Source: Fluviicoccus sp.
Lineage (GTDB): Bacteria; Pseudomonadota; Gammaproteobacteria; Pseudomonadales; Moraxellaceae
Assembly: GCF_030646115.1 (NCBI RefSeq)
Contig: NZ_JAUSMX010000008.1
Location: forward strand, 62,001 to 126,000
DNA length: 64,000 nt
Reading direction: 5' to 3'
The notes beneath the pieces were generated by a model. It worked only from the letters and a program-made list of their open reading frames with translations, did no database searches and was not told the origin of the DNA. Shown here piece by piece: positions 1 to 64,000 of the stretch (its first letter is position 1; the number at the start of each line of letters is the position of its first letter). The translations under genes were made by a program, and so were the position numbers.

Positions 1-927
1 GATTCCGGTTTTGGCCTGAAGGCGAGCCTGCGCCGCACCTGGTTGAACAGCTTGGGCGCGGAATGGCTGACGCAGGGGGAAGTTGGCGAAACCCGTAGCC
101 TGCGCACGGAATTCTTCCAGCCCACGGTGCTGAACGGAGCATTTTTTGTGGCGCCGTGGGGCGATTTGCGTGATGAACCGCGAAATGTGGTGATCGATCA
201 TGAAAAAGTGGTGGGTAATCGCGTCAAGCGGGTAGGTGGTGGGGTCGATTTCGGTTCGGAACTCGACAAGTGGGGGGAGGTGCGCTTTTATCTGAAAGGT
301 GAGCATGTGAAATGGACCTCCGCCTTGCAGACCGTGTTTCCGCTGGTGGGGGAGACCTATACCCAGGCGGGATATGGCCTGAAGCTGATCTATGACCAGC
401 TGGACAGCCCCCGTTTCCCCCGCAGCGGCAATTGGGTGAAGCTGGACGCCTTTACCACCGATACTGGGCTGGGCAGCGACCGCCATTACAGCAAGGTGTC
501 GCTGGACTGGCGTCGCGCCTTTACCGGCGGGCCTTATACCTTGTTCCTGACCGGGCGCGGTGGCAGTGCGCTGGGCAGCACCTTGCCCTATGCCGAGGAA
601 TTCCAGCTGGGCGGCCCCATGAGCCTGTCGGCCTACCGTCCCTCTGAGTTGGCGGGCGACACCTTTTTCCTGACCCGGGTGCTGGGTTACCGGCAGGTGC
701 GGGAGATGCCGCCGGTGCTGGGCGGCGGCGTCTATCTGGGGGTGGTGGCGGAGGCGGGCAATGCCTTGCCGGACACCGAATGGCATAGTGAACTGTTCAG
801 TCATGCTGCCTGGAGTGTGGGCGGTGTGCTGGCGGCGGATACGCGGCTGGGGCCGCTGTACCTGACCCTGGCGCAGGGGAAGGGCGGCCGGCGCGCGGCC
901 AGCCTGACGCTGGGCATCGGCTACTGA
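1..927 (+). CDS. Patatin-like phospholipase / Omp85-type outer-membrane protein, C-terminal part (5' truncated)
   Basis: The reading frame is open from the first base of the window, so this is only the C-terminal part of a longer protein. The visible 308 residues alternate short amphipathic strands and turns as in an outer-membrane beta-barrel and end in Gly-Ile-Gly-Tyr with a terminal aromatic. The segment reading FQLGGPMSLSAYRPSEL (near base 600-655) matches the loop typical of the surface-antigen (D15/Omp85) domain that follows patatin in PlpD-type proteins. PlpD-like proteins are known to be lipases with a 16-strand barrel, but the catalytic patatin domain would lie upstream and is not seen. 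It could instead be a plain Omp85 family member. Confidence 0.7.
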   Translation, partial: DSGFGLKASLRRTWLNSLGAEWLTQGEVGETRSLRTEFFQPTVLNGAFFVAPWGDLRDEPRNVVIDHEKVVGNRVKRVGGGVDFGSELDKWGEVRFYLKGEHVKWTSALQTVFPLVGETYTQAGYGLKLIYDQLDSPRFPRSGNWVKLDAFTTDTGLGSDRHYSKVSLDWRRAFTGGPYTLFLTGRGGSALGSTLPYAEEFQLGGPMSLSAYRPSELAGDTFFLTRVLGYRQVREMPPVLGGGVYLGVVAEAGNALPDTEWHSELFSHAAWSVGGVLAADTRLGPLYLTLAQGKGGRRAASLTLGIGY

Positions 928-1033
928 CCGGTTCTGTCGCTGCGGTGGTCGATCCGGTACTTGGGCTTTGTCTTTTGACCTGCTACATTCCGGAATCACA
1001 CCCATTCAACGTATAAGAAAAGAAGGTTACGGC

Positions 1034-1477
1034 ATGAATCAATTCCAGCTCATGTTGCTGTTCATGGCAACCCGCATGCGTTATCTGGCTTCGCATGACG
1101 CCGGTTTCATGGCCATGCTGCACAACCGCAAGTCGGTGATCCAGTTGCAGACGGCGGATGGCCAGACGGTGCGTTATTTTTCCATCAAGAACCGCCGGGT
1201 CTATTCCCGCGCCAAGGCGCATGCCAAGCCGGATTTCACGCTGACCTTCAAGGATGCCGAATATGCCTTGAAAACCCTGGCCAAGGCTTCGCCGATGGCC
1301 TTCATGAAGGGCATGCAGGCCGGTGATATCAAGATGGAAGGTGATTTCAGCCTGTTGATGTGGTTCAACAACGCCGCCAAGTTCCTGCAACCCAAGCTGC
1401 CGAAGCCGGTGCGGCAGGTGGTGAAGTGGGTGAAGGGGCAGCAGAAGCGGGGGAAGGAAGGGCGCAAGGCGGCTTGA
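1034..1477 (+). CDS. SCP2-like (sterol carrier protein 2 fold) domain protein
   Basis: A 147-residue soluble protein. I start at the ATG at 1034 because a purine-rich AAGAAGG lies about 7 bases upstream; an in-frame start at 968 has no such site. The body (residues 35-125) has the SCP2-like pattern: a strand-rich N-terminal half, a central FTLTFKDAEYALKTLAK stretch and a later GDIKMEGDFSLLMWF segment, where the family carries its lipid-binding cleft. The tail is Lys/Arg rich. The family binds lipids or acyl chains; the ligand here is unknown. It stands alone between the outer-membrane protein and carA. Confidence 0.6.
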   Translation: MNQFQLMLLFMATRMRYLASHDAGFMAMLHNRKSVIQLQTADGQTVRYFSIKNRRVYSRAKAHAKPDFTLTFKDAEYALKTLAKASPMAFMKGMQAGDIKMEGDFSLLMWFNNAAKFLQPKLPKPVRQVVKWVKGQQKRGKEGRKAA

Positions 1478-1540
1478 TCCTGATGGATCGGCTCCATACG
1501 TGCGCCACAGCTTTCCTTTCCACATTCCGGCCGGATTCCT

Positions 1541-1569
1541 CGGAGTGACTCCCCATCAGTGTCACTCCG
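1541..1569. repeat. Perfect 9-bp inverted repeat upstream of carA
   Basis: CGGAGTGAC at 1541-1549 is mirrored by GTCACTCCG at 1561-1569 with an 11-base loop. It lies between the SCP2-like gene and the carA promoter. There is no T-run after it, so it is not an ordinary intrinsic terminator; it may be an operator or a transcript 3'-end stem. Confidence 0.5.
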
Positions 1570-1587
1570 AATTGACGCACGCCGAAT

Positions 1588-1616
1588 TCGACTTTTCCCT
1601 CTCCTTTCTGTAGAAT
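1588..1616 (+). promoter_or_regulatory. Candidate carA promoter
   Basis: TCGACT (1588-1593), 17-base spacer, TAGAAT (1611-1616). The -35 matches four of six sigma70 consensus positions and the -10 five of six. Transcription would begin near 1623, giving a leader of about 140 bases before carA. Confidence 0.45.
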
Positions 1617-1630
1617 CCGCCGCATTTGCA

Positions 1631-1697
1631 AGCGAGAAGATTCAGGGACAGCGGCGATACCCATCACCGTTGAGTCTAGGTCTGTCTCGCTTTTTTG
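1631..1697 (+). terminator. Attenuator-like intrinsic terminator in the carA leader
   Basis: AGCGAGA (1631-1637) pairs with TCTCGCT (1685-1691), and the stem runs straight into six T residues (1691-1696). Just inside, GATTCA (1639-1644) can pair with TGAGTC using one G-U pair. The element lies after the candidate promoter and before the carA start, the position of a transcription attenuator. A Pyr- or Arg-responsive switch would suit carAB, which feeds both pathways, but that role is inference. Confidence 0.45.
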
Positions 1698-1761
1698 CAG
1701 GCGCTGCCCGACACGGCCCTGCAAACGCCTGCGTCTGTCCCAGTTCCGTGCGGAGGTTCTT

Positions 1762-2892
1762 TTGCGTAAGCCCGCCATTCTCGCCCTTGCCGATGGCAGC
1801 ATCTTCCGGGGTATTTCCATTGGTGCCGATAGCAGCACCAGCGGTGAAGTGGTATTCAATACGGCCCTGACCGGCTATCAGGAAATCCTCACCGACCCCT
1901 CCTATTGCCAGCAGATCGTCACCCTGACATACCCGCATATCGGTAATACCGGTATTAATGATGAAGACGCCGAGTCCGCCAAGCCCTGGGCGGCCGGTCT
2001 AATCATTCGCGAACTGTCGATGATTCCCAGCAGTTTCCGCAACCAGGAGTCGCTCAGCGACTACCTGACGCGTCATGGTATCGTCGGTATTGCCGATATC
2101 GACACCCGCCGCCTGACCCGCATCCTGCGTGAAAAAGGCGCGCAGAACGGCTGCATCATGGCCGGTGACAACATAAGTGAAGAAGCCGCGCTGGCCCAGG
2201 CCCGCGCCTTCCCCGGACTGAAGGGCGCCGACCTGGCCAAGGTCGTGTCCGTGACCGAAAGCTATGCCTGGACCGAAGGCAGCTGGCAGCTCGGCAAGGG
2301 CCACGTGACCCCCGCCGAAGCCCCGAAGTTCAAGGTTGTTGCCTATGACTTCGGCGTCAAGCGCAACATCCTGCGCATGTTGGTGGACCGTGGCTGCGAC
2401 GTGACCGTGGTGCCCGCGCAGACCCCGGCGAAAGATGTGCTGGCGCTGAACCCGGACGGCATTTTCCTGTCCAACGGCCCCGGCGACCCCGAGCCCTGCA
2501 CCTACGCCATCGAGGCCATCCGCGCCTTCCTGGAAACCGACATCCCCGTCTTCGGCATCTGCCTTGGCCACCAGCTGCTGGCTCTGGCCTCCGGCGCCAA
2601 GACGCTGAAGATGAAGTTCGGCCACCACGGCGCCAACCACCCGGTGCAGGATCTGGAAACCGGCCGTGTGATGATCACCAGCCAGAACCACGGTTTTGCC
2701 GCCGATGAGGCGACGCTGCCTGCCAACCTGCGCGCCACGCACAAGTCGCTGTTCGACGGCTCGCTGCAGGGCATCCACCGCACCGACAAGCCGGCGTTCA
2801 GCTTCCAGGGTCACCCTGAAGCCAGCCCCGGCCCGCACGATGCGGACGGCCTGTTCGATCACTTCATCGAGCTGGTGCAGGCGCGGAAGTAA
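1762..2892 (+). CDS. carA: Carbamoyl-phosphate synthase small (glutaminase) subunit
   Basis: A 376-residue glutamine amidotransferase that supplies ammonia to CarB for carbamoyl phosphate, the precursor of arginine and pyrimidines. The N-terminal half is the CPSase small-chain domain; the C-terminal half is a class I glutaminase with the nucleophile Cys in [14 protein letters not shown] and a downstream His/Glu in [10 protein letters not shown]. Length is normal. The start is TTG at 1762, five bases after a clean GGAGG, and the protein begins [15 protein letters not shown] as in homologues. It is followed by carB after a 90-base gap holding a hairpin repeat. Confidence 0.97.
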
Positions 2893-2898
2893 AGTTTA

Positions 2899-2936
2899 TA
2901 CCCCTCTCCCCAACCCTCTCCCGTCCCGGGAGAGGG
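2899..2936. repeat. Intergenic palindromic repeat between carA and carB
   Basis: A CT-rich unit (CCCCTCTCCCCAACCCTCTC) leads into a hairpin in which CCCTCTCCCG (2914-2923) pairs with CGGGAGAGGG (2927-2936) around a 3-base loop. Repeats of this type are common between genes in GC-rich Proteobacteria. It could moderate carA/carB ratios as an RNA stem; it has no T-tail. Confidence 0.6.
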
Positions 2937-2982
2937 CGCTTCAAGCGGAAAGGGTTGCGTTAAAAAATCTTAGGGCGGAATC

Positions 2983-6200
<3,218 letters not shown>

Positions 6201-6201
<1 letters not shown>

Positions 6202-6677
6202 TGGTACGCGTACCCATGACCGTCGGCGGGGCGGAAGCCCTGCGCAAGGAACTGGACAACCTCAAGGGAGTGGTGCGTCCGCGCATCACCGCCGCCATCG
6301 CCGAAGCGCGCGCCCACGGCGATCTCAAGGAAAACGCTGAGTACCACGCCGCCCGCGAGCAGCAGAGCTTTGCCGAAGGTCGCATCCAGGAAATCGAGGG
6401 CAAGCTGTCCAATGCCCAGATCATCGACATCTCCAAGATGCCGCAAACCGGCAAGGTGATTTTCGGCGTCACGGTTGATATCGAAAATGTCGGCAATGGC
6501 GAAACCAAGACCTACCAGATCGTCGGCGACGACGAGGCGGATCTGAAGATCGGCAAGATCTCGGTGAATTCACCGATTGCGCGCGGCCTGATCGGCAAGG
6601 AAGAAGGCGACACCGTGGTGATCCAGACGCCCGCCGGCAAGGTGGAGTATGAGATTGCGGAAGTGCGTTACGAGTAA
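6201..6677 (+). CDS. greA: Transcript-cleavage elongation factor GreA
   Basis: A 158-residue protein with the GreA layout: an N-terminal antiparallel coiled coil ([18 protein letters not shown], then [20 protein letters not shown], whose acidic tip reaches the RNA polymerase active site) and a C-terminal FKBP-like domain containing [14 protein letters not shown]. It rescues backtracked RNA polymerase by stimulating RNA cleavage. The ATG overlaps the carB stop by one base and an AAGGAG lies inside the end of carB. The carAB-greA order is conserved in Pseudomonas relatives. A strong terminator follows. Confidence 0.97.
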
Positions 6678-6703
6678 AACGGCAGCGGTTGCGCAACCGG
6701 TTG

Positions 6704-6738
6704 AAGGGCAGGGCGGCAATCCTGCCCTTTTGCTTTTT
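6704..6738 (+). terminator. Intrinsic terminator after greA
   Basis: GGGCAGG (6706-6712) pairs with CCTGCCC (6721-6727) over an 8-base loop and is followed by TTTTGCTTTTTT. This closes the carA-carB-greA transcript. Confidence 0.85.
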
Positions 6739-6813
6739 TGCAGCGGTCATATTCGCGGCGTATATTAGTTCCATCTTGAATTTGAGGATAACGCCCCGGC
6801 GTTGCATGCTCCC

Positions 6814-8121
6814 ATGAGCCTCTTCCAGAACCTGCTGGTCATAGCCTCGCTGATTGTGGTCAGCGCCTTCTTCTCTTTTGCCGAGATCGGCCTGGCTTCG
6901 GCGCGCCGCATCCGCCTGCAGCAGATGGTGGAGGCGGGAGACTTGCGGGCACAGCGGGTGCTGGCACTGCGGGAGCAGCCCGGCATCTTCTTCACGGTGG
7001 TGCAGGTGGCGCTGAACGCCATCGCCATCATGGGCGGCATCGTCGGCGAGCAGGCGCTGTCGCCGCATCTGGCCGCGCAGTTGCACGCACTGTTTGGTCC
7101 GGCCGGCTGGATTGACCAGGCCAGCTTCCTGCTGGCCTTCCTGCTGGTCACCTCGCTGTTCATCGTTTTTGCCGACCTGATGCCCAAGCGGCTGGCCATG
7201 ACCTGGCCGGAGCAGGTGGCGGTGCTGGTGGTGAAGCCGATCGGCTTGAGCCTGATGCTGCTGAAGCCAGTGGTGTTGATGTATGACGGCATCGCCACCG
7301 GCCTGTTCCGGCTGCTGGGCATCCAGATCACCCGTGAGGATCACATCACCTTTGATGATGTCAGCGCCATGGTGGATGCCGGGACCGCGTCTGGCGCCCT
7401 GCACAAGCAGGAACAGCACCTTATTGAAAACGTCTTCGAACTGGATACCCGCACCGTCACCTTCGCCATGACGCCCCGTGAAAGCGTGGTCTTCCTGCGC
7501 CTGCAGGATGATGAAAGCGTGCTGAAGGCGAAGATTTCCGATCATCCGCATTCCCGCTTTGTGGTCTGCGACGACCACGTGGACGCCGTGGTCGGCTTTG
7601 TCGAATCCAAGGACATCCTCAAGCGCACGCTCAACCAGCAAGCCATTTCCCTGAATCGGGAGTTGGTGGTGAAGAACATCCTGGCCATTCCCGACTCGCT
7701 GACGCTGTCCGAGCTGCTGGAACGCTTCAAGGTCACCAATCAGGATTTGGCGCTGATCCTCAACGAATACGCGCTGGTGGTGGGTATCGTCACCCTCAAT
7801 GATGTGATGAAGACGCTGATGGGCGATCTGGTCAGTTCCTTCATTGAGGAGCTGATCGTCAGGCGCGACGAGGTGTCGTGGCTGGTGGACGGCGCGACGC
7901 CGGTGGAGGACGTGAAGCGGGCGCTGGATATCGAGGAGCTGCCGCACGAGGACAATTACCAGACCATCGCCGGCTTCATGATGTACCTGCTGAAGAAAAT
8001 TCCCAAGCGCACCGACAGCATCGAACTGGCGGGCTACAAGTTTGAAGTCGTCGATATCGACAATTACCGTATTGACCAGATTCTGGTGACGAAGCTGCCG
8101 CCCGCCGCGAACGCGAGTTGA
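6814..8121 (+). CDS. CNNM/CBS-domain membrane protein (hemolysin TlyC/CorC-like family)
   Basis: About 435 residues from the ATG at 6814; an in-frame TTG at 6802 would add four. The N-terminal DUF21/CNNM region (about 1-190) has several membrane segments, including LVIASLIVVSAFFSFAEIGL with the family's acidic residue, and FLLAFLLVTSLFIVFADLMP with the conserved PK that follows. A CBS pair (about 205-335) and a small C-terminal CorC/HlyC FAD-type domain (about 345-430) come next. Relatives are proposed to export or sense divalent metal ions, notably magnesium; the hemolysin label is historical. It is monocistronic. Confidence 0.88.
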   Translation: MSLFQNLLVIASLIVVSAFFSFAEIGLASARRIRLQQMVEAGDLRAQRVLALREQPGIFFTVVQVALNAIAIMGGIVGEQALSPHLAAQLHALFGPAGWIDQASFLLAFLLVTSLFIVFADLMPKRLAMTWPEQVAVLVVKPIGLSLMLLKPVVLMYDGIATGLFRLLGIQITREDHITFDDVSAMVDAGTASGALHKQEQHLIENVFELDTRTVTFAMTPRESVVFLRLQDDESVLKAKISDHPHSRFVVCDDHVDAVVGFVESKDILKRTLNQQAISLNRELVVKNILAIPDSLTLSELLERFKVTNQDLALILNEYALVVGIVTLNDVMKTLMGDLVSSFIEELIVRRDEVSWLVDGATPVEDVKRALDIEELPHEDNYQTIAGFMMYLLKKIPKRTDSIELAGYKFEVVDIDNYRIDQILVTKLPPAANAS

Positions 8122-8199
8122 ATGCGAATCATGGTTCAGATTATTGTCGGGGATTCTTTTCCCGACCATCCGTCATTCCACATCGGAGTTCCTTGAACC

Positions 8200-9399
8200 A
8201 TGGATTTCACCCTCTCGCCAGAAATTGAAGATTACCGCCTGCGGGTGCGCGCCTTTGTGGAACAGCAGGTGCTGCCGCTGGAAAAACGTCCTGACGTCTT
8301 TGATGCGCATGAAAACATCCGTGAGGACGTAGTGGCGCAAGTCCGGGCCCTGGCAAAAGCCGAGGGGCTGTGGGCGTTCCAGATGCCGAAGTCGCGGGGC
8401 GGTCAGGGCATTGGCGTCATGGGCATGGCCGCCTGTTATGAAGAAGCGGCGCGTTCGCCCTTCGGGCCGGTGATGTTCAACGCCGCGCCGCCGGACGACG
8501 GCAACATGATCGTGCTGGAAAAACTGCTGAAGACCGAGGCGCTCAAGGAGCGCTGGCTGCAACCGATCATCGACGGCAAGGTGCGCTCGGCCTTTGCCAT
8601 GACCGAACCGGACGGGTGTGGCTCCGACCCTTCGCTGACCTACACCAAGGCCGAGAAACGTGGTGATAAATGGATCATCACCGGCCGCAAGTGGTTCATT
8701 ACCGGCGCGGAAGGGGCGCAACATTTTATCCTGCTGGCGCGCACCTCCGATCACGAGCGCAAGGGGCTCACCGCCTTCCTGTTTGATGCTTCACAACCCG
8801 GCTGGCGCATCGAACGTCGCATTGCCATCATGGGGCCGGAAGAGCACGGCGGTCACTGCGAGATTGTTTTTGAGGGTCTGGAAATTCCCGATGAGAACCG
8901 TTTGCTGGAAGTCGGCGACGGCCTGAAAGTCACGCAAATCCGGCTGGGTACGGCGCGCCTCACCCATTGCATGCGCTGGCTGGGCCTCAGCAAGCGCTGC
9001 CTGGAGGAAGCGGGGGCCTACGTTTCGCAGCGCCAGAGTTTCGGCCAAAAGCTGGCTGAACATGAAGGTGTGCAATGGATGCTGGGCGATGCCGCCAAGG
9101 ATATCCACATCGGCCGGCTGCTGACGATGCAAGCGGCGTGGAAGCTGGATCAGGGCGATTTCGCCCGCACCGACATTTCCATCGCCAAGATCCATGTGGC
9201 GGACACGCTGCAGAAAGCCGCCGACACTGCCATCCAGTTGCTGGGTGCGCGCGGCTACTCCAAGGACACCATGGTTGAGTGGATCTACCGCTACGCCCGG
9301 CAGGCGCGGCTGGTGGACGGCGCCAGTGAAATCCACAAGATGGTGCTGTCGCGGGCCTATCTGGCGGAGGGACAGGACTTCTTCCGCTGGGGCCTGTAG
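8200..9399 (+). CDS. Acyl-CoA dehydrogenase family protein
   Basis: A 399-residue flavoprotein of the acyl-CoA dehydrogenase superfamily. Visible marks are the N-terminal helical domain, the FAD/substrate strand motif AFAMTEPDGCGSDPS (about residues 130-145), the WFITGAEGA segment and the C-terminal helical domain with RQSFGQKLAEHEGVQWML and the late GARGYSKDTMVEWIYRYARQ. Together with DGASEIHKMVLSR this resembles the ACAD10/11-like class acting on longer or branched acyl-CoA. The exact substrate is unknown. A REP palindrome overlaps its stop codon. Confidence 0.9.
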   Translation: MDFTLSPEIEDYRLRVRAFVEQQVLPLEKRPDVFDAHENIREDVVAQVRALAKAEGLWAFQMPKSRGGQGIGVMGMAACYEEAARSPFGPVMFNAAPPDDGNMIVLEKLLKTEALKERWLQPIIDGKVRSAFAMTEPDGCGSDPSLTYTKAEKRGDKWIITGRKWFITGAEGAQHFILLARTSDHERKGLTAFLFDASQPGWRIERRIAIMGPEEHGGHCEIVFEGLEIPDENRLLEVGDGLKVTQIRLGTARLTHCMRWLGLSKRCLEEAGAYVSQRQSFGQKLAEHEGVQWMLGDAAKDIHIGRLLTMQAAWKLDQGDFARTDISIAKIHVADTLQKAADTAIQLLGARGYSKDTMVEWIYRYARQARLVDGASEIHKMVLSRAYLAEGQDFFRWGL

Positions 9400-9419
9400 G
9401 TCGGGCTTCAGCCCGACAC
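9396..9419. repeat. REP-type palindrome (copy 1)
   Basis: GTAGGTCGGGCTTCAGCCCG followed by ACAC forms a compact hairpin (GTCGGGCT/AGCCCGAC). Its first bases overlap the TAG stop of the acyl-CoA dehydrogenase gene. The same unit recurs at 17187-17210 and, inverted, at 17256-17278. Confidence 0.8.
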
Positions 9420-9509
9420 GGCTTGAGCCGAGGATGGAAGGATTGTCTTTAATAAGGAGCTTCTGTAGTCTGTGCGGTAAATAATGCTTGTTAATAAAAG
9501 GAATTTCGC

Positions 9510-10724
9510 ATGCTCCGCACAATGAGTTACCTCGTTGGCCTGATGCTGTTGGTGATGGTCTGGCTGCATTTTCAGCATCGCCCAGCAGCGCTTGCAACGT
9601 CCGCCCAAACAAGCTTCACTCCGGCGGTGCAGACGCTCTCCGGTGTCATATCCGCCGGCAGGTACCAGGTGCTGGTGCTTGACCATATCGGCAGTCTCCA
9701 CGGCTGGGGCAAACTCGATCTTCCCGATGTCAAAAAAACCTCACTGCCGCATGCCATCCCGACCACCGGTGACTGGCGTTATATCCATGCCGGGAGCTAT
9801 ACCGTTTATGGCATTGACAGCGACAAACACCTTTGGCGCTGGTCGCTTGGCGGCTCCAACCGTCGGGAAGACGGCGGCATGAGGTCTGACACTCCTTTCC
9901 GGCAGGTTTTCGGCGAACGCCAGTGGCGTAAGGTTGAGGAGCATTGGCGGCTGGGCGTCGGCGTTGATGGTCTGGACAAACTCTGGGTGTGGGCGGAAGA
10001 AGCCTATGACTGGACTGACCCTGTCCTGCAAGAAAATGGCGCACCCCGCCTGTTTCCGGCAGGAGATGGAGGACTTGACTGGCGCGATATCTGCGTCGGT
10101 CAGGGCATGTTCTATGCTGTGGACAGCCACGGCGGGCTATGGCGCAGCAACCTGCCCAAGGACAGCTTCAAGCACATTTTGGCCAAGGATGAGCGGGATG
10201 GCGGCGTGATGCCTGACCGTCTGCCGCTGACGCAAATCAAGGCAGACACCCGGTTCAGCCGGGTCTTTTGCCGTGAAAATACCTACCATGTCCTGGCGCT
10301 GGATGAAGACCATTACCTGTGGGGGTTTGGCAGTACCTCCTTTGGTGAGTTGGGTACCGGCGAGCGCAATCTGAAGATTGCCGAAACCGGCATTCGGCGG
10401 CTCAACGAGATGCAGTGGCTGGAGATAGCCATTGCACCGCAAACCACCTACGGCATCCAGGCGGACGGTTCGCTGTGGGCCTGGGGGCAGAACGGTGCGG
10501 TGGATGGCAAGTCGCATTATGCCCCATCGCTGGTGGACAACAGCCGCAGCTGGATTGCCATCGCGGCCGGTTATCGCAATGCCGCTGCCCTGACAGAGGA
10601 CGGCAAGCTCCACACCTGGGGTGAGAATATCGAAGGGGTTCTCGGCACCGGGGACTATCCGGAATCACGCACATTGCCGGCGGTGGTTGAAAGTGACATT
10701 TCCTGGAAATCGGGGGGGAAATAA
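9510..10724 (+). CDS. Exported RCC1-repeat (beta-propeller) protein
   Basis: 404 residues with an N-terminal hydrophobic segment (SYLVGLMLLVMVWLHF) that should act as a signal anchor or signal peptide. The rest carries RCC1-like repeats, with Gly-rich Trp-Gly signatures such as LWGFGSTSFGELGTGERN, LWAWGQNGAVDG and HTWGENIEGVLGTGDY. RCC1 folds are seven-bladed propellers; bacterial exported versions are mostly uncharacterised and thought to bind proteins. An AAGGA precedes the ATG by about 7 bases. The next gene overlaps its stop codon by one base, so the two are probably made together. Confidence 0.75.
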   Translation: MLRTMSYLVGLMLLVMVWLHFQHRPAALATSAQTSFTPAVQTLSGVISAGRYQVLVLDHIGSLHGWGKLDLPDVKKTSLPHAIPTTGDWRYIHAGSYTVYGIDSDKHLWRWSLGGSNRREDGGMRSDTPFRQVFGERQWRKVEEHWRLGVGVDGLDKLWVWAEEAYDWTDPVLQENGAPRLFPAGDGGLDWRDICVGQGMFYAVDSHGGLWRSNLPKDSFKHILAKDERDGGVMPDRLPLTQIKADTRFSRVFCRENTYHVLALDEDHYLWGFGSTSFGELGTGERNLKIAETGIRRLNEMQWLEIAIAPQTTYGIQADGSLWAWGQNGAVDGKSHYAPSLVDNSRSWIAIAAGYRNAAALTEDGKLHTWGENIEGVLGTGDYPESRTLPAVVESDISWKSGGK

Positions 10725-11500
10725 TGCAGCTGGTTTCACGCGTGGTATTCACCGGCATCGTGGTCGGGATGTTCTGGGGCGGCAAGCACATGATGGAAAA
10801 GCAGGTTGTGGACAGCAAGTTGCCGGTAGTCGAGCAGGCATTGTCCAGGATGCTGGTTGAGAACGAGAGAAGCGTCTGCGTGGAAGGCGGCCCCTTTCCC
10901 TATAACACCCGCCAGGGTGGATCGCATTGGGTCAGCCGTTACGATGGTTCCCTGGAATGCAGGGCGGGCTCATCCCTGGGTTGCCCGAAGTGCGAGGAGT
11001 TGTATCAGGTTGGCCTGCTCGACAAGGATACTGAAAGCTATTCGGATGACGAAGGCAACTACGGCACCACGGTGACATTCCGCCTGACAGATAAGGGCAA
11101 AGGCCTGTATTACTCGGATATCCATGACCGCTCCGTGGGTTTCAGCTTTCCCTGCACGCCGGGTGAAACCAAATCCGATGAAGGTTCGGGTGAAGCGCGT
11201 CACCGGCCGGGCTTTTGTTTTGCCAAGGGCATCCGCTTGAACAAGATTGAGGAGATGCAGCAGCCGCAAAAGCTCAACAATACCGTGATGATGGGGGTGC
11301 GTTATGTGCCGGAAGCTGTTTCGCCCAGTGAAGTCCTCTTTGATCCGCGCATGAAGGCCGTACTGGGCGTGGTGCCCAAGCGAGGCAACCCTGCGCTGTA
11401 CCCGACGGTGACCACCACGGCCATCTTTGCCCCCGGCGGCAAGGAGGTGATGGAATTTGACGGTGGAATTCGCTACGGGAAATGGATTAACACACCCTGA
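10724..11500 (+). CDS. Membrane-anchored protein of unknown function, partner of the RCC1 protein
   Basis: 258 residues; its ATG overlaps the stop of the RCC1 gene. An N-terminal hydrophobic helix (about residues 3-19) suggests membrane anchoring with a periplasmic body. The body has several cysteines (CVEGG, LECRAG, GCPKCEELY, FPCTPG, FCFAKG) that could form disulphides. The stretch GLLDKDTES followed by FRLTDKGKGLYY resembles a winged-helix wing, but with a membrane anchor I would not call it a regulator. I do not recognise the family. Confidence 0.55.
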   Translation: MQLVSRVVFTGIVVGMFWGGKHMMEKQVVDSKLPVVEQALSRMLVENERSVCVEGGPFPYNTRQGGSHWVSRYDGSLECRAGSSLGCPKCEELYQVGLLDKDTESYSDDEGNYGTTVTFRLTDKGKGLYYSDIHDRSVGFSFPCTPGETKSDEGSGEARHRPGFCFAKGIRLNKIEEMQQPQKLNNTVMMGVRYVPEAVSPSEVLFDPRMKAVLGVVPKRGNPALYPTVTTTAIFAPGGKEVMEFDGGIRYGKWINTP

Positions 11501-11642
11501 CCAGCTACCTTAGCCTGACCTGCAGCCACAGGTACTCCGCCTGAAAGCTTGTTCCAGTACGAGGCCTGTCATATACGGCTTGTCATTCCGGGGAAGGGCG
11601 GGGCAGAATCGCCCCATCTTTTCCCGATATTGACAACCCGCC

Positions 11643-12107
11643 ATGCACTGCCCCTTTTGCCGCGCTCCCGATACCAAGGTCATCGACTCCCGTCTGGTCG
11701 CAGAAGGCGAGCAGGTGCGCCGCCGCCGCGAATGCGTGGTCTGCAACGAACGCTTCACCACCTTTGAAACCGCCGAACTGGTGACACCGCGCGTCATCAA
11801 GTCCGACGGCAGCCGCGTGCCGTTTGACGAGGAAAAACTCCGCCGCAGCATGCTTCACGCCCTGCAGAAGCGTCCGGTCAGCATTGAACAGATCGACAGC
11901 GCCCTGCAACACATCCTGCACCAGTTGCGCGCCACCGGCGAACGCGAGGTCAAGTCGCGGCTGATAGGCGAGCTGGTGATGGAGGCCTTGCGGCAACTGG
12001 ATCAGGTGGCCTATGTCCGTTTCGCCTCGGTCTATCGTGACTTCAAGGATGTGGCGGCGTTCATGGTTGAAATCGATCGCCTCAACGCCCCGGATGATGC
12101 CCCGTGA
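11643..12107 (+). CDS. nrdR: Transcriptional repressor NrdR
   Basis: 154 residues, the normal length. An N-terminal zinc ribbon ([17 protein letters not shown], then [17 protein letters not shown]) supplies four Cys and the DNA-binding Arg cluster; the rest is an ATP-cone domain (about 49-139) that senses ATP/dATP. NrdR represses ribonucleotide reductase genes when dATP is high. It starts the riboflavin cluster here, as in many Proteobacteria. Its TGA overlaps the GTG start of ribD. Confidence 0.97.
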
Positions 12108-13204
12108 GCGATCACGTCTGGATGGCCCGCGCCCTGCAACAGGCGCGTCACGGCTTGTACACCACCCATCCCAATCCCCGCGTCGGCTGCGTCATTGTTC
12201 GTGACGGGCAACTTGTGGGCGAGGGCTTCCACCCCAGCGCCGGGCAGCCGCATGCCGAAGTCTTTGCCTTGCGTCAGGCCGGGGCGTTGGCCAAAGGGGC
12301 CACCGCCTATGTGACGCTGGAGCCCTGTGCGCATTTCGGCCGCACGCCGCCCTGCGCCAACGCTCTGGTCGAAGCCGGCGTCGGCCGCGTCGTCATGGCC
12401 GGGCTGGACTCCAATCCGCTGGTGTCCGGGCAGGGCCGGGCCATCCTGGAGGCGGCGGGCATCCGCACCACGGTCGGGGTGCTGGAAAACGAGGCGGCGG
12501 CGCTGAATCAGGGCTTCCTGCGGCGCATGCAAGGCGGCTTGCCCTGGGTGCGGTTGAAGACGGCGGGCAGCCTGGATGGCCGCACCGGAATGGCGTCGGG
12601 TGAGTCGAAGTGGATTACCGGGCCGGATGCCCGCCGCGATGTGCAACATTGGCGCGCGATGAGCAGCGCCATCATCACAGGTATCGGCACGGTGCTGGCG
12701 GATGATCCCGGCCTCAACGTGCGGCCGCAGGACTGGACCGACTGGCATTACGGCGAACCGGTGCAGCCATGGCGCGTTATCGTCGACCGGCAGCTGCGTA
12801 TCCCGCTTACGGCAAAGGTGCTGAAAGCAGACACCAAAGTGATTGTTGCGGCGTCATCGGGCGTGGAACAGGCCAAGGTTGAAGCCTTGACGGCGCTGGG
12901 CGCGGAAGTCTGGCAATTGTCTGAGGAAGAAGGCCTGCGCGGGCTGCTGCAACGTCTGGCGGCGCAAGGGGCCAATGAGGTGCTGGTGGAAGCCGGTGCC
13001 ACCCTGGCCGGGGCGTTTGTCAGCGAGCGGTTGGTAGATGAGTTGGTGATCTATCTTGCACCGACGCTGTTGGGCAACCTGGCGCGGCCGTTGTTTGTGC
13101 TGCCGTTCTGGCGCATGGAGGATCAGTTGCCCTTGCAGATCCGGGATGTGCGGCAGGTTGGGAAGGATATCCGGTTACTGGCCGGGTTTGACGGAGCGGC
13201 GTGA
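12104..13204 (+). CDS. ribD: Bifunctional riboflavin deaminase/reductase RibD
   Basis: 366 residues beginning with GTG at 12104, overlapping the end of nrdR. The N-terminal deaminase domain (about 1-145) has the zinc site HAEVFAL and [12 protein letters not shown]. The C-terminal reductase domain (about 150-365) has the substrate/NADPH motif [20 protein letters not shown] and a late GGATLAG-like [10 protein letters not shown]. It carries out the second and third steps of riboflavin synthesis from the GTP branch. ribE and ribBA follow on the same strand, but two minus-strand genes lie between. Confidence 0.96.
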
Positions 13205-13231
13205 GACGGGGCCGGTTCAGCCGGACCCGTC
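13205..13231. terminator. Hairpin between convergent ribD and the glycine-zipper gene
   Basis: GACGGG and CCGG arms face CCGG and CCCGTC arms around a short loop, giving a strong GC-rich stem with one mismatch. It sits exactly between two convergent genes. There is no U-run on either strand, so it would be a weak or Rho-aided terminator. Confidence 0.4.
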
Positions 13232-13238
13232 ACCGGTG

Positions 13239-13610
13239 TCAGTGATGGTGGCGGTGGTTTCGCTTGTGCTTCTTGCCGTGGCCGCGGTGCTTGCCATGGT
13301 CGCGATGTTCATCGTTGTCACGAACATAGACCACATGTCGTGACTGAACCGGTTGTTGCACCACCACCCGTTCCTGGACCACGACTTTCTCGACCGGCCG
13401 GTTGCTTTGCGAGCCGATGGCGGCTCCGGTGGCTCCGCCAATCGCGCCGCCGATAATCGCCCCGTTCCGGGGATCCATTTTTTGGCCGACCGCCGCGCCA
13501 ACCGCGCCTCCAACAGCCGCGCCGACCACGGCGCCGCTGTCTCCGGCCTGGGACAGCGGTGATGCCAGCAGGCCGGCCAGCGCCAGTAGGGAAATAGTCA
13601 GGTTCTTCAT
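13239..13610 (-). CDS. Exported glycine-zipper protein with His-rich tail
   Basis: 123 residues. A signal peptide (about 1-22, ending LASPLSQA) is followed by two glycine-zipper runs (GAVVGAAVGGAVGAAVG and GAIIGGAIGGATGAAIG), which form membrane-inserting helical hairpins in the Rick_17kDa/YMGG-like families. A valine-rich strand region follows (residues 73-92). The C-terminus (about 97-123) is almost entirely His, Lys, Arg, Gly and Asp, ending in HHH, and could bind metal. Role unknown; relatives are small envelope proteins. Confidence 0.75.
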   Translation of the reverse strand: MKNLTISLLALAGLLASPLSQAGDSGAVVGAAVGGAVGAAVGQKMDPRNGAIIGGAIGGATGAAIGSQSNRPVEKVVVQERVVVQQPVQSRHVVYVRDNDEHRDHGKHRGHGKKHKRNHRHHH

Positions 13611-13735
13611 GAATGCGTCCTCAAGTGCGATAAAAATGTCACAGGAGCAGCATCGTTGATGTTTCCGGATATGTCAGTGCATCAGCTGTAAGCTTTGTGG
13701 TGAGGCGTGTAAGCCCCCGTTATCGGACCGAGCAA

Positions 13736-13755
13736 GCCTGCTTTTGCAAGCAGGC
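13736..13755. other. Hairpin downstream of the PA14 lipoprotein gene
   Basis: GCCTGCTT (13736-13743) is mirrored by AAGCAGGC (13748-13755) over a 4-base loop. It lies just past the 3' end of the minus-strand lipoprotein gene and may stabilise or end its transcript. No T-run follows. Confidence 0.45.
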
Positions 13756-13780
13756 CTGTCTCATGGCTGATGCCGGAGTG

Positions 13781-15142
13781 CTAGAGCACCGGCCGCAGTA
13801 ATTGTTCCGGGTTGCCGACCTTGTTGCCGAAGACCTGCAGGGCTATTTGGGTTCGCGGCCCCTGGAAATATTCGATTCGCAGGGTGTGGACGCCCTTGGC
13901 AAGCGACACGGTAGCGGTGGCGGAGGATGACGGTGCGTGCTGGCCGTCATGGTTGACCAGCAAGACATCATCCACATAGAGCTTGGAACCGTCATCGCTG
14001 ACAGTACGGAAGCTGTAGTCCCCTGCTTCGCGGATGGTGAGGGGACCTTGATAGCGCACACCGAACCATTCAAACCGGTCACTGGGTACCCCGGGGAACG
14101 GATCGGTAAAGGAACGCGGGCTGATGTCGATGATGTCGGTAAACAGTGAGCCGATCGGTGTCAGGGTCGTAAAATCCGGCAACTGGCCGATGCCGACATC
14201 CAGCAGGTAGATTTCCCCCTTCCATTTGCCATCGCCGCCGCCAAAAACCGTGTCACCCGAGACGACATTGCCGGTGTCCTCCTTGACGTCGGTGGTGTCA
14301 ACCACGGCGGTCCGGAATTGATCCTTCAGATCACCTTCCGGCAAGTGTTCCAGAACATTTTCCATGCCGAATTTCCAGGACTCGGCAAAGACTGAGGGCA
14401 GGGGCGAATAGGGTGGATCGGCGACGGGGTCGCTGCCGGCCTTGCCGTCCAGTTGCCCGTCGCTCAAATCTTTGGCCAAGGTTTTGACCAGCTCCAGAGC
14501 AGGGGTTGGAGAGGCGGTTTTTTCGGACGCGGCTTTGACCAGCCCCGCCAGCTTCAGGGCGTAACGGTCTGCCGGGTTATCCTGCAGTGAAGCGAAGTCG
14601 GCTTCGGAGTTGACCGGGGTGGGTGGCTGGTTGATGTCGGCGATGCCGACGGCTTCCCCGATCTTGAGCAGTGCGGCCTCAATATTGGCCGGTTTGGTCA
14701 GGGCGTCCGGCAGCTTTTCAGCATACTGGACGGCCGCCTCTGTCAAAACGGTGACGCCCAGATTCAGGTCTCCGCTGACCTGACCTGCCGCGCGCATGAT
14801 GAAATCAGCGGGAAGGTCTTTCCGGCCCTTGGCTTCGTCAAAATAATCGCCGCCAGCCTCGCCCAGCACCTCCACGACAATGGCGTCTACGGATTCGGGA
14901 ATCTTGAACTGAATGCTGCCGCCCGTGCCCAGGGTCTGGCGTTGCAATTCCTGGTTGGTGCGGGCATTGCGCAGCACGACCCGGGCATGGCTGATGCGTC
15001 CCAGGGATGGTGTCACGGTAATGGTGTTGGTAGCGGCAGGAGCGGGGGCGGAGAGCACGTCGTCATTGTCGCCGATGCACCCGGCAAGCGCCAGGGCGGC
15101 CGTCAGCGTTGCCAGACGCCGCAACAGGGGAAAGTCAGCCAT
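13781..15142 (-). CDS. PA14-domain lipoprotein
   Basis: 453 residues from the ATG at 15142, which gives a proper lipoprotein signal: hydrophobic LTAALALAGC with Cys at about residue 22. Middle residues (about 45-290) are of unknown family, with Ala/Pro-rich and helical stretches. The C-terminal 130 residues form a PA14 domain: FEWFGVRYQGPLTIREAGDY, then FRTVSDDGSKLYVDDVLLVNH and GVHTLRIEYFQGP. PA14 domains bind carbohydrates or act as adhesion modules. This suggests a surface or periplasmic glycan-binding lipoprotein. It is oriented against the surrounding rib genes. Confidence 0.75.
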   Translation of the reverse strand: MADFPLLRRLATLTAALALAGCIGDNDDVLSAPAPAATNTITVTPSLGRISHARVVLRNARTNQELQRQTLGTGGSIQFKIPESVDAIVVEVLGEAGGDYFDEAKGRKDLPADFIMRAAGQVSGDLNLGVTVLTEAAVQYAEKLPDALTKPANIEAALLKIGEAVGIADINQPPTPVNSEADFASLQDNPADRYALKLAGLVKAASEKTASPTPALELVKTLAKDLSDGQLDGKAGSDPVADPPYSPLPSVFAESWKFGMENVLEHLPEGDLKDQFRTAVVDTTDVKEDTGNVVSGDTVFGGGDGKWKGEIYLLDVGIGQLPDFTTLTPIGSLFTDIIDISPRSFTDPFPGVPSDRFEWFGVRYQGPLTIREAGDYSFRTVSDDGSKLYVDDVLLVNHDGQHAPSSSATATVSLAKGVHTLRIEYFQGPRTQIALQVFGNKVGNPEQLLRPVL

Positions 15143-15292
15143 GATGTATCTCCATATGATGACCAAAGGGGACTCTCCGGAGTCTAGCACTGTCTTTCTG
15201 TGGTTAGAATCAGACCTGACGGGCGGTAAGGCTGGCTGACACCCCCTGGCTTTGAGTATCCTTGCGGCTATAGTTTATGGAGTTACGCACCC

Positions 15293-15955
15293 ATGTTTAC
15301 CGGCATTATCGAAGCCGTTGGCGTTGTCCAGCAGATCATTCCCCGTAACGGCGACGTGCGCTTGGTCATCCGCAGTGGCGGTCTGGATCTGGCCGACGTC
15401 AAACTGGGCGATTCCATCGCCACCAACGGCATCTGCCTGACTGTCATTGAACTGACCGGGCAGGGTTATGCCGCTGATGTTTCCAACGAAACCCTGCGCC
15501 ATACCACGCTGGGCGGCTGGAAGACCGGAACCCGCGTCAATCTGGAAAAGGCGCTGATGCCCACCAGCCGGCTGGGCGGACATATCGTCAGCGGCCATGT
15601 CGACGCCGTCGGTGAAATCGTCGAATTCAAGCGTGACGCCCGTTCGCTGCAATACCGCGTGCGTGCGCCGGACGAGCTGGCGAAATACATCGCCCACAAG
15701 GGCTCCGTGACGGTGGACGGCATCAGCCTGACCGTCAATGCCGTGGATGGTGCTGTTTTCGACCTCAACATCGTGCCGCATACCGCCGACCAGACCAATG
15801 TCGGCGACTGGCAGCCCGGCGCGCGCGTCAACCTGGAAGTAGACGTACTGGCGCGCTACCTGGAACGGTTGATGCTGGGCGACAAGGCCGCTGCCGGGAG
15901 CCAGGGTGGCATCAGCATGGCCTTCCTGGCCGAAAACGGGTTCCTGAAACGCTAG
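15293..15955 (+). CDS. ribE: Riboflavin synthase, alpha chain
   Basis: 220 residues beginning MFTGIIEAVG, the invariant start of the family. Two lumazine-binding domains repeat the pattern: first LGDSIATNGICLTV (about residues 38-51) and SRLGGHIVSGHVDAVG, then KGSVTVDGISLTVNAV and LGDKAAAGSQGG near the end. It converts two 6,7-dimethyl-8-ribityllumazine molecules to riboflavin. Some genomes call this gene ribC. ribBA follows after 112 bases. Confidence 0.97.
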   Translation: MFTGIIEAVGVVQQIIPRNGDVRLVIRSGGLDLADVKLGDSIATNGICLTVIELTGQGYAADVSNETLRHTTLGGWKTGTRVNLEKALMPTSRLGGHIVSGHVDAVGEIVEFKRDARSLQYRVRAPDELAKYIAHKGSVTVDGISLTVNAVDGAVFDLNIVPHTADQTNVGDWQPGARVNLEVDVLARYLERLMLGDKAAAGSQGGISMAFLAENGFLKR

Positions 15956-16067
15956 TTTTTTGTCGGCCTTCCGGTGGGGGACGGGTGAAATCCGGACCCC
16001 TGTGCTATTATCCGCGGTTAATTTTGATCGCATCCGGTCCCGATGCCGCGTCCGTTGAGAGCTCCCC

Positions 16068-17171
16068 ATGCCCCTGAATACCGTTGAAGAACTCATTAAC
16101 GACATCCGCCTCGGCAAGATGGTCATCCTGATGGACGACGAAGACCGCGAGAACGAAGGCGATATCGTCATGGCGGCCAGCCATGTGCGGCCCGAAGACA
16201 TCAACTTCATGGCCAAACATGCCCGTGGCCTCATCTGCCTGACGCTGAGCCCGGAGCGCTGCCGCCAGCTCGACCTGCCGCTGATGGTCAACCGCAACGG
16301 CTCCAGCCATGGCACCAATTTCACCCTGTCGATCGAGGCCGCCAGCGGCGTCTCCACCGGCATCTCGGCGCATGACCGCGCCCATACCGTGCAGGTGGCG
16401 GTGGCGCGTGACGCCAAGCCCGCCGACATCGTCCAGCCCGGCCATATCTTCCCGCTGATGGCCAAGCCCGGCGGTGTGCTGCACCGCGCCGGTCATACCG
16501 AAGCCGGTTGCGACCTGGCGCGCCTGGCCGGTCTGGAAGCCGCTTCGGTGATCGTCGAGATCATGAACGAAGACGGCACCATGGCCCGTCGCCCCGATCT
16601 TGAAAAATTTGCCGCCGAACACAACCTGAAGATCGGCACCATCGCCGACCTCATTCACTATCGCATGGTCAATGAGCAGACCGTCAAGCGCACCAGTGAG
16701 AATCCGCTGGAAACCGAATACGGCACGTTCAGGCTGATGACCTATCAGGAACACGCCAGCACCGAGACCCATCTGGCTTTGGTTAAGGGTGACGTCGCCA
16801 ATGGTACGCCGGTGGTGCGGGTGCATGCCCTGAACCCGCTGCGCGACCTGCTGCACGCCAAGTATCAGGGCCGTATCGGCTGGAACCTGCAGAAGAGTCT
16901 GGCGGAAATCGCCAACCATGAGGCCGGTGTGCTGGTGTTGCTGGGACAGGATTTCGCTTCGGAAGAGTTGGTGGACCATATCCAGGGCTTTTTCAGCCAG
17001 CGCCCGCGCGCGGCGGTGGATGGTTCCGGCATGTACCGCACCATCGGCGCCGGTTCGCAGATTTTGCGTGACTTGGGCATTACCCGCATGAAGCTGCTCA
17101 GTTCACCGATGCGCTTCAATGCCTTGTCCGGTTTCGGGCTGGAAATTGTCGAATACCTGGGGACCGATTAA
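16068..17171 (+). CDS. ribBA: 3,4-dihydroxy-2-butanone-4-phosphate synthase with degenerate GTP cyclohydrolase II-like domain
   Basis: 367 residues. Residues 1-200 are the DHBP synthase domain with DDEDRENEGDIVMAA, RNGSSHGTNFT and HRAGHTEAG, so ribulose-5-phosphate conversion should be intact. Residues 205-367 align with GTP cyclohydrolase II (VALVKGDV, then IGAGSQILRDLGITRMKLL) but lack the zinc Cys motif and the RQEGRGIG loop, both of which are present in the separate RibA at 20335. The second domain is therefore probably not a cyclohydrolase. The same arrangement is known in Pseudomonas-type genomes. Confidence 0.93.
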   Translation: MPLNTVEELINDIRLGKMVILMDDEDRENEGDIVMAASHVRPEDINFMAKHARGLICLTLSPERCRQLDLPLMVNRNGSSHGTNFTLSIEAASGVSTGISAHDRAHTVQVAVARDAKPADIVQPGHIFPLMAKPGGVLHRAGHTEAGCDLARLAGLEAASVIVEIMNEDGTMARRPDLEKFAAEHNLKIGTIADLIHYRMVNEQTVKRTSENPLETEYGTFRLMTYQEHASTETHLALVKGDVANGTPVVRVHALNPLRDLLHAKYQGRIGWNLQKSLAEIANHEAGVLVLLGQDFASEELVDHIQGFFSQRPRAAVDGSGMYRTIGAGSQILRDLGITRMKLLSSPMRFNALSGFGLEIVEYLGTD

Positions 17172-17186
17172 TCCTCTTGGCGGTCT

Positions 17187-17210
17187 GTAGGTCGGGCTTC
17201 AGCCCGACAC
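17187..17210 (+). repeat. REP-type palindrome (copy 2)
   Basis: This is the same 24-base unit as at 9396-9419. It lies just after the ribBA stop and faces copy 3, forming a pair of inverted REPs in the ribBA-ribH gap. Confidence 0.8.
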
Positions 17211-17255
17211 CAACCGCCGCCAGAGCCCAAACCGAATATCGAACACCCGTGATTT

Positions 17256-17278
17256 GTCGGGCTGAAGCCCGACCTACA
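17256..17278 (-). repeat. REP-type palindrome (copy 3, inverted)
   Basis: GTCGGGCTGAAGCCCGACCT plus ACA is the reverse complement of the unit at 17187-17210. The two copies, 45 bases apart, could fold into one long cruciform or RNA stem between ribBA and ribH. Confidence 0.8.
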
Positions 17279-17297
17279 AAACCTGTTGGAGAGTTTC

Positions 17298-17759
17298 ATG
17301 AAAGTTATCGAAGGTGATTTCCGCAATGCCGACGGCAAGTACGCCATCCTGGTCGGCCGTTTCAACAGCTTTGTGGTTGAAGCCCTGCTGGACGGCGCGC
17401 TGGATACCCTGAAGCGACACGGTGTCAGCGACGACAACATCACCCTGGTGCGCGCCCCCGGCGCGTGGGAACTGCCACTGGCGGCCAAGAAGCTGGTCGA
17501 GAAGAAGCAATACGACGCTGTGATTGCCCTCGGTGCGGTCATTCGCGGCGGCACCCCGCATTTTGACTTTGTGGCCGGCGAATGCGCCAAGGGCTTGGGC
17601 GTGGTCGGTCTGGAAGCGGGCATCCCGGTGGTGTTCGGTGTGCTGACTACTGACAGCATCGAGCAGGCCATTGAACGTTCCGGCACCAAGGCCGGCAACA
17701 AGGGCTCCGACGCCGCCATGACCGCCATCGAGATGGTTTCCCTGCTGAAGGCCCTGTAA
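17298..17759 (+). CDS. ribH: 6,7-dimethyl-8-ribityllumazine synthase
   Basis: 153 residues from the ATG at 17298; an in-frame TTG at 17286 is possible, but GGAG at 17287 serves the ATG. Motifs are [53 protein letters not shown] (with the active-site His) and [20 protein letters not shown]. It makes the direct precursor of riboflavin and forms icosahedral or pentameric shells. The nusB ATG overlaps its stop. Confidence 0.97.
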
Positions 17760-18205
17760 TGCACCAGCAACAAGTCAATACCCCCGCCGCCCGCCGCAAG
17801 GCGCGGCGCTTTGCCATGCAGGGCCTCTACGAGTGGCAACTGTCGGGCAACGCCCCCTTCGAGATCGAAGCCCGCTATCGTGTCGAAAACGCGATGCACA
17901 AGGTCGATCTGCCGTATTTCCACGAACTGCTGCACCAGGCAGTGCGTCGGGCGGAGGAGCTGGATGAAGTATTCCGGCCGTTCCTGGATCGTCAGATGAG
18001 CCAGATCAATCAGGTGGAACGCGCCATCCTGCGCCTGGGCAGCTATGAACTGCTGCACCACCCCGAGATTCCCTACAAGGTGGTGTTGAACGAGGCGGTG
18101 GAGCTGGCCAAGGACTTTGGCGCCACCGACTCCTACAAGTACGTCAACGGCGTGCTGGACGAAGTGTCGAAGACCGCCCGGCAGGCAGAACGGCAGGCCG
18201 GCTGA
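17759..18205 (+). CDS. nusB: Transcription antitermination factor NusB
   Basis: 148 residues, all helical. An Arg-rich N-terminus ([20 protein letters not shown]) binds boxA RNA, and the late motif [16 protein letters not shown] followed by [11 protein letters not shown] is diagnostic. With NusE it supports rRNA antitermination. It overlaps ribH before it and thiL after it by one base each, so this block is translationally coupled. Confidence 0.96.
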
Positions 18206-19149
18206 TGCCGTCCGAGTTCGGGCTGATCCAGCGGTATTTCACCCGGCCGCCTGCGGACGGCGTGCTGCTGGGGGTGGGCGATGATGCCGCACTGCTGGCG
18301 CCTCCCGCCGGGGAAGTGCTGGCGGTGACGGTGGATACGCTGGTTGCCGGACGCCATTTCCCGCTGAACACCCCGCCTGCCGCCATCGCGCACAAGGCGC
18401 TCGCCGTCAATCTTTCTGATCTGGCCGCCATGGGGGCCACACCCCGCTGGTTCCTGCTGGCCCTGACCCTGCCTGACGCTTCCGACGCTTTCCTGTCGGA
18501 ATTCGCCTCCGCCCTGTTTGCGCTGGCCGATGAAGCCGGTATCACGTTGGTGGGCGGCGACACCACGCGCGGCCCGCTGGCCATCAGCATCACCGCCATG
18601 GGCAGCGTCCCTGCGGGCCAAGCCTTGCGCCGCAGCGGGGCCAGGCCGGGAGACGGCATCTACGTGTCCGGGACGGTCGGCGACGCCGGATTGGGTCTGC
18701 TGCAGGCGCTCCAGCCCGGCCATGCAAGTCTGTCCGCCTTCGAGGCCGCTTTTGTCCGCCAGCGGCTGGATTATCCGCAGCCGCGTTTGGCGTTGGGCAT
18801 AGCCTTGCGCGGGCAGGCGACGGCTTGTCTGGACATCTCCGACGGGCTGGCGCAGGATCTGGGACATATCCTGGACGCTTCCGGGGTGGGGGCTGAGCTG
18901 GATTTGCAGGCGCTGCCGCTGTCGTCCGCCTTGCGTACCTTGCCGGAAACTCAGGCCTGGCAACTGGCGCTGGCCGCCGGGGATGATTACGAACTGTGCT
19001 TCACCGCGCCGCCCGGATTTTCGCCACAGGCCTTGCCGGGCAATGTGCCTGTTACCCGTATCGGCACGGTGACGGCCGCGTCGGGGCTGGTTTTGACCAG
19101 TCGCGGCGTGCGGGTTGAACATGAATTCTCCGGCTATCAACATTTTTGA
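18205..19149 (+). CDS. thiL: Thiamine-monophosphate kinase
   Basis: 314 residues. The N-terminal ATP/Mg site shows GVGDDAALLAPPAGEVLAVT and the HFPL segment; LSDLAAMGATPRWFLLAL and the VGGDTTRG loop follow, and the C-terminal half has CLDISDGLAQDLGHIL and AGDDYELCFTAP. All Asp-rich metal sites are present. It phosphorylates thiamine monophosphate to the active cofactor TPP. Placement between nusB and pgpA is standard for Gammaproteobacteria. Confidence 0.96.
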   Translation: MPSEFGLIQRYFTRPPADGVLLGVGDDAALLAPPAGEVLAVTVDTLVAGRHFPLNTPPAAIAHKALAVNLSDLAAMGATPRWFLLALTLPDASDAFLSEFASALFALADEAGITLVGGDTTRGPLAISITAMGSVPAGQALRRSGARPGDGIYVSGTVGDAGLGLLQALQPGHASLSAFEAAFVRQRLDYPQPRLALGIALRGQATACLDISDGLAQDLGHILDASGVGAELDLQALPLSSALRTLPETQAWQLALAAGDDYELCFTAPPGFSPQALPGNVPVTRIGTVTAASGLVLTSRGVRVEHEFSGYQHF

Positions 19150-19156
19150 GTGAGCC

Positions 19157-19651
19157 ATGACCCAGTATCCGATACGCAATCCCGTCATCTTCCTGGCCTT
19201 CGGACTGGGCTCCGGGCTGTCGCCCAAGGCGCCCGGTACGGCGGGTTCGCTGTTGTCCCTGCTGTTTTTTCCGGTGCTGGCGGCGCTGGGTCTGTGGAGT
19301 AGCGTTGCCCTGATCGTGGCCGCCGCGATATTCGGCGTCTGGCTGTGCGGCCGCGCGGCGGAAATCCTGGGCGTGCATGACCATGAAGGCATTGTCTGGG
19401 ACGAATTCGTCGGCCAGTGGATGACGCTGCTGCCCTTGCTGGGCGAGGCGGCGTGGGACGGTGCGACGGTACTCAACGTCATGCTCGGCTTCATCCTGTT
19501 CCGGGTGTTCGATATCCTCAAGCCCTGGCCCATTTCCTGGTGCGACAAGCATCTGGAAGGCGGCTTCGGCATCATGTTTGATGATGTGCTGGCCGGTGCG
19601 GCGGCAGGAGGCTGTGTATGGCTGCTCGCTTACAATCACTGGCTGTTCTGA
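19157..19651 (+). CDS. pgpA: Phosphatidylglycerophosphatase A
   Basis: 164 residues of membrane protein with three or four hydrophobic segments. It has the family signatures GLSPKAPGTAGSLLSL near the N-terminus and DEFVGQWMTL, plus the late LFRVFDILKPWPI. It removes phosphate from phosphatidylglycerophosphate to give phosphatidylglycerol in the inner membrane. Its last 34 bases overlap the start of the aspartic protease gene. Confidence 0.95.
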   Translation: MTQYPIRNPVIFLAFGLGSGLSPKAPGTAGSLLSLLFFPVLAALGLWSSVALIVAAAIFGVWLCGRAAEILGVHDHEGIVWDEFVGQWMTLLPLLGEAAWDGATVLNVMLGFILFRVFDILKPWPISWCDKHLEGGFGIMFDDVLAGAAAGGCVWLLAYNHWLF

Positions 19652-20259
19652 TTCTGTTGCTGACCGCCGCAGCCGCTTCGGCCCGTGACATTGTGGTGGT
19701 GGGGCTGATGGCGGATCGCGCCATCCTCAAGGTCGACGGTGAAACCCGCCTCTTGAGAATCGGTGAAACGCTGGATGACATGACCTTGCTGGGCGTCAAT
19801 GCCGGTGAGGCGCGCCTGCGTATCGGCGATCGTGAAGAGCGGCTGACCATGGGCCAGGATCGCGGCGGCGCCCGTAACACGTCCGGCGGCGGGGTGGTTG
19901 AAATCAGCGCCAACGCCATGGGCCAGTTCATGACCAGCGGCATGATCAATGGCCGCATCGTGGAATTCCTGGTGGATACCGGGGCCAGCAGTGTCTCGAT
20001 GACGCGTGGTCAGGCCACCCGTCTGGGCGTGGATTTCCGCCGTTTTGGCAAGCCTTGCCTCAGCCAGACCGCCAACGGCCCGGTGCGCTGCTGGATGGTG
20101 CTGCTGAGCCGGGTCAAGGTCGGGCCGATTGTCGTGGATGCCGTGGATGCCGCCGTGCGTGATACCGATGACGGTGCGCCGGTGCTGCTGGGCATGTCCT
20201 TTCTGGGGCGTGTGAAGCTGGAGCATGCGGACAACCGCCTGAAACTGACCGGCCGGTAA
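19618..20259 (+). CDS. Retropepsin-like aspartic protease, exported (clan AA, TIGR02281 type)
   Basis: 213 residues. An N-terminal hydrophobic signal (LAVLILLLTAAAASA) directs export. The first domain (about 22-80) is a small strand-rich region; from about residue 95 comes a single retropepsin domain with the catalytic loop FLVDTGASSVSMTR and a downstream hydrophobic-Gly strand (APVLLGMSFLGRV). With one DTG it should act as a dimer, as retroviral and SpoIIGA-like enzymes do. The substrate is unknown. It starts inside pgpA, so it is coupled to this operon. Confidence 0.85.
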   Translation: MAARLQSLAVLILLLTAAAASARDIVVVGLMADRAILKVDGETRLLRIGETLDDMTLLGVNAGEARLRIGDREERLTMGQDRGGARNTSGGGVVEISANAMGQFMTSGMINGRIVEFLVDTGASSVSMTRGQATRLGVDFRRFGKPCLSQTANGPVRCWMVLLSRVKVGPIVVDAVDAAVRDTDDGAPVLLGMSFLGRVKLEHADNRLKLTGR

Positions 20260-20294
20260 GCGTTGCGGATTTCCCCAAAGCAGCTTTCACTTGC

Positions 20295-20300
20295 TACAAT
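20295..20300 (+). promoter_or_regulatory. Candidate -10 element of ribA
   Basis: TACAAT lies about 35 bases before the ribA GTG start, matching five of six -10 positions. No convincing -35 hexamer is present at the right spacing, so this may be an activated or extended -10 promoter (TTGCTACAAT). Confidence 0.3.
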
Positions 20301-20334
20301 CGCCCACCTTCGGTTCCCCAGCGAGATAAAGCGC

Positions 20335-20919
20335 GTGTCCGTCGATTTTGTCGCGTCCTCCCGATTGCCCACCCGCCACGGGCTGTTCACCATCCACGCC
20401 TTTGAAGAACCGCAGACCGGCCAGGAACATGTGGCCCTCAGCATGGGCGATGTCGGTAACGGTCAGCCGGTGCTGATGCGTGTCCATTCCGAATGCCTGA
20501 CCGGTGACGGTTTTGGTTCCTTGCGCTGCGATTGCGGCCCGCAACTGGAGGCCGCCATGCAGAAAGTGGCGGAAGAAGGGCGCGGCGTCATCCTTTACCT
20601 TCGGCAGGAAGGCCGGGGCATCGGTCTGGTCAACAAGGTGCGCGCCTACGAATTGCAGGATCAGGGTGCGGATACCGTCGAGGCCAACGAACAACTGGGC
20701 TTTGCCCCCGATCTGCGTGAATATTCCATGTGCGAGGACATGCTGCGCCATCTGGGCGTGACCCAGGTGCGGCTGATGACCAACAACCCGCTCAAGGTGG
20801 AGGCCCTGGAAAAACATGGCATTCAGGTCGTGGAGCGGGTGCCGCTGATGACCGGCCGCAACCCGCACAATGACCAGTACCTCGATACCAAGCAGGAAAA
20901 GATGGGGCACCTGCTGTAA
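20335..20919 (+). CDS. ribA: GTP cyclohydrolase II
   Basis: 194 residues from the GTG at 20335, giving [16 protein letters not shown] as in Pseudomonas RibA; an upstream in-frame TTG at 20263 would run into the preceding stop region. The zinc site is [20 protein letters not shown], followed by [20 protein letters not shown] and [16 protein letters not shown]. It is complete and makes the first committed riboflavin intermediate from GTP, compensating for the degenerate second domain of RibBA. Confidence 0.96.
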
Positions 20920-20928
20920 CGCGAACGC

Positions 20929-21729
20929 CTAGCGCGATGCCACCCGCTGCATTTCCACTTCGTAAAGCTTGGTGATGCCCTGCATGTGTTTCAGCAGGTT
21001 CTCGGTGGTGCCGCAGATGGCGGTCGGAACGTACAGCTCCTCCTTCGACAGTTCAAAGCCTGCCCTTGAAAATTTCCACAGGCTTTGCACCCGCGCCAGT
21101 CCCTGGCTGATTTCCGGAGTGTTCTGCGGATTGCCTTTCAGCTCGTTCAAGCCGTTTTCATATTCCTGCATCGCCGTCTGGAAGTCCTTGTCCAGCCCTT
21201 CATAACTAAGCCCCCAGCTTTTGGTCAGGTACAGCCGCGCAATGCGCTGGCTGAGCATGCGCTGCCGTCCCGAGACGTTGACCAGGCGGGCGTTGGCGAC
21301 GCCGGTATGGTCCTGGATCTGTTTGACAGCGGCTTCGCCCAGCTTCAGCAACTCATCACTTTGCCGCAGCATTTTCAGTGCTTCGCTCTTGTCGGGGGAG
21401 CCAAGGATGCGGGTCTTGTAGCCGCCCCAGACCGCTTCCACCTTGGCAAACGACTCGCGGATTTCCGGTGTCGGGGCATATTCCTTCAGGGTCTTCAGGT
21501 TGTTGTCAAACAGGGCAACGCTTTTGGTGCGTTGTTCGCGGGCCTCCAGCACCTTGACGCCCTGGCCCAGCATTAGCCAGGTTTTCGCCGTGCGCTGGCT
21601 CAGCATGCGCTGCAAGCCGGACATGTTGACGGCTTCAGCATCGGTCAGGGCAAAGGCGGGGACGCCGGGCAACAGCACCAGCAGGGCCATCAGGGCAGTA
21701 TGGAACAGCGTCGGGGCATTCATGGGCAT
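20929..21729 (-). CDS. Exported protein with two PilJ-type (NarX-like sensor) helical domains
   Basis: 266 residues with a clear signal peptide (ALMALLVLLPGVPAFA). Two copies of the type IV pili methyl-accepting/NarX-like helical motif occur: NMSGLQRMLSQRTAKTWLML (about 34-53) and NVSGRQRMLSQRIARLYL (about 154-171). In PilJ, McpN and NarX this motif forms the periplasmic ligand-binding bundle, with the GxQRMLSQR turn binding nitrate in NarX-like proteins. Here there is no transmembrane helix after it and no signalling domain, so it is a free periplasmic protein. Ligand and partner are unknown. Confidence 0.8.
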   Translation of the reverse strand: MPMNAPTLFHTALMALLVLLPGVPAFALTDAEAVNMSGLQRMLSQRTAKTWLMLGQGVKVLEAREQRTKSVALFDNNLKTLKEYAPTPEIRESFAKVEAVWGGYKTRILGSPDKSEALKMLRQSDELLKLGEAAVKQIQDHTGVANARLVNVSGRQRMLSQRIARLYLTKSWGLSYEGLDKDFQTAMQEYENGLNELKGNPQNTPEISQGLARVQSLWKFSRAGFELSKEELYVPTAICGTTENLLKHMQGITKLYEVEMQRVASR

Positions 21730-22032
21730 TCTCCATGCGGGTGGCTTTTGACGTCGTTGTCAAAATGAAACGGGAAGATCGCCATGAGGGGGCCGCGCTC
21801 GGCATTGAGTTATTGCGGCAGACGATACTGACACAGAGGCAAGAAGCAGGCCACCTGGCAGGAATGGCTCAGGTAAGGAGTGGGAAGTGTGACGGGGCTG
21901 ACAGAATCCATGACCGGCGGTTCTGGTTGGCTGATGAACGGATCGCCAGCGGGGCAGCGGAGCTCCGTATCGGGGTGGCGGCGGGTGCAGGTTCAGGCGG
22001 ATGCCCGACCCACACCGGTGCAGCACACGGGT
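21730..22032. promoter_or_regulatory. Gene-free stretch with a 7-6-7 inverted repeat before the PilJ-domain gene
   Basis: TTTTGAC (21746-21752) and GTCAAAA (21759-21765) form a perfect inverted repeat 17-36 bases before the ATG of the minus-strand PilJ-domain gene, the position of an operator. The rest of the 303 bases shows only unsupported open frames and no hairpin with a T-tail. Confidence 0.4.
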
Positions 22033-22299
22033 TCAGATGCCCATGCTGCCCAAAACGCGCACGATGTTGCCAATGACTCCCGCCAGCACCGGATGCTCGG
22101 CTTCCAGTTGCACTTCCATAGCTTGAAGAGTGTTCAGGAACTCTTCAGGTTTGGGGTTCTCGTGAAGTTGCAGGTGCAGTTCCATGTCGGCCAGCGTGCG
22201 CGACAGTTCGTCGTGCTGCGGGGCGGCCAGCGGCTGCTGCTGCAGGTGGTTGCGGGCGCGGGCGATTTCGTCGCCGATCAACTGTTTGTTTTTGCTCAT
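22033..22299 (-). CDS. DUF4404 family small protein
   Basis: 88 residues, highly helical and acidic, with the pattern LAAPQHDELSRTLADMELHL, then MEVQLEAEHPVLAGVIGNIV, which fits the DUF4404 family. It lies 9 bases after dxs on the same strand and probably shares its transcript. No function is known. Confidence 0.65.
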   Translation of the reverse strand: MSKNKQLIGDEIARARNHLQQQPLAAPQHDELSRTLADMELHLQLHENPKPEEFLNTLQAMEVQLEAEHPVLAGVIGNIVRVLGSMGI

Positions 22300-22308
22300 G
22301 GTGTTCTC

Positions 22309-24198
22309 CTAAAGTGGCAGGGCCGCCAGCCGGGCGCGGACGGCGTGTTCAATGCCCGCGGCATCCAGGCCGCAGGAGGCCAGCATGTCGCCGTGGGCGG
22401 CGTGTTCAATGAAGGCATCCGGAATGCCCAGGTTCAATACCGGCACGACAATCCCCGCCGCCGCCAGCCATTCGTTGACGGCGCTGCCGGCGCCACCCAT
22501 TACGGCGTGTTCTTCCACCGTCACCAGCAGCTCATGTCCGGCGGCCAGTTCACGCACCAGTTCGCCGTCCAGAGGCTTCACGAAGCGCATGTTGGCGACA
22601 GAGGCATCCAGGGGTTCGGCCGCCAGCAGGGCGGCCTCCAGCAGGCTGCCAAAGGCCAGGATGGCGACTTTTTGGCCCTGACGGCGCATCTCACCCTTGC
22701 CCAGCGGCAGGGCGGTCATGGCCTTTTCCTGGGCCACGCCGGGGCCGGTGCCGCGCGGATAACGAACGGCGGCCGGGCCGGGGTGCTGGTAGGCGGTATA
22801 GAGCATTTGCCGGCATTCATTTTCGTCCGCCGGGGCCAGGATCACCATGTTGGGAATGGTGCGCAGGTAGGCATAGTCATAGGCACCGGCATGGGTGGGC
22901 CCGTCTTCGCCCACCAGTCCGGCGCGGTCAATGCCGAAGGTGACGTCCAGGTTCTGCAGGGCAACATCGTGCACCAGCTGGTCGTAACCGCGCTGCAGGA
23001 AGGTGGAGTAGATGGCGACCACCGGCTTCAAGCCTTCGCAGGCCATGCCCGCCGCCAGCGTTACTGCGTGCTGCTCGGCAATGGCGACGTCGTGGTAGCG
23101 GTCGGGGAACTGGCGGGCAAAACGCACCATGCCCGAACCTTCGCACATGGCCGGGGTAATGCCGATCAGGTTGTGGTCGGCGGCGGCCATATCGCACAGC
23201 CAGTCGCCGAACACATCGGAATACTTGGCTTTTTTAAGGGGCGGGTTCTGGCCGCGCTGGCTGGCCGGGGCAATCTTGGTGATGGCGTGGTAGCCGATAG
23301 GGTCTGCCTCGGCGGGGGAGAAGCCCTTGCCCTTGGTAGTGTAGACATGCAGCAGTTGCGGGCCAGGGGCGTGTTTCAGGTTGCGGATCACCTGCACCAG
23401 TTCTTCCAGATTGTGGCCGTCGATGGGGCCCACATAGTTGAAACCAATGGCTTCAAACAGCGCACCGGGGGAAGAAACCATGTGCTTGACGCTTTCTTCG
23501 GTGCGACGGGCGAAATTCCAGGCGCTGGGCATGGAAGACAGCACCTTCTTGCCGCCCTCACGCAGCGCAATGTAGCTGCGACTGGACCAGATGCGCGCTA
23601 GGTAGTTCGACAGGCCGCCGACGTTATGCGAAATCGACATGGCGTTGTCGTTGAGGATCACCAGCATGTCAGCGGCGTGATGGGCGGCGTCGTTCAGGGC
23701 TTCAAAGGCCATGCCTGCTGTCATCGCGCCGTCACCGATGACAGCGACAACCTTGCGGCCGGAAAGCTGGCGTCGTGCCGCCAGCGCCATGCCAAGCGCA
23801 GCAGAAATGGAGGTTGACGAGTGGCCGACGCCGAAGGTGTCGTAGGGTGATTCCTCGCGGCGCGGGAAGGCGGCAAGGCCGTCCTTCTGGCGCATGCTGA
23901 CCATCTGCTCCTTGCGGCCGGTGAGGATCTTGTGCGGATAGGCCTGATGGCCGACGTCCCACACCAGCCGGTCTTCCGGGGTGTTGTAGACGTAATGCAG
24001 CGCCAGGGTCAGTTCCACCACACCCAGACCTGCGCCGAAGTGGCCGCCGGTTTGGCCGGTGCACCACAGCAGGTATTCACGCAGCTCGCGGGCCAGTGCG
24101 GGCAGCACGGTCTCGGGCAGGCGGCGCAGCTGTTCCGGCGTGGCGGCCTGGTCCAGCAGCGGGGTATTGGGACGGGTCAGGGGTATGCTGTGGAACAT
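22309..24198 (-). CDS. dxs: 1-deoxy-D-xylulose-5-phosphate synthase
   Basis: 629 residues, normal length. Thiamine-diphosphate motif [17 protein letters not shown] (about residues 157-173) ends in the conserved Asn (LNDNAMSIS); the N-terminal [13 protein letters not shown] and the transketolase-type [20 protein letters not shown] (about 415-434) are present, and a transketolase C-terminal domain closes the protein. It condenses pyruvate and glyceraldehyde-3-phosphate in the first step of the MEP isoprenoid pathway. It follows ispA on the minus strand, as in Pseudomonas. Confidence 0.97.
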
Positions 24199-24272
24199 TG
24201 TCGGCGGACATCCTCGGCAGGGGTCGGGCGATTATAGCCCAAACCGTGTCATCGTCTGGTCATACATGTCGG

Positions 24273-25148
24273 TCAGTGGTCGCGCGCCACCAGAAAGTCG
24301 GCCAGCCAGCGCAGGGCGTTGGCCTGGCAACCTAGTGGCTCAATGGCAGCGACGGCTTCGTCGTGCAGTTGCGTGGCAAAGGCGCGGGCGGCGTCCAGTC
24401 CCATAATCGATGGGTAGGTGGCCTTGTCATGCTCGGCGTCGGCGCCGGCCTTCTTGCCCAGTTTTGAGGTGTCGCCAATCACGTCCAGCACGTCGTCATG
24501 AACCTGGAATGCCAGCCCCAGGCGGTCGGCGTAGGTTTCGAGTGCGGCCAGTACAGCCTCATCCCGGCAACCGGCGGCCATGGCGCCCAGGAAAATGCTG
24601 GCGCGGATCAGTGCGCCGGTCTTGTGGCGGTGAACACTTTCCAGCTCCTGCAGGCTCAACGTCTGACCTTCGGCAGCCAGATCCAAACCCTGTCCAACCG
24701 CCATGTCGGCGCTGGCGACGGCGAGGCGCTGCATCTGTCGCACCGTCAGCGCGGGTTCCAGCCCGCCTTCGCTCAAGGCCACAAAGGCCAGGGTTTGCAA
24801 GGTATCACCCGCCAGCAGGGCGGTGGCTTCGCCGTAAACCTTATGGCAGGTGGGAACACCCCGACGCAGGTCGTCATCGTCCATGCAGGGCAGGTCATCA
24901 TGGACCAGCGAATAACAGTGCACCAGCTCCACCGCTCCGGCGGCGGCATCGGCCGCTTTCAGCGTGCCGCCGCAAGCCAGCGCCGCTCCGTAAACCAGGG
25001 TCGGTCGCACGCGCTTGCCGCCGTTGAGCACGGCATGATTCATGGCGGCCGTCAGATCGGCGGACAGGGGGTTCTGGCGCTGGAGGAAGCATTCCAGCCA
25101 GGCCTGGATACGGTTCTGGCTTGCGTGGAGAAAATCTTGGGCGGACAT
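24273..25148 (-). CDS. ispA: Polyprenyl (farnesyl) diphosphate synthase
   Basis: 291 residues from the ATG at 25148; a start 13 codons upstream is also possible. The first aspartate-rich motif is DDLPCMDDDDLRRG (about residues 83-96), the second is VHDDVLDVIGDTSKLGKKAG, and GGKRVRPTLVYGAAL precedes both. It extends DMAPP with IPP to geranyl and farnesyl diphosphate. dxs lies downstream, so supply and use of MEP products are co-transcribed. The xseB gene usual in front of ispA is not here. Confidence 0.93.
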   Translation of the reverse strand: MSAQDFLHASQNRIQAWLECFLQRQNPLSADLTAAMNHAVLNGGKRVRPTLVYGAALACGGTLKAADAAAGAVELVHCYSLVHDDLPCMDDDDLRRGVPTCHKVYGEATALLAGDTLQTLAFVALSEGGLEPALTVRQMQRLAVASADMAVGQGLDLAAEGQTLSLQELESVHRHKTGALIRASIFLGAMAAGCRDEAVLAALETYADRLGLAFQVHDDVLDVIGDTSKLGKKAGADAEHDKATYPSIMGLDAARAFATQLHDEAVAAIEPLGCQANALRWLADFLVARDH

Positions 25149-25322
25149 GGGCGTATGGGGGCTGAAACCTTGCGGCGGGCGAGGCAAGGCTATGCCGGAC
25201 AGGGATAAGGGTCAAGCCGGGATAATCGGATTCCGAGCGAATTCGCCGGGTTTCACAGCGAATTCACGGTCGGTTCCCTAGTTCTTCACTTGGTGTGGAA
25301 AACCCGGCCCTCCCGTCCCGGA

Positions 25323-26117
25323 TCAGTGGCGATGCAGCAAGCCGTGCGAACCGCGCAGCAGGACAGCAACCGCCAGCAACACCGCAACTTGCACCGGCGC
25401 AAAGGGCTGGTCGAATTTCAGCGACAGCATGAACGCGGCCACGTAACTGAGCACGCCGACGCCGACACTGGCGAACAGCGCCAGCCGCCAGCTGTTGACC
25501 CACACGAAAACGGACCAGGCGGGCAGCACCACCAGCGCAAAACTGGCCATCAGTCCCAGCGAAGAGGTGCCGAAGGCCAGCAGCAGCGCCGCCAGCAGGT
25601 CGAAGGATAAATGCCAGCGCCAGCCCGGCAGAGCATTGGCCTGCTCAAAGCCGGGAAAGAAGCGGGCGCGCAGCAAGCGGTGGGACAACCAGGGTAATGC
25701 AATCAGGAAGGGCAAGCCTGCCAGCACCAGCACGATCAAATGCTCCTTGCCGACCAGGAAAATCTGCCCTTCGCTCATGGCATGCGCCAAGGATTCGCCC
25801 AGTGAGCTGTTTACCGCGACCAGATACAGCACGGCCCACCCTGCAAACATCAGCAGGGCATAACCCAGGTTGCCCTGCCGGGTGACCAGTTGCTTGGCTG
25901 CCACGGCGACGAAGGCACCCAGCGCGCCGCCCGCCATCAGCGGCAGGCCCAGCGCCGCCCCGGCCAGTTGGGCGGCGGCGGTGACATGCGCCACGCCCAG
26001 CGCCGCCAGCCATTCCTCACGGGCATGCAGCAGCGCGCCCAGCAGCGGCAGCAGCAGGGCGGCCGCCAGCCCGGTCAGTAAGGGAATGCGGAACAACGGG
26101 TCAAAGAGCAGGTCCAT
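25323..26117 (-). CDS. znuB: Zinc/manganese ABC transporter permease (ZnuB-like)
   Basis: 264 residues with about seven or eight hydrophobic segments, including VAVLLAVAVLL near the C-terminus. It has the ABC-3 (ZnuB/MntB) topology, with ALPWLSHRLLRARFFPGFEQA as the cytoplasmic loop contacting the ATPase. It lies 2 bases after the ATPase gene and completes a zinc uptake transporter behind a Zur box. Sequence is rather diverged from ZnuB of Escherichia coli, so the metal is assigned mainly from context. Confidence 0.8.
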   Translation of the reverse strand: MDLLFDPLFRIPLLTGLAAALLLPLLGALLHAREEWLAALGVAHVTAAAQLAGAALGLPLMAGGALGAFVAVAAKQLVTRQGNLGYALLMFAGWAVLYLVAVNSSLGESLAHAMSEGQIFLVGKEHLIVLVLAGLPFLIALPWLSHRLLRARFFPGFEQANALPGWRWHLSFDLLAALLLAFGTSSLGLMASFALVVLPAWSVFVWVNSWRLALFASVGVGVLSYVAAFMLSLKFDQPFAPVQVAVLLAVAVLLRGSHGLLHRH

Positions 26118-26119
26118 GA

Positions 26120-26695
26120 TCAGAATTCGGAGTTGTGCAAGGTGGAGACATCAATCAGCCGGGTGGCGATGCCGGTCATGAACGATTGTTCGTGGCTGAC
26201 CACGACAACCGCCTGATCCGGGCGTCGCTTCAGCAGCAGGTCCTGCAACAAGGTGACGCCGGCCGGGTCCAGATTGTTGGTAGGCTCGTCCAGCAGCACC
26301 AATTGCGCGGCGGAGGCCAGGCAGGCCCAGACGCTCAGCAGCTGGAACTGGCCGCCGGACAGGCTGTCCACCCGGATATGCCGCAGGTTTTGCAGGCGCT
26401 CGGGCAGGTCGGCGTTTTCTGCGCCCATCAGCCGCAGGTATTCGCTGGTGGACAGCGGGAAGCCGAACAGCCGCGCCGGATGCTGTTTCTGCAGGCTGAT
26501 CTGCAGGCCGGGCGCTTTGAGCAGCCTGCCGCTGAAAATGCGCGACTCGCCGCTCAGGGATTTCAGCAATGTGCTCTTGCCGCAGCCGTTGCTGCCGCAG
26601 AGGCCTAAGACCTCTCCCCGGGAAACCGTCAGCGAAAGCGGACCCAACACCGGCTTGCGGTAGCCGACTGTCACGTTTTCCAGCGTCAGCAGCAT
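26120..26695 (-). CDS. znuC: Zinc ABC transporter ATP-binding protein (ZnuC-like)
   Basis: 191 residues from the ATG at 26695. A compact ABC ATPase: Walker A GSNGCGKSTLLKSL, signature LSGGQFQLLSV, Walker B LVLLDEPTNNLD and switch His in VVVSHEQSF. It is shorter than typical ZnuC (about 250), lacking the C-terminal extension. It drives import through the ZnuB-like permease and lies 11 bases downstream of znuA. Confidence 0.82.
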   Translation of the reverse strand: MLLTLENVTVGYRKPVLGPLSLTVSRGEVLGLCGSNGCGKSTLLKSLSGESRIFSGRLLKAPGLQISLQKQHPARLFGFPLSTSEYLRLMGAENADLPERLQNLRHIRVDSLSGGQFQLLSVWACLASAAQLVLLDEPTNNLDPAGVTLLQDLLLKRRPDQAVVVVSHEQSFMTGIATRLIDVSTLHNSEF

Positions 26696-26706
26696 GTTCT
26701 GGCCTC

Positions 26707-27594
26707 TCAGAGCTTGTTGCGGGCCACGGCCCCGGCCCACTGGTCGATCAGGCCGAAATAGCCGTCCTGGCCGCTGTTGGCGGGCGGGTCCAGCGGCAGG
26801 GCGGCTTCATTCCAGCCCAGTTGTTCCGCCAGCCGGGCGATGCCGCTGTTGCCCTGGTACACCGTATGCAGGATGACACCTTTTTTCCCCCGCAGCTGCT
26901 GCGCCAGCTTCAGGATATGACCGGCTGAAGGCGGAATGCCGGGAACGGGTTCAATGTATCCCAGCACAGGAATGTTGAAGCGGTCCAGAAAATAATTGGC
27001 GTCATGGTGGTAAAGCAGTACGCCGGGGCTGCCGGCCGTGGCCTGCTGCCAGCGCGGCATGCGCTGGCCGACGGACTGCTTGAAGGCGATGGCGGCGGCC
27101 AGATAGGCGGTGGTGTTGGCGGCGTCCAGCTTGCCCAGCCGGTTGGCCAGCGCCAGCGCAATGTCGCCCATCCGCACTGGGTCCAGTTGTACATGGGGGT
27201 TGCCCAGCGGATGAACATCACCCTGGCTGCGGTCGGCATTGCCCTTGGCGTCCAGCCTCGGCACTTGGGCGGCGGCTTCAAAATAGCCGCTGTTGCCGGG
27301 CAGCAGCCGTGGATTGCCCGCTCCCTCCGTCGCGGCCGGCAGCCAGCCCAGTTCCAGTTCCGCCCCCACCGACACCACCAGATCGGCCTGCCGCAGCGCC
27401 TGCATCATGGAGGGCCGGACTTGCAGGGTATGGGCGTCGCGGTCGGGCGGGGCCAGTTCGGTGACCTTGACATGGTTGCCGCCAACGGTGCGGGCGAGCA
27501 TGCCCATGCTGCTGGTGGTGGCGACGATTTTCAGGTCGGCCAGCGCCAGGGTGCTGGTCAGACACAGGCCCAGGGTCATCAGTATTTTTTTCAT
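26707..27594 (-). CDS. znuA: Zinc-binding periplasmic protein (ZnuA-like)
   Basis: 295 residues from the ATG at 27594, with signal peptide KKILMTLGLCLTSTLALA. It belongs to the cluster A-I metal-binding proteins: likely ligands are His in RDAHTLQ, His in LGNPHVQLDP, His in YHHDANYF, and a late acidic residue (GQDGYFGLID). The usual His/Asp-rich zinc loop is missing, as in ZnuA paralogues such as ZnuA2/AdcA-like forms. It delivers metal to the permease. It sits between the outer-membrane protein gene and znuC. Confidence 0.83.
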   Translation of the reverse strand: MKKILMTLGLCLTSTLALADLKIVATTSSMGMLARTVGGNHVKVTELAPPDRDAHTLQVRPSMMQALRQADLVVSVGAELELGWLPAATEGAGNPRLLPGNSGYFEAAAQVPRLDAKGNADRSQGDVHPLGNPHVQLDPVRMGDIALALANRLGKLDAANTTAYLAAAIAFKQSVGQRMPRWQQATAGSPGVLLYHHDANYFLDRFNIPVLGYIEPVPGIPPSAGHILKLAQQLRGKKGVILHTVYQGNSGIARLAEQLGWNEAALPLDPPANSGQDGYFGLIDQWAGAVARNKL

Positions 27595-27607
27595 GGTGTT
27601 TTTCCCG

Positions 27608-28912
27608 TCAGAACTTGTGCGCGCCATGCGGACCCAGGCTGTGGGTGTATTGCAGGAAAATCTGCTTCAACGCGGTCTTGGCGCCGGTTTCATCGTAAAT
27701 ATCCCCCTGAGCGGCCTGCAAACGCAAGCGGGAAAATTCACTGGGGTGGAAACTGAGGGCCAGCGTCTGCCGTTGAGAGGACTGGAAAGCCACCTTGGCC
27801 CCGGCTTCAACCAGTTCATTGGTGTCGCCGTTGACATCGTGCCGCAGGCCGATTTGCCAGCGCGGGGCAATACCGTAGGAGGCCTGGAGGTAATAGCCGT
27901 CCTGCAGGCCGTCGACCTTGTCGCCCATGGCCAGCGGCGAACCGGCATCGGCCGCCGTTACGGTCATGGTTTTTTTCAGGCGCAAGTATTCAGCCGCCAG
28001 CTTGAAATCCCCGGCGCCGTATTCCCCGGCGCTGTCGCGTTTATAGACCAGATCAAGGCCGGTCAGGGTCTGGTCACCGTCCAGGGCGTATTCATCACTG
28101 CTTTGGGCGGTCCCGTCTTCGTCAATGATTTGCTGGAATTGGCGGGCCTTAGCGAAGCTGAGGCCCACTTGCAGGGCGTGAACATCGCCCAGGTCCGGAG
28201 CCAGCTTGAGGAAGGCAGTGGTCAGCCGGGGGCCGCCACGGTGTTCGGGCAACGGATCCGTGATTGCCGCCGTGACTAGGTCGACGGTGTCCGCGTTTTC
28301 AATCAGCGTACCGAATTTTTCCTGATCATTGCCTTGCAGCGCTTCGATGCCGAACAGCGCGTAAAACGGCGTGGGGGCGACCCAGCTGAGTTGCACACCG
28401 GCGTCCATCAGCCCGTGATCGCCCAGAATGCCCATGTAGGCCAGGTTCTGGTCGGCGAAATCCCAGGCATGGGGGTGCTGGTTGTTCTGGTAGCCAATTT
28501 CACTCAGGAATTTGCCCATTTTCACTTTCAGTCCGGCGGGCAGCTGCCGGGTTTGCAGCCAGGACTCCTCCAGGGCGGTGGCTCCGTCGCCGCCAACGGT
28601 CAGCGTCAGCTTGCCGTCAAAGTAAGGGTCAACTACGGCGGACATCACCAGCTCCGATTCACCCAGGTTGAAGCCGTTTTCCAGCCCGCCATGGCCGTGA
28701 CCGTGAGCCGCCGCTCCGTGGCCGATGCCGGCCATTTCTTCCAGCAGCCCGGCGCCGCCGCCGTTCTGGTTGTCGTGGTAGATGTTGCCGTCCAGGATCA
28801 GCGAGATTTGCGGATTGAATCCGGTTGCTGATGAAACGGCCTGATTGTTGTCGGCATGGGCGAAGGGGATGGCCAGGACCAGGCAGGCCGGCAGGGCGAA
28901 ATGGCGGGGCAT
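27608..28912 (-). CDS. His-rich outer-membrane (porin-like) protein of the zinc-uptake operon
   Basis: 434 residues from the ATG at 28912. Signal peptide ends PFAHA. Near residues 65-80 lies a short His/Gly-rich segment (GHGAAAHGHGHGG) that could bind zinc. The rest alternates strands typical of a porin-like barrel (WLQTRQLPAGLKVKMGKFLS, LGDVHALQVGLSFAKA) and ends with Phe (HGAHKF). It is first in the operon right after the Zur box, so I infer a role in zinc passage across the outer membrane. It lacks a TonB box and plug domain, unlike ZnuD. Confidence 0.72.
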   Translation of the reverse strand: MPRHFALPACLVLAIPFAHADNNQAVSSATGFNPQISLILDGNIYHDNQNGGGAGLLEEMAGIGHGAAAHGHGHGGLENGFNLGESELVMSAVVDPYFDGKLTLTVGGDGATALEESWLQTRQLPAGLKVKMGKFLSEIGYQNNQHPHAWDFADQNLAYMGILGDHGLMDAGVQLSWVAPTPFYALFGIEALQGNDQEKFGTLIENADTVDLVTAAITDPLPEHRGGPRLTTAFLKLAPDLGDVHALQVGLSFAKARQFQQIIDEDGTAQSSDEYALDGDQTLTGLDLVYKRDSAGEYGAGDFKLAAEYLRLKKTMTVTAADAGSPLAMGDKVDGLQDGYYLQASYGIAPRWQIGLRHDVNGDTNELVEAGAKVAFQSSQRQTLALSFHPSEFSRLRLQAAQGDIYDETGAKTALKQIFLQYTHSLGPHGAHKF

Positions 28913-28935
28913 GATGTCACTCCGGATGTTGTTAT

Positions 28936-28950
28936 TGTTACAATATAACA
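28936..28950. promoter_or_regulatory. Zur box
   Basis: TGTTACAATATAACA (plus strand) is a perfect TGTTA-N5-TAACA dyad that matches the known gammaproteobacterial Zur operator core. It begins 24 bases upstream of the first codon of the His-rich outer-membrane protein gene and should repress the four-gene zinc operon when zinc is plentiful. A divergent gene begins at 29063 and might share it. Confidence 0.82.
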
Positions 28951-29062
28951 TAACGTGCCGGATGGGAATTGGCAATTCGTGCCAATGACGGTCGTGGTGC
29001 ATTTTCCGGATTTTTCAGGTAGTTTTTGCGGGACTTCCATTTTCTCTCAGCGGTGTAACCCG

Positions 29063-29507
29063 ATGGCTTCGCGAAATCCTGAACTTGACCGTATCCGCTC
29101 CGAGTGCGAGGCGCTGGTGCGCAAGCGCGCGCTGGTGTCTGCCGGGGTGGCGGTAGTGCCGGTGCCGTTTCTGGACGTGGTGGTGGACGCCGGCATCCTC
29201 ACGGCCCTGATTCCTGAAATCAGCCGCCGTTTCGGGCTGGCTCCCGAACAGATTGAGGCGTTCGACCCGGAAACCCGCAAGCTGGCCTGGGGGGAAATTG
29301 CCCGGCGCGGTTCGCAGTTCCTGGGGCTGGTGGTGACGCGGACCATTGTGCGGCAAAGCATTCAGGGCATGGCGACCAAAATCATCTCGAAGCAGGTGGC
29401 CAAATTCGTGCCGCTGGGCGGGCAGTTGGTGGCGGCGGGGCTGGGCTATTTCGTGATGCGCAAGATTGCCTACCGGCATGTAGAGGACTGCTATTCCGTG
29501 GCCAAGG

Positions 29508-29521
<14 letters not shown>
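29063..29521 (+). CDS. DUF697-like membrane protein
   Basis: 152 residues from the ATG at 29063. The core ALVSAGVAVVPVPFLDVVVD matches the YcjF/DUF697 signature (hydrophobic, Pro-Val-Pro, Asp), and a second hydrophobic segment GGQLVAAGLGYFVMRKIA lies near the C-terminus. Such proteins associate with membranes and sometimes with GTPases; no function is established. Its 3' end overlaps the convergent histidine kinase gene by 14 bases. Confidence 0.6.
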
Positions 29522-32273
<2,752 letters not shown>

Positions 32274-32281
32274 GTCCTGGT

Positions 32282-33610
32282 CTATTCCGTATTTTTGTTG
32301 TCCAGCGTATCTGCCACAGCCATGTCCAGCGCTCCCAGCCGGTCGCTGCCGCAAAGCGCCAGGGTGGAGCCAGCATGCAGCACAAGGGCGGGCACGCAGG
32401 CCAGGCCGAGACGGATCAGCGCCTCATGCGCCTTGTGAAGCGTCGCGTCTGCCGACGGGATGGCTTCCGGTTCGGTGGTGCTGAATCCGGATTGCCGCAG
32501 TACGCTTGCCCGATGAGGTTTGCAGGTCAAATCCCGTCCCCCGGCCCAGATGCCTTGCAACAGACTGCGGGTCATCTGCCGTTCGCGTCCGTGCCCGGCG
32601 GCATAGGCCAGCAAGGCATGACAGTGGCGGATGCCCGACGGGTCCGGCATGCAGACCTCACCGAACGGCTGGCGGCGCCTTGCAGCGCGCCGGGCGCTGC
32701 GCCACAGCAGGCCTGCGGGCGGCAGCAAAGCCGGACTTGAGGCCCCGCCATCTGGCAGCGTGACAGGAAGCAATCGCAATCGCAAGCCATAGTGGTCGGA
32801 CAGGGCGATGACATCGTCCAGATTCAGGTAAGAGTATGGATCACGGAAGCAGAAATAGAAATCCAGACAATAGCGGTGTGAGCGAATCCCGGCCAGCATT
32901 TCCGGATCGTTGACCAGAAAGCCGCTGCCGGGGGAAAAGCCTGTCGTCAATTCCGGGTTCGCGTTCGGCAGGTTAGGGGAAGACTCCTCCAGTCGCTCCG
33001 CCAGTTCAGGGAGGTCATCCAGACCGATGAAGGATTCCCCTTGGTAAACCAGCCGCGCCTTTGTGCGCGATTCGGTGTCGTGGGAGTTTGCTTCGCTCCA
33101 GGTTTGCAGCGTTTGCAGGGCCTCGTCGTGAGAGACAGGGGGAAAGCGCAGCGCCAGGGTTTCCAGTTTGCCCGCCTGATGCTCCCACACACAGACAAAC
33201 AGTTGCCGCAGCAGGCATAAACGGTCTGCAGGAGGCATGCCTGCGGACGCCATCAGGATGCGCTCGGCCAGGCGGCAGTCTGCCGGGTGCGGCGGAGTCA
33301 GTGCATGAAAGGACAGTTGGTGCTGTTGCGCCAGATGCCAGGCATTCTGAATGTCCAGTCCGGTCACTGGTGCGCGAGGTGGAGTGAGGTTGACCTCCAG
33401 CGACAAGGCGTAATGCTCAAGCAGCGGCGGCAGGGACTGGACCAGCAGGAAGGATTCCGGATCGTCGAAGCCCGCCCACAGTGTCAGCACCGGCGCTTGC
33501 CGGGTGGCCCGGCTCAGCCAGTCATGACCGGCGCGCCAGAGTCGGCGTGTGACCGGGCTGGTGATGACGCGGGAATACAGTGGCTGCAGCCAACGGCGTG
33601 GCAGGGGCAT
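32282..33610 (-). CDS. Tandem DsbA/HCCA-isomerase-like thioredoxin-fold protein
   Basis: 442 residues from the ATG at 33610, which has GAGGA upstream. Two halves look like the same fold: VLTLWAGFDDPESFLLVQSL (about residues 35-54) and LDFYFCFRDPYSYLNLDD (about 240-260). The second matches the 2-hydroxychromene-2-carboxylate isomerase / DsbA-like signature (Phe-Tyr-Phe, Asp-Pro-Tyr-Ser-Tyr-Leu). Neither half shows a CXXC at the thioredoxin site, so glutathione-dependent isomerase-like or binding activity is more likely than disulphide exchange. No signal peptide is visible, so it is probably cytoplasmic. It lies directly upstream of the histidine kinase. Confidence 0.7.
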   Translation of the reverse strand: MPLPRRWLQPLYSRVITSPVTRRLWRAGHDWLSRATRQAPVLTLWAGFDDPESFLLVQSLPPLLEHYALSLEVNLTPPRAPVTGLDIQNAWHLAQQHQLSFHALTPPHPADCRLAERILMASAGMPPADRLCLLRQLFVCVWEHQAGKLETLALRFPPVSHDEALQTLQTWSEANSHDTESRTKARLVYQGESFIGLDDLPELAERLEESSPNLPNANPELTTGFSPGSGFLVNDPEMLAGIRSHRYCLDFYFCFRDPYSYLNLDDVIALSDHYGLRLRLLPVTLPDGGASSPALLPPAGLLWRSARRAARRRQPFGEVCMPDPSGIRHCHALLAYAAGHGRERQMTRSLLQGIWAGGRDLTCKPHRASVLRQSGFSTTEPEAIPSADATLHKAHEALIRLGLACVPALVLHAGSTLALCGSDRLGALDMAVADTLDNKNTE

Positions 33611-33640
33611 GAGCTGTCCTCTTTCTGTTGACACTATAAC

Positions 33641-33678
33641 GCCATGAAAATCATACGCAAGAGCGTGATTTTCACGGC
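33641..33678. repeat. Long inverted repeat upstream of the chemosensory operon
   Basis: GCC-A-TGAAAATCA-TA-CGC faces GCG-TGATTTTCA-C-GGC with a 4-base turn; the 9-base core TGAAAATCA/TGATTTTCA is perfect. It lies in the gap between the divergent thioredoxin-fold gene and the operon at 33853, where an operator or a cruciform would control either side. Confidence 0.5.
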
Positions 33679-33719
33679 CGGGGCCTTTGGCAAACCCATG
33701 GTGCTGCATGGCATAGCAT

Positions 33720-33734
33720 ATATTTCTGAAATAT
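33720..33734. promoter_or_regulatory. Perfect 7-1-7 palindrome upstream of the chemosensory operon
   Basis: ATATTTCTGAAATAT is a perfect dyad in an AT-rich stretch about 120 bases before the first gene of the operon. This is the likely promoter/operator region. The binding protein is unknown. Confidence 0.45.
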
Positions 33735-33852
33735 GTGATCAATTGCGCATATTTATACTTGTTGTTCAGTGGATATGATCCAGTATTGTTAATGGTGCGT
33801 TAATGCTCCTTGGCGGGGCAGTCGCGATTTTTTGGGAAAGGAGTCTGAAGAG

Positions 33853-34191
33853 ATGCGCACATACACCATTGGATTCACGCCGGAACTGCAACACGAACAG
33901 GCCTTGCTCAGAAGTGTGCTGGTTTCTTTCGGCCGCCGTGAGTTTCATCGCTGGCTATGCGTGGCCGGGGCAGGAGCGGATGTGGTGATCGGACCGGTGG
34001 GAATTGCGGGCGACGCCGTCATGGAACAGGCCAGGGCACTGGGTAAAATTCTGGTGCATTACGGCGATGGAGCGGAGCATGCGGGGGTCAGCTCCCTGAT
34101 GCTGCCGAAGCCTGTCCATGCCCGTGAGCTGATCGCTCTGCTGGTGCGGCTGGAAGCATATCTGACCGGGATGTCTCCTGAGCGGAGTTGA
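33853..34191 (+). CDS. Small degenerate receiver-like protein
   Basis: 112 residues from the ATG at 33853, with AAGGAG at 33838-33843. The pattern of alternating strands and helices, and the late LPKPVHARELIALLVRLEAY, match the last part of a response-regulator receiver (conserved Lys-Pro, then helix 5). The phospho-acceptor Asp and the acidic pair are missing; the strand-3 position reads VVIGPVG. I infer a pseudo-receiver that works by binding rather than phosphorylation. It is first in the operon, 5 bases before the GGDEF-EAL gene. The family assignment is weak. Confidence 0.45.
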   Translation: MRTYTIGFTPELQHEQALLRSVLVSFGRREFHRWLCVAGAGADVVIGPVGIAGDAVMEQARALGKILVHYGDGAEHAGVSSLMLPKPVHARELIALLVRLEAYLTGMSPERS

Positions 34192-34196
34192 AGGCC

Positions 34197-36575
34197 ATGT
34201 GCAACCATGCAGTTCAGTTCTATGAAGACGACGGCTTTCTGGTCCGGAAACTGTACGGGCATATTCACTCCGGCTTGACAGCGGGCCGGGCGTGCATGGT
34301 GATTGCGACGGCGGCTCATCGCGAAGCGCTGGGCGGACTGTTGCGGGGCCAGGGCGGTCATGACGTGGAGGCGCTGGCGGAAAACGGGTTTTATCTGGCC
34401 CTGGATGCCGTGAGAATGCTGGAAACCTTCATGGTTGGCGACAGCCCCGACGAGGATCGCTTCAGGGAAGTTCTGCATGAAATGCTGTTGCTGCTGTCGC
34501 CGGAAGCCTCCGGGCCGGTGGCGGCGTTCGGCGAAATGGTGGCTTTGCTCTATGCCGCCGGGAAAATGGATGCGGCGGTCCGGCTCGAACAGATCTGGAG
34601 CCGGTTCGCCCCCTACCACCGGCTCGATGTGCTGTGCGCCTATCCGCTTGGCCTGTTCCACCAGTCAGGCCATGCAGGCCATTTTGAGCGCATCTGCCAT
34701 GCCCATGACCAGGTGTATCCCACGGAAAGCCTGGCGGATCTGCAAGGTGAGGCCTGGCATCGCTCGGTCGCCAGCCTGCAGCAGCAGGCGCTGGCGCTGA
34801 AGTCCACGGTACAGGAGCACATGGATCTTAGCGTGGTTTCGCAGGTGGCGGCGGTGGTTTATCAATACAGTGAAGAAGCCCTGATGATTTGCGATCGTGT
34901 TTTCCGCATCCTCACCGTTAACCCCGCTTTTTCCCGCATTACCGGTTATGCCGGGGCCGAGGTTCTGGACCGGGCGGCCGGAACCATTTTCAGGCAAACC
35001 GGCGTCGGATCGGGCGTTCAGTTTTATCAGGCCTTCAGCGCTTCGACGGGATCCTGGAAAGGGGAGTTGGTGGGGCATCGCAAGGACGGCGGGACCTTTA
35101 CGGTGTCGGTGAATATTAATGCGCTGCGTGACGAAGGCGGTCGCAACAGCCGGTTTGTCATCCTTTTTTCAGATGTCGCCGGGAAAAAAAATACGGACGC
35201 GCTGTTATGGCGGCAGGCCAATTTTGATCTGTTGACCAATTTGCCCAACCGGCGGCTGCTCAGGGACCGGATGGAGCAGGAAATACGCAAGGCTAAGCGT
35301 GAAGGAACGCAGTTCGCATTGATGCTGGTGGATATGGATCATTTCAAGGACATCAATGATGCCTTGGGGCATGAGTTCGGCGACCGCTTGCTGATGGAGG
35401 CGGGATTGCGCATCAAGGCGTGTGTGCGTGAATCGGATACGGTCGCCCGGATGGGCGGCGACGAGTTCGCCGTGATATTGAGCGGCGTTGGACAAATGGC
35501 GCAAGTCAACGCACTGGCGCAGAAAATATTGCTCAAGCTCGTGCAGCCGTTTTCCCAGCAGGACGAAAACCTGTTCCTGTCCGCCAGCATCGGAATTGCA
35601 TTGTTTCCTGACGATTCGGATAGCCCGGACGGTCTGCTGAAAGGCGCGGACCAGGCGATGTACGCCGCCAAAAAAGACGGCCGTAATGGCTTCGGCTATT
35701 TTCGCCAGGACATGCAGTTGCATGCGCTGGCGCATCTGCGGATGCAGAATGATCTGCACCTTGCCTTGGGGCTGGGTCAATTCCGGGTCTATTTCCAGCC
35801 GATCGTGGCGTTGGCGACCGGCCGGGTGCTCAAGGCGGAGGCCCTGATGCGGTGGCTGCATCCGCTGCGGGGCATGGTGCCGCCTGCGGAATTCATCCCG
35901 GTCGCCGAAACCTCCGGGGTCATCAAGCAGATGGGGGACTGGGTGTTCCGTGAGGCGGCGCAGTGGGCGCAGCGCTGGAGCGCCTGGTGCGGCGAGACCT
36001 TCCAGATCAGCGTCAACCGTTCGCCGGCGCAATTCATGTCGGATGACTTCACGGGGGACTGGTCTGATTGCCTGGGCGGGCTGGAATTGCCCGGCTGCGC
36101 CATTGTGGTGGAAATTACGGAAGGTTTGTTGCTGAACATGACGCCCAAGGTTCAGCAACAGTTGGCCGGGATGAGGGCGGCCGGTATCGAATTCTCCATA
36201 GATGACTTCGGCACCGGTTATTCGTCCTTGGCGTACCTGCAAAATCTGGACGTGGACTTCCTGAAAATTGATCAGTCATTTGTGCGGGATATGACCGTCA
36301 GCGCACGGAGTCGCGCCATTGTTGAGGCGATTATCGTCCTGGGGCACAAACTGGGAGTGCGGGTGATTGCCGAAGGCGTGGAGACTGTGGCGCAGCGCGA
36401 TCTGCTTTATGACGCCGGTTGTGATTACGCCCAGGGCTACCTGTTTTCACCGGCGGTTCCGCCGGAAGAGTTTGAATACTTTTTGAGGAGGGGAACTGAA
36501 GGCAGACCGGGGTTTGGCGGCGGAATTCATGAGGAAGCAACGGGTGACGGGGCCAAGGCCCAGGGAGGTTCATGA
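34197..36575 (+). CDS. MEDS-PAS-GGDEF-EAL protein (c-di-GMP synthesis/degradation)
   Basis: 792 residues from the ATG at 34197. Residues 1-180 match the MEDS (DcmR sensory) domain (HAVQFYEDDGFLVRKL, then AGRACMVIATAAHREAL); PAS follows (about 220-325). The cyclase domain has intact RMGGDEFAVIL with an RESD inhibitory site five residues before it. The phosphodiesterase domain has AEALMRW, SVNRSPAQF, VEITEG, DDFGTGYSSLAYL, FLKIDQSF and AEGVE, so both active sites look intact. No transmembrane helix or REC is present. It probably sets c-di-GMP level as the output or a parallel sensor of this chemosensory system. Its stop overlaps the next cheW start. Confidence 0.88.
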   Translation: MCNHAVQFYEDDGFLVRKLYGHIHSGLTAGRACMVIATAAHREALGGLLRGQGGHDVEALAENGFYLALDAVRMLETFMVGDSPDEDRFREVLHEMLLLLSPEASGPVAAFGEMVALLYAAGKMDAAVRLEQIWSRFAPYHRLDVLCAYPLGLFHQSGHAGHFERICHAHDQVYPTESLADLQGEAWHRSVASLQQQALALKSTVQEHMDLSVVSQVAAVVYQYSEEALMICDRVFRILTVNPAFSRITGYAGAEVLDRAAGTIFRQTGVGSGVQFYQAFSASTGSWKGELVGHRKDGGTFTVSVNINALRDEGGRNSRFVILFSDVAGKKNTDALLWRQANFDLLTNLPNRRLLRDRMEQEIRKAKREGTQFALMLVDMDHFKDINDALGHEFGDRLLMEAGLRIKACVRESDTVARMGGDEFAVILSGVGQMAQVNALAQKILLKLVQPFSQQDENLFLSASIGIALFPDDSDSPDGLLKGADQAMYAAKKDGRNGFGYFRQDMQLHALAHLRMQNDLHLALGLGQFRVYFQPIVALATGRVLKAEALMRWLHPLRGMVPPAEFIPVAETSGVIKQMGDWVFREAAQWAQRWSAWCGETFQISVNRSPAQFMSDDFTGDWSDCLGGLELPGCAIVVEITEGLLLNMTPKVQQQLAGMRAAGIEFSIDDFGTGYSSLAYLQNLDVDFLKIDQSFVRDMTVSARSRAIVEAIIVLGHKLGVRVIAEGVETVAQRDLLYDAGCDYAQGYLFSPAVPPEEFEYFLRRGTEGRPGFGGGIHEEATGDGAKAQGGS

Positions 36576-37132
36576 TGTTTTTTCAAAGTGCGTTGAGTAC
36601 GGAGCCCGCCGAAAAGGCAGGCGGAGGGTTCAGGCCGCTGTTGCGGTTTACCGTGGGCGATTTGCAATGCGCCATTGACCTGTCGCAGGTGGAGCGGGTC
36701 TATCTGTTCATGGAGTTGATCCAGGTTCCCGGACGACCCGACTATTGCGCGGGTCTGATGAATTACCATGGCCAGGGCATCGCCGTGATTGACCTCGGCA
36801 GTTGGCTGGGCATGGGGGCCATGCGCCCCTACAGCCTGGAAACACCGGTCATTCTCTGCCGTCTCGGAGCGCATCGACTGGCGTTTATTGTCAGCGAGGT
36901 GACGGGGGTAGATAAGTCGCCGGTGGACGCCATCAGCAGGCAGGCCGATCCGGGAGTCGGCCACACGCCGTTCAAGGCGGTGGTGAGCCTGCCGGACGGC
37001 TTGGTGATGCTGCTGGATACGGCGGGCATTCTGGAGGTGTCCGGCCTGGGTGATGGCAAGGCGGATAGGGCCATGGAGGAGGGCTGCATTGCGCCCGGAA
37101 AGGAGGACGGTCATGCCAGGGCTTGTGCGTGA
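36572..37132 (+). CDS. CheW-like coupling protein (first)
   Basis: 186 residues, with ATG overlapping the previous stop. A CheW domain (about residues 20-160) begins LLRFTVGDLQCAIDLSQVER and contains GLMNYHGQGIAVIDLGSWLG. It should join the chemoreceptor to the CheA-REC kinase. Two CheW proteins flanking CheR is the Wsp arrangement (WspB, WspD). Its end overlaps cheR by 20 bases. Confidence 0.88.
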   Translation: MMFFQSALSTEPAEKAGGGFRPLLRFTVGDLQCAIDLSQVERVYLFMELIQVPGRPDYCAGLMNYHGQGIAVIDLGSWLGMGAMRPYSLETPVILCRLGAHRLAFIVSEVTGVDKSPVDAISRQADPGVGHTPFKAVVSLPDGLVMLLDTAGILEVSGLGDGKADRAMEEGCIAPGKEDGHARACA

Positions 37133-38021
37133 GAGGGGGGAAGGCGCAGCGGGCCGTCCGGCCGTGGACGCAGGGGTACATGAGGTTGCCGATATGGTCT
37201 GCCGGCGAACCGGCATCGTGTTGCTGGAACATCAGTATGCTGAGTTGCCGGCGCTGGTTGAGGAAGGTTGCGCGTTGTTCGGCCGCACCGACCGGAATGA
37301 TTACCTGCGGGTCCTCCGGACACGGTCCCGCACACCTGAATTCGACTTTCTGGTGGACCGGATAACGATCAGTGAAAGCTATTTCTTTCGCGACGCCTCC
37401 CAGATGGCCTTGCTGCAGCACCGCTTGTTGCCGGAGATCATTGCCGACAAGCGCCTCAGCGGCGATCTTTCGCTGCGCATCTGGAGCGCCGGCTGCGCCG
37501 AGGGGCAGGAAATATACACGATGGCCATGCTGCTCCGTGAACTGATCCCGGACCTGAAGTCATGGTGCATATCCCTGTTGGCGACGGATATCAACCGATC
37601 GGCGCTGAAGAAAGCGGCAGTGGGGAAATACCGGAAATGGTCGCTGCGGTCCACGCCTCCTGGCATCAGGATGCATTATTTCCACCGGGCGGAGTACGAG
37701 TTTGTGATTTGCGATGATGTGCGCCGCATGGTGAGGTTTTCCTATCTGAATCTGGCCGAAGACCTGTTCCCGTCCCTGCACGGCGGTCAGGGTAATCTGG
37801 ATCTGGTGTTGTGCCGGAATGTACTGGTGTACCAGTCGCCGGAACGCGTGCCGGCGCTGATCTCGCGGCTGGCCGGCAGTCTGGCGGCGGGCGGCGCCCT
37901 GTTGCTTGGCGCATCTGACCATGTCCCGGCGTCGCTCAGGTCCTTGCTTCGGGTGCATGGCCCGGATGGCTCCATTCATTATCAGCGTCGGGCCGACGGC
38001 ATATTGCTGAAAACCGGATAA
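37113..38021 (+). CDS. cheR: Chemoreceptor methyltransferase CheR
   Basis: 302 residues from the ATG at 37113, preceded by a clean AGGAGG at 37101. An N-terminal helical domain is followed by the SAM-dependent methyltransferase domain with TISESYFFRD, the SAM loop IWSAGCAEGQEIYTMAM and LDLVLCRNVLVYQSPE. It methylates glutamates of the nearby receptor to set adaptation. It lacks the TPR tail seen in WspC. Confidence 0.93.
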   Translation: MPGLVRERGEGAAGRPAVDAGVHEVADMVCRRTGIVLLEHQYAELPALVEEGCALFGRTDRNDYLRVLRTRSRTPEFDFLVDRITISESYFFRDASQMALLQHRLLPEIIADKRLSGDLSLRIWSAGCAEGQEIYTMAMLLRELIPDLKSWCISLLATDINRSALKKAAVGKYRKWSLRSTPPGIRMHYFHRAEYEFVICDDVRRMVRFSYLNLAEDLFPSLHGGQGNLDLVLCRNVLVYQSPERVPALISRLAGSLAAGGALLLGASDHVPASLRSLLRVHGPDGSIHYQRRADGILLKTG

Positions 38022-38039
38022 AACCAAGCAGAGGTGATG

Positions 38040-38615
38040 ATGCCAGTGTCCGCCAATGACCCTGCCGTGACGGAGGGCCGGCAGTCCGATGACCAGGTCA
38101 GCGGCATATTGAAAGAGCGCGCCAGGCTGTTGGCGCGCCGGTTGGACAGCCCGCTCTCCGGTGAGCAGGAACAGGAACCTTACCTGTGTTTCCGGCTGGG
38201 TCTGGCCGGACTGTACGGCATACCCTTTACGGAAATTGAGGAGATCATTTCCTTACCGGAAATCACCCGGGTGCCTTGTACGCCGGATATCTATGCCGGG
38301 GTGGCGAATTACCGCGGGGAACTGTTGAGTGTTCTGGACATCAAAACCTTTTTTCAGGCCGTTGAACATGACTCTGAGGCAGAGGCAAGGGTGGTGGTGA
38401 TCCGGGCGGGCAGGGTAATGGCCGGGTTGCTGGTGGACGAAGTGGTGTCGACAGCGGCCTATGCCAACCAGAGCCTGACGCCGTTCATCGCGACGGCCGC
38501 CGGGTCAGTTCATGCCTGTGTCGTAGGGATTCATGAAGGCAATGTGATGATTCTGAGCGCGAGTGCGTTGCTTAACGATAAGGCGTTGACCGTCAATGAG
38601 CCGCCCGGGCGTTAA
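38040..38615 (+). CDS. CheW-like coupling protein (second)
   Basis: About 191 residues; adjacent ATG codons at 38037 and 38040 follow an AGAGG, so the exact start is uncertain by one residue. The N-terminal 40 residues are a charged helical extension; the CheW domain follows (YLCFRLGLAGLYGIPFTEIE, then GVANYRGELLSVLDIKTFF). Together with the first CheW it gives the operon two couplers of different surface, perhaps one for the receptor and one for the kinase. Confidence 0.88.
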   Translation: MPVSANDPAVTEGRQSDDQVSGILKERARLLARRLDSPLSGEQEQEPYLCFRLGLAGLYGIPFTEIEEIISLPEITRVPCTPDIYAGVANYRGELLSVLDIKTFFQAVEHDSEAEARVVVIRAGRVMAGLLVDEVVSTAAYANQSLTPFIATAAGSVHACVVGIHEGNVMILSASALLNDKALTVNEPPGR

Positions 38616-38658
38616 GCCAACGGGTGCGGGAATCCAATACAGGAGTGGAAGATAAATA

Positions 38659-40551
38659 ATGAACCATGGAAACGAAGACAATCCGGACAACCGGCAGGAT
38701 TTTGATGAAGACATCAATCCGGCGGGTATCAAGTCATTTATCGGTTTTACCTATGGGGATGTAGTGGCGCTGAAGGAGCTGCTGCCGGTGGTTACGGAAA
38801 ATGCAGACGCCATTGTGGAGCGGTTCTATGAAAACATCCGGCATCATCCGGAGTTGATGAGCACCCTTGAGAAGGCCGACTCCACTATCGAACGCCTTAA
38901 AAAGGTCCAGAAGCGTTACCTGCTGGAGTTGTTCCAGGGTGAATATGACTCCGACTATTTCATGAACCGCCTGCGCATTGGCGAGATTCACCAGCGTATC
39001 GGCTTGTCCTCCGGCTGGTATCTGGGCGCGTTCAGTGTCTATGTCCAGGAAATCACGCCCCTGATCCTGCGTAAATACCGATTCAACGGGATGGCTCGCA
39101 GCCAAGCCTTGCTGGCCTTGAATAAAATTGTCTTCATAGATGTCCAGTTGGCGATCAAGTCGTATCTGAAGGTCAGCCTGGACAATAAATTTGCCGACTA
39201 TCAAGGCCAGATTGAAGCCATCAGTATGTCCCAGGGGGTGATTGAGTTCAGCCTGGATGGTTCGATTCTCAATGCCAACGCCAACGCACTGCACATGTTC
39301 GGCTATGCCCCGGAAGAAATATACGGCAAGCCGCACAGCATTCTGGTGGATGCCTCCTATGTCAATAATGTCGATTACCGGATTTTCTGGGAAAGGCTGA
39401 ACCGGGGCGAATACGATGCCGGCGAGTACAAGCTGATTGCCAGGAACGGCAAGGAAATCTGGTGCCAGGCGACCTACAACCCCATTCTCGACAAGCATGG
39501 CAAGCCCTTCAAGATCGTCATGTACGCCAACGACATTACCAGCCAGAAAACCCAGAACGTGGTCTACCAGGCGCGGGTCAGAAGCTACAGCGCCTTCATA
39601 GATGAAGTGGCCCATGGCAATTTGCGGCAGAGGGTCAATGCCCAGGGTCATGATGAACTGAGCCTGATTGGCGGCAACCTGAACGCCATGACGGAAAGCC
39701 TGGCGCGCATGGCGGGAGAGGTGGGCGAGGCCGGCAATGAGATTTTCAGCACGCTGTCGCAATTGCAGTCGGCCGTGGATGTGCAGTCAACCGGAGCTTC
39801 CGAACAGGCGGCGGCCGTCAATGAAACGACGGTGACGCTGGAAGAAATCATGGCTACGTCCACCCAGACCTTGGGCAAGGCCCAGCAGCTGGGGGAGTCG
39901 GCAGAGAGAACCCGACGTGAAGGCGAGCAGGGTCTGATGACGGTGAAACAGACCATTAGCGGCATGGAGGCAATCCGCTCCCGGGTGGAAAACATCGCCA
40001 TGACCATTCTGGCGCTGTCCGAACACACCCAGCAGATCGGGGAAATTACGGCCGTGGTCACCAATCTGGCGCAGCAATCGAAAATGCTGGCTTTCAATGC
40101 CTCAATCGAAGCCGCCAAGGCCGGGGATGCCGGCCGGGGGTTTGCCGTGGTGGCCGCCGAGGTCAAAGATCTGGCCGAGCAATCCCAGCAGTCCACCGCC
40201 CAAGTCCAGAAAATATTGCAGGACATCCGCCGGGCCACCGACCGGGCAGTCATGGCGACCGAGGAAGGCAGCAAAGGCGTGGACGCCGGTGTGTTGCTGG
40301 TTCAGAAAAGCGGCGAAGTCATGCGGCAACTCAGCGAAGTCATTCATGAAACCGCTTTGGCCAGCCAGCAGATTGTGGCCGCCGTCCGCCAGGAGGTCAC
40401 CGGAATCAAACAGGTGACCCTCTCCATGAGCGAGATCAACAAGGTGACCACCCAGTTTGTCGCCGGAACGCAGGAAGCCAAAACCGCCTCCACCCGCCTG
40501 GGGGTGGTGGCGGGCAAACTGCGTGACAGTGTCAGTGTTTACAAAATCTAG
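38659..40551 (+). CDS. Soluble protoglobin-PAS methyl-accepting chemotaxis protein
   Basis: 630 residues without transmembrane helices. Residues 23-170 form a globin-coupled sensor domain: proximal His111 lies in RIGEIHQRIGLSSGWYLGAF, the diagnostic segment for haem-binding protoglobins such as HemAT. A PAS domain follows (about 185-300, with VIEFSLDGSILNANANALHM), then a HAMP-like linker (GNLRQRV) and a receptor signalling domain (about 350-625) with hairpin-tip region AFNASIEAAKAGDAGRGFAV and VVAAEVKDLAEQSQQS. It probably senses oxygen or another diatomic gas with haem in the cytoplasm and controls the CheA-REC kinase. Confidence 0.9.
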   Translation: MNHGNEDNPDNRQDFDEDINPAGIKSFIGFTYGDVVALKELLPVVTENADAIVERFYENIRHHPELMSTLEKADSTIERLKKVQKRYLLELFQGEYDSDYFMNRLRIGEIHQRIGLSSGWYLGAFSVYVQEITPLILRKYRFNGMARSQALLALNKIVFIDVQLAIKSYLKVSLDNKFADYQGQIEAISMSQGVIEFSLDGSILNANANALHMFGYAPEEIYGKPHSILVDASYVNNVDYRIFWERLNRGEYDAGEYKLIARNGKEIWCQATYNPILDKHGKPFKIVMYANDITSQKTQNVVYQARVRSYSAFIDEVAHGNLRQRVNAQGHDELSLIGGNLNAMTESLARMAGEVGEAGNEIFSTLSQLQSAVDVQSTGASEQAAAVNETTVTLEEIMATSTQTLGKAQQLGESAERTRREGEQGLMTVKQTISGMEAIRSRVENIAMTILALSEHTQQIGEITAVVTNLAQQSKMLAFNASIEAAKAGDAGRGFAVVAAEVKDLAEQSQQSTAQVQKILQDIRRATDRAVMATEEGSKGVDAGVLLVQKSGEVMRQLSEVIHETALASQQIVAAVRQEVTGIKQVTLSMSEINKVTTQFVAGTQEAKTASTRLGVVAGKLRDSVSVYKI

Positions 40552-40595
40552 GTTCAACCGACCCGGGGGCGGCTCCGGAGTCCTGGAGAAGGCCG

Positions 40596-42851
40596 GTGGC
40601 TAATGCACTGAATCCGGAGTTCATGGCGCAACTGGTGCAGATGTTCCGGGCCGAACTGGAGGAGAACCTGCAGTCCCTGACCGACGGGCTGATTGCGCTG
40701 GAACGGCTGAAGGGCGGCGAAGAGCGTCAAACCTGCGTTGACAACCTGTTTCGCGACGCACACAACATTAAAGGGGCGGCGCGCGGGGTCAATGTCAGCA
40801 ACGTCGAGCTTATTGCCCATGGCCTGGAGTCAATGCTGAGCGCCGTGCGCCAGGGCTTGCTGGAGCCGGATTCCCGGATGATTGATCTGTGCCTGCAGGG
40901 TGTGGACGGCATGAAGGAGGCCATGGATGCCTTCATGCCGTTCCGCCCGCTGGAGTTTGACTTGCAGGCCTTGCTGGACCGGCTGAATCACTGGCAGGAC
41001 TCCCTGACGTCAGAAGCCGGCAAGGAAGCGCAGCCGGTTGTGGAAGCGTCGCAGCCGGAAGAGCCAGCTATCCGGGCCGAGCCGCCAGCGGTGGCGGCAG
41101 CTGTCATTGCGACAGCGCGCGACCCCGGCCTGACCCGCATCGCCATGCATCGGCTGGATTCCGCCTCGGCGCTGGTGGAGGAACTGATGGCGACCAAGAT
41201 TGAAATGGAAGACCACTTTCTGGAGGTCCAGCAGCTGCTTGAAGCGGCCAACGCTTCCGCCCGGCTGCTGGCCAGGCTGGGTTCGGGAATGATGCAGCAG
41301 TCGTCGGTGAACACGGCCTTGTTGCGGGATGTCTACCCGCTGGATGCCGCCGCCGCCACCTTGGCCGATTTCCGTAAGGACAGCCAGCGGATCTTCAAGA
41401 AAATGCGGGCGGGCAATAACCGCCTGGGCCTGATCTCGGGCAATTTGCAGGATCAGGTGCGCATGATGCGCATGGTGCCGGTATCGACCCTGCTGTTGCC
41501 GATGGCCCGCACGGTTCGCGACCTGGCCCTGGAGTTGGGCAAACAGGTCAATTACGAGGTTATCGGCGAAGAGTTCGAAATGGACCGGCCGCTGCTGGAG
41601 GGAGTCAAGGATCCGTTGATGCATCTGCTGCGCAACAGTATTGATCATGGCATTGAAAAGTCCGGGCAGCGCCTGCGGCAGGGCAAGGAGTCGGCAGGCC
41701 GTCTTTGCATCAGCGTCCGGGGGGAAGGCAGCCGCATCCTCATGACCGTGGAGGATGACGGCGCCGGGATCAGCCTGAAAAAAGTGGCGGAAGCGGCGGT
41801 TCGCAAGCGGTTGCTGTCGGCGGCGGAAGCCCAGGCGCTGAGTCCGGCCGACACCCTGAACCTGATTTTCCGGCCTGGCTTTTCCAGTAATGAAATCATT
41901 ACCAATGTCTCCGGCCGGGGTGTCGGGCTGGACGTGGTGCTGTCCAATATCCGGAAACTGAAAGGAACCGTGCAGGTGGAATCCGAGGAGGGGCGGGGAA
42001 CCCGCTTCACGATAGCGCTGCCATTGAGTATGTCGATTGACCGCGGGCTGATGGTGCGGGTTGGCAGCGAATGCTATGTCCTGCCCAGTACCTCGGTGGT
42101 GCGGGTCATGGAAGTGGCCGCCCGTGAACTGGTCAATGTCGGCGGCCGGCAGGCCATACGCTTCCAGGGCAAGGCCGTGCCGGTCTGTGAATTGGCGGCG
42201 GTTCTGCAAAATACCGCACCGGATGCCGATCGCGGGCGTTTGCTGGCGGTGGTGGTGGAGAAAGGCTGGCAAATGGTGGCGTTTATGGTCGATGACATTA
42301 TCGGCGAGCGGGAAATCGTCATCAAGCGCTTCAAGCCGCCGCTGGCGGCGGTCCGCAACGTCACCGGCGGCACCCTGATGGGCAGCGGCAAGGTGCTGAT
42401 CGTGCTCAATCCTGCCGAGCTGGTGCAGTCCGCGCTGCAGCCGGGATTCCCGGGCCGCATTCATGCACGGGATGCAGCATCGGTTTCAGCGCCGCATATT
42501 CTGGTCGCGGATGATTCGATCACCACCCGCTCCCTGGAAAAGAACATTCTGGAAAGTCATGGCTACAAAGTGACCACGGCGATAGACGGCAGCCTGGCCT
42601 GGCAAGCCTTGCAGGGCGGAGATTTCGATCTCGTCGTCACCGACGCCGAAATGCCGGAAATGAACGGATTCGAGTTGGTCAGGCGCATCCGGGCCGATGC
42701 CCGTTATGGCGGAATTCCTGTGGTGATGGTGACATCGCTGGCCAGTGAAGCCGACAAGCAACGGGGTATCGACGCTGGCGCCGACGCCTACATCGTCAAG
42801 AGCCAGTTTGAGACAGACACACTGCTCAACATCATCAACCAGTTGATATGA
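40596..42851 (+). CDS. CheA-type histidine kinase fused to a receiver (WspE/FrzE-like)
   Basis: 751 residues from a GTG start with GGAG upstream. An HPt domain has phospho-His56 in DAHNIKGAARG; a variable linker follows (about 130-190). The dimerisation/kinase region holds MRMVPVSTLLLPMARTVRDL, N-box HLLRNSIDHG (343-352), G-boxes VEDDGAGIS and SGRGVGLDVV, then a CheW-like regulatory domain (about 470-620) and a C-terminal receiver with DD at 639-640, phospho-Asp683 in VVTDAEMPEMNGF and Lys735. The receiver on the kinase is typical of Wsp/Frz-type systems rather than flagellar CheA. No CheY gene is nearby. Confidence 0.93.
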   Translation: MANALNPEFMAQLVQMFRAELEENLQSLTDGLIALERLKGGEERQTCVDNLFRDAHNIKGAARGVNVSNVELIAHGLESMLSAVRQGLLEPDSRMIDLCLQGVDGMKEAMDAFMPFRPLEFDLQALLDRLNHWQDSLTSEAGKEAQPVVEASQPEEPAIRAEPPAVAAAVIATARDPGLTRIAMHRLDSASALVEELMATKIEMEDHFLEVQQLLEAANASARLLARLGSGMMQQSSVNTALLRDVYPLDAAAATLADFRKDSQRIFKKMRAGNNRLGLISGNLQDQVRMMRMVPVSTLLLPMARTVRDLALELGKQVNYEVIGEEFEMDRPLLEGVKDPLMHLLRNSIDHGIEKSGQRLRQGKESAGRLCISVRGEGSRILMTVEDDGAGISLKKVAEAAVRKRLLSAAEAQALSPADTLNLIFRPGFSSNEIITNVSGRGVGLDVVLSNIRKLKGTVQVESEEGRGTRFTIALPLSMSIDRGLMVRVGSECYVLPSTSVVRVMEVAARELVNVGGRQAIRFQGKAVPVCELAAVLQNTAPDADRGRLLAVVVEKGWQMVAFMVDDIIGEREIVIKRFKPPLAAVRNVTGGTLMGSGKVLIVLNPAELVQSALQPGFPGRIHARDAASVSAPHILVADDSITTRSLEKNILESHGYKVTTAIDGSLAWQALQGGDFDLVVTDAEMPEMNGFELVRRIRADARYGGIPVVMVTSLASEADKQRGIDAGADAYIVKSQFETDTLLNIINQLI

Positions 42852-42882
42852 GCGGTTAAGCACACCCAAAGGAGAAAACAAG

Positions 42883-43932
42883 ATGATACGTATATTGATA
42901 GCCGAGGATTCCAACGTCGTGGGTTTGTTGTTGAAGACCATTTTTGAGCAGGAAGGCGATATGGAGGTGGTCGGCCAGGCCATGAACGGCCTGGACGCCG
43001 TGCGTATGGCCCTGGAATTGAAGCCGGATATTGTCACCATGGACATCCGCATGCCGGTCATGGACGGTTTTGAAGCCACGCGCGAGATCATGACGCACAT
43101 TCCGCTGCCGATTGTGGTCATCAGCACCAGCATCAACGATGCAGAACTCCAAACCTCGTTCCGGGCCATTGAGGAGGGGGCGCTGGCGGTCATTGAGAAA
43201 CCGGTGGGCTTTTCCCATCCGGATTTCGAGGCCAACCGCCGGGAGCTGGTCCACGTCGTCAGGGCCATGTCCGGCATCAAGGTGGTGACCCGGACAAGAG
43301 CTGAGCCTGCCCCGGTGGAGGCGGATGCCTGGCGGCCGCCGGAACTGGTTCTGGGCGACTACCCCGAAGTCGTTGCCATCGGCAGCTCGACCGGCGGGCC
43401 TCAGGCCCTGCTTTCTGTGCTCAAGGGGCTGTCGCGTAATTTTCCCGTCCCCATTGTCATTACCCAGCACATGAGCAAGGGCTTTGTGGGCGGTCTGGTG
43501 ACCTGGCTACAGGCGCATACCCCGTTGAAGATCTGCCTGGCGGAAAACTTCATGAAGCTGACGCCGGGAACAGTTTATCTCGCCCCGGATGACTGCCACA
43601 TGCAAGTGGAGCGGCGCATGGGCGGGCTGGTCATCCGGCTGGATGATGGTCCTCCGGTTCATGGCGCGAGACCCTCCGTCACCCAGTTGTTCCGCTCGGT
43701 TGCCAAGGTTACGCATGGGCAGGGCATCGGCGTGCTGATGACCGGTATGGGCGAGGACGGCGCCGACGGCCTGCTGGCGATGAAGCGTGCGGGCTGTCAT
43801 ACCGTTGTCCAGGATAACGCCAGCGCCGTGGTTTATGGCATGCCGGGGGCGGCGCTGGCGCTGGATGCAGTGGTTGAAGTAGTGCGGCTGGGAAAGCTGC
43901 CGGTTTATCTGACCGGCATGGTCCAGAAATAG
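42883..43932 (+). CDS. cheB: Chemoreceptor methylesterase CheB
   Basis: 349 residues. An N-terminal receiver has the phospho-Asp in IVTMDIRMPVMDGFEATR (residues about 47-64). The C-terminal methylesterase has the catalytic Ser in AIGSSTGGPQALLSVL, His in VITQHMSKGFVGGLV and Asp in GMGEDGADGLLAM. It opposes CheR and, once phosphorylated by the CheA-REC kinase, resets receptor methylation. It corresponds in order to WspF. AAGGAG lies about 9 bases upstream. Confidence 0.95.
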   Translation: MIRILIAEDSNVVGLLLKTIFEQEGDMEVVGQAMNGLDAVRMALELKPDIVTMDIRMPVMDGFEATREIMTHIPLPIVVISTSINDAELQTSFRAIEEGALAVIEKPVGFSHPDFEANRRELVHVVRAMSGIKVVTRTRAEPAPVEADAWRPPELVLGDYPEVVAIGSSTGGPQALLSVLKGLSRNFPVPIVITQHMSKGFVGGLVTWLQAHTPLKICLAENFMKLTPGTVYLAPDDCHMQVERRMGGLVIRLDDGPPVHGARPSVTQLFRSVAKVTHGQGIGVLMTGMGEDGADGLLAMKRAGCHTVVQDNASAVVYGMPGAALALDAVVEVVRLGKLPVYLTGMVQK

Positions 43933-43973
43933 CTCCGGAATCCCGTGGAGCGACTATTAAACAGAGGGACGCC

Positions 43974-44789
43974 ATGTTTGATTTCGGTATGGTCATGCAC
44001 TCATCCCTGAAGGACGGCCGTCACTGGTTCTATGCCATTGATGGCGACACCGGCCTGCAGATATCCCCGGTGGCCCCGAATCATTGCCGGGCGGGGTATT
44101 TTCTGGCGGAACTGATCGCCTTCAAGCTGAAAACCCTGGACCGGGTTCCCGAGGCGCTGGAGATATCGACGCTGGACGTGGAGACCTGCCCGGCGCTGGT
44201 GCGATACCAGCCGCGCAAGAACCGGCATGGCGGCAAGGTGACGGTGCACCTGGCCTTGCTGCCGGCGCCGGACGGGGCGAGGGATGTTATTTGTGACCGT
44301 GACTGCCTGTTTGTGACTCCGCAGCCGCCCCGGGACTGGGACGGGGAAAATGATTACAACCGCTGGATATACAGCATCGCCAGTTTCCTGGGGCTTGAAG
44401 TGGTCTCGCCGGACAAGGCGGGTGATCCCCGGGCGTATCTGGCCATGGCCACCCGTAAACTGCAGGCGGGTCTGCCGGAGTTGTTCCGCCAGTACAGTCA
44501 GCAACCGGGAGATCTGATTTTTGTCTTTAGGATCAAGCTAGATGCACAAGGTGACGAAGGCTATGGCTGGCTGAAGGTCTGTTCATGGCCCGAGCCCGGC
44601 AGGATTGTCGGCGTCCTGGTTCCGTCACCCTACGACCTGCTGACATTTTCCGGCGGCCGTGAGCTGGACGTGGACGTGAAGGATCTGGCGGACTGCATTA
44701 TTGTGACCCGGGATGCCCGTGTGGTGGACCGGGGGGTGCTGAGCCGCATCATGGTGGATTACGGACTGGAAAGCCTGACACTGCTGTAA
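43974..44789 (+). CDS. Conserved protein of unknown function, possible DUF2314-like C-terminal domain
   Basis: 271 residues, soluble, starting with ATG 42 bases after cheB, with AGAGGGA upstream. I do not recognise the N-terminal half (residues 1-170). The C-terminal part (about 175-250) reads GDLIFVFRIKLDAQGDEGYG, then WLKVCSW and GVLVPSPYDLL, which resembles the DUF2314 pattern (strand, then Glu-x-x-Trp-x-x-Val, then Gly-x-Leu). No catalytic motif stands out. Position suggests a role in, or under, the chemosensory system. Confidence 0.45.
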   Translation: MFDFGMVMHSSLKDGRHWFYAIDGDTGLQISPVAPNHCRAGYFLAELIAFKLKTLDRVPEALEISTLDVETCPALVRYQPRKNRHGGKVTVHLALLPAPDGARDVICDRDCLFVTPQPPRDWDGENDYNRWIYSIASFLGLEVVSPDKAGDPRAYLAMATRKLQAGLPELFRQYSQQPGDLIFVFRIKLDAQGDEGYGWLKVCSWPEPGRIVGVLVPSPYDLLTFSGGRELDVDVKDLADCIIVTRDARVVDRGVLSRIMVDYGLESLTLL

Positions 44790-44850
44790 AAAACAAGATG
44801 GGGAATCATGGTGATCACCCAGGCGAGCATGATTTTTTGACTGGATACTT

Positions 44851-46158
44851 ATGAGCATTCTCCTCAATGTCATGGAAATTCTGAAGCAGGGAACGCTGGT
44901 GCAGCATCAGGCATTGCACGGCCTGCCATATTTCACGGCTCTGGAGGGGCAAAAACTGGAGATGGCGTCCTATGCCGGATGGCTGGCCGCGTTGCGGGTT
45001 GTTTTCGAGGTGCTGGAGCAGGCATTCCAGCGGGCGGCCTGTCCGGGTGTCGTGTCATGGGGGGTGGAAGTGACGGGAAAAAGGGCGTTGGTGGAGCAGG
45101 ACTGGCGGCATTTTACAGCCCGGGGCCTGCCGGAACCGGTGCGGGCCATGCTGCAGGCGCATCTGTTTGCCCAGAAAATCCGCCGCCGGGCTCTGCTGGA
45201 GCCCCGGTCCCTGCCTGGGTACTGGTATGTCTTCGAAGGCTCCATGCTGGGCGGGACGCTGCTGAAAATACAATATGCACGATGTTTTCATCTGGACCCG
45301 TTGTCCGGCGGCCTGGATTATCTGTCTTGCCACGGCCTGTCCGTAAAGTGCCAGTGGGAGGAATTCGGCCAAAAAATGCAGGCCATGGACTGGAAGCCTT
45401 CCGAAGTTGCCGGACTCGCAGCGGCAGCCAACGAGGCTTTTGAGGCCATGACGAATATTTTTATAGCGCTGCATCCTCTGGATGCCGACGCCTGTTCATT
45501 CCGGGCTGACGCATTGAATTTCGAAGCGGGCAAACATGTGGTGACCAATGATATCCGGGAGTTGGAGGCTGTCTTCAGGGCGGGGGAGCGCACTTGGCAG
45601 GTATTTCCATATTGCCGGTTGCGCTACGGGGAAAGGGGGGAGCGCTTTACCCACAGTGACAGCGCCTGGCTGACCGCCTTGTCGGAGAATGAACAGGTGG
45701 TGGTGGATGAGCAGATCCACTGGTTGGGCGGGCTTTTGGCGGTCAGGGGCATGCCCACCTGGATGCTGGAGTCGCATTTGCATATTTTGCATGACGAGTT
45801 GGTGACGGCGGTTCCGGAAAAGCATCAAACATATCGGCGGCTGTTGTTGGCGGCGCATCGCCTGCACCAGCGGCGGCAGCGCTGCATAGACGACGCATGT
45901 TTTGAGATGCTGGCCGGTTGGTTTGACCAGCATGCAGATGCGGAGTGGACCCGGAAGATGCCCGGAACGGGCGGCTTGCTGGTTTCTGCGGTGGTGGACG
46001 AACGCAGCGGGATTCAAAATGCTGTCGGCGCTCTGGCGGGCTGGCTGACCGACGCCAGCCGTTTTCCCCAAGCCTGGCGAGAGGCCGTACAGGAGTTGAT
46101 TGTTCAGGCCAAGGCGGCAAGCGTTGAGGCGCCGCGCGCCAGTGAACCAGTGAAGTAA
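44851..46158 (+). CDS. Haem oxygenase-like protein with an unassigned C-terminal half
   Basis: 435 residues. Residues 1-215 fit the haem-oxygenase fold: His19 (LVQHQALHGLPYFTAL) is placed as the proximal haem ligand, and YVFEGSMLGG (126-135) matches the distal-helix motif YVLEGSTLGG that sits over the haem in biliverdin-forming enzymes. Residues 225-435 are helical and I cannot assign them; they hold several His and Trp (SHLHILHDELVTAV, HRLHQRRQRC). It is the last gene of the operon, before a strong terminator. Whether it cleaves haem, or only binds haem, bilin or another ligand, is open. Confidence 0.6.
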   Translation: MSILLNVMEILKQGTLVQHQALHGLPYFTALEGQKLEMASYAGWLAALRVVFEVLEQAFQRAACPGVVSWGVEVTGKRALVEQDWRHFTARGLPEPVRAMLQAHLFAQKIRRRALLEPRSLPGYWYVFEGSMLGGTLLKIQYARCFHLDPLSGGLDYLSCHGLSVKCQWEEFGQKMQAMDWKPSEVAGLAAAANEAFEAMTNIFIALHPLDADACSFRADALNFEAGKHVVTNDIRELEAVFRAGERTWQVFPYCRLRYGERGERFTHSDSAWLTALSENEQVVVDEQIHWLGGLLAVRGMPTWMLESHLHILHDELVTAVPEKHQTYRRLLLAAHRLHQRRQRCIDDACFEMLAGWFDQHADAEWTRKMPGTGGLLVSAVVDERSGIQNAVGALAGWLTDASRFPQAWREAVQELIVQAKAASVEAPRASEPVK

Positions 46159-46186
46159 CGAGCGGCGGGAACACCCGGGGCAGTGG

Positions 46187-46332
46187 CAAAAAAGCCCCCT
46201 GCCTTTTTGGGACAGGGGGCATTTTGCAGTGGCTGCAGACCGTGGATCGCGCAAGGCCTTTGGGAAGCCCGTGAAAACCGTTAGTACATGCAATCAAAAC
46301 CACCCCATCGGGAGGAGAACAGCCGCCCGATA
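46187..46332 (-). ncRNA. Candidate small RNA, minus strand, about 145 nt
   Basis: A complete small-RNA gene can be drawn on the minus strand. Starting near 46331, the RNA opens with a stem (ACCCTATCGGG, 46336-46326, pairing with CCCGATGGGGT, 46312-46302), continues with about 70 bases of linker including GGTTTTGATTGC, and ends in the terminator GCCCCCTG/CAGGGGGC followed by six U (46193-46188). A matching promoter sits at 46338-46366. No protein-coding frame is convincing there, and I do not recognise any known RNA family. Confidence 0.55.
46194..46220. terminator. Bidirectional intrinsic terminator between the chemosensory operon and the sRNA
   Basis: GCCCCCTG (46194-46201) pairs with CAGGGGGC (46213-46220) around an 11-base loop. 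On the plus strand ATTTTG follows, closing the operon; on the minus strand six T follow, closing the candidate small RNA. Confidence 0.85.
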
Positions 46333-46337
46333 GGGTG

Positions 46338-46366
46338 AGAATAGAACTCATTTCATAAGCTATCAA
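46338..46366 (-). promoter_or_regulatory. Candidate promoter of the minus-strand small RNA
   Basis: Read on the minus strand: TTGATA (46366-46361), exactly 17 bases, TATTCT (46343-46338). The -35 matches five of six and the -10 four of six consensus positions. The start would fall at the base of the first stem of the candidate RNA. Confidence 0.5.
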
Positions 46367-46387
46367 TACAAAGGCGGCTGTCGCCTG

Positions 46388-46399
46388 TACAAAATTGTA
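46388..46399. promoter_or_regulatory. Palindromic candidate operator between the sRNA promoter and the CarH/LitR-like gene
   Basis: TACAAAATTGTA is a perfect 12-base palindrome (TACAA-AA-TTGTA), flanked by T and A at positions one further out. It lies 22 bases beyond the small-RNA -35 box and about 190 bases before the MerR-type gene. MerR-family and CarH/LitR regulators bind short AT-rich dyads of this kind near their own promoters, so it is a reasonable autoregulatory site. The remaining bases to 46576 show only AT-rich sequence and no other feature I can support. Confidence 0.4.
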
Positions 46400-46590
46400 T
46401 AAATGAGATATGCGTCACATAAAACTGGGTTTGTAGACTTGAGGGGGGGTGGGCTTGGGTTGATTGTGGGCTCCTGCAATTAACAATAATCAATTGGTTC
46501 GTTATGGCGGAATTGCGGGGGAATCGTTGTCGTCACCTGGGTTGCAGGTCAATTGCAGGCAATAACAATAATATATAGAGGGGCTTGGCA

Positions 46591-47556
46591 ATGGATAATC
46601 CTCTTTACTCCGCTTGCCCTGACCAGTCACCGGGGGATGCCGAGTCTGTACTGTTGCCCATTCATGCGGTTGAACGTGAAACCGGAATACCCAAGGAATT
46701 ATTGCGGATGTGGGAGCGCCGTTACGGGTTTCCTGACCCGGAACGAAACGCGCTTGGAGAACGGGTATATTCGCAAAATCAAGTTTATAAACTGGGTATT
46801 ATCCGGCGTTTGATTGATAGCGGTTTCAGGCCTGGAAAAATAGTGGGTTTAAGTATTGCAGAGCTGGAGCAGCTGTGTGTTGCTGACCCAAAGGGAAGCC
46901 GGTTTTTCCTGCTCAGTGAACTGGAAAGAGAGTTGCTGGGGGAGATATGCCGCGCAGATCCCGATAGCCTGGAAAATTACCTGCAGCAGCAACTTGATAA
47001 AATGGGCCTGCACTCTTTTATCATGAATTTCATGCGCTTGGCGAATGTGATGGTGGGCGATGCCTGGATGACCGGGAAAATCACTGTCGAACAGGAACAT
47101 TTATATTCTGAAAAAATTCAATCAATAATGAAAAAGGCTCTTGGTTGTTTGCCCCCCGGGGTCTTGAGGCCGCGTATTTTGCTGGCGACAGTGCCTGATG
47201 AGTTGCATACGCTGGGTTTGCTGATGGTGGAGGGCTTATTGCGGCTGGATGAGGTGGATGTGCTCAATTCAGGCGCTGAGATGTCACTTCAGGATATTGT
47301 GGATGCGGCGTTTCAGCACCGGATTGATGTGGTGGGGCTCTCATTCAGCGCGTCGTTTGCGCCCAGCAGGGCAGTGCCGTTATTGGAGGCATTGCGCCTC
47401 AAATTGCCGATTCATATCCATATGTGGGCCGGGGGCAGTGGGGTGGCTTCTTGCCGAAGGGATATCGCAGAGGTGGATATCGTCAGGGATCTGGATGATA
47501 TCCGTATGCGGGTGGCTCGTTGGCGGCAGCAACAGGCCGCTGCCGGGCGGGCTTGA
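46591..47556 (+). CDS. CarH/LitR-like B12-dependent photoreceptor, MerR family
   Basis: 321 residues from the ATG at 46591, with AGAGGGG 7 bases upstream. A MerR helix-turn-helix (about 22-90) has PIHAVERETGIPKELLRMWE and RRYGF. A four-helix bundle (about 110-185) carries W159-x9-E169-H170 (WMTGKITVEQEH), the CarH signature that caps the adenosylcobalamin upper face. The Rossmann-type B12 domain has E204-L-H206-T-L-G209 (DELHTLG), the lower axial His motif, and later GLSFSAS. Both light-sensing motifs are intact. In CarH and LitR, light breaks the Co-C bond and releases DNA. Target genes are not visible apart from possible self-control. Confidence 0.85.
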   Translation: MDNPLYSACPDQSPGDAESVLLPIHAVERETGIPKELLRMWERRYGFPDPERNALGERVYSQNQVYKLGIIRRLIDSGFRPGKIVGLSIAELEQLCVADPKGSRFFLLSELERELLGEICRADPDSLENYLQQQLDKMGLHSFIMNFMRLANVMVGDAWMTGKITVEQEHLYSEKIQSIMKKALGCLPPGVLRPRILLATVPDELHTLGLLMVEGLLRLDEVDVLNSGAEMSLQDIVDAAFQHRIDVVGLSFSASFAPSRAVPLLEALRLKLPIHIHMWAGGSGVASCRRDIAEVDIVRDLDDIRMRVARWRQQQAAAGRA

Positions 47557-47562
47557 GGGGCT

Positions 47563-47594
47563 GGCGCTTCAAGCCGGATCAGGCAGGAAGCGCC
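47563..47594. terminator. Hairpin between the convergent photoreceptor gene and ilvD
   Basis: GGCGCTT (47563-47569) pairs with AAGCGCC (47588-47594), extended outward by GGCTGG/CCAGCC. It lies between two convergent genes. No U-run is seen, so termination would be modest. Confidence 0.4.
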
Positions 47595-47609
47595 GGGTTG
47601 CCAGCCGGT

Positions 47610-49289
47610 TCAGGGCAAGTCAGTCACCGCACCGGTGGAGGCGCTGCTGACCAGCTTGGCGTACTTGGCCAGCACGCCGCGCTTGAACTTCGGTTCCGGC
47701 GCGGTCCACTTGGCCTTGCGCGCCGCCAGGTCGGCATCGCTGACGTCAACGCTGATTTCGCGGGTTTCGGCATCAATGGTGATGCGGTCACCGTTCTCCA
47801 GCAGTCCGATCGGGCCGCCTTCCGCCGCTTCCGGGGTAATGTGGCCCACCACGAAACCGTGGCTGCCGCCGGAGAAACGGCCGTCGGTAATCAGCGCCAC
47901 TTCCTTGCCCAGGCCCTTGCCCATCACCGCCGAGGTCGGCGACAGCATTTCCGGCATGCCGGGGCCGCCCTTCGGGCCTTCGTAGCGAATCACGATCACA
48001 TCACCAGCCTTCACTTCACCGTTGAGGATGCCGGCCAGCGCCGCTTCCTCGCCGTCATAGACGCGGGCGGTGCCTTCAAAACGCAGGCCTTCCTTGCCGG
48101 TAATCTTGGCGACCGCGCCGGTGGGCGAGAGGTTGCCCTTCATGATCACCAGGTGCGAGTCCTTCTTGATCGGCTTGTCCAGCGGCATGATGATCTGCTG
48201 TCCTTCCGGATAGTCCTGCACGTCCGCCAGGTTTTCGGCCAGCGTCTTGCCGGTCACGGTCAGGACGTCGCCGTGCAACATGCCAGCGTCAAGCATGCGC
48301 TTCATCAACGGCTGGATGCCGCCAATGGCCACCAGTTCGCTCATCATGTACTTGCCGGACGGGCGTACGTCGGCGACCAGCGGCGTAATGTCCCCAAGAC
48401 GTACGAAGTCGTCCAAGGTCAGGTCCACGTCCACGGAGTTGGCCATGGCCAGCAGGTGCAGAACCGCGTTGGTGGAACCGCCCAGCGCGATGACGACGCG
48501 GATGGAGTTCTCGAAAGCCTTCTTGGTCATGATGTCGCGCGGCTTGATGTCGCGCTTCAGCAGTTCCAGCACCTGCTGGCCGGCGCGGAAGCAGTCGTCG
48601 GTCTTGTCGGTGCTGATGGCGTCCTGGGCGCTGGAGCCCGGCAGGCTCATTCCCAGCGCTTCAATGGCGCTGGCCATGGTGTTGGCGGTGTACATGCCGC
48701 CGCAGGAACCGGGGCCAGGGATGGCTACTTCTTCAATCTGCTTGACCTGGATGGCGTTCAGCTCACCCTTGGCGTGCTGGCCGACGGCCTCGAACACCGA
48801 GATGATGTCGGTGTTGCCGGCGCCGGGCTTGATGGTGCCGCCATAAACGAAGATGGACGGGCGGTTCAGGCGCGCCATGCCGATGATGCAGCCGGGCATA
48901 TTCTTGTCGCAGCCGCCAACCGCGACCAGGCCGTCAAAGCCTTCGCAGCCGGCCACGGTTTCAATGGAGTCGGCAATGACTTCGCGGGACACCAGGGAGT
49001 ACTTCATGCCGCTGGTGCCGTTGGCGATGCCGTCGGAAATAGTGATGGTGTTGAAGATCACCGACTTGCCGCCGGCGGCGTCGACGCCGCGCCCGGCTTC
49101 CTCGGCCAGCTTGTTGATGTGCATGTTGCAGGGGGTGACCATGGCCCAGGTCGAGGCAATGCCGACCTGCGGCTTGGTGAAGTCTTCATCGGTGAAACCG
49201 ACGGCGCGCAGCATGGCGCGGCCAGGCGCGGCTTCGATTCCGTCAACCATTTCGGAGGAATATTTGCGGGTGTTGGGGGTATCGCACAT
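47610..49289 (-). CDS. ilvD: Dihydroxy-acid dehydratase
   Basis: 559 residues from the ATG at 49289. Iron-sulphur and active-site motifs are present: GCDKNMPGCIIGMARLNRPS (about residues 120-139) and GPGSCGGMYTANTMASAIEA (about 188-207), with the late TDGRFSGGSHGFVVGHI. Length fits the shorter class of the IlvD/Edd family. It dehydrates dihydroxy acids in isoleucine and valine synthesis. argA lies 26 bases upstream on the same strand. Confidence 0.96.
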   Translation of the reverse strand: MCDTPNTRKYSSEMVDGIEAAPGRAMLRAVGFTDEDFTKPQVGIASTWAMVTPCNMHINKLAEEAGRGVDAAGGKSVIFNTITISDGIANGTSGMKYSLVSREVIADSIETVAGCEGFDGLVAVGGCDKNMPGCIIGMARLNRPSIFVYGGTIKPGAGNTDIISVFEAVGQHAKGELNAIQVKQIEEVAIPGPGSCGGMYTANTMASAIEALGMSLPGSSAQDAISTDKTDDCFRAGQQVLELLKRDIKPRDIMTKKAFENSIRVVIALGGSTNAVLHLLAMANSVDVDLTLDDFVRLGDITPLVADVRPSGKYMMSELVAIGGIQPLMKRMLDAGMLHGDVLTVTGKTLAENLADVQDYPEGQQIIMPLDKPIKKDSHLVIMKGNLSPTGAVAKITGKEGLRFEGTARVYDGEEAALAGILNGEVKAGDVIVIRYEGPKGGPGMPEMLSPTSAVMGKGLGKEVALITDGRFSGGSHGFVVGHITPEAAEGGPIGLLENGDRITIDAETREISVDVSDADLAARKAKWTAPEPKFKRGVLAKYAKLVSSASTGAVTDLP

Positions 49290-49315
49290 GGAAACAAATC
49301 TCGGTCGGTAGTGAA

Positions 49316-50632
49316 TCAAATTTTCTTGCGGTAAACCTGCGAACTGCGCTGGTAGTTGTACATGTCCTTGCGTTCCTTTGGCAGGTCGTCCACGGAGGCG
49401 GGTTCGAAGCCTTGCTCAATGAACCACAGGCCGGTGCGCGTTGTCAGTACAAACAGTAGCTTCAAGCCCTTGGTGCGGGCGCGTGCTTCGAGATAATCCA
49501 GCAGTTCGGAGCCACGGTCGGAGTTGCGGTAGCTGGGGTGCACCGCCACGCAGGCGATTTCCCCGGCCGGGTCCGAACCGGCATCCACCTGCAACGGGTA
49601 CAGCGCCGCGCAGCCGACAATCATGCCGTCGCGTTCAATGACACAGAACTGGCTGATTTCCGTTTCCAGGCGCTCGCGGGAGCGGCGCACCAGGATGCCT
49701 TCTTCTTCCAGCGGCCGCATCAGCTCCAGCATGCCCGCCACATCTTCAATTTCGGCGGTGCGGATTTCTTCGTACGGGTCCTGGGTGATCAGCGTGCCGG
49801 AGCCGTCGCGGGTGAACAACTCCTGCAGCAGCGCACCGTCGCGGGCGTAGGAAATCATGTGCACGCGGCGCACGCCGCCACGGCAGGCTCCGCGTGCGGC
49901 ATCCATGTAGCGCAGGATTTCAGTATCGAAAGTCTTGCCGCGCAGATATTGGTCCACCTCATTGGGGATCAGTTCGCGCAGCAGGCGGTCGTCGGTGTCG
50001 GCAATGCCTTCCCGCTCGCCCAGCAAAATCAGCTTGTCCGCCTTCAAGGCCATCGCCGTGCGCACCGCCACATCTTCGGCGCGCAGGTTGAACACTTCGC
50101 CGGTGGTGGAGTAGCCGGTAGGGCCGAGGATGACGATATGGCGGTTGACCAGATTCTTGTTGATGGCCTCGATGTCGATGGAACGCACTTCGCCCGTCAG
50201 CTGGTAATCGACGCCGTCACGAATGCCGTAAGGCTTGGCGGTGACGAAGTTGCCGGAGACGGCGTCAATGCGCGCACCGTACATCGGCGAATTCGCCAGG
50301 CCCATGCTCAACAGCGCCTCGATTTCCAGACGGATGGAGCCGACGGCATCCATCACGCAGCGCAGCGATTCCCGCGTGGTGACGCGGATGCCCTGATGGA
50401 ACGGCGTGGTCAGGCCGTACTCGACCAGGTTTTCATCTATTTGCGGTCGCGCGCCATGCACCAGCACCAGGCTGATGCCCAGGCTGTGCAGCAGTGCGAT
50501 GTCGTGAATGATGTTGCGGAAGTTGTCGTGGTTGACCGCTTCGCCGCCAAACATCAATACAAAGGTCTTGCCCCGGTGGGCGTTGATATACGGAGCGGAA
50601 TTCCGGAACCAGTGCACATACTGTTCCGTCAT
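49316..50632 (-). CDS. argA: N-acetylglutamate synthase (amino-acid kinase fold fused to GNAT)
   Basis: 438 residues from the ATG at 50632, giving MTEQYVHWFRNSAPYINAHR as in Pseudomonas ArgA. The N-terminal amino-acid-kinase-like domain (about 1-280) has FVLMFGGEAV and LVLVHGARPQID and binds arginine as feedback inhibitor. The C-terminal GNAT domain (about 290-438) has acetyl-CoA motif VAVHPSYRNSDRGSELLDYL. It makes N-acetylglutamate, the first step of arginine synthesis. argE is 46 bases upstream. Confidence 0.96.
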   Translation of the reverse strand: MTEQYVHWFRNSAPYINAHRGKTFVLMFGGEAVNHDNFRNIIHDIALLHSLGISLVLVHGARPQIDENLVEYGLTTPFHQGIRVTTRESLRCVMDAVGSIRLEIEALLSMGLANSPMYGARIDAVSGNFVTAKPYGIRDGVDYQLTGEVRSIDIEAINKNLVNRHIVILGPTGYSTTGEVFNLRAEDVAVRTAMALKADKLILLGEREGIADTDDRLLRELIPNEVDQYLRGKTFDTEILRYMDAARGACRGGVRRVHMISYARDGALLQELFTRDGSGTLITQDPYEEIRTAEIEDVAGMLELMRPLEEEGILVRRSRERLETEISQFCVIERDGMIVGCAALYPLQVDAGSDPAGEIACVAVHPSYRNSDRGSELLDYLEARARTKGLKLLFVLTTRTGLWFIEQGFEPASVDDLPKERKDMYNYQRSSQVYRKKI

Positions 50633-50678
50633 TGCGTCCGGAGAGAGAAATTCGTCGGTCACGCTGGGGGTTCCTGAA

Positions 50679-51833
50679 TCAGAGGGCCGCATGGCCCTGA
50701 ACGCAGTAATGATGTATCAATTGCTTGAGCCACAACAAGAGCGGGGAGATATTTTTGATGTCCAGATATTCATTGGGCTGGTGTGCGGTTTCAATGCTGC
50801 CCGCGCCCAGAATCACCGTATCCATGCCCAGTTGGCGGAAGTAGGGCGCCTCGGTGCCGAATGCGACCGATCCGGCCTCGCTTTGGGTCAATTTCTCCAC
50901 CATTTGCACCAGCGGCGAATCCGCCGGGGTCTCGGCAGCGGGCGTGCCTTCAAAAATGGGCTCGTAGAGCACCGTGACGCCGAACTGCGCCGGAATATCA
51001 CGGATGCGCTCGCGGATGCGTTGACGCAGGTCATCGGTGTCCATGCCCGGCAGCGGCCGCAGGTCGAATTGCATCTCGCATTGGCCGCAGATACGGTTGG
51101 GGTTGTCGCCGCCGTGGATGCAGCCCAGGTTCAGGGTGGGGGAGGGGATGCTGAAAGCCGGGTTACGGTATTGCTTCGCCAGCTCGGCGCGGAAGGCCAT
51201 CAGCCGCTGCATCACCACGGTCATGGCATCGAGGGCATTGTTGCCCAGCGATGGGTCGCTGGAGTGTCCGGAGTTGCCGGTGATACGCACGCGCTCCATC
51301 ATCACGCCCTTGTGCAGGCGTACCGGTTTCAGGCTGGTGGGCTCGCCAATGACGGCAAAGCGTCCGTTCGGCCGCCGGCCTTCCACCAGCGCCTTGGCCC
51401 CGGCCATGGAGGACTCTTCGTCACAGGTGGCGATAATAATAAGAGGGGCTTTCAGCGGGGTCTTGCTGTAGGCTCGGGCGGCGTTGATGGCAGCGGGGAA
51501 AAAGCCTTTCATATCGGCGATGCCCAGGCCGTAAAGTTTGCCGAAACGTTCCGTGACGGTGAACGGGTCGCTTTTCCACAGTTGCCGGTCGAAGGGGACG
51601 GTGTCGGTATGGCCCGCCAGCACCAGCCCGCCTTCCCCGTAGCCCAGGGTGGCGATAAGGTTGGCCTTGCCCGGTGCAACGTGCATTATCTCGCAACGGA
51701 ATCCGGCGGCTTCCAGCCACTCGGCAAGCAGGCTCACCACCGGCAGATTCCCCTGGTCCAGTGTCGGGTCGGTGCAGGACACGCTGGGCAAGGCGACCAA
51801 TTGTGAAAGCTGTTGGAAAAAAGTCTTGTCCAT
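50679..51833 (-). CDS. argE: Acetylornithine deacetylase
   Basis: 384 residues from the ATG at 51833. An M20-family zinc hydrolase: VLAGHTDTVPFD gives the first ligand His and Asp, ATCDEESSMAGAKAL the catalytic and metal Glu pair, IGEPTSLKPV a further ligand, and a late His lies in SIETAHQPNEYLD. A dimerisation domain lies between. It releases ornithine and acetate. The argE-argA order is that of Pseudomonas. Confidence 0.95.
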   Translation of the reverse strand: MDKTFFQQLSQLVALPSVSCTDPTLDQGNLPVVSLLAEWLEAAGFRCEIMHVAPGKANLIATLGYGEGGLVLAGHTDTVPFDRQLWKSDPFTVTERFGKLYGLGIADMKGFFPAAINAARAYSKTPLKAPLIIIATCDEESSMAGAKALVEGRRPNGRFAVIGEPTSLKPVRLHKGVMMERVRITGNSGHSSDPSLGNNALDAMTVVMQRLMAFRAELAKQYRNPAFSIPSPTLNLGCIHGGDNPNRICGQCEMQFDLRPLPGMDTDDLRQRIRERIRDIPAQFGVTVLYEPIFEGTPAAETPADSPLVQMVEKLTQSEAGSVAFGTEAPYFRQLGMDTVILGAGSIETAHQPNEYLDIKNISPLLLWLKQLIHHYCVQGHAAL

Positions 51834-52236
51834 GAAGGGTCGGAGAGGGTGGGCTGTCGGTTTCCTGAGGATACGCAACCTGGCCGCCAGATGCAAAAAA
51901 CCGCTTGCCATTGCGGCAATATAAAGTGTGACACGTCATACAAAATGCATTGGGTGCGGGTCAAGGCTACATTCGTCGCCGAATTTTGACCGTTCATCCA
52001 GTGTGGGTGTTTGTGCAAAGCGCGTCACAAAATTCCCTGATACGATTACACAATGTTAACCAGAGTCGATGACGTAGTTTTGCGTTTGCGTTCATGCGGA
52101 TGTCACGGTCTCTTGTTAATGTGTTTCGTAAATGAATTAACATTTATTGAACACGATACGGGTTAGCGTTGCCGCCCAATAGCAGATGGTTCATGCCAAG
52201 ATGCCGGATTCCATAGCTGCTCCTTGTGAGGTTTGT
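51834..52236. promoter_or_regulatory. Divergent intergenic region between argE and the DUF11 locus
   Basis: About 400 bases that should hold the argE promoter on the minus strand and the surface-locus promoter on the plus strand. TGTTAAT (52114-52120) and ATTAACA (52136-52142) form an inverted repeat with 15 bases between, 95 to 123 bases before the first DUF11-like gene, a plausible operator. I found no convincing ArgR box or complete sigma70 promoter. Confidence 0.4.
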
Positions 52237-52725
52237 ATGCGTTTCAGTTCTACGGTCGTCAAGTTCCTGCTGGCCTTCACCGTTTCATTCAGTTTTATGG
52301 CTCATGCGGCCCCTGCGGCCGAACCAGTCAAGGTTGCTCTTCAGGCCTTCAAGGTGGTGGATGTCAACGGTAAGGAAACCTTAACCGAAAGCAAGACCGC
52401 CAAGCCAGGCGAAGTCCTGGAATACCGGGCGGTCTACAGCAATGTCAGCAAAAAGATCATCACCAACCTGGCTGCCACCCTGCCGGTGCCCGTCGGGATG
52501 GAGTATGTGGCGCTGTCAGTGAAGCCTGCCGGTGCTCAGGCATCCACAGACGGCAAGGTTTTTTCTGCCATGCCGTTAACGCGCAAGGGTGCGGACGGCA
52601 AGACGGTTCCGGTTCCTTTGACTGATTATCGCGCCCTGCGGTGGACGGTGTCGTCCCTGACGCCGGGCAAGCCGTTTGAAGTCAGCGCCCGCATGCGTGT
52701 CAGCGCAGTGGCAGCCGGTAAATAA
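52237..52725 (+). CDS. Small exported DUF11-like protein
   Basis: 162 residues from the ATG at 52237, with GAGG upstream. Signal peptide FLLAFTVSFSFMAHAAPA is cut near residue 25. The rest is one Ig-like DUF11-type domain: KTAKPGEVLEYRAVYSNVSK, then ATLPVPVGMEYV and a later ALRWTVSSLTPGKP. DUF11 domains occur as repeats in large surface proteins; a single-domain exported protein next to giants of the same family may be a subunit, cap or chaperone. First gene of the surface locus. Confidence 0.7.
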   Translation: MRFSSTVVKFLLAFTVSFSFMAHAAPAAEPVKVALQAFKVVDVNGKETLTESKTAKPGEVLEYRAVYSNVSKKIITNLAATLPVPVGMEYVALSVKPAGAQASTDGKVFSAMPLTRKGADGKTVPVPLTDYRALRWTVSSLTPGKPFEVSARMRVSAVAAGK

Positions 52726-52755
52726 ACCCGGTTTGTTATTGAGAATTTTGTGATT

Positions 52756-52884
52756 CGGAGTTATTGCTCCGGGTCCAAATAATGGGTCGAAATCCGCGAG
52801 GGTTCGCGTATCACGGCCTTAAGCAGGAGCAGGACGCTCACTGATTTTCTTGCACACGGAAACGGTGAGCGGTGTCGGCTCCTG
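52756..52884 (+). other. Structured leader before the 914-residue DUF11 protein
   Basis: Three stem-loops lie in a row: CGGAG/CTCCG (52756-52771), CGCGA/TCGCG (52795-52808), and a two-tier hairpin with outer CAGGAGC/GCTCCTG (52824-52830 with 52878-52884) and inner CGCTCAC/GTGAGCG (52835-52841 with 52865-52871). None has a T-tail. It could be a regulatory or stabilising leader; it does not match the c-di-GMP riboswitch consensus as I know it. Confidence 0.45.
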
Positions 52885-52940
52885 TGGGCTGGCAAGGCAA
52901 AATGAAATAATCCAAGCAAAACTTTGGGGGAGTACTTCCT

Positions 52941-55685
52941 ATGCGTAAAACTACCAACAACCAGGCCCGCAACGCCTGGCGTCTCAATCCGCTGGCCCTG
53001 TCGGTCGCTCTGGTTCTGGGTGGCGTGTCCGCTCAAGCCCTGGCGGTTGCGCCGGATGCCGGCCAGACCATCGGCAACATCGCGACCGCGACCTATACCG
53101 ACGGTTCGGGTGTGGTGCGTCCCGCCACGTCCAATCCCGTGTCCACCACTGTCCTGCAAGTTGCCAGCTTCACGCTGGACGCCACGCAGACCAAGTATGT
53201 GACGCTGGGTGGCCAGGTCGTGTATCCGCACACCTTGACCAACACCGGTAACGGCACCGACACCTTCCGCCTGACCGTGGCCCAGACCACCAACGGCGCT
53301 GGCGACGTGTTCAACCTGAACTCGCTGGCCATCTATGCCGATGCCGACGGCAACGGCGTGCCGGATAACGCAGTCAACCTGGCCGGCACGGACGTTTCCC
53401 TTAACCGCAATGACGTCTTCACCTTCGTGGTGGTGGGTTATGCGCCGGGCACCGGGTTGGTCGACGCTGACACTTCCATTGTCACCGTCACCGCTGACTC
53501 GCGGGTATTCCAGGCCGTTCCGGCCGATGATCCTGCCAACATCAGCAATGTCGACACGGCCATCCTGACCGCTGACGCCGTCATCAATGTCACCAAGTCG
53601 GCGAACGTGACCCAAGGCCCCACCGGCACCGTCATTGAATACACCATTACCTATACCAACGTTGGTAACAACACCGCCACCGGCGTGACGTTGACCGATG
53701 CTGTGCCCGCCGGCACTACCTACCAGCCCAACACCGGTTCCTGGAACGGCGGGGTTCAGACTGACGGCGCTGATGCCGATGTGTTCTCTGAAGCTGCGGG
53801 CACCATTACCGCCGCCGTGGGTTCCGTGGCTCCCAATGTCACCGGCCAAATCAAGTTCAGTGTCATTGTTGACGCGACAACGGCCCCAGGTTTCCTGACC
53901 AACACCGCCGAATACACCTATGATCCTGATGGTGCTGGTCCAAAGGGGGATATCGGCCCGACACCGTCCAACGACGTGCTGTTTGAAGTGCTGCAAACCC
54001 GTAATGTCGGCGCCAACGATGACGCCGTGCTTGAAACCGACCTGGGTGTTGATGACCGCGTCGAGCAAGGCCCGGTGCTGCAAGGCGCTACGGTTACCTT
54101 CGAAGACTATATCTGGAACCAGGGCAACGGTACCGATACTTTCAACATCACCTACGCCAACACCAGCTTCCCGGCGGGCACCTCCTTCACGCTGTATCAG
54201 GCCGACGGCCTGAACGTGCTGCAGGACACCAACGGTGACTTCATTCCGGATACCGGCCCTGTGGCCGCCGGTGCAGGTTACAAGGTTGTCGTCAAGGCCG
54301 TGTTGCCGGGTTCCGTGTCCAGCGGCACCAACCTCGACATGGTCGTAACCGCCACTTCCACCGCTACCGGCGTTATCTTGGTTGCGGGCGATCAGGACGA
54401 CACCGTCACCAACCGTGTCACCAGCATCATTGGCAGCACGGTTGACTTGCAAAACGCCGGCGGCTTGGCAACAGGCACTGGCGCAGCCAATGAAACCGTT
54501 GGCGGCGATGGCACCACACCGTTCACCACTCAAACCGTGAATCCGGGCAATAATGCCAGCTTCGTGCTGAATGTGGTCAACACTTCCGCCACGGCTGACA
54601 ACTACGGCTTCCTCGCGGATCAGGACGGCGTTTTCGGCGGTGTGGATGATCTGCCTGCCGGCTGGGCCGTGACCTACTATCAGGACGGCGGCGCAGGTGA
54701 CTGCTCCTCCTACGGTGCAGCCATTGTCAACACTGGCACCATTAATGCTGGCGCTACCGGCACCTTCTGCGCCGTGGTCTCGGTCCCAGCCAATGCTGCT
54801 CCGGTGACGGCGCAGGAAGTCTGGTTCCAAACCACCTCGCCGCTGACCGGCGCCACGGACAAAAAGCTGGACGCCCTGTCCGTGAATACGGTTCGTGACA
54901 TCCAGATCACCACCAACAACAGCAACACCGTCTACCCGGGTGGTACGGTGGATTATGTCCACATCATCACCAACAACGGTAACGTGCTGGAAGGTGATGG
55001 TGCTGGGGAAGTGGTGCTGTCAGCTGCTAACTCCACGGTTGGTGTCAATGCCTGGAACACCCAGTTGTTCTATGATGCCGACAACAACGGCGTACTGAGC
55101 GTAGTGGAAGCGTCGACTCCGATTTCGGATATCAGCGCCTTTACGTCGAACCTGGCCGTTGGCTTGGCTCCGGGAGAATCCATCCGGATCTTCGCCCGTG
55201 TCCAGTCCAACGTCAACGCCAACCCGGGTGACACCGATGTGGCAACCATTACCCTCACCACCACCGGTGCGGTCAATAGCGTGGCTGCTCCGGCTGCTGT
55301 GCTCAACACCGACACCACCAGTGTCATCGGTGGTCAGGTGCGTCTGGTCAAGACCCAGGCTCTGGATGCAAACTGTGACGGAACGGAAGATGGTGGCGGC
55401 TTTGTGCTGACGCCGTTGACCGCCAAGCCCGGCGCTTGCATCATCTACCGTGTTGTGGCCGAGAACCAAGGTGTTTCCCCTGCCACCAACGTGGTGGTGA
55501 ACGACACCACGCCGACGTACACCACGCTGGATACTGCGGGCGGTCGTCCGACGGTTACCGGTGCCGGTAACACCATCACCGCATCGCCGGGCAATAACAA
55601 CGCCGGTAACGTGCAGGCCACCATCCCCAACCTGAACGGTGGTGCTTCCGAAACCATCGAGATCGGTGTGCAGATCGACAACTAA
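52941..55685 (+). CDS. Large exported DUF11-repeat surface protein
   Basis: 914 residues; signal peptide with hydrophobic LALSVALVLGGVSAQALA (about 20-37). The rest is a chain of Ig-like strand-rich domains of DUF11 type: TVLQVASFTLDATQTKYVTL, then VNVTKSANVTQGPTGTVIEY with VGNNTATGVTLTDAVPAGTT, and a last copy near residue 820-905. Calcium-loop-like stretches (DADGNGVPD, DTNGDFIPD, DADNNGVLS) lie between strands. Very Asn/Thr/Gly rich with few Cys. There is no LPXTG, PEP-CTERM or barrel end, so anchoring must come from another protein. A terminator follows the gene. Confidence 0.82.
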   Translation: MRKTTNNQARNAWRLNPLALSVALVLGGVSAQALAVAPDAGQTIGNIATATYTDGSGVVRPATSNPVSTTVLQVASFTLDATQTKYVTLGGQVVYPHTLTNTGNGTDTFRLTVAQTTNGAGDVFNLNSLAIYADADGNGVPDNAVNLAGTDVSLNRNDVFTFVVVGYAPGTGLVDADTSIVTVTADSRVFQAVPADDPANISNVDTAILTADAVINVTKSANVTQGPTGTVIEYTITYTNVGNNTATGVTLTDAVPAGTTYQPNTGSWNGGVQTDGADADVFSEAAGTITAAVGSVAPNVTGQIKFSVIVDATTAPGFLTNTAEYTYDPDGAGPKGDIGPTPSNDVLFEVLQTRNVGANDDAVLETDLGVDDRVEQGPVLQGATVTFEDYIWNQGNGTDTFNITYANTSFPAGTSFTLYQADGLNVLQDTNGDFIPDTGPVAAGAGYKVVVKAVLPGSVSSGTNLDMVVTATSTATGVILVAGDQDDTVTNRVTSIIGSTVDLQNAGGLATGTGAANETVGGDGTTPFTTQTVNPGNNASFVLNVVNTSATADNYGFLADQDGVFGGVDDLPAGWAVTYYQDGGAGDCSSYGAAIVNTGTINAGATGTFCAVVSVPANAAPVTAQEVWFQTTSPLTGATDKKLDALSVNTVRDIQITTNNSNTVYPGGTVDYVHIITNNGNVLEGDGAGEVVLSAANSTVGVNAWNTQLFYDADNNGVLSVVEASTPISDISAFTSNLAVGLAPGESIRIFARVQSNVNANPGDTDVATITLTTTGAVNSVAAPAAVLNTDTTSVIGGQVRLVKTQALDANCDGTEDGGGFVLTPLTAKPGACIIYRVVAENQGVSPATNVVVNDTTPTYTTLDTAGGRPTVTGAGNTITASPGNNNAGNVQATIPNLNGGASETIEIGVQIDN

Positions 55686-55730
55686 GACCGCAAGGTCAAG
55701 GTTGACAGGCCAGGGAAGGCCATGTAATAC

Positions 55731-55760
55731 CGGGAGCTTGCTTCGGCTGGCTCCCGCTTT
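55731..55760 (+). terminator. Terminator-like hairpin after the 914-residue gene
   Basis: CGGGAGC (55731-55737) pairs with GCTCCCG (55750-55756), followed by CTTTTAATT. It should end or attenuate transcription between the two giant genes, setting different amounts. Confidence 0.65.
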
Positions 55761-55798
55761 TAATTATCAATAAAACCTAAAAATTCCGGAAATATTCC

Positions 55799-58700
55799 AT
55801 GCGGCTACTTCGCTCACTCCAGTTCACCGGCTTCGCCTTGATGGCGTTGCTGTGTGTACTTTTGGGGTTGAGCGGGGCAGTGCAGGCTGCGCCCCTCGCG
55901 GGGGCGGCCATCCGCAATCAGGCGACCGCCCAATACGATGATCCGCAAACCCTCAATAACAAGCTTTTCGCCACTTCCAACACCACCATTGTCAATGTAG
56001 TTTCCGCCAGCCTGACCCCGGCGCCGCTGATGACTGTTGGTCCCGGAACGCCGGTGACATGGTGCCACTCTCTGACAAATACCGGTACGCTGGCTGATAC
56101 CTACACCCTGACCGCCACTGATCTTGGCGGCGACAGCGGCATCCTGAATACATTAACGTTGGTGGAGGACACCAACGGTAATTGTGTGGAGGATGCCGGT
56201 GACCGTGTAGTTGCCAATGGCGGCACGGTGACCGTGAATTTCGGGGCCGCCAAATCGGCCAGCCTGTTGGTCAAGGGTACGGTTCCCGCTACGGCGGACG
56301 AAGGCTTCCTTTATAACGTCCGCATCACCGCCACCAGTATCAGTGATTCTACGCTGGTGTTGGTGCGCAACGATCAGGTCCGTGTTTCCGGGCCGCAGAT
56401 TGAACTGGCCAAAAAAGTCAGCGCCGCCACTGCCAAGCAGGGCGATGAATTGACATATACACTGACCATTTCCAATCGCAATGCCTATGCCGCCATTCCG
56501 GTCATGGTCAGTATCGATGGGTCCATCGTCCCGCGCATGGTGGTGGATGACCCCGTTCCGGCCAATGTGCGCCTGAATGCCGTTCCGGTTTATGCCGGTC
56601 CGGGCAAGGTGATCTATCACCTGGCGGAAACAGCCTCCGAGTTGTATGTCACGACGCCTCCGGCTGATCTGACCCGGGTGGATCGCTTGGGTGTTGCCTA
56701 TGAAACATTCACCGGCAATCAGGTGGATGAGCTGAATTTCAAGGTGCTGGTGCTGGCCAATGCGGTCAAGACGACCTTGACCAACCAGTTCCGCTTCCTG
56801 CACCGTTTGGGTGATGCCGACCGAGAGCTGATTTCGCCCAAAGTCGAAACCGTGGTCGATGAGGCGGGCAAGCTGCCCAGCCTGGTCAACAAGGACAGCC
56901 AGTACGCCGACCTGCAACTGCGCATCGGCTTGGGTGAGGAGTTGTTTCTGGAAGCCACCTGCTCCGTCTGCAACACCCAGTCCGGTCGTCGTGATTATCT
57001 GGTGATCCGGGTGCATTCCGGCAACAACCCCAAGAATGACGGCATCAAGAATGCCCCCCTGATCGCGTTTTATGATCCAGCGGGAAAAGACTCGGTAGTA
57101 GTCACTGCCTATGAAACCGGTGCGAATACCGGGGTTTTCCGGGTCGTGGCCTTTGGTGAGGATACTTCCAAGACCGTCACCATCGGCATTCCCACCCACA
57201 GTTATGTTGGTGGACCCGTTGACGGTAGTGACAACATCCTGGAAACGGTACGTCACGACATCCTGATCGCCAATATTCTCTATTGCATCAATCCGGACCT
57301 GTCGCACGGCCAGAACGTCAATGTCTCCGCCAATGTATTGGTGGACCCCTTCGGCGTGGTGTTTGACAGCAGCACCAACGCCCCCATTGCCGGCGCCCAG
57401 GTGACGCTGGTTCGTCTGGTCGGTGGCGTGGAAAGCCCCAATACCACCTTTGTCTATGATGACAACGGCCGTCAGTGCAGCCCCAATCGTGATCCGCTGG
57501 CGGCGGCGGACTGCTTGGGCTCCATTTCCACCACAGCGGACGGCAAATACCGCTTCCCGCTGGTGGAGCCGGGCGACTATGTCCTGAAGATTACGCCGCC
57601 GGCCACGCATATTTTCCCCAGCAACGTCGTGATTCCGGCCGGTTTCATGCGGGTGGTGGTGGTGGGTTCACGGGGGGAGGGCTTCTCCGTGACTCCCGGT
57701 CGCGGCCCGGTGGAAATTGATATTCCGCTGGACCCGCAACTGGCTGCGGCCACGCTGTTTGTGCGCAAGTCCGGCAATCGCACCACCGTCGAAGTGGGCG
57801 AATTTGTCGATTACACTGTCAATGTCCGCAATGCCGGCAAGGCGGTGGCTACAGCCGTACAGGTCGAGGACCGTCTCCCGGCCGGTTTCAGTTATGTGCT
57901 CAATTCCGCCCGGGTGGACAATGTCGCCATGGAACCGGTGATCGGCGGCGGCATCATCCGTTTCAATCTCGGCAATATGGCCGGTAGCCTGGAAAAAGTC
58001 ATTCGCTACCGCCTGAAGGCCGGTGCGGTGGCCCGCATGGGCAATGCCGTGAACCAGGTTTCAGCGTTTGAAAACATTCCAGGCGGCAACCGCTCCAATG
58101 TCGCGGCTTATACAGTCCGGGTGTTGCCCGGCGTATTTACGTCGGAAGCGTATATCACCGGCAAGATTTACACCGATTGCAATCGCGACGGGGTGCAGGG
58201 ACTGGAAGAGGTCGGCGTCCCCGGTGTGCGCCTTTATCTGGAGGACGGCACTTTTGTTGTCAGCGATGTGGAAGGTAAATTCGACTTCTACGGACTGCGC
58301 CCAAAGACTCACATGCTGAAACTGGATCGCACCACCTTGCCGCGCGATATTGAGTTGATTGAGCAAAGCGTGCGTCACGGCGGCGACCCGGCCAGCCGCT
58401 TTGCAGACTTGAAGCCTGCTGAAATCCATAGGGCGGATTTTGCCGTCACCAGTGGCAGCGGTACCTGCGAAGGACCGGGCATGGAAGAAATTTTCCAGCG
58501 CCGCGCCGACGGCGATGGCGTGATTGGCGAGCTGGAGCGCAATCTCAAGGTGGACCTGCCGGTGATTCCGGTTGTGGTCAGTGATGTGCGTTCCCTGCCC
58601 GCCAATGGTTGTCTCAATGGCGACAGCAAATGCGGAACCCATGGCAAGGCATATCTGCCGGAGTTGAGCGAAGCGATCAGTGCATCAGTCAAGGCAGGCC

Positions 58701-61700
58701 GTGTCGAATTGACCGAGTTGGAAAGTTACTTGCCGGGAGCGGACCGCAGCGCCGCCATCCTTAACCTGAAGGAGGGTGATATTCTGCCAACCACCCAGAC
58801 GGTGATTCAGGTCAAGGGCACGTTGGGAGCTACCATGATGCTCACCGTCAATGGTCGCGAAGTCCCGTTCAAGCGTGTCGGCAAGCGCATCACCGTGCAG
58901 GACATCCGCGTGGAAGGGCGGGAATATATCGGTGTGCAACTGGACCCGGGTCTGAACCGCATTGAATTGAAGCAGGTAGACGCCATGGGCAATCCGCGCG
59001 GTGAAGCGGCGGTTTCCGTGGTAGCCCCCGGTGCGTTGTATGCCCTGAAAATGCTGGCTCCGGCGAAGTCGCTGGAGGCCAATGGCGAAAGCCGTCTGCC
59101 CGTCAGCCTCATCCTGCACGACAAGGATGGTGTTCCTGTCACCAGCCGCACCCAGATCACGGTGGAAGCCAGCGCCGGCCGCATTGCCGAAAAGGATCTG
59201 GACCCCAAGCAGCCCGGAACCCAGTTGTTTGTGGAAGGCGGCGAAACCACGCTGACCCTCGTGGCTCCGACGACGCCCGGCGAAGGGGAAGTGGTGGTGC
59301 GCACCGGTATCCTGAAGGAAACCCTCAAGGTTAAATTCGTCCCTGAATTGAGGCCGATGATTGTGGCCGGTATCGCCGAGGGCATGATCAGCCTTAAGGA
59401 CTTCGACAGCAGCAAGATTTCCCCGGCCATGGCTTCCGACGGTTTTGAAGAGGAACTGAACAACCTGGCCGGCAGCAATGACGGCAAGCTGAACGCCACC
59501 GGCCGCATGGCTTTCTTCCTGAAAGGCAAAGTCAAAGGCGAGTACCTGCTGACCATGTCCTATGATTCGGACAAGGACAAGCAGCAGTCGCTGTTCCGCG
59601 ATATCCGTCCGGAAGAATACTACCCGGTTTACGGCGATTCGGCCGTGAAAGGCTTTGACGCCCAGTCCACCGGCAAGCTGTATGCACGACTGGACAAGGG
59701 CCGCTCCTACGCATTGTTCGGCGACTACAATACCCGCATCGAGAATGCCAAGGGTCTGGAACTGGGTCAGTACAACCGCTCGCTGACCGGCCTGCGCCTG
59801 CATCATGAGACCGAAAAGTCCAGCACTACCGCTTTTGCCGCCCAAACGAATGCCAACCAGACCACGCTGGAAATCCCGGCGCAGGGCGTATCCGGCCCCT
59901 ATGCCTTGCCCGGCATCAATGGCCTGCTGGTGAACAGTGAGAAAGTGGAAATTCTGCTGCGGGACCGCAACAATCCCGGTTTGATTATTTCCACGCAGTC
60001 GCAAACCCGTTTTCTCGATTATGAATTTGAGCCGCTGACCGGCAGCCTGATTTTCAAGGGTCCGGTGCCCAGCCTGGACGCCAACCTCAATCCTTACTCC
60101 ATCCGCGTGACGCTGGAAGTCAGCAACAACGGGCCTGAGTATTGGGTGGGCGGCGTTCAGGGCCAGCATCAGCTGACCGAGCGCCTGAGCGTGGGCGCCG
60201 CCGTGGTGTCGGAAGACAATCCGGTGGATGCCTATCAGTTGGGTAGTGTCAACGCCTCCTATAAGTTGACAGCGGATACGACGGTCGTGGTTGAAGGAGC
60301 CTCATCCGACCGCGACAGCAAAGGTGTGGGCGCTGCTGGCCGCATTGAAATCGTGCATGAAAAGGGCACGGATTACTGGCGTGTCTTCCACGGCCAGAGC
60401 GAAAAAGAGTTCGATAATACGGCTGCGCCGCTGACGGCCGGCCGCGAGGAAAGCGGCGCCCGCCTGCGCCTCAGTCTCGAAAAATGGGGCATGTTCCGCG
60501 CCGAAGCCTCCCGTACCGCCGATGCCAACACTTCCGGTGTGCGTCAGGGGCTGAAGCTCAGCCTGGAAAAGCGTCTCAACGAGATGCTGGCCTTGGAAAT
60601 CGGCTCGCGCATTTATGACGAAACCAGCGCACCGGCATCATCAAGCAGCCTGGGTTCCACGCCTTATGAAGGCGTGACCGCCTGGCTGAAGATGAATGCC
60701 CAGTTTGCCGCCTTGCCCGGTGCATCCGCTTTTGTCGAATATGAGCAGGATGTGGACAACTCGGAGCGTCAGGTGCTGTCGGTGGGCGGTGATTACCGCT
60801 TGGGTACCCAGGGCCGCCTCTATGCCCGTCATGAACTGATTTCCAGTCTTTCCGGCGGCAACGGCCTGAACGACACCCAGCAGCGCAACACCACCGTGGT
60901 TGGCGTTGAAGACGAATACATGAAGGACGGCCGGGTGTTCAGCGAATACCGGGTGCGTGACGCCATTTCCGCCACTGAGGCCGAAGCGGCCATCGGCCTG
61001 CGCAACCGCTGGTATCTGGCGCAAGACGTGCGGCTCAGCACCAACCTGGAGCGGGTTTCCACCCTGAAAGGCACCACCGCCAACGATGCCACCGCCGTCA
61101 GCCTGGGCCTGGAATATCTGGCCAACCCGCTGTGGAAAGCCACCGGCAAAGTTGATTTCCGCTGGGCGGACACCGCAGACACCATCCTCAACCAGCTGGG
61201 TATTGCCTGGAAACTGAACCGGGACTGGACGTTGCTGGCCCGCAACACTTTCAGCCTCACCGACAACAAGAATGTCGGCAACAAGGTTCTGGACCGTTTC
61301 CAGACCGGTTTTGCCTGGCGGCAGGTCGATACCAACCGCTGGGATGCATTGACCAAGCTGGAATACAAGATCGAAGACGACCGCTCGCAAACCGTTGCCA
61401 TCGACCGTGACGCCTTCATTTTCTCCACGCACCTCAATTACCATCCGGTGCGCCGTCTCACCCTGTCCGGCAACTATGCCGGTAAATGGGCCACTGATAA
61501 TTCCGGCGGTATTGCCGCCGACAGCACCACGCACATGGTCGGCGCCCGCGCCATCCGCGACCTGACCGAGCGCTGGGAGGCCAGCGTGCAGGGCGGACAA
61601 ATCTGGGGCGACGGTGGCCAGAAGCGCTATGTGCTGGGTGTGGAGTCCGGATACATGGTGATGACCAATTTCTGGCTGTCCGCCGGTTACAACTTCCTGA

Positions 61701-61846
61701 ACTATGACGACGGTGACCTGGTCGGCAATGACTATACCGTGGACGGGTTCTACCTGCGTTTCCGCTTCAAGTTTGATGAAGATTTGTTCAACGCACGCAA
61801 ACCCGGCATCAACAAGACTCTGGAGCCTGAAAATGTCCGCCCCTAA
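55799..61846 (+). CDS. Giant outer-membrane surface protein: DUF11, CarboxypepD_reg-like, SdrD-B-like domains and a C-terminal barrel
   Basis: 2015 residues. Signal peptide GFALMALLCVLLGLSGAVQA. From the N-terminus: Ig-like/DUF11 domains (IELAKKVSAATAKQGDELTY near 200); a carboxypeptidase-regulatory-like domain (about 515-610, APIAGAQVTLVRLVGGV and VEPGDYVLKITPP); another DUF11 (about 650-770); an SdrD-B-like domain (about 783-850, GKIYTDCNRDGVQGLEEVGV); a big Ig-like region (about 1090-1180); then from about 1230 a strand-rich region that reads as an outer-membrane beta-barrel (AGYNFLNYDDGDLVGNDY, FYLRFRFKF near the end). I infer surface display of the N-terminal part. Its end overlaps the OmpA-family gene by 14 bases. 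Confidence 0.8.
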   Translation: MRLLRSLQFTGFALMALLCVLLGLSGAVQAAPLAGAAIRNQATAQYDDPQTLNNKLFATSNTTIVNVVSASLTPAPLMTVGPGTPVTWCHSLTNTGTLADTYTLTATDLGGDSGILNTLTLVEDTNGNCVEDAGDRVVANGGTVTVNFGAAKSASLLVKGTVPATADEGFLYNVRITATSISDSTLVLVRNDQVRVSGPQIELAKKVSAATAKQGDELTYTLTISNRNAYAAIPVMVSIDGSIVPRMVVDDPVPANVRLNAVPVYAGPGKVIYHLAETASELYVTTPPADLTRVDRLGVAYETFTGNQVDELNFKVLVLANAVKTTLTNQFRFLHRLGDADRELISPKVETVVDEAGKLPSLVNKDSQYADLQLRIGLGEELFLEATCSVCNTQSGRRDYLVIRVHSGNNPKNDGIKNAPLIAFYDPAGKDSVVVTAYETGANTGVFRVVAFGEDTSKTVTIGIPTHSYVGGPVDGSDNILETVRHDILIANILYCINPDLSHGQNVNVSANVLVDPFGVVFDSSTNAPIAGAQVTLVRLVGGVESPNTTFVYDDNGRQCSPNRDPLAAADCLGSISTTADGKYRFPLVEPGDYVLKITPPATHIFPSNVVIPAGFMRVVVVGSRGEGFSVTPGRGPVEIDIPLDPQLAAATLFVRKSGNRTTVEVGEFVDYTVNVRNAGKAVATAVQVEDRLPAGFSYVLNSARVDNVAMEPVIGGGIIRFNLGNMAGSLEKVIRYRLKAGAVARMGNAVNQVSAFENIPGGNRSNVAAYTVRVLPGVFTSEAYITGKIYTDCNRDGVQGLEEVGVPGVRLYLEDGTFVVSDVEGKFDFYGLRPKTHMLKLDRTTLPRDIELIEQSVRHGGDPASRFADLKPAEIHRADFAVTSGSGTCEGPGMEEIFQRRADGDGVIGELERNLKVDLPVIPVVVSDVRSLPANGCLNGDSKCGTHGKAYLPELSEAISASVKAGRVELTELESYLPGADRSAAILNLKEGDILPTTQTVIQVKGTLGATMMLTVNGREVPFKRVGKRITVQDIRVEGREYIGVQLDPGLNRIELKQVDAMGNPRGEAAVSVVAPGALYALKMLAPAKSLEANGESRLPVSLILHDKDGVPVTSRTQITVEASAGRIAEKDLDPKQPGTQLFVEGGETTLTLVAPTTPGEGEVVVRTGILKETLKVKFVPELRPMIVAGIAEGMISLKDFDSSKISPAMASDGFEEELNNLAGSNDGKLNATGRMAFFLKGKVKGEYLLTMSYDSDKDKQQSLFRDIRPEEYYPVYGDSAVKGFDAQSTGKLYARLDKGRSYALFGDYNTRIENAKGLELGQYNRSLTGLRLHHETEKSSTTAFAAQTNANQTTLEIPAQGVSGPYALPGINGLLVNSEKVEILLRDRNNPGLIISTQSQTRFLDYEFEPLTGSLIFKGPVPSLDANLNPYSIRVTLEVSNNGPEYWVGGVQGQHQLTERLSVGAAVVSEDNPVDAYQLGSVNASYKLTADTTVVVEGASSDRDSKGVGAAGRIEIVHEKGTDYWRVFHGQSEKEFDNTAAPLTAGREESGARLRLSLEKWGMFRAEASRTADANTSGVRQGLKLSLEKRLNEMLALEIGSRIYDETSAPASSSSLGSTPYEGVTAWLKMNAQFAALPGASAFVEYEQDVDNSERQVLSVGGDYRLGTQGRLYARHELISSLSGGNGLNDTQQRNTTVVGVEDEYMKDGRVFSEYRVRDAISATEAEAAIGLRNRWYLAQDVRLSTNLERVSTLKGTTANDATAVSLGLEYLANPLWKATGKVDFRWADTADTILNQLGIAWKLNRDWTLLARNTFSLTDNKNVGNKVLDRFQTGFAWRQVDTNRWDALTKLEYKIEDDRSQTVAIDRDAFIFSTHLNYHPVRRLTLSGNYAGKWATDNSGGIAADSTTHMVGARAIRDLTERWEASVQGGQIWGDGGQKRYVLGVESGYMVMTNFWLSAGYNFLNYDDGDLVGNDYTVDGFYLRFRFKFDEDLFNARKPGINKTLEPENVRP

Positions 61847-63032
61847 CCCAAGCCGCCTGGCGACATTGAGCCTGTGTTCCGCCCTGTGGCTGGCGGCCGG
61901 CGCCGTGCATGCGGAAGACTCTGTCGTCCAGCCCCAGGAAACCCGCATCAGCGATGAAGTGGTGCATGCCGACCTGACCGGCCTGAAGCTGCTGCAGGAC
62001 CGTATTGCTCGCCTGAATGCCGGTGGTGTCGGCGCAGACAACTATTATCTGGTCAAGGCGCAGGCCTGGCTGGATTTTGCTTATCATGAATATTATGAGA
62101 ATGACCGCAGCCAGGTCATTGAGCAGGCCGTCGGGCAATCCGCCTGGCTGGTGGGGCAGATGGAAACGGCCGTGGCCAATATAACCCTGGACACGCCGGT
62201 GATTGAGCAATCGCAACGCCTGCGGGAAGATTTGTGGACCATTGCTGCCGACATGAAGCGTCATCAGGGATTTGCCTGCGCCGCCGCACCCTTGGCCGAA
62301 ATGGAAGTGCGTCTGGTCTGGGCAGGTCACGAGAACAAGGAGTTGGGTTGGCGTCATGCCCGTGAGCACTTTGCCGCCGCCGAGCGTTTGGCAAAGCGCG
62401 CCCGCAAACTGGCGGATAACTGTGTTTGCCCGCCGGAAGCCACCAAGCCTTGCCCCATCGCGGAAACGCCGCCGGCCGTCGTGGAAACCCCGGTTATGCC
62501 GCCTCCGGTTGTTCCGGTGGTCACTCCCGAGCAGCCGCCTTCGCTGTTGGTGAATGTGCCGCGCAACGTGCACTTTGCCCTCGACAAGTCCGATATCAGC
62601 GGCGGGTCGGTCGTGGTGCTGAAGCGTGTCGCCGAGATCCTGAAAGTCTACCCGCACATGACCATTACGCTGGAAGGGCATACCGATTCCCGCGCCAGCA
62701 AGGGTTACAACCTGAAGTTGTCGAAGCGGCGGGTGGATGCCGTGCGCAACTACCTGCTGAAGCTGGGGGTGTCTGCCGACCGGATGACCACGATTGCCAT
62801 GGGTATGGAGCGCACTCTCAGTGCGGAAAGTGATGCGCTGATGAATCACGCCCTAAGCCGCCGGGTTGAGGTTGCGTATTTTGGCGAGAAGATCGAGTCG
62901 TATGCGCAACGGGATGACCTGCAGCTTGAGGCGGCCCGTCAGGCAGCGAAAAAAGCCAAGGCCAAGGTTAAGGCCAGAAGTAAAGCGGGCAGGAAGACTT
63001 CCACCACCAAGGCAAGGCCTGGGCGTAAATAA
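61833..63032 (+). CDS. OmpA-family peptidoglycan-binding protein
   Basis: 399 residues from the ATG at 61833, starting inside the end of the giant gene. Signal peptide LSLCSALWLAAGAVHA. A helical middle region (about 50-200) is followed by a Pro/Val-rich linker (about 215-245), then the OmpA C-terminal domain (about 250-360): VHFALDKSDISGG, ITLEGHTDSRASKGYNLKLS with the peptidoglycan-binding Asp/Arg, and LSRRVEVAYF. The last 35 residues are nearly all Lys, Arg and Ala. It probably ties the neighbouring outer-membrane barrel to the cell wall. Confidence 0.88.
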   Translation: MSAPNPSRLATLSLCSALWLAAGAVHAEDSVVQPQETRISDEVVHADLTGLKLLQDRIARLNAGGVGADNYYLVKAQAWLDFAYHEYYENDRSQVIEQAVGQSAWLVGQMETAVANITLDTPVIEQSQRLREDLWTIAADMKRHQGFACAAAPLAEMEVRLVWAGHENKELGWRHAREHFAAAERLAKRARKLADNCVCPPEATKPCPIAETPPAVVETPVMPPPVVPVVTPEQPPSLLVNVPRNVHFALDKSDISGGSVVVLKRVAEILKVYPHMTITLEGHTDSRASKGYNLKLSKRRVDAVRNYLLKLGVSADRMTTIAMGMERTLSAESDALMNHALSRRVEVAYFGEKIESYAQRDDLQLEAARQAAKKAKAKVKARSKAGRKTSTTKARPGRK

Positions 63033-63046
63033 GCGGAGTCTGTACC

Positions 63047-64000
63047 ATGCGGTCTCGTAGATGGGGAGGAGCCAGGCTCCTCCTGACATTCTTCTGTCTG
63101 ATCTTGTCCGGTCTTACCCATGCTGCGATTGTGGATATCGTCGTCAACCAAAGCGACAGTCCTGATCCTATCGGTGCCGGCGGGCTGCTGACCTATACCA
63201 TCGTGGTCAGCAACAACGGCCCGGATGACGCGACCGGCGTGGTGTTGACCGATACGATTCCCGGCACGGTCACTTTTTCCAGCGTCTCCACGACCAAGGG
63301 CGCCTGCGTCGGCACATCCACCATCACCTGTACCATCGGCAGTTTGACTATTGGCGAGTCAGCCACCGTTCTGATCCGGGTGGTGCCCACGGTCGTCGGC
63401 ACCCTCACCAATACTGTGACAAGCACCCGTAACGAACCGGATTCCAATGCCGCGAATAATGCCGATACCGACATTACCACCGTGCAGACCGGTACTGATC
63501 TTTCGATCACCAAAACCGACAGCGCCGACCCGGTTTCGCAGGGGGATTCCTTTTCCTACGCCCTCACGGCACGCAACAATGGCCCCTATGCGCTGGGTGC
63601 CTCAGATACCCTGACCATAACCGATAATGTTCCCAGCGGTATCCGGGTGACCGCCGTGCCCTCCGGCACGGGCTGGAGTTGCTTGCCCGCGTCCGGCTAT
63701 CCCATGAACGGCCCGTTTGCCCTGACCTGTACCCGCACCGGGGCGGTGGCGATTGCCGCCAATGCCCCGGTGCTGACCGTACCGGTCATGGCGTTGTCGC
63801 TGGGCACCATTACCAACCAGGTGACGCTGTCGTCTTCCATCCGGGATGACAATACCGCTAACAATAATGCGACGCAAAGCACGACAGTTAACCAGGCTTC
63901 CGATGCTGCCATAACCAAAGGCGTGAACCAGACCGGTAATCTGGGTCTGGGCCAGACCTACACCTACACCTTGTCACCGACACTGATTGTCGGCACCACC
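63047..64000 (+). CDS. DUF11-repeat surface protein, truncated by the window end
   Basis: Open from the ATG at 63047 through the last base, 318 codons so far. Signal peptide LLLTFFCLILSGLTHA. At least two DUF11 domains are complete: VVNQSDSPDPIGAGGLLTYT with VVSNNGPDDATGVVLTDTIP, and SITKTDSADPVSQGDSFSYA with ARNNGPYALGASDTLTITDN; a third begins AAITKGVNQTGNLGLGQTYT. This is closer to the canonical DUF11 consensus (NNGP) than the two proteins upstream. It follows the OmpA gene by 14 bases and probably shares its transcript. Confidence 0.82.
   Translation, partial: MRSRRWGGARLLLTFFCLILSGLTHAAIVDIVVNQSDSPDPIGAGGLLTYTIVVSNNGPDDATGVVLTDTIPGTVTFSSVSTTKGACVGTSTITCTIGSLTIGESATVLIRVVPTVVGTLTNTVTSTRNEPDSNAANNADTDITTVQTGTDLSITKTDSADPVSQGDSFSYALTARNNGPYALGASDTLTITDNVPSGIRVTAVPSGTGWSCLPASGYPMNGPFALTCTRTGAVAIAANAPVLTVPVMALSLGTITNQVTLSSSIRDDNTANNNATQSTTVNQASDAAITKGVNQTGNLGLGQTYTYTLSPTLIVGTT

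Follow-up and report, generated by a model that had tools for sequence, protein, structure and literature searches.

A MerR-family regulator encoded beside a chemosensory gene cluster in Fluviicoccus sp. raises the question of whether it senses light through adenosylcobalamin (AdoCbl) and, if so, which genes it controls. The regulator, P0001, was analysed together with the 64-kb window that contains it, the window being the whole stretch of DNA under study. Its frame runs on the + strand from an ATG at 46591 to a stop at 47556, with a TTG at 46585 as a possible alternative start, and the open reading frame, Pfam matches, structural model and fold matches identify the 321-aa product (46591..47556) as a LitR/CarH-type MerR regulator. 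Pfam matches that all exceed their family cut-offs, to MerR_1 (1.8e-12), B12-binding_2 (3.8e-7) and B12-binding (1.1e-11), delimit an N-terminal MerR winged-helix DNA-binding domain (aa 22-90; 46654..46860), a four-helix bundle (aa 111-185; 46921..47145) and a Rossmann B12-binding domain (aa 190-300; 47158..47490), the latter two also being evident in the model; this is the domain order expected of LitR/CarH proteins in the broad sense. The best PDB relatives by sequence are likewise the TtCarH/LitR entries 3whp and 5c8d (E about 4e-21). The original prediction of a CarH/LitR-type protein is thus borne out by the Pfam domains, by the fold matches and by the pocket core of its homologues, while a profile comparison agrees at the level of these Pfam families and not at that of the NCBIfam CarH equivalog NF052513, against which P0001 scores 114.8 bits, below the curated cut-off of 400. 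Other assignments were tried and rejected. An MlrA-like, B12-free regulator was discarded because the pocket core is kept and the NCBIfam MlrA equivalog scores 22 bits, far below its cut-off of 417; a class II LitR, which has the bundle without the Rossmann domain, because the B12-binding domain is present; and a photocobilin because Pfam reveals no biliverdin-binding domain after the cobalamin domain, the protein ending at aa 321 with a last helix at 302-318.

The cobalamin pocket was examined in an alignment of P0001 and TtCarH with 91 non-duplicate homologues. These 91 exclude TtCarH, MlrA and P0001 and include the own-genome paralogue L002; four exact duplicates (L004, L006, L008, L009), fragments shorter than 270 aa (L092, L097) and L003 were dropped before counting, and each homologue was assumed to begin at the earliest start codon in its open frame. 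Translation places W159-x9-E169-H170 and E204-x-H206-x-x-G209 exactly where they had been predicted, in both coordinates and residue numbers, and with the lower axial histidine they make up the residue pattern of LitR/CarH proteins in the broad sense. By translation and alignment, W159 (47065..47067; this and all further residues on the + strand) is the equivalent of TtCarH W131, which is described as stacking on the adenosyl group (PMC10442372), E169-H170 (47095..47100) matches TtCarH E141-H142, and H206, within the E204 to G209 motif (47200..47217), is the expected lower axial histidine (TtCarH H177). The GxxW, EH and axial His elements (TtCarH G128/W131, E141/H142 and H177) are each found in 89/91 homologues and all together in 87/91, which argues that the motif in P0001 is not due to chance, and the core pocket residues are kept in P0001 at about 50% divergence. 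The closest homologues also carry the B12 motif, contrary to what would be expected had the nearest relatives been B12-free regulators. L037, L091, L093 and L094 have lost parts of the pocket core and are possible B12-free members.

The signatures had been predicted to be intact, and this holds for the core of W159, E169, H170 and H206 but not for the positions now occupied by M160, D203 and S232. By alignment, M160 (47068..47070) lies at the position of TtCarH His132, reported to be the upper ligand in the light state (PMC10442372), a column in which none of the 91 homologues has His (35 have Met, 33 Glu and the remainder other residues). In TtCarH numbering, E140 is replaced by Q168, G174 of the published GxxH element by D203 (47197..47199) and P203 of GxxxP by S232 (47284..47286). 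The Gly of GxxH is kept in 22/91 homologues, so failure of the D203 type is common to most of the clade, and the Pro of GxxxP is kept in 90/91, making S232 a departure of P0001's own. Scored against the four-element AdoCbl photoreceptor signature (GxxW, EH, GxxH and GxxxP) as given in PMC11796333, P0001 shows GxxW (G156-x-x-W159) and EH (E169-H170) and lacks GxxH and GxxxP at D203 and S232; 22/91 homologues have all four elements and 64/91 fail solely on the Gly of GxxH. Conservation of at least 90% was seen in 73 columns, of which P0001 nevertheless keeps 68, departing by D53N, E168Q, R181K, T199A and P232S. The missing His132 does not by itself exclude light sensing, because CtMerR, with Arg at that position, is reported still to monomerise (PMC11796333). 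The TtCarH H132A variant is described as staying mostly tetrameric in the light, although disassembly had been reported before, as that paper notes (PMC10442372). With M160, Q168 and S232 in its altered pocket, P0001 would be expected to differ from TtCarH in light-state chemistry or in its oligomer switch.

An AlphaFold (AF2) model of P0001 was generated from a 37-row alignment (mean pLDDT 90, pTM 0.69), and the first 18 Foldseek matches to it were all TtCarH chains from Thermus. Superposition of the full-length model on CarH gave rmsd values of 12-17 Å for most chains covering both domains, the halves being placed differently in the model, and because of this poor fit the domain arrangement of P0001 is unsure. 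The CarH cobalamin domain alone fits the model well, with Z about 20 and an rmsd of 2.3-2.8 Å. Scores close to that of CarH were also obtained for photocobilins (Z about 20) and for the haem-binding SCHIC domain of AppA (Z about 19), and the fold alone therefore cannot name the ligand.

P0001 shares its genome with the paralogue L002 (G000 C3:2140-3054); a local alignment of the two gives 49% identity, and counting aligned columns gives 46.7%. By domain, the identity is 68% in the DNA-binding region, where P0001 keeps 32/33 conserved columns, 45% in the bundle and 49% in the Rossmann domain. In the phylogenetic tree P0001 branches as sister to a group of 16 Moraxellaceae-clade sequences (support 100/94 for the 17 and 99/90 for the 16), a position that is unsure because its branch is so long (0.88), and its nearest match in 348 genomes of the family has 52% identity (52.7% by tblastn). 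The host family includes Perlucidibaca-like genomes, and the named homologues of the nearest clade carry the labels Moraxellaceae or Perlucidibacaceae among the best 80 of 190. A literature search on CarH in Moraxellaceae or Perlucidibaca returned nothing on the subject among the matches listed. In genome G030 (C28:11145-11967) a LitR homologue is spread over two overlapping frames (L092 and L097) whose matched parts omit the axial-His stretch, reflecting either an assembly error or a broken gene. The host genome encodes a PduO-type AdoCbl transferase and gave no match for a BtuR-type adenosyltransferase; because the PduO-type enzyme is present, the host can, going by its gene content, probably make AdoCbl from salvaged cobalamin.

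Many of the closest homologues adjoin photolyase or CFA-synthase genes. L002 itself is part of a run that encodes, in order, an FAD oxidoreductase (FADox), DUF1365, CFA synthase, a SnoaL-like protein, the MerR regulator (L002) and photolyase, which from strand and overlap we infer to be a single operon. Of 15 Moraxellaceae homologue genes, L002 included and the split G030 gene counted as one, 10 are followed immediately by a photolyase-family match; P0001 lacks one there, as do the second G028 copy and the G015, G017 and G029 genes. At 73 other loci, mostly from betaproteobacteria with two labelled Gammaproteobacteria and many with short flanks, 51 have a FADox, DUF1365 or CFA gene, or more than one of these, nearby and one has a photolyase match, and in the flanks examined none of the 73 has a phytoene synthase match. 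The SQS_PSY (phytoene/squalene synthase) profile likewise has no match in the host genome, which is 97.7% complete, and control of carotenoid synthesis by P0001 was rejected for that reason. At L110:9020-9074 (G016 C2), two operator matches lie shortly 5' of a second LitR copy, which has a photolyase-family match immediately 3'. The paralogue's gene run, together with the operator described below, provides a good light link for the clade. P0001 is a genuine LitR/CarH-type regulator, well placed in a light-linked clade, in which it represents a diverged, stand-alone second copy.

The operator of the clade is a 15-bp element, commonly of the form TTTGT-N5-ACAAA. Sixty-one regions upstream of FADox were found, of which 57 were distinct and long enough, and the motif occurs in 27/57 of these against 22/1140 windows drawn at random from the same loci, a comparison in which the upstream regions are related and so are not independent cases, and in which the background windows may touch operators. 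The shorter TTGT-N5-ACAA occurs in 30/57 against 24/1140, and spacings of N4 and N6 were each found in 0/57. Direct ACAA repeats 5' of FADox are also enriched at spacings of 11 bp (22, the background being 0.7) and of 22 bp (16, the background being 0.5), resembling the 11-bp repeat published for CarH, nAnnTnnACAn (PMC8156234). A second matrix, trained on 33 distinct sites from loci outside Moraxellaceae, located sites scoring 12.5-26.6 in 9/9 Moraxellaceae LitR loci from seven genomes, about 350 bp or less 5' of the FADox or the MerR gene, compared with a shuffled 95% level of 9.4 per 6 kb that was set from the base make-up of the window and would be higher for A+T-richer relatives. Few TGTACA-type words were found 5' of homologue starts; the Moraxellaceae regulator sits inside a gene run, and its promoter is thus elsewhere. 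Across nine relatives the exact pattern occurs at 51 sites, only slightly more than the 40 of reversed controls. The surroundings of 10 of the 51, chosen partly for their resemblance to the consensus and so indicating recurrence rather than an unbiased rate, comprise five with a folE or acyl-CoA-dehydrogenase match, two with FADox and three with none of these.

In the host genome the exact pattern occurs at six places versus one for the reversed control, and four of the six, in the operator regions at G000 C3:6754, C25:15986, C3:57367 and C23:223959, score 13-26 with the second matrix. The site before the L002 gene run (22.8) abuts the FADox start. The strongest among the own-genome places scanned, at L120:2987-3001 (G000 C25:15986-16000; score 26.0), separates the gene for a 595-aa acyl-CoA dehydrogenase from that for a 146-aa lipoprotein-like protein; it recurs with the lipoprotein-like gene in G004, G019 and G231, and on the dehydrogenase side only in G012. 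A site scoring 13.2 overlaps the first ATG of folE, and in G004 the folE site lies about 390 bp upstream of the matched start. Two sites (15.8 and 14.6) precede the gene for a short BLUF-domain protein of 186 aa (L123:3063-3623; G000 C23:224062-224622); among the BLUF loci of relatives, none of the five scanned had a match above 10 (best 9.9), and two further BLUF matches fell outside the scan. Of the remaining two host places, one precedes a metallophosphoesterase-like gene (10.6) and the other falls within an open reading frame (3.8).

P0001's own locus looks different. TTGT-N5-ACAA is absent from the 64-kb window, whose best second-matrix score, 9.3, falls inside a large open reading frame. 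Upstream of P0001 the best match is a single GTACAAA half-site at 46377..46395 (no strand assigned), for which no function is claimed; it scores 2.0, compared with 13-26 at the four predicted target promoters. The first matrix reaches 1.3 there, a value equalled or exceeded at 20 of 63982 window positions. Candidate operators built from TGTACA/TGTATA (46386, 46396) were rejected for their poor fit to the clade operator, and one from TACAAA (46367, 46388) because its spacing is 21 rather than 22. With no clade operator 5' of the gene, there is no sign of autoregulation. An Rfam scan of the window returned zero matches at gathering scores. Two large DUF11-containing proteins are encoded at 52941-55685 (914 aa) and 55799-61846 (2015 aa), the larger also having an SdrD_B-like match.

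Upstream of P0001 lies a chemosensory cluster (36572-46158) of CheW, CheR, CheW, a protoglobin-PAS-HAMP-MCP receptor, CheA-REC, CheB, a 271-aa protein unmatched in Pfam, NCBIfam and PDB sequences, and a haem-oxygenase-like protein of 435 aa (44851..46158, + strand) with its haem-oxygenase domain in the first half; a MEDS-PAS-GGDEF-EAL protein is encoded just 5' of it (34188-36575). To our knowledge, a globin-type receptor beside a haem-oxygenase-like protein is unusual. The gap between the haem-oxygenase-like gene and P0001 is 432 bp and contains a strong hairpin (46194..46220; -28.8 kcal/mol over a 55-nt stretch, z -3.0), and on the other side ilvD (47610..49319, - strand) is convergent with P0001, which is likely a separate transcription unit. 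Read-through from the cluster may still occur, because the scan reports a terminator-like element at the hairpin solely for the - strand and found no promoter-like site on the + strand 5' of P0001. Only nearness ties P0001 to the chemosensory cluster: in the flanks examined (up to 9 kb, many of them shorter), no haem-oxygenase-like or 271-aa gene was found near the homologues. The earlier suggestion that adjacency to chemosensory and haem-related genes implies light input to lifestyle control therefore finds no support, given the gap and hairpin, a window devoid of the operator and neighbours absent near the homologues examined, and control of the chemosensory genes by P0001 is unsupported.

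We lean slightly towards P0001 being a class-I-like LitR/CarH repressor that is AdoCbl-bound in the dark and acts on a LitR regulon elsewhere in the genome. In the dark P0001 would most likely bind adenosylcobalamin, with H206 below the cobalt and W159 and E169 around the adenosyl group, and the AdoCbl-loaded protein would be able to bind DNA; light would split the Co-C bond and weaken this binding. The likely targets would be the TTTGT-N5-ACAAA regulon rather than the adjoining genes, comprising the FADox-DUF1365-CFA-SnoaL-MerR-photolyase genes, folE, the short BLUF protein and the acyl-CoA-dehydrogenase/lipoprotein-like pair, and P0001 may share this regulon with, or modulate, the photolyase-linked paralogue L002. 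In our judgement, which is not a computed value for any of these parts, P0001 quite probably binds cobalamin and fairly probably responds to light, while the chances that it shares targets with L002 are evenly balanced. L002 alone may use the regulon sites.

P0001 could instead act like CarA, as a partner on shared operators, perhaps with cobalamin but with no direct action of light because the tetramer switch has been lost; another protein might then control it, or it might merely set the floor of repression. The replacement by S232 of a Pro kept in 90/91 homologues would fit such a role, the equivalent Pro in CtMerR being described as reaching over from the adjacent monomer to contact the adenosyl group (PMC11796333), as would E168Q, the better conservation of the DNA-binding domain relative to L002 than of the bundle and Rossmann domains, and the account of M. 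xanthus CarA and CarH acting on one operator with B12 needed by CarH only (PMC8156234). However, P0001 keeps W159, E169, H170 and H206, unlike the four homologues with an incomplete core, and we consider the CarA-like role unlikely. That P0001 is a decaying paralogue without function is less likely again: the long branch, the nearest identity of 52-53% within the family and the substitutions near the pocket point that way, but a full-length open frame with 68/73 conserved columns does not. Control of the adjoining chemosensory and c-di-GMP genes is similarly improbable, for although the MEDS-PAS-GGDEF-EAL gene and the protoglobin-PAS-MCP gene lie upstream and the lack of a + strand promoter-like site would permit co-transcription, the hairpin in the gap, the operator-free window and the lack of this adjacency near homologues all argue against it. 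We give least credence to a haem or bilin sensor tied to the haem-oxygenase-like neighbour, which would draw on that adjoining gene and on the fold shared with AppA SCHIC, since the AdoCbl-contacting W, E and H and the axial His are kept and no domain follows helix 302-318. A more speculative circuit, which we regard as a long shot, would have two repressors, L002 as the AdoCbl photoreceptor of the photolyase/CFA/folE regulon and P0001 as a second repressor at the same TTTGT-N5-ACAAA sites, its pocket retuned (M160, Q168, S232) and light acting on it weakly or via another protein. The BLUF protein, with two operator matches 5' of its gene, is a candidate partner in this circuit and, if so, would join flavin and cobalamin light inputs on one operator set.

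P0001 is a diverged paralogue that extends a LitR branch found in beta- and gammaproteobacteria. In this branch the core of the AdoCbl pocket is retained, none of the 91 members examined has His132, and most (64/91) fail one element alone of the published photoreceptor signature. Because the evidence for a link to light comes from gene neighbourhoods and from an operator open to testing, the branch offers a way to test both how the light state would work in the absence of bis-His ligation and the rule by which such photoreceptors are recognised. Compared with the class I protein TtCarH/LitR of Thermus thermophilus, P0001 has the same domain order, W-x9-EH and ExHxxG motifs and fold, and in Thermus a photolyase gene lies close to carH, much as among the Moraxellaceae members of the P0001 clade; however, the two proteins are 27.7% identical over aligned columns, P0001 has M160 for His132 as well as D203 and S232, and the link of its clade is to CFA synthase and not to carotenoid synthesis. 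CtMerR of Chloracidobacterium (8JBS/8JBT) is, like P0001, a MerR-B12 protein without His132; it is reported as a photoreceptor that goes from tetramer to monomer in the light and to show all four signature elements, of which P0001 has two (PMC11796333). The class II LitR proteins of Pseudomonas (PplR1-3, PmlR2) are described as keeping the four-helix bundle only, whereas P0001 has both B12 subdomains, but the regulon parts are similar, with light-induced photolyase, a fatty-acid-modifying enzyme and folE (PhrB, UfaM and FolE in P. putida); control of PmlR2 is exerted by a short LOV protein (PMC9758184). In V. cholerae (VCA0056-57) a MerR gene adjoins the photolyase gene phr and is reported to be needed for a blue-light response (PMC5241685); Vibrio LitR is placed in class IV, without a B12-binding domain (PMC9758184), to which we infer that VCA0056 belongs. 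The genome of Myxococcus xanthus likewise encodes two MerR-B12 paralogues, CarA in addition to CarH (PMC8156234), an arrangement like that of P0001 and L002.
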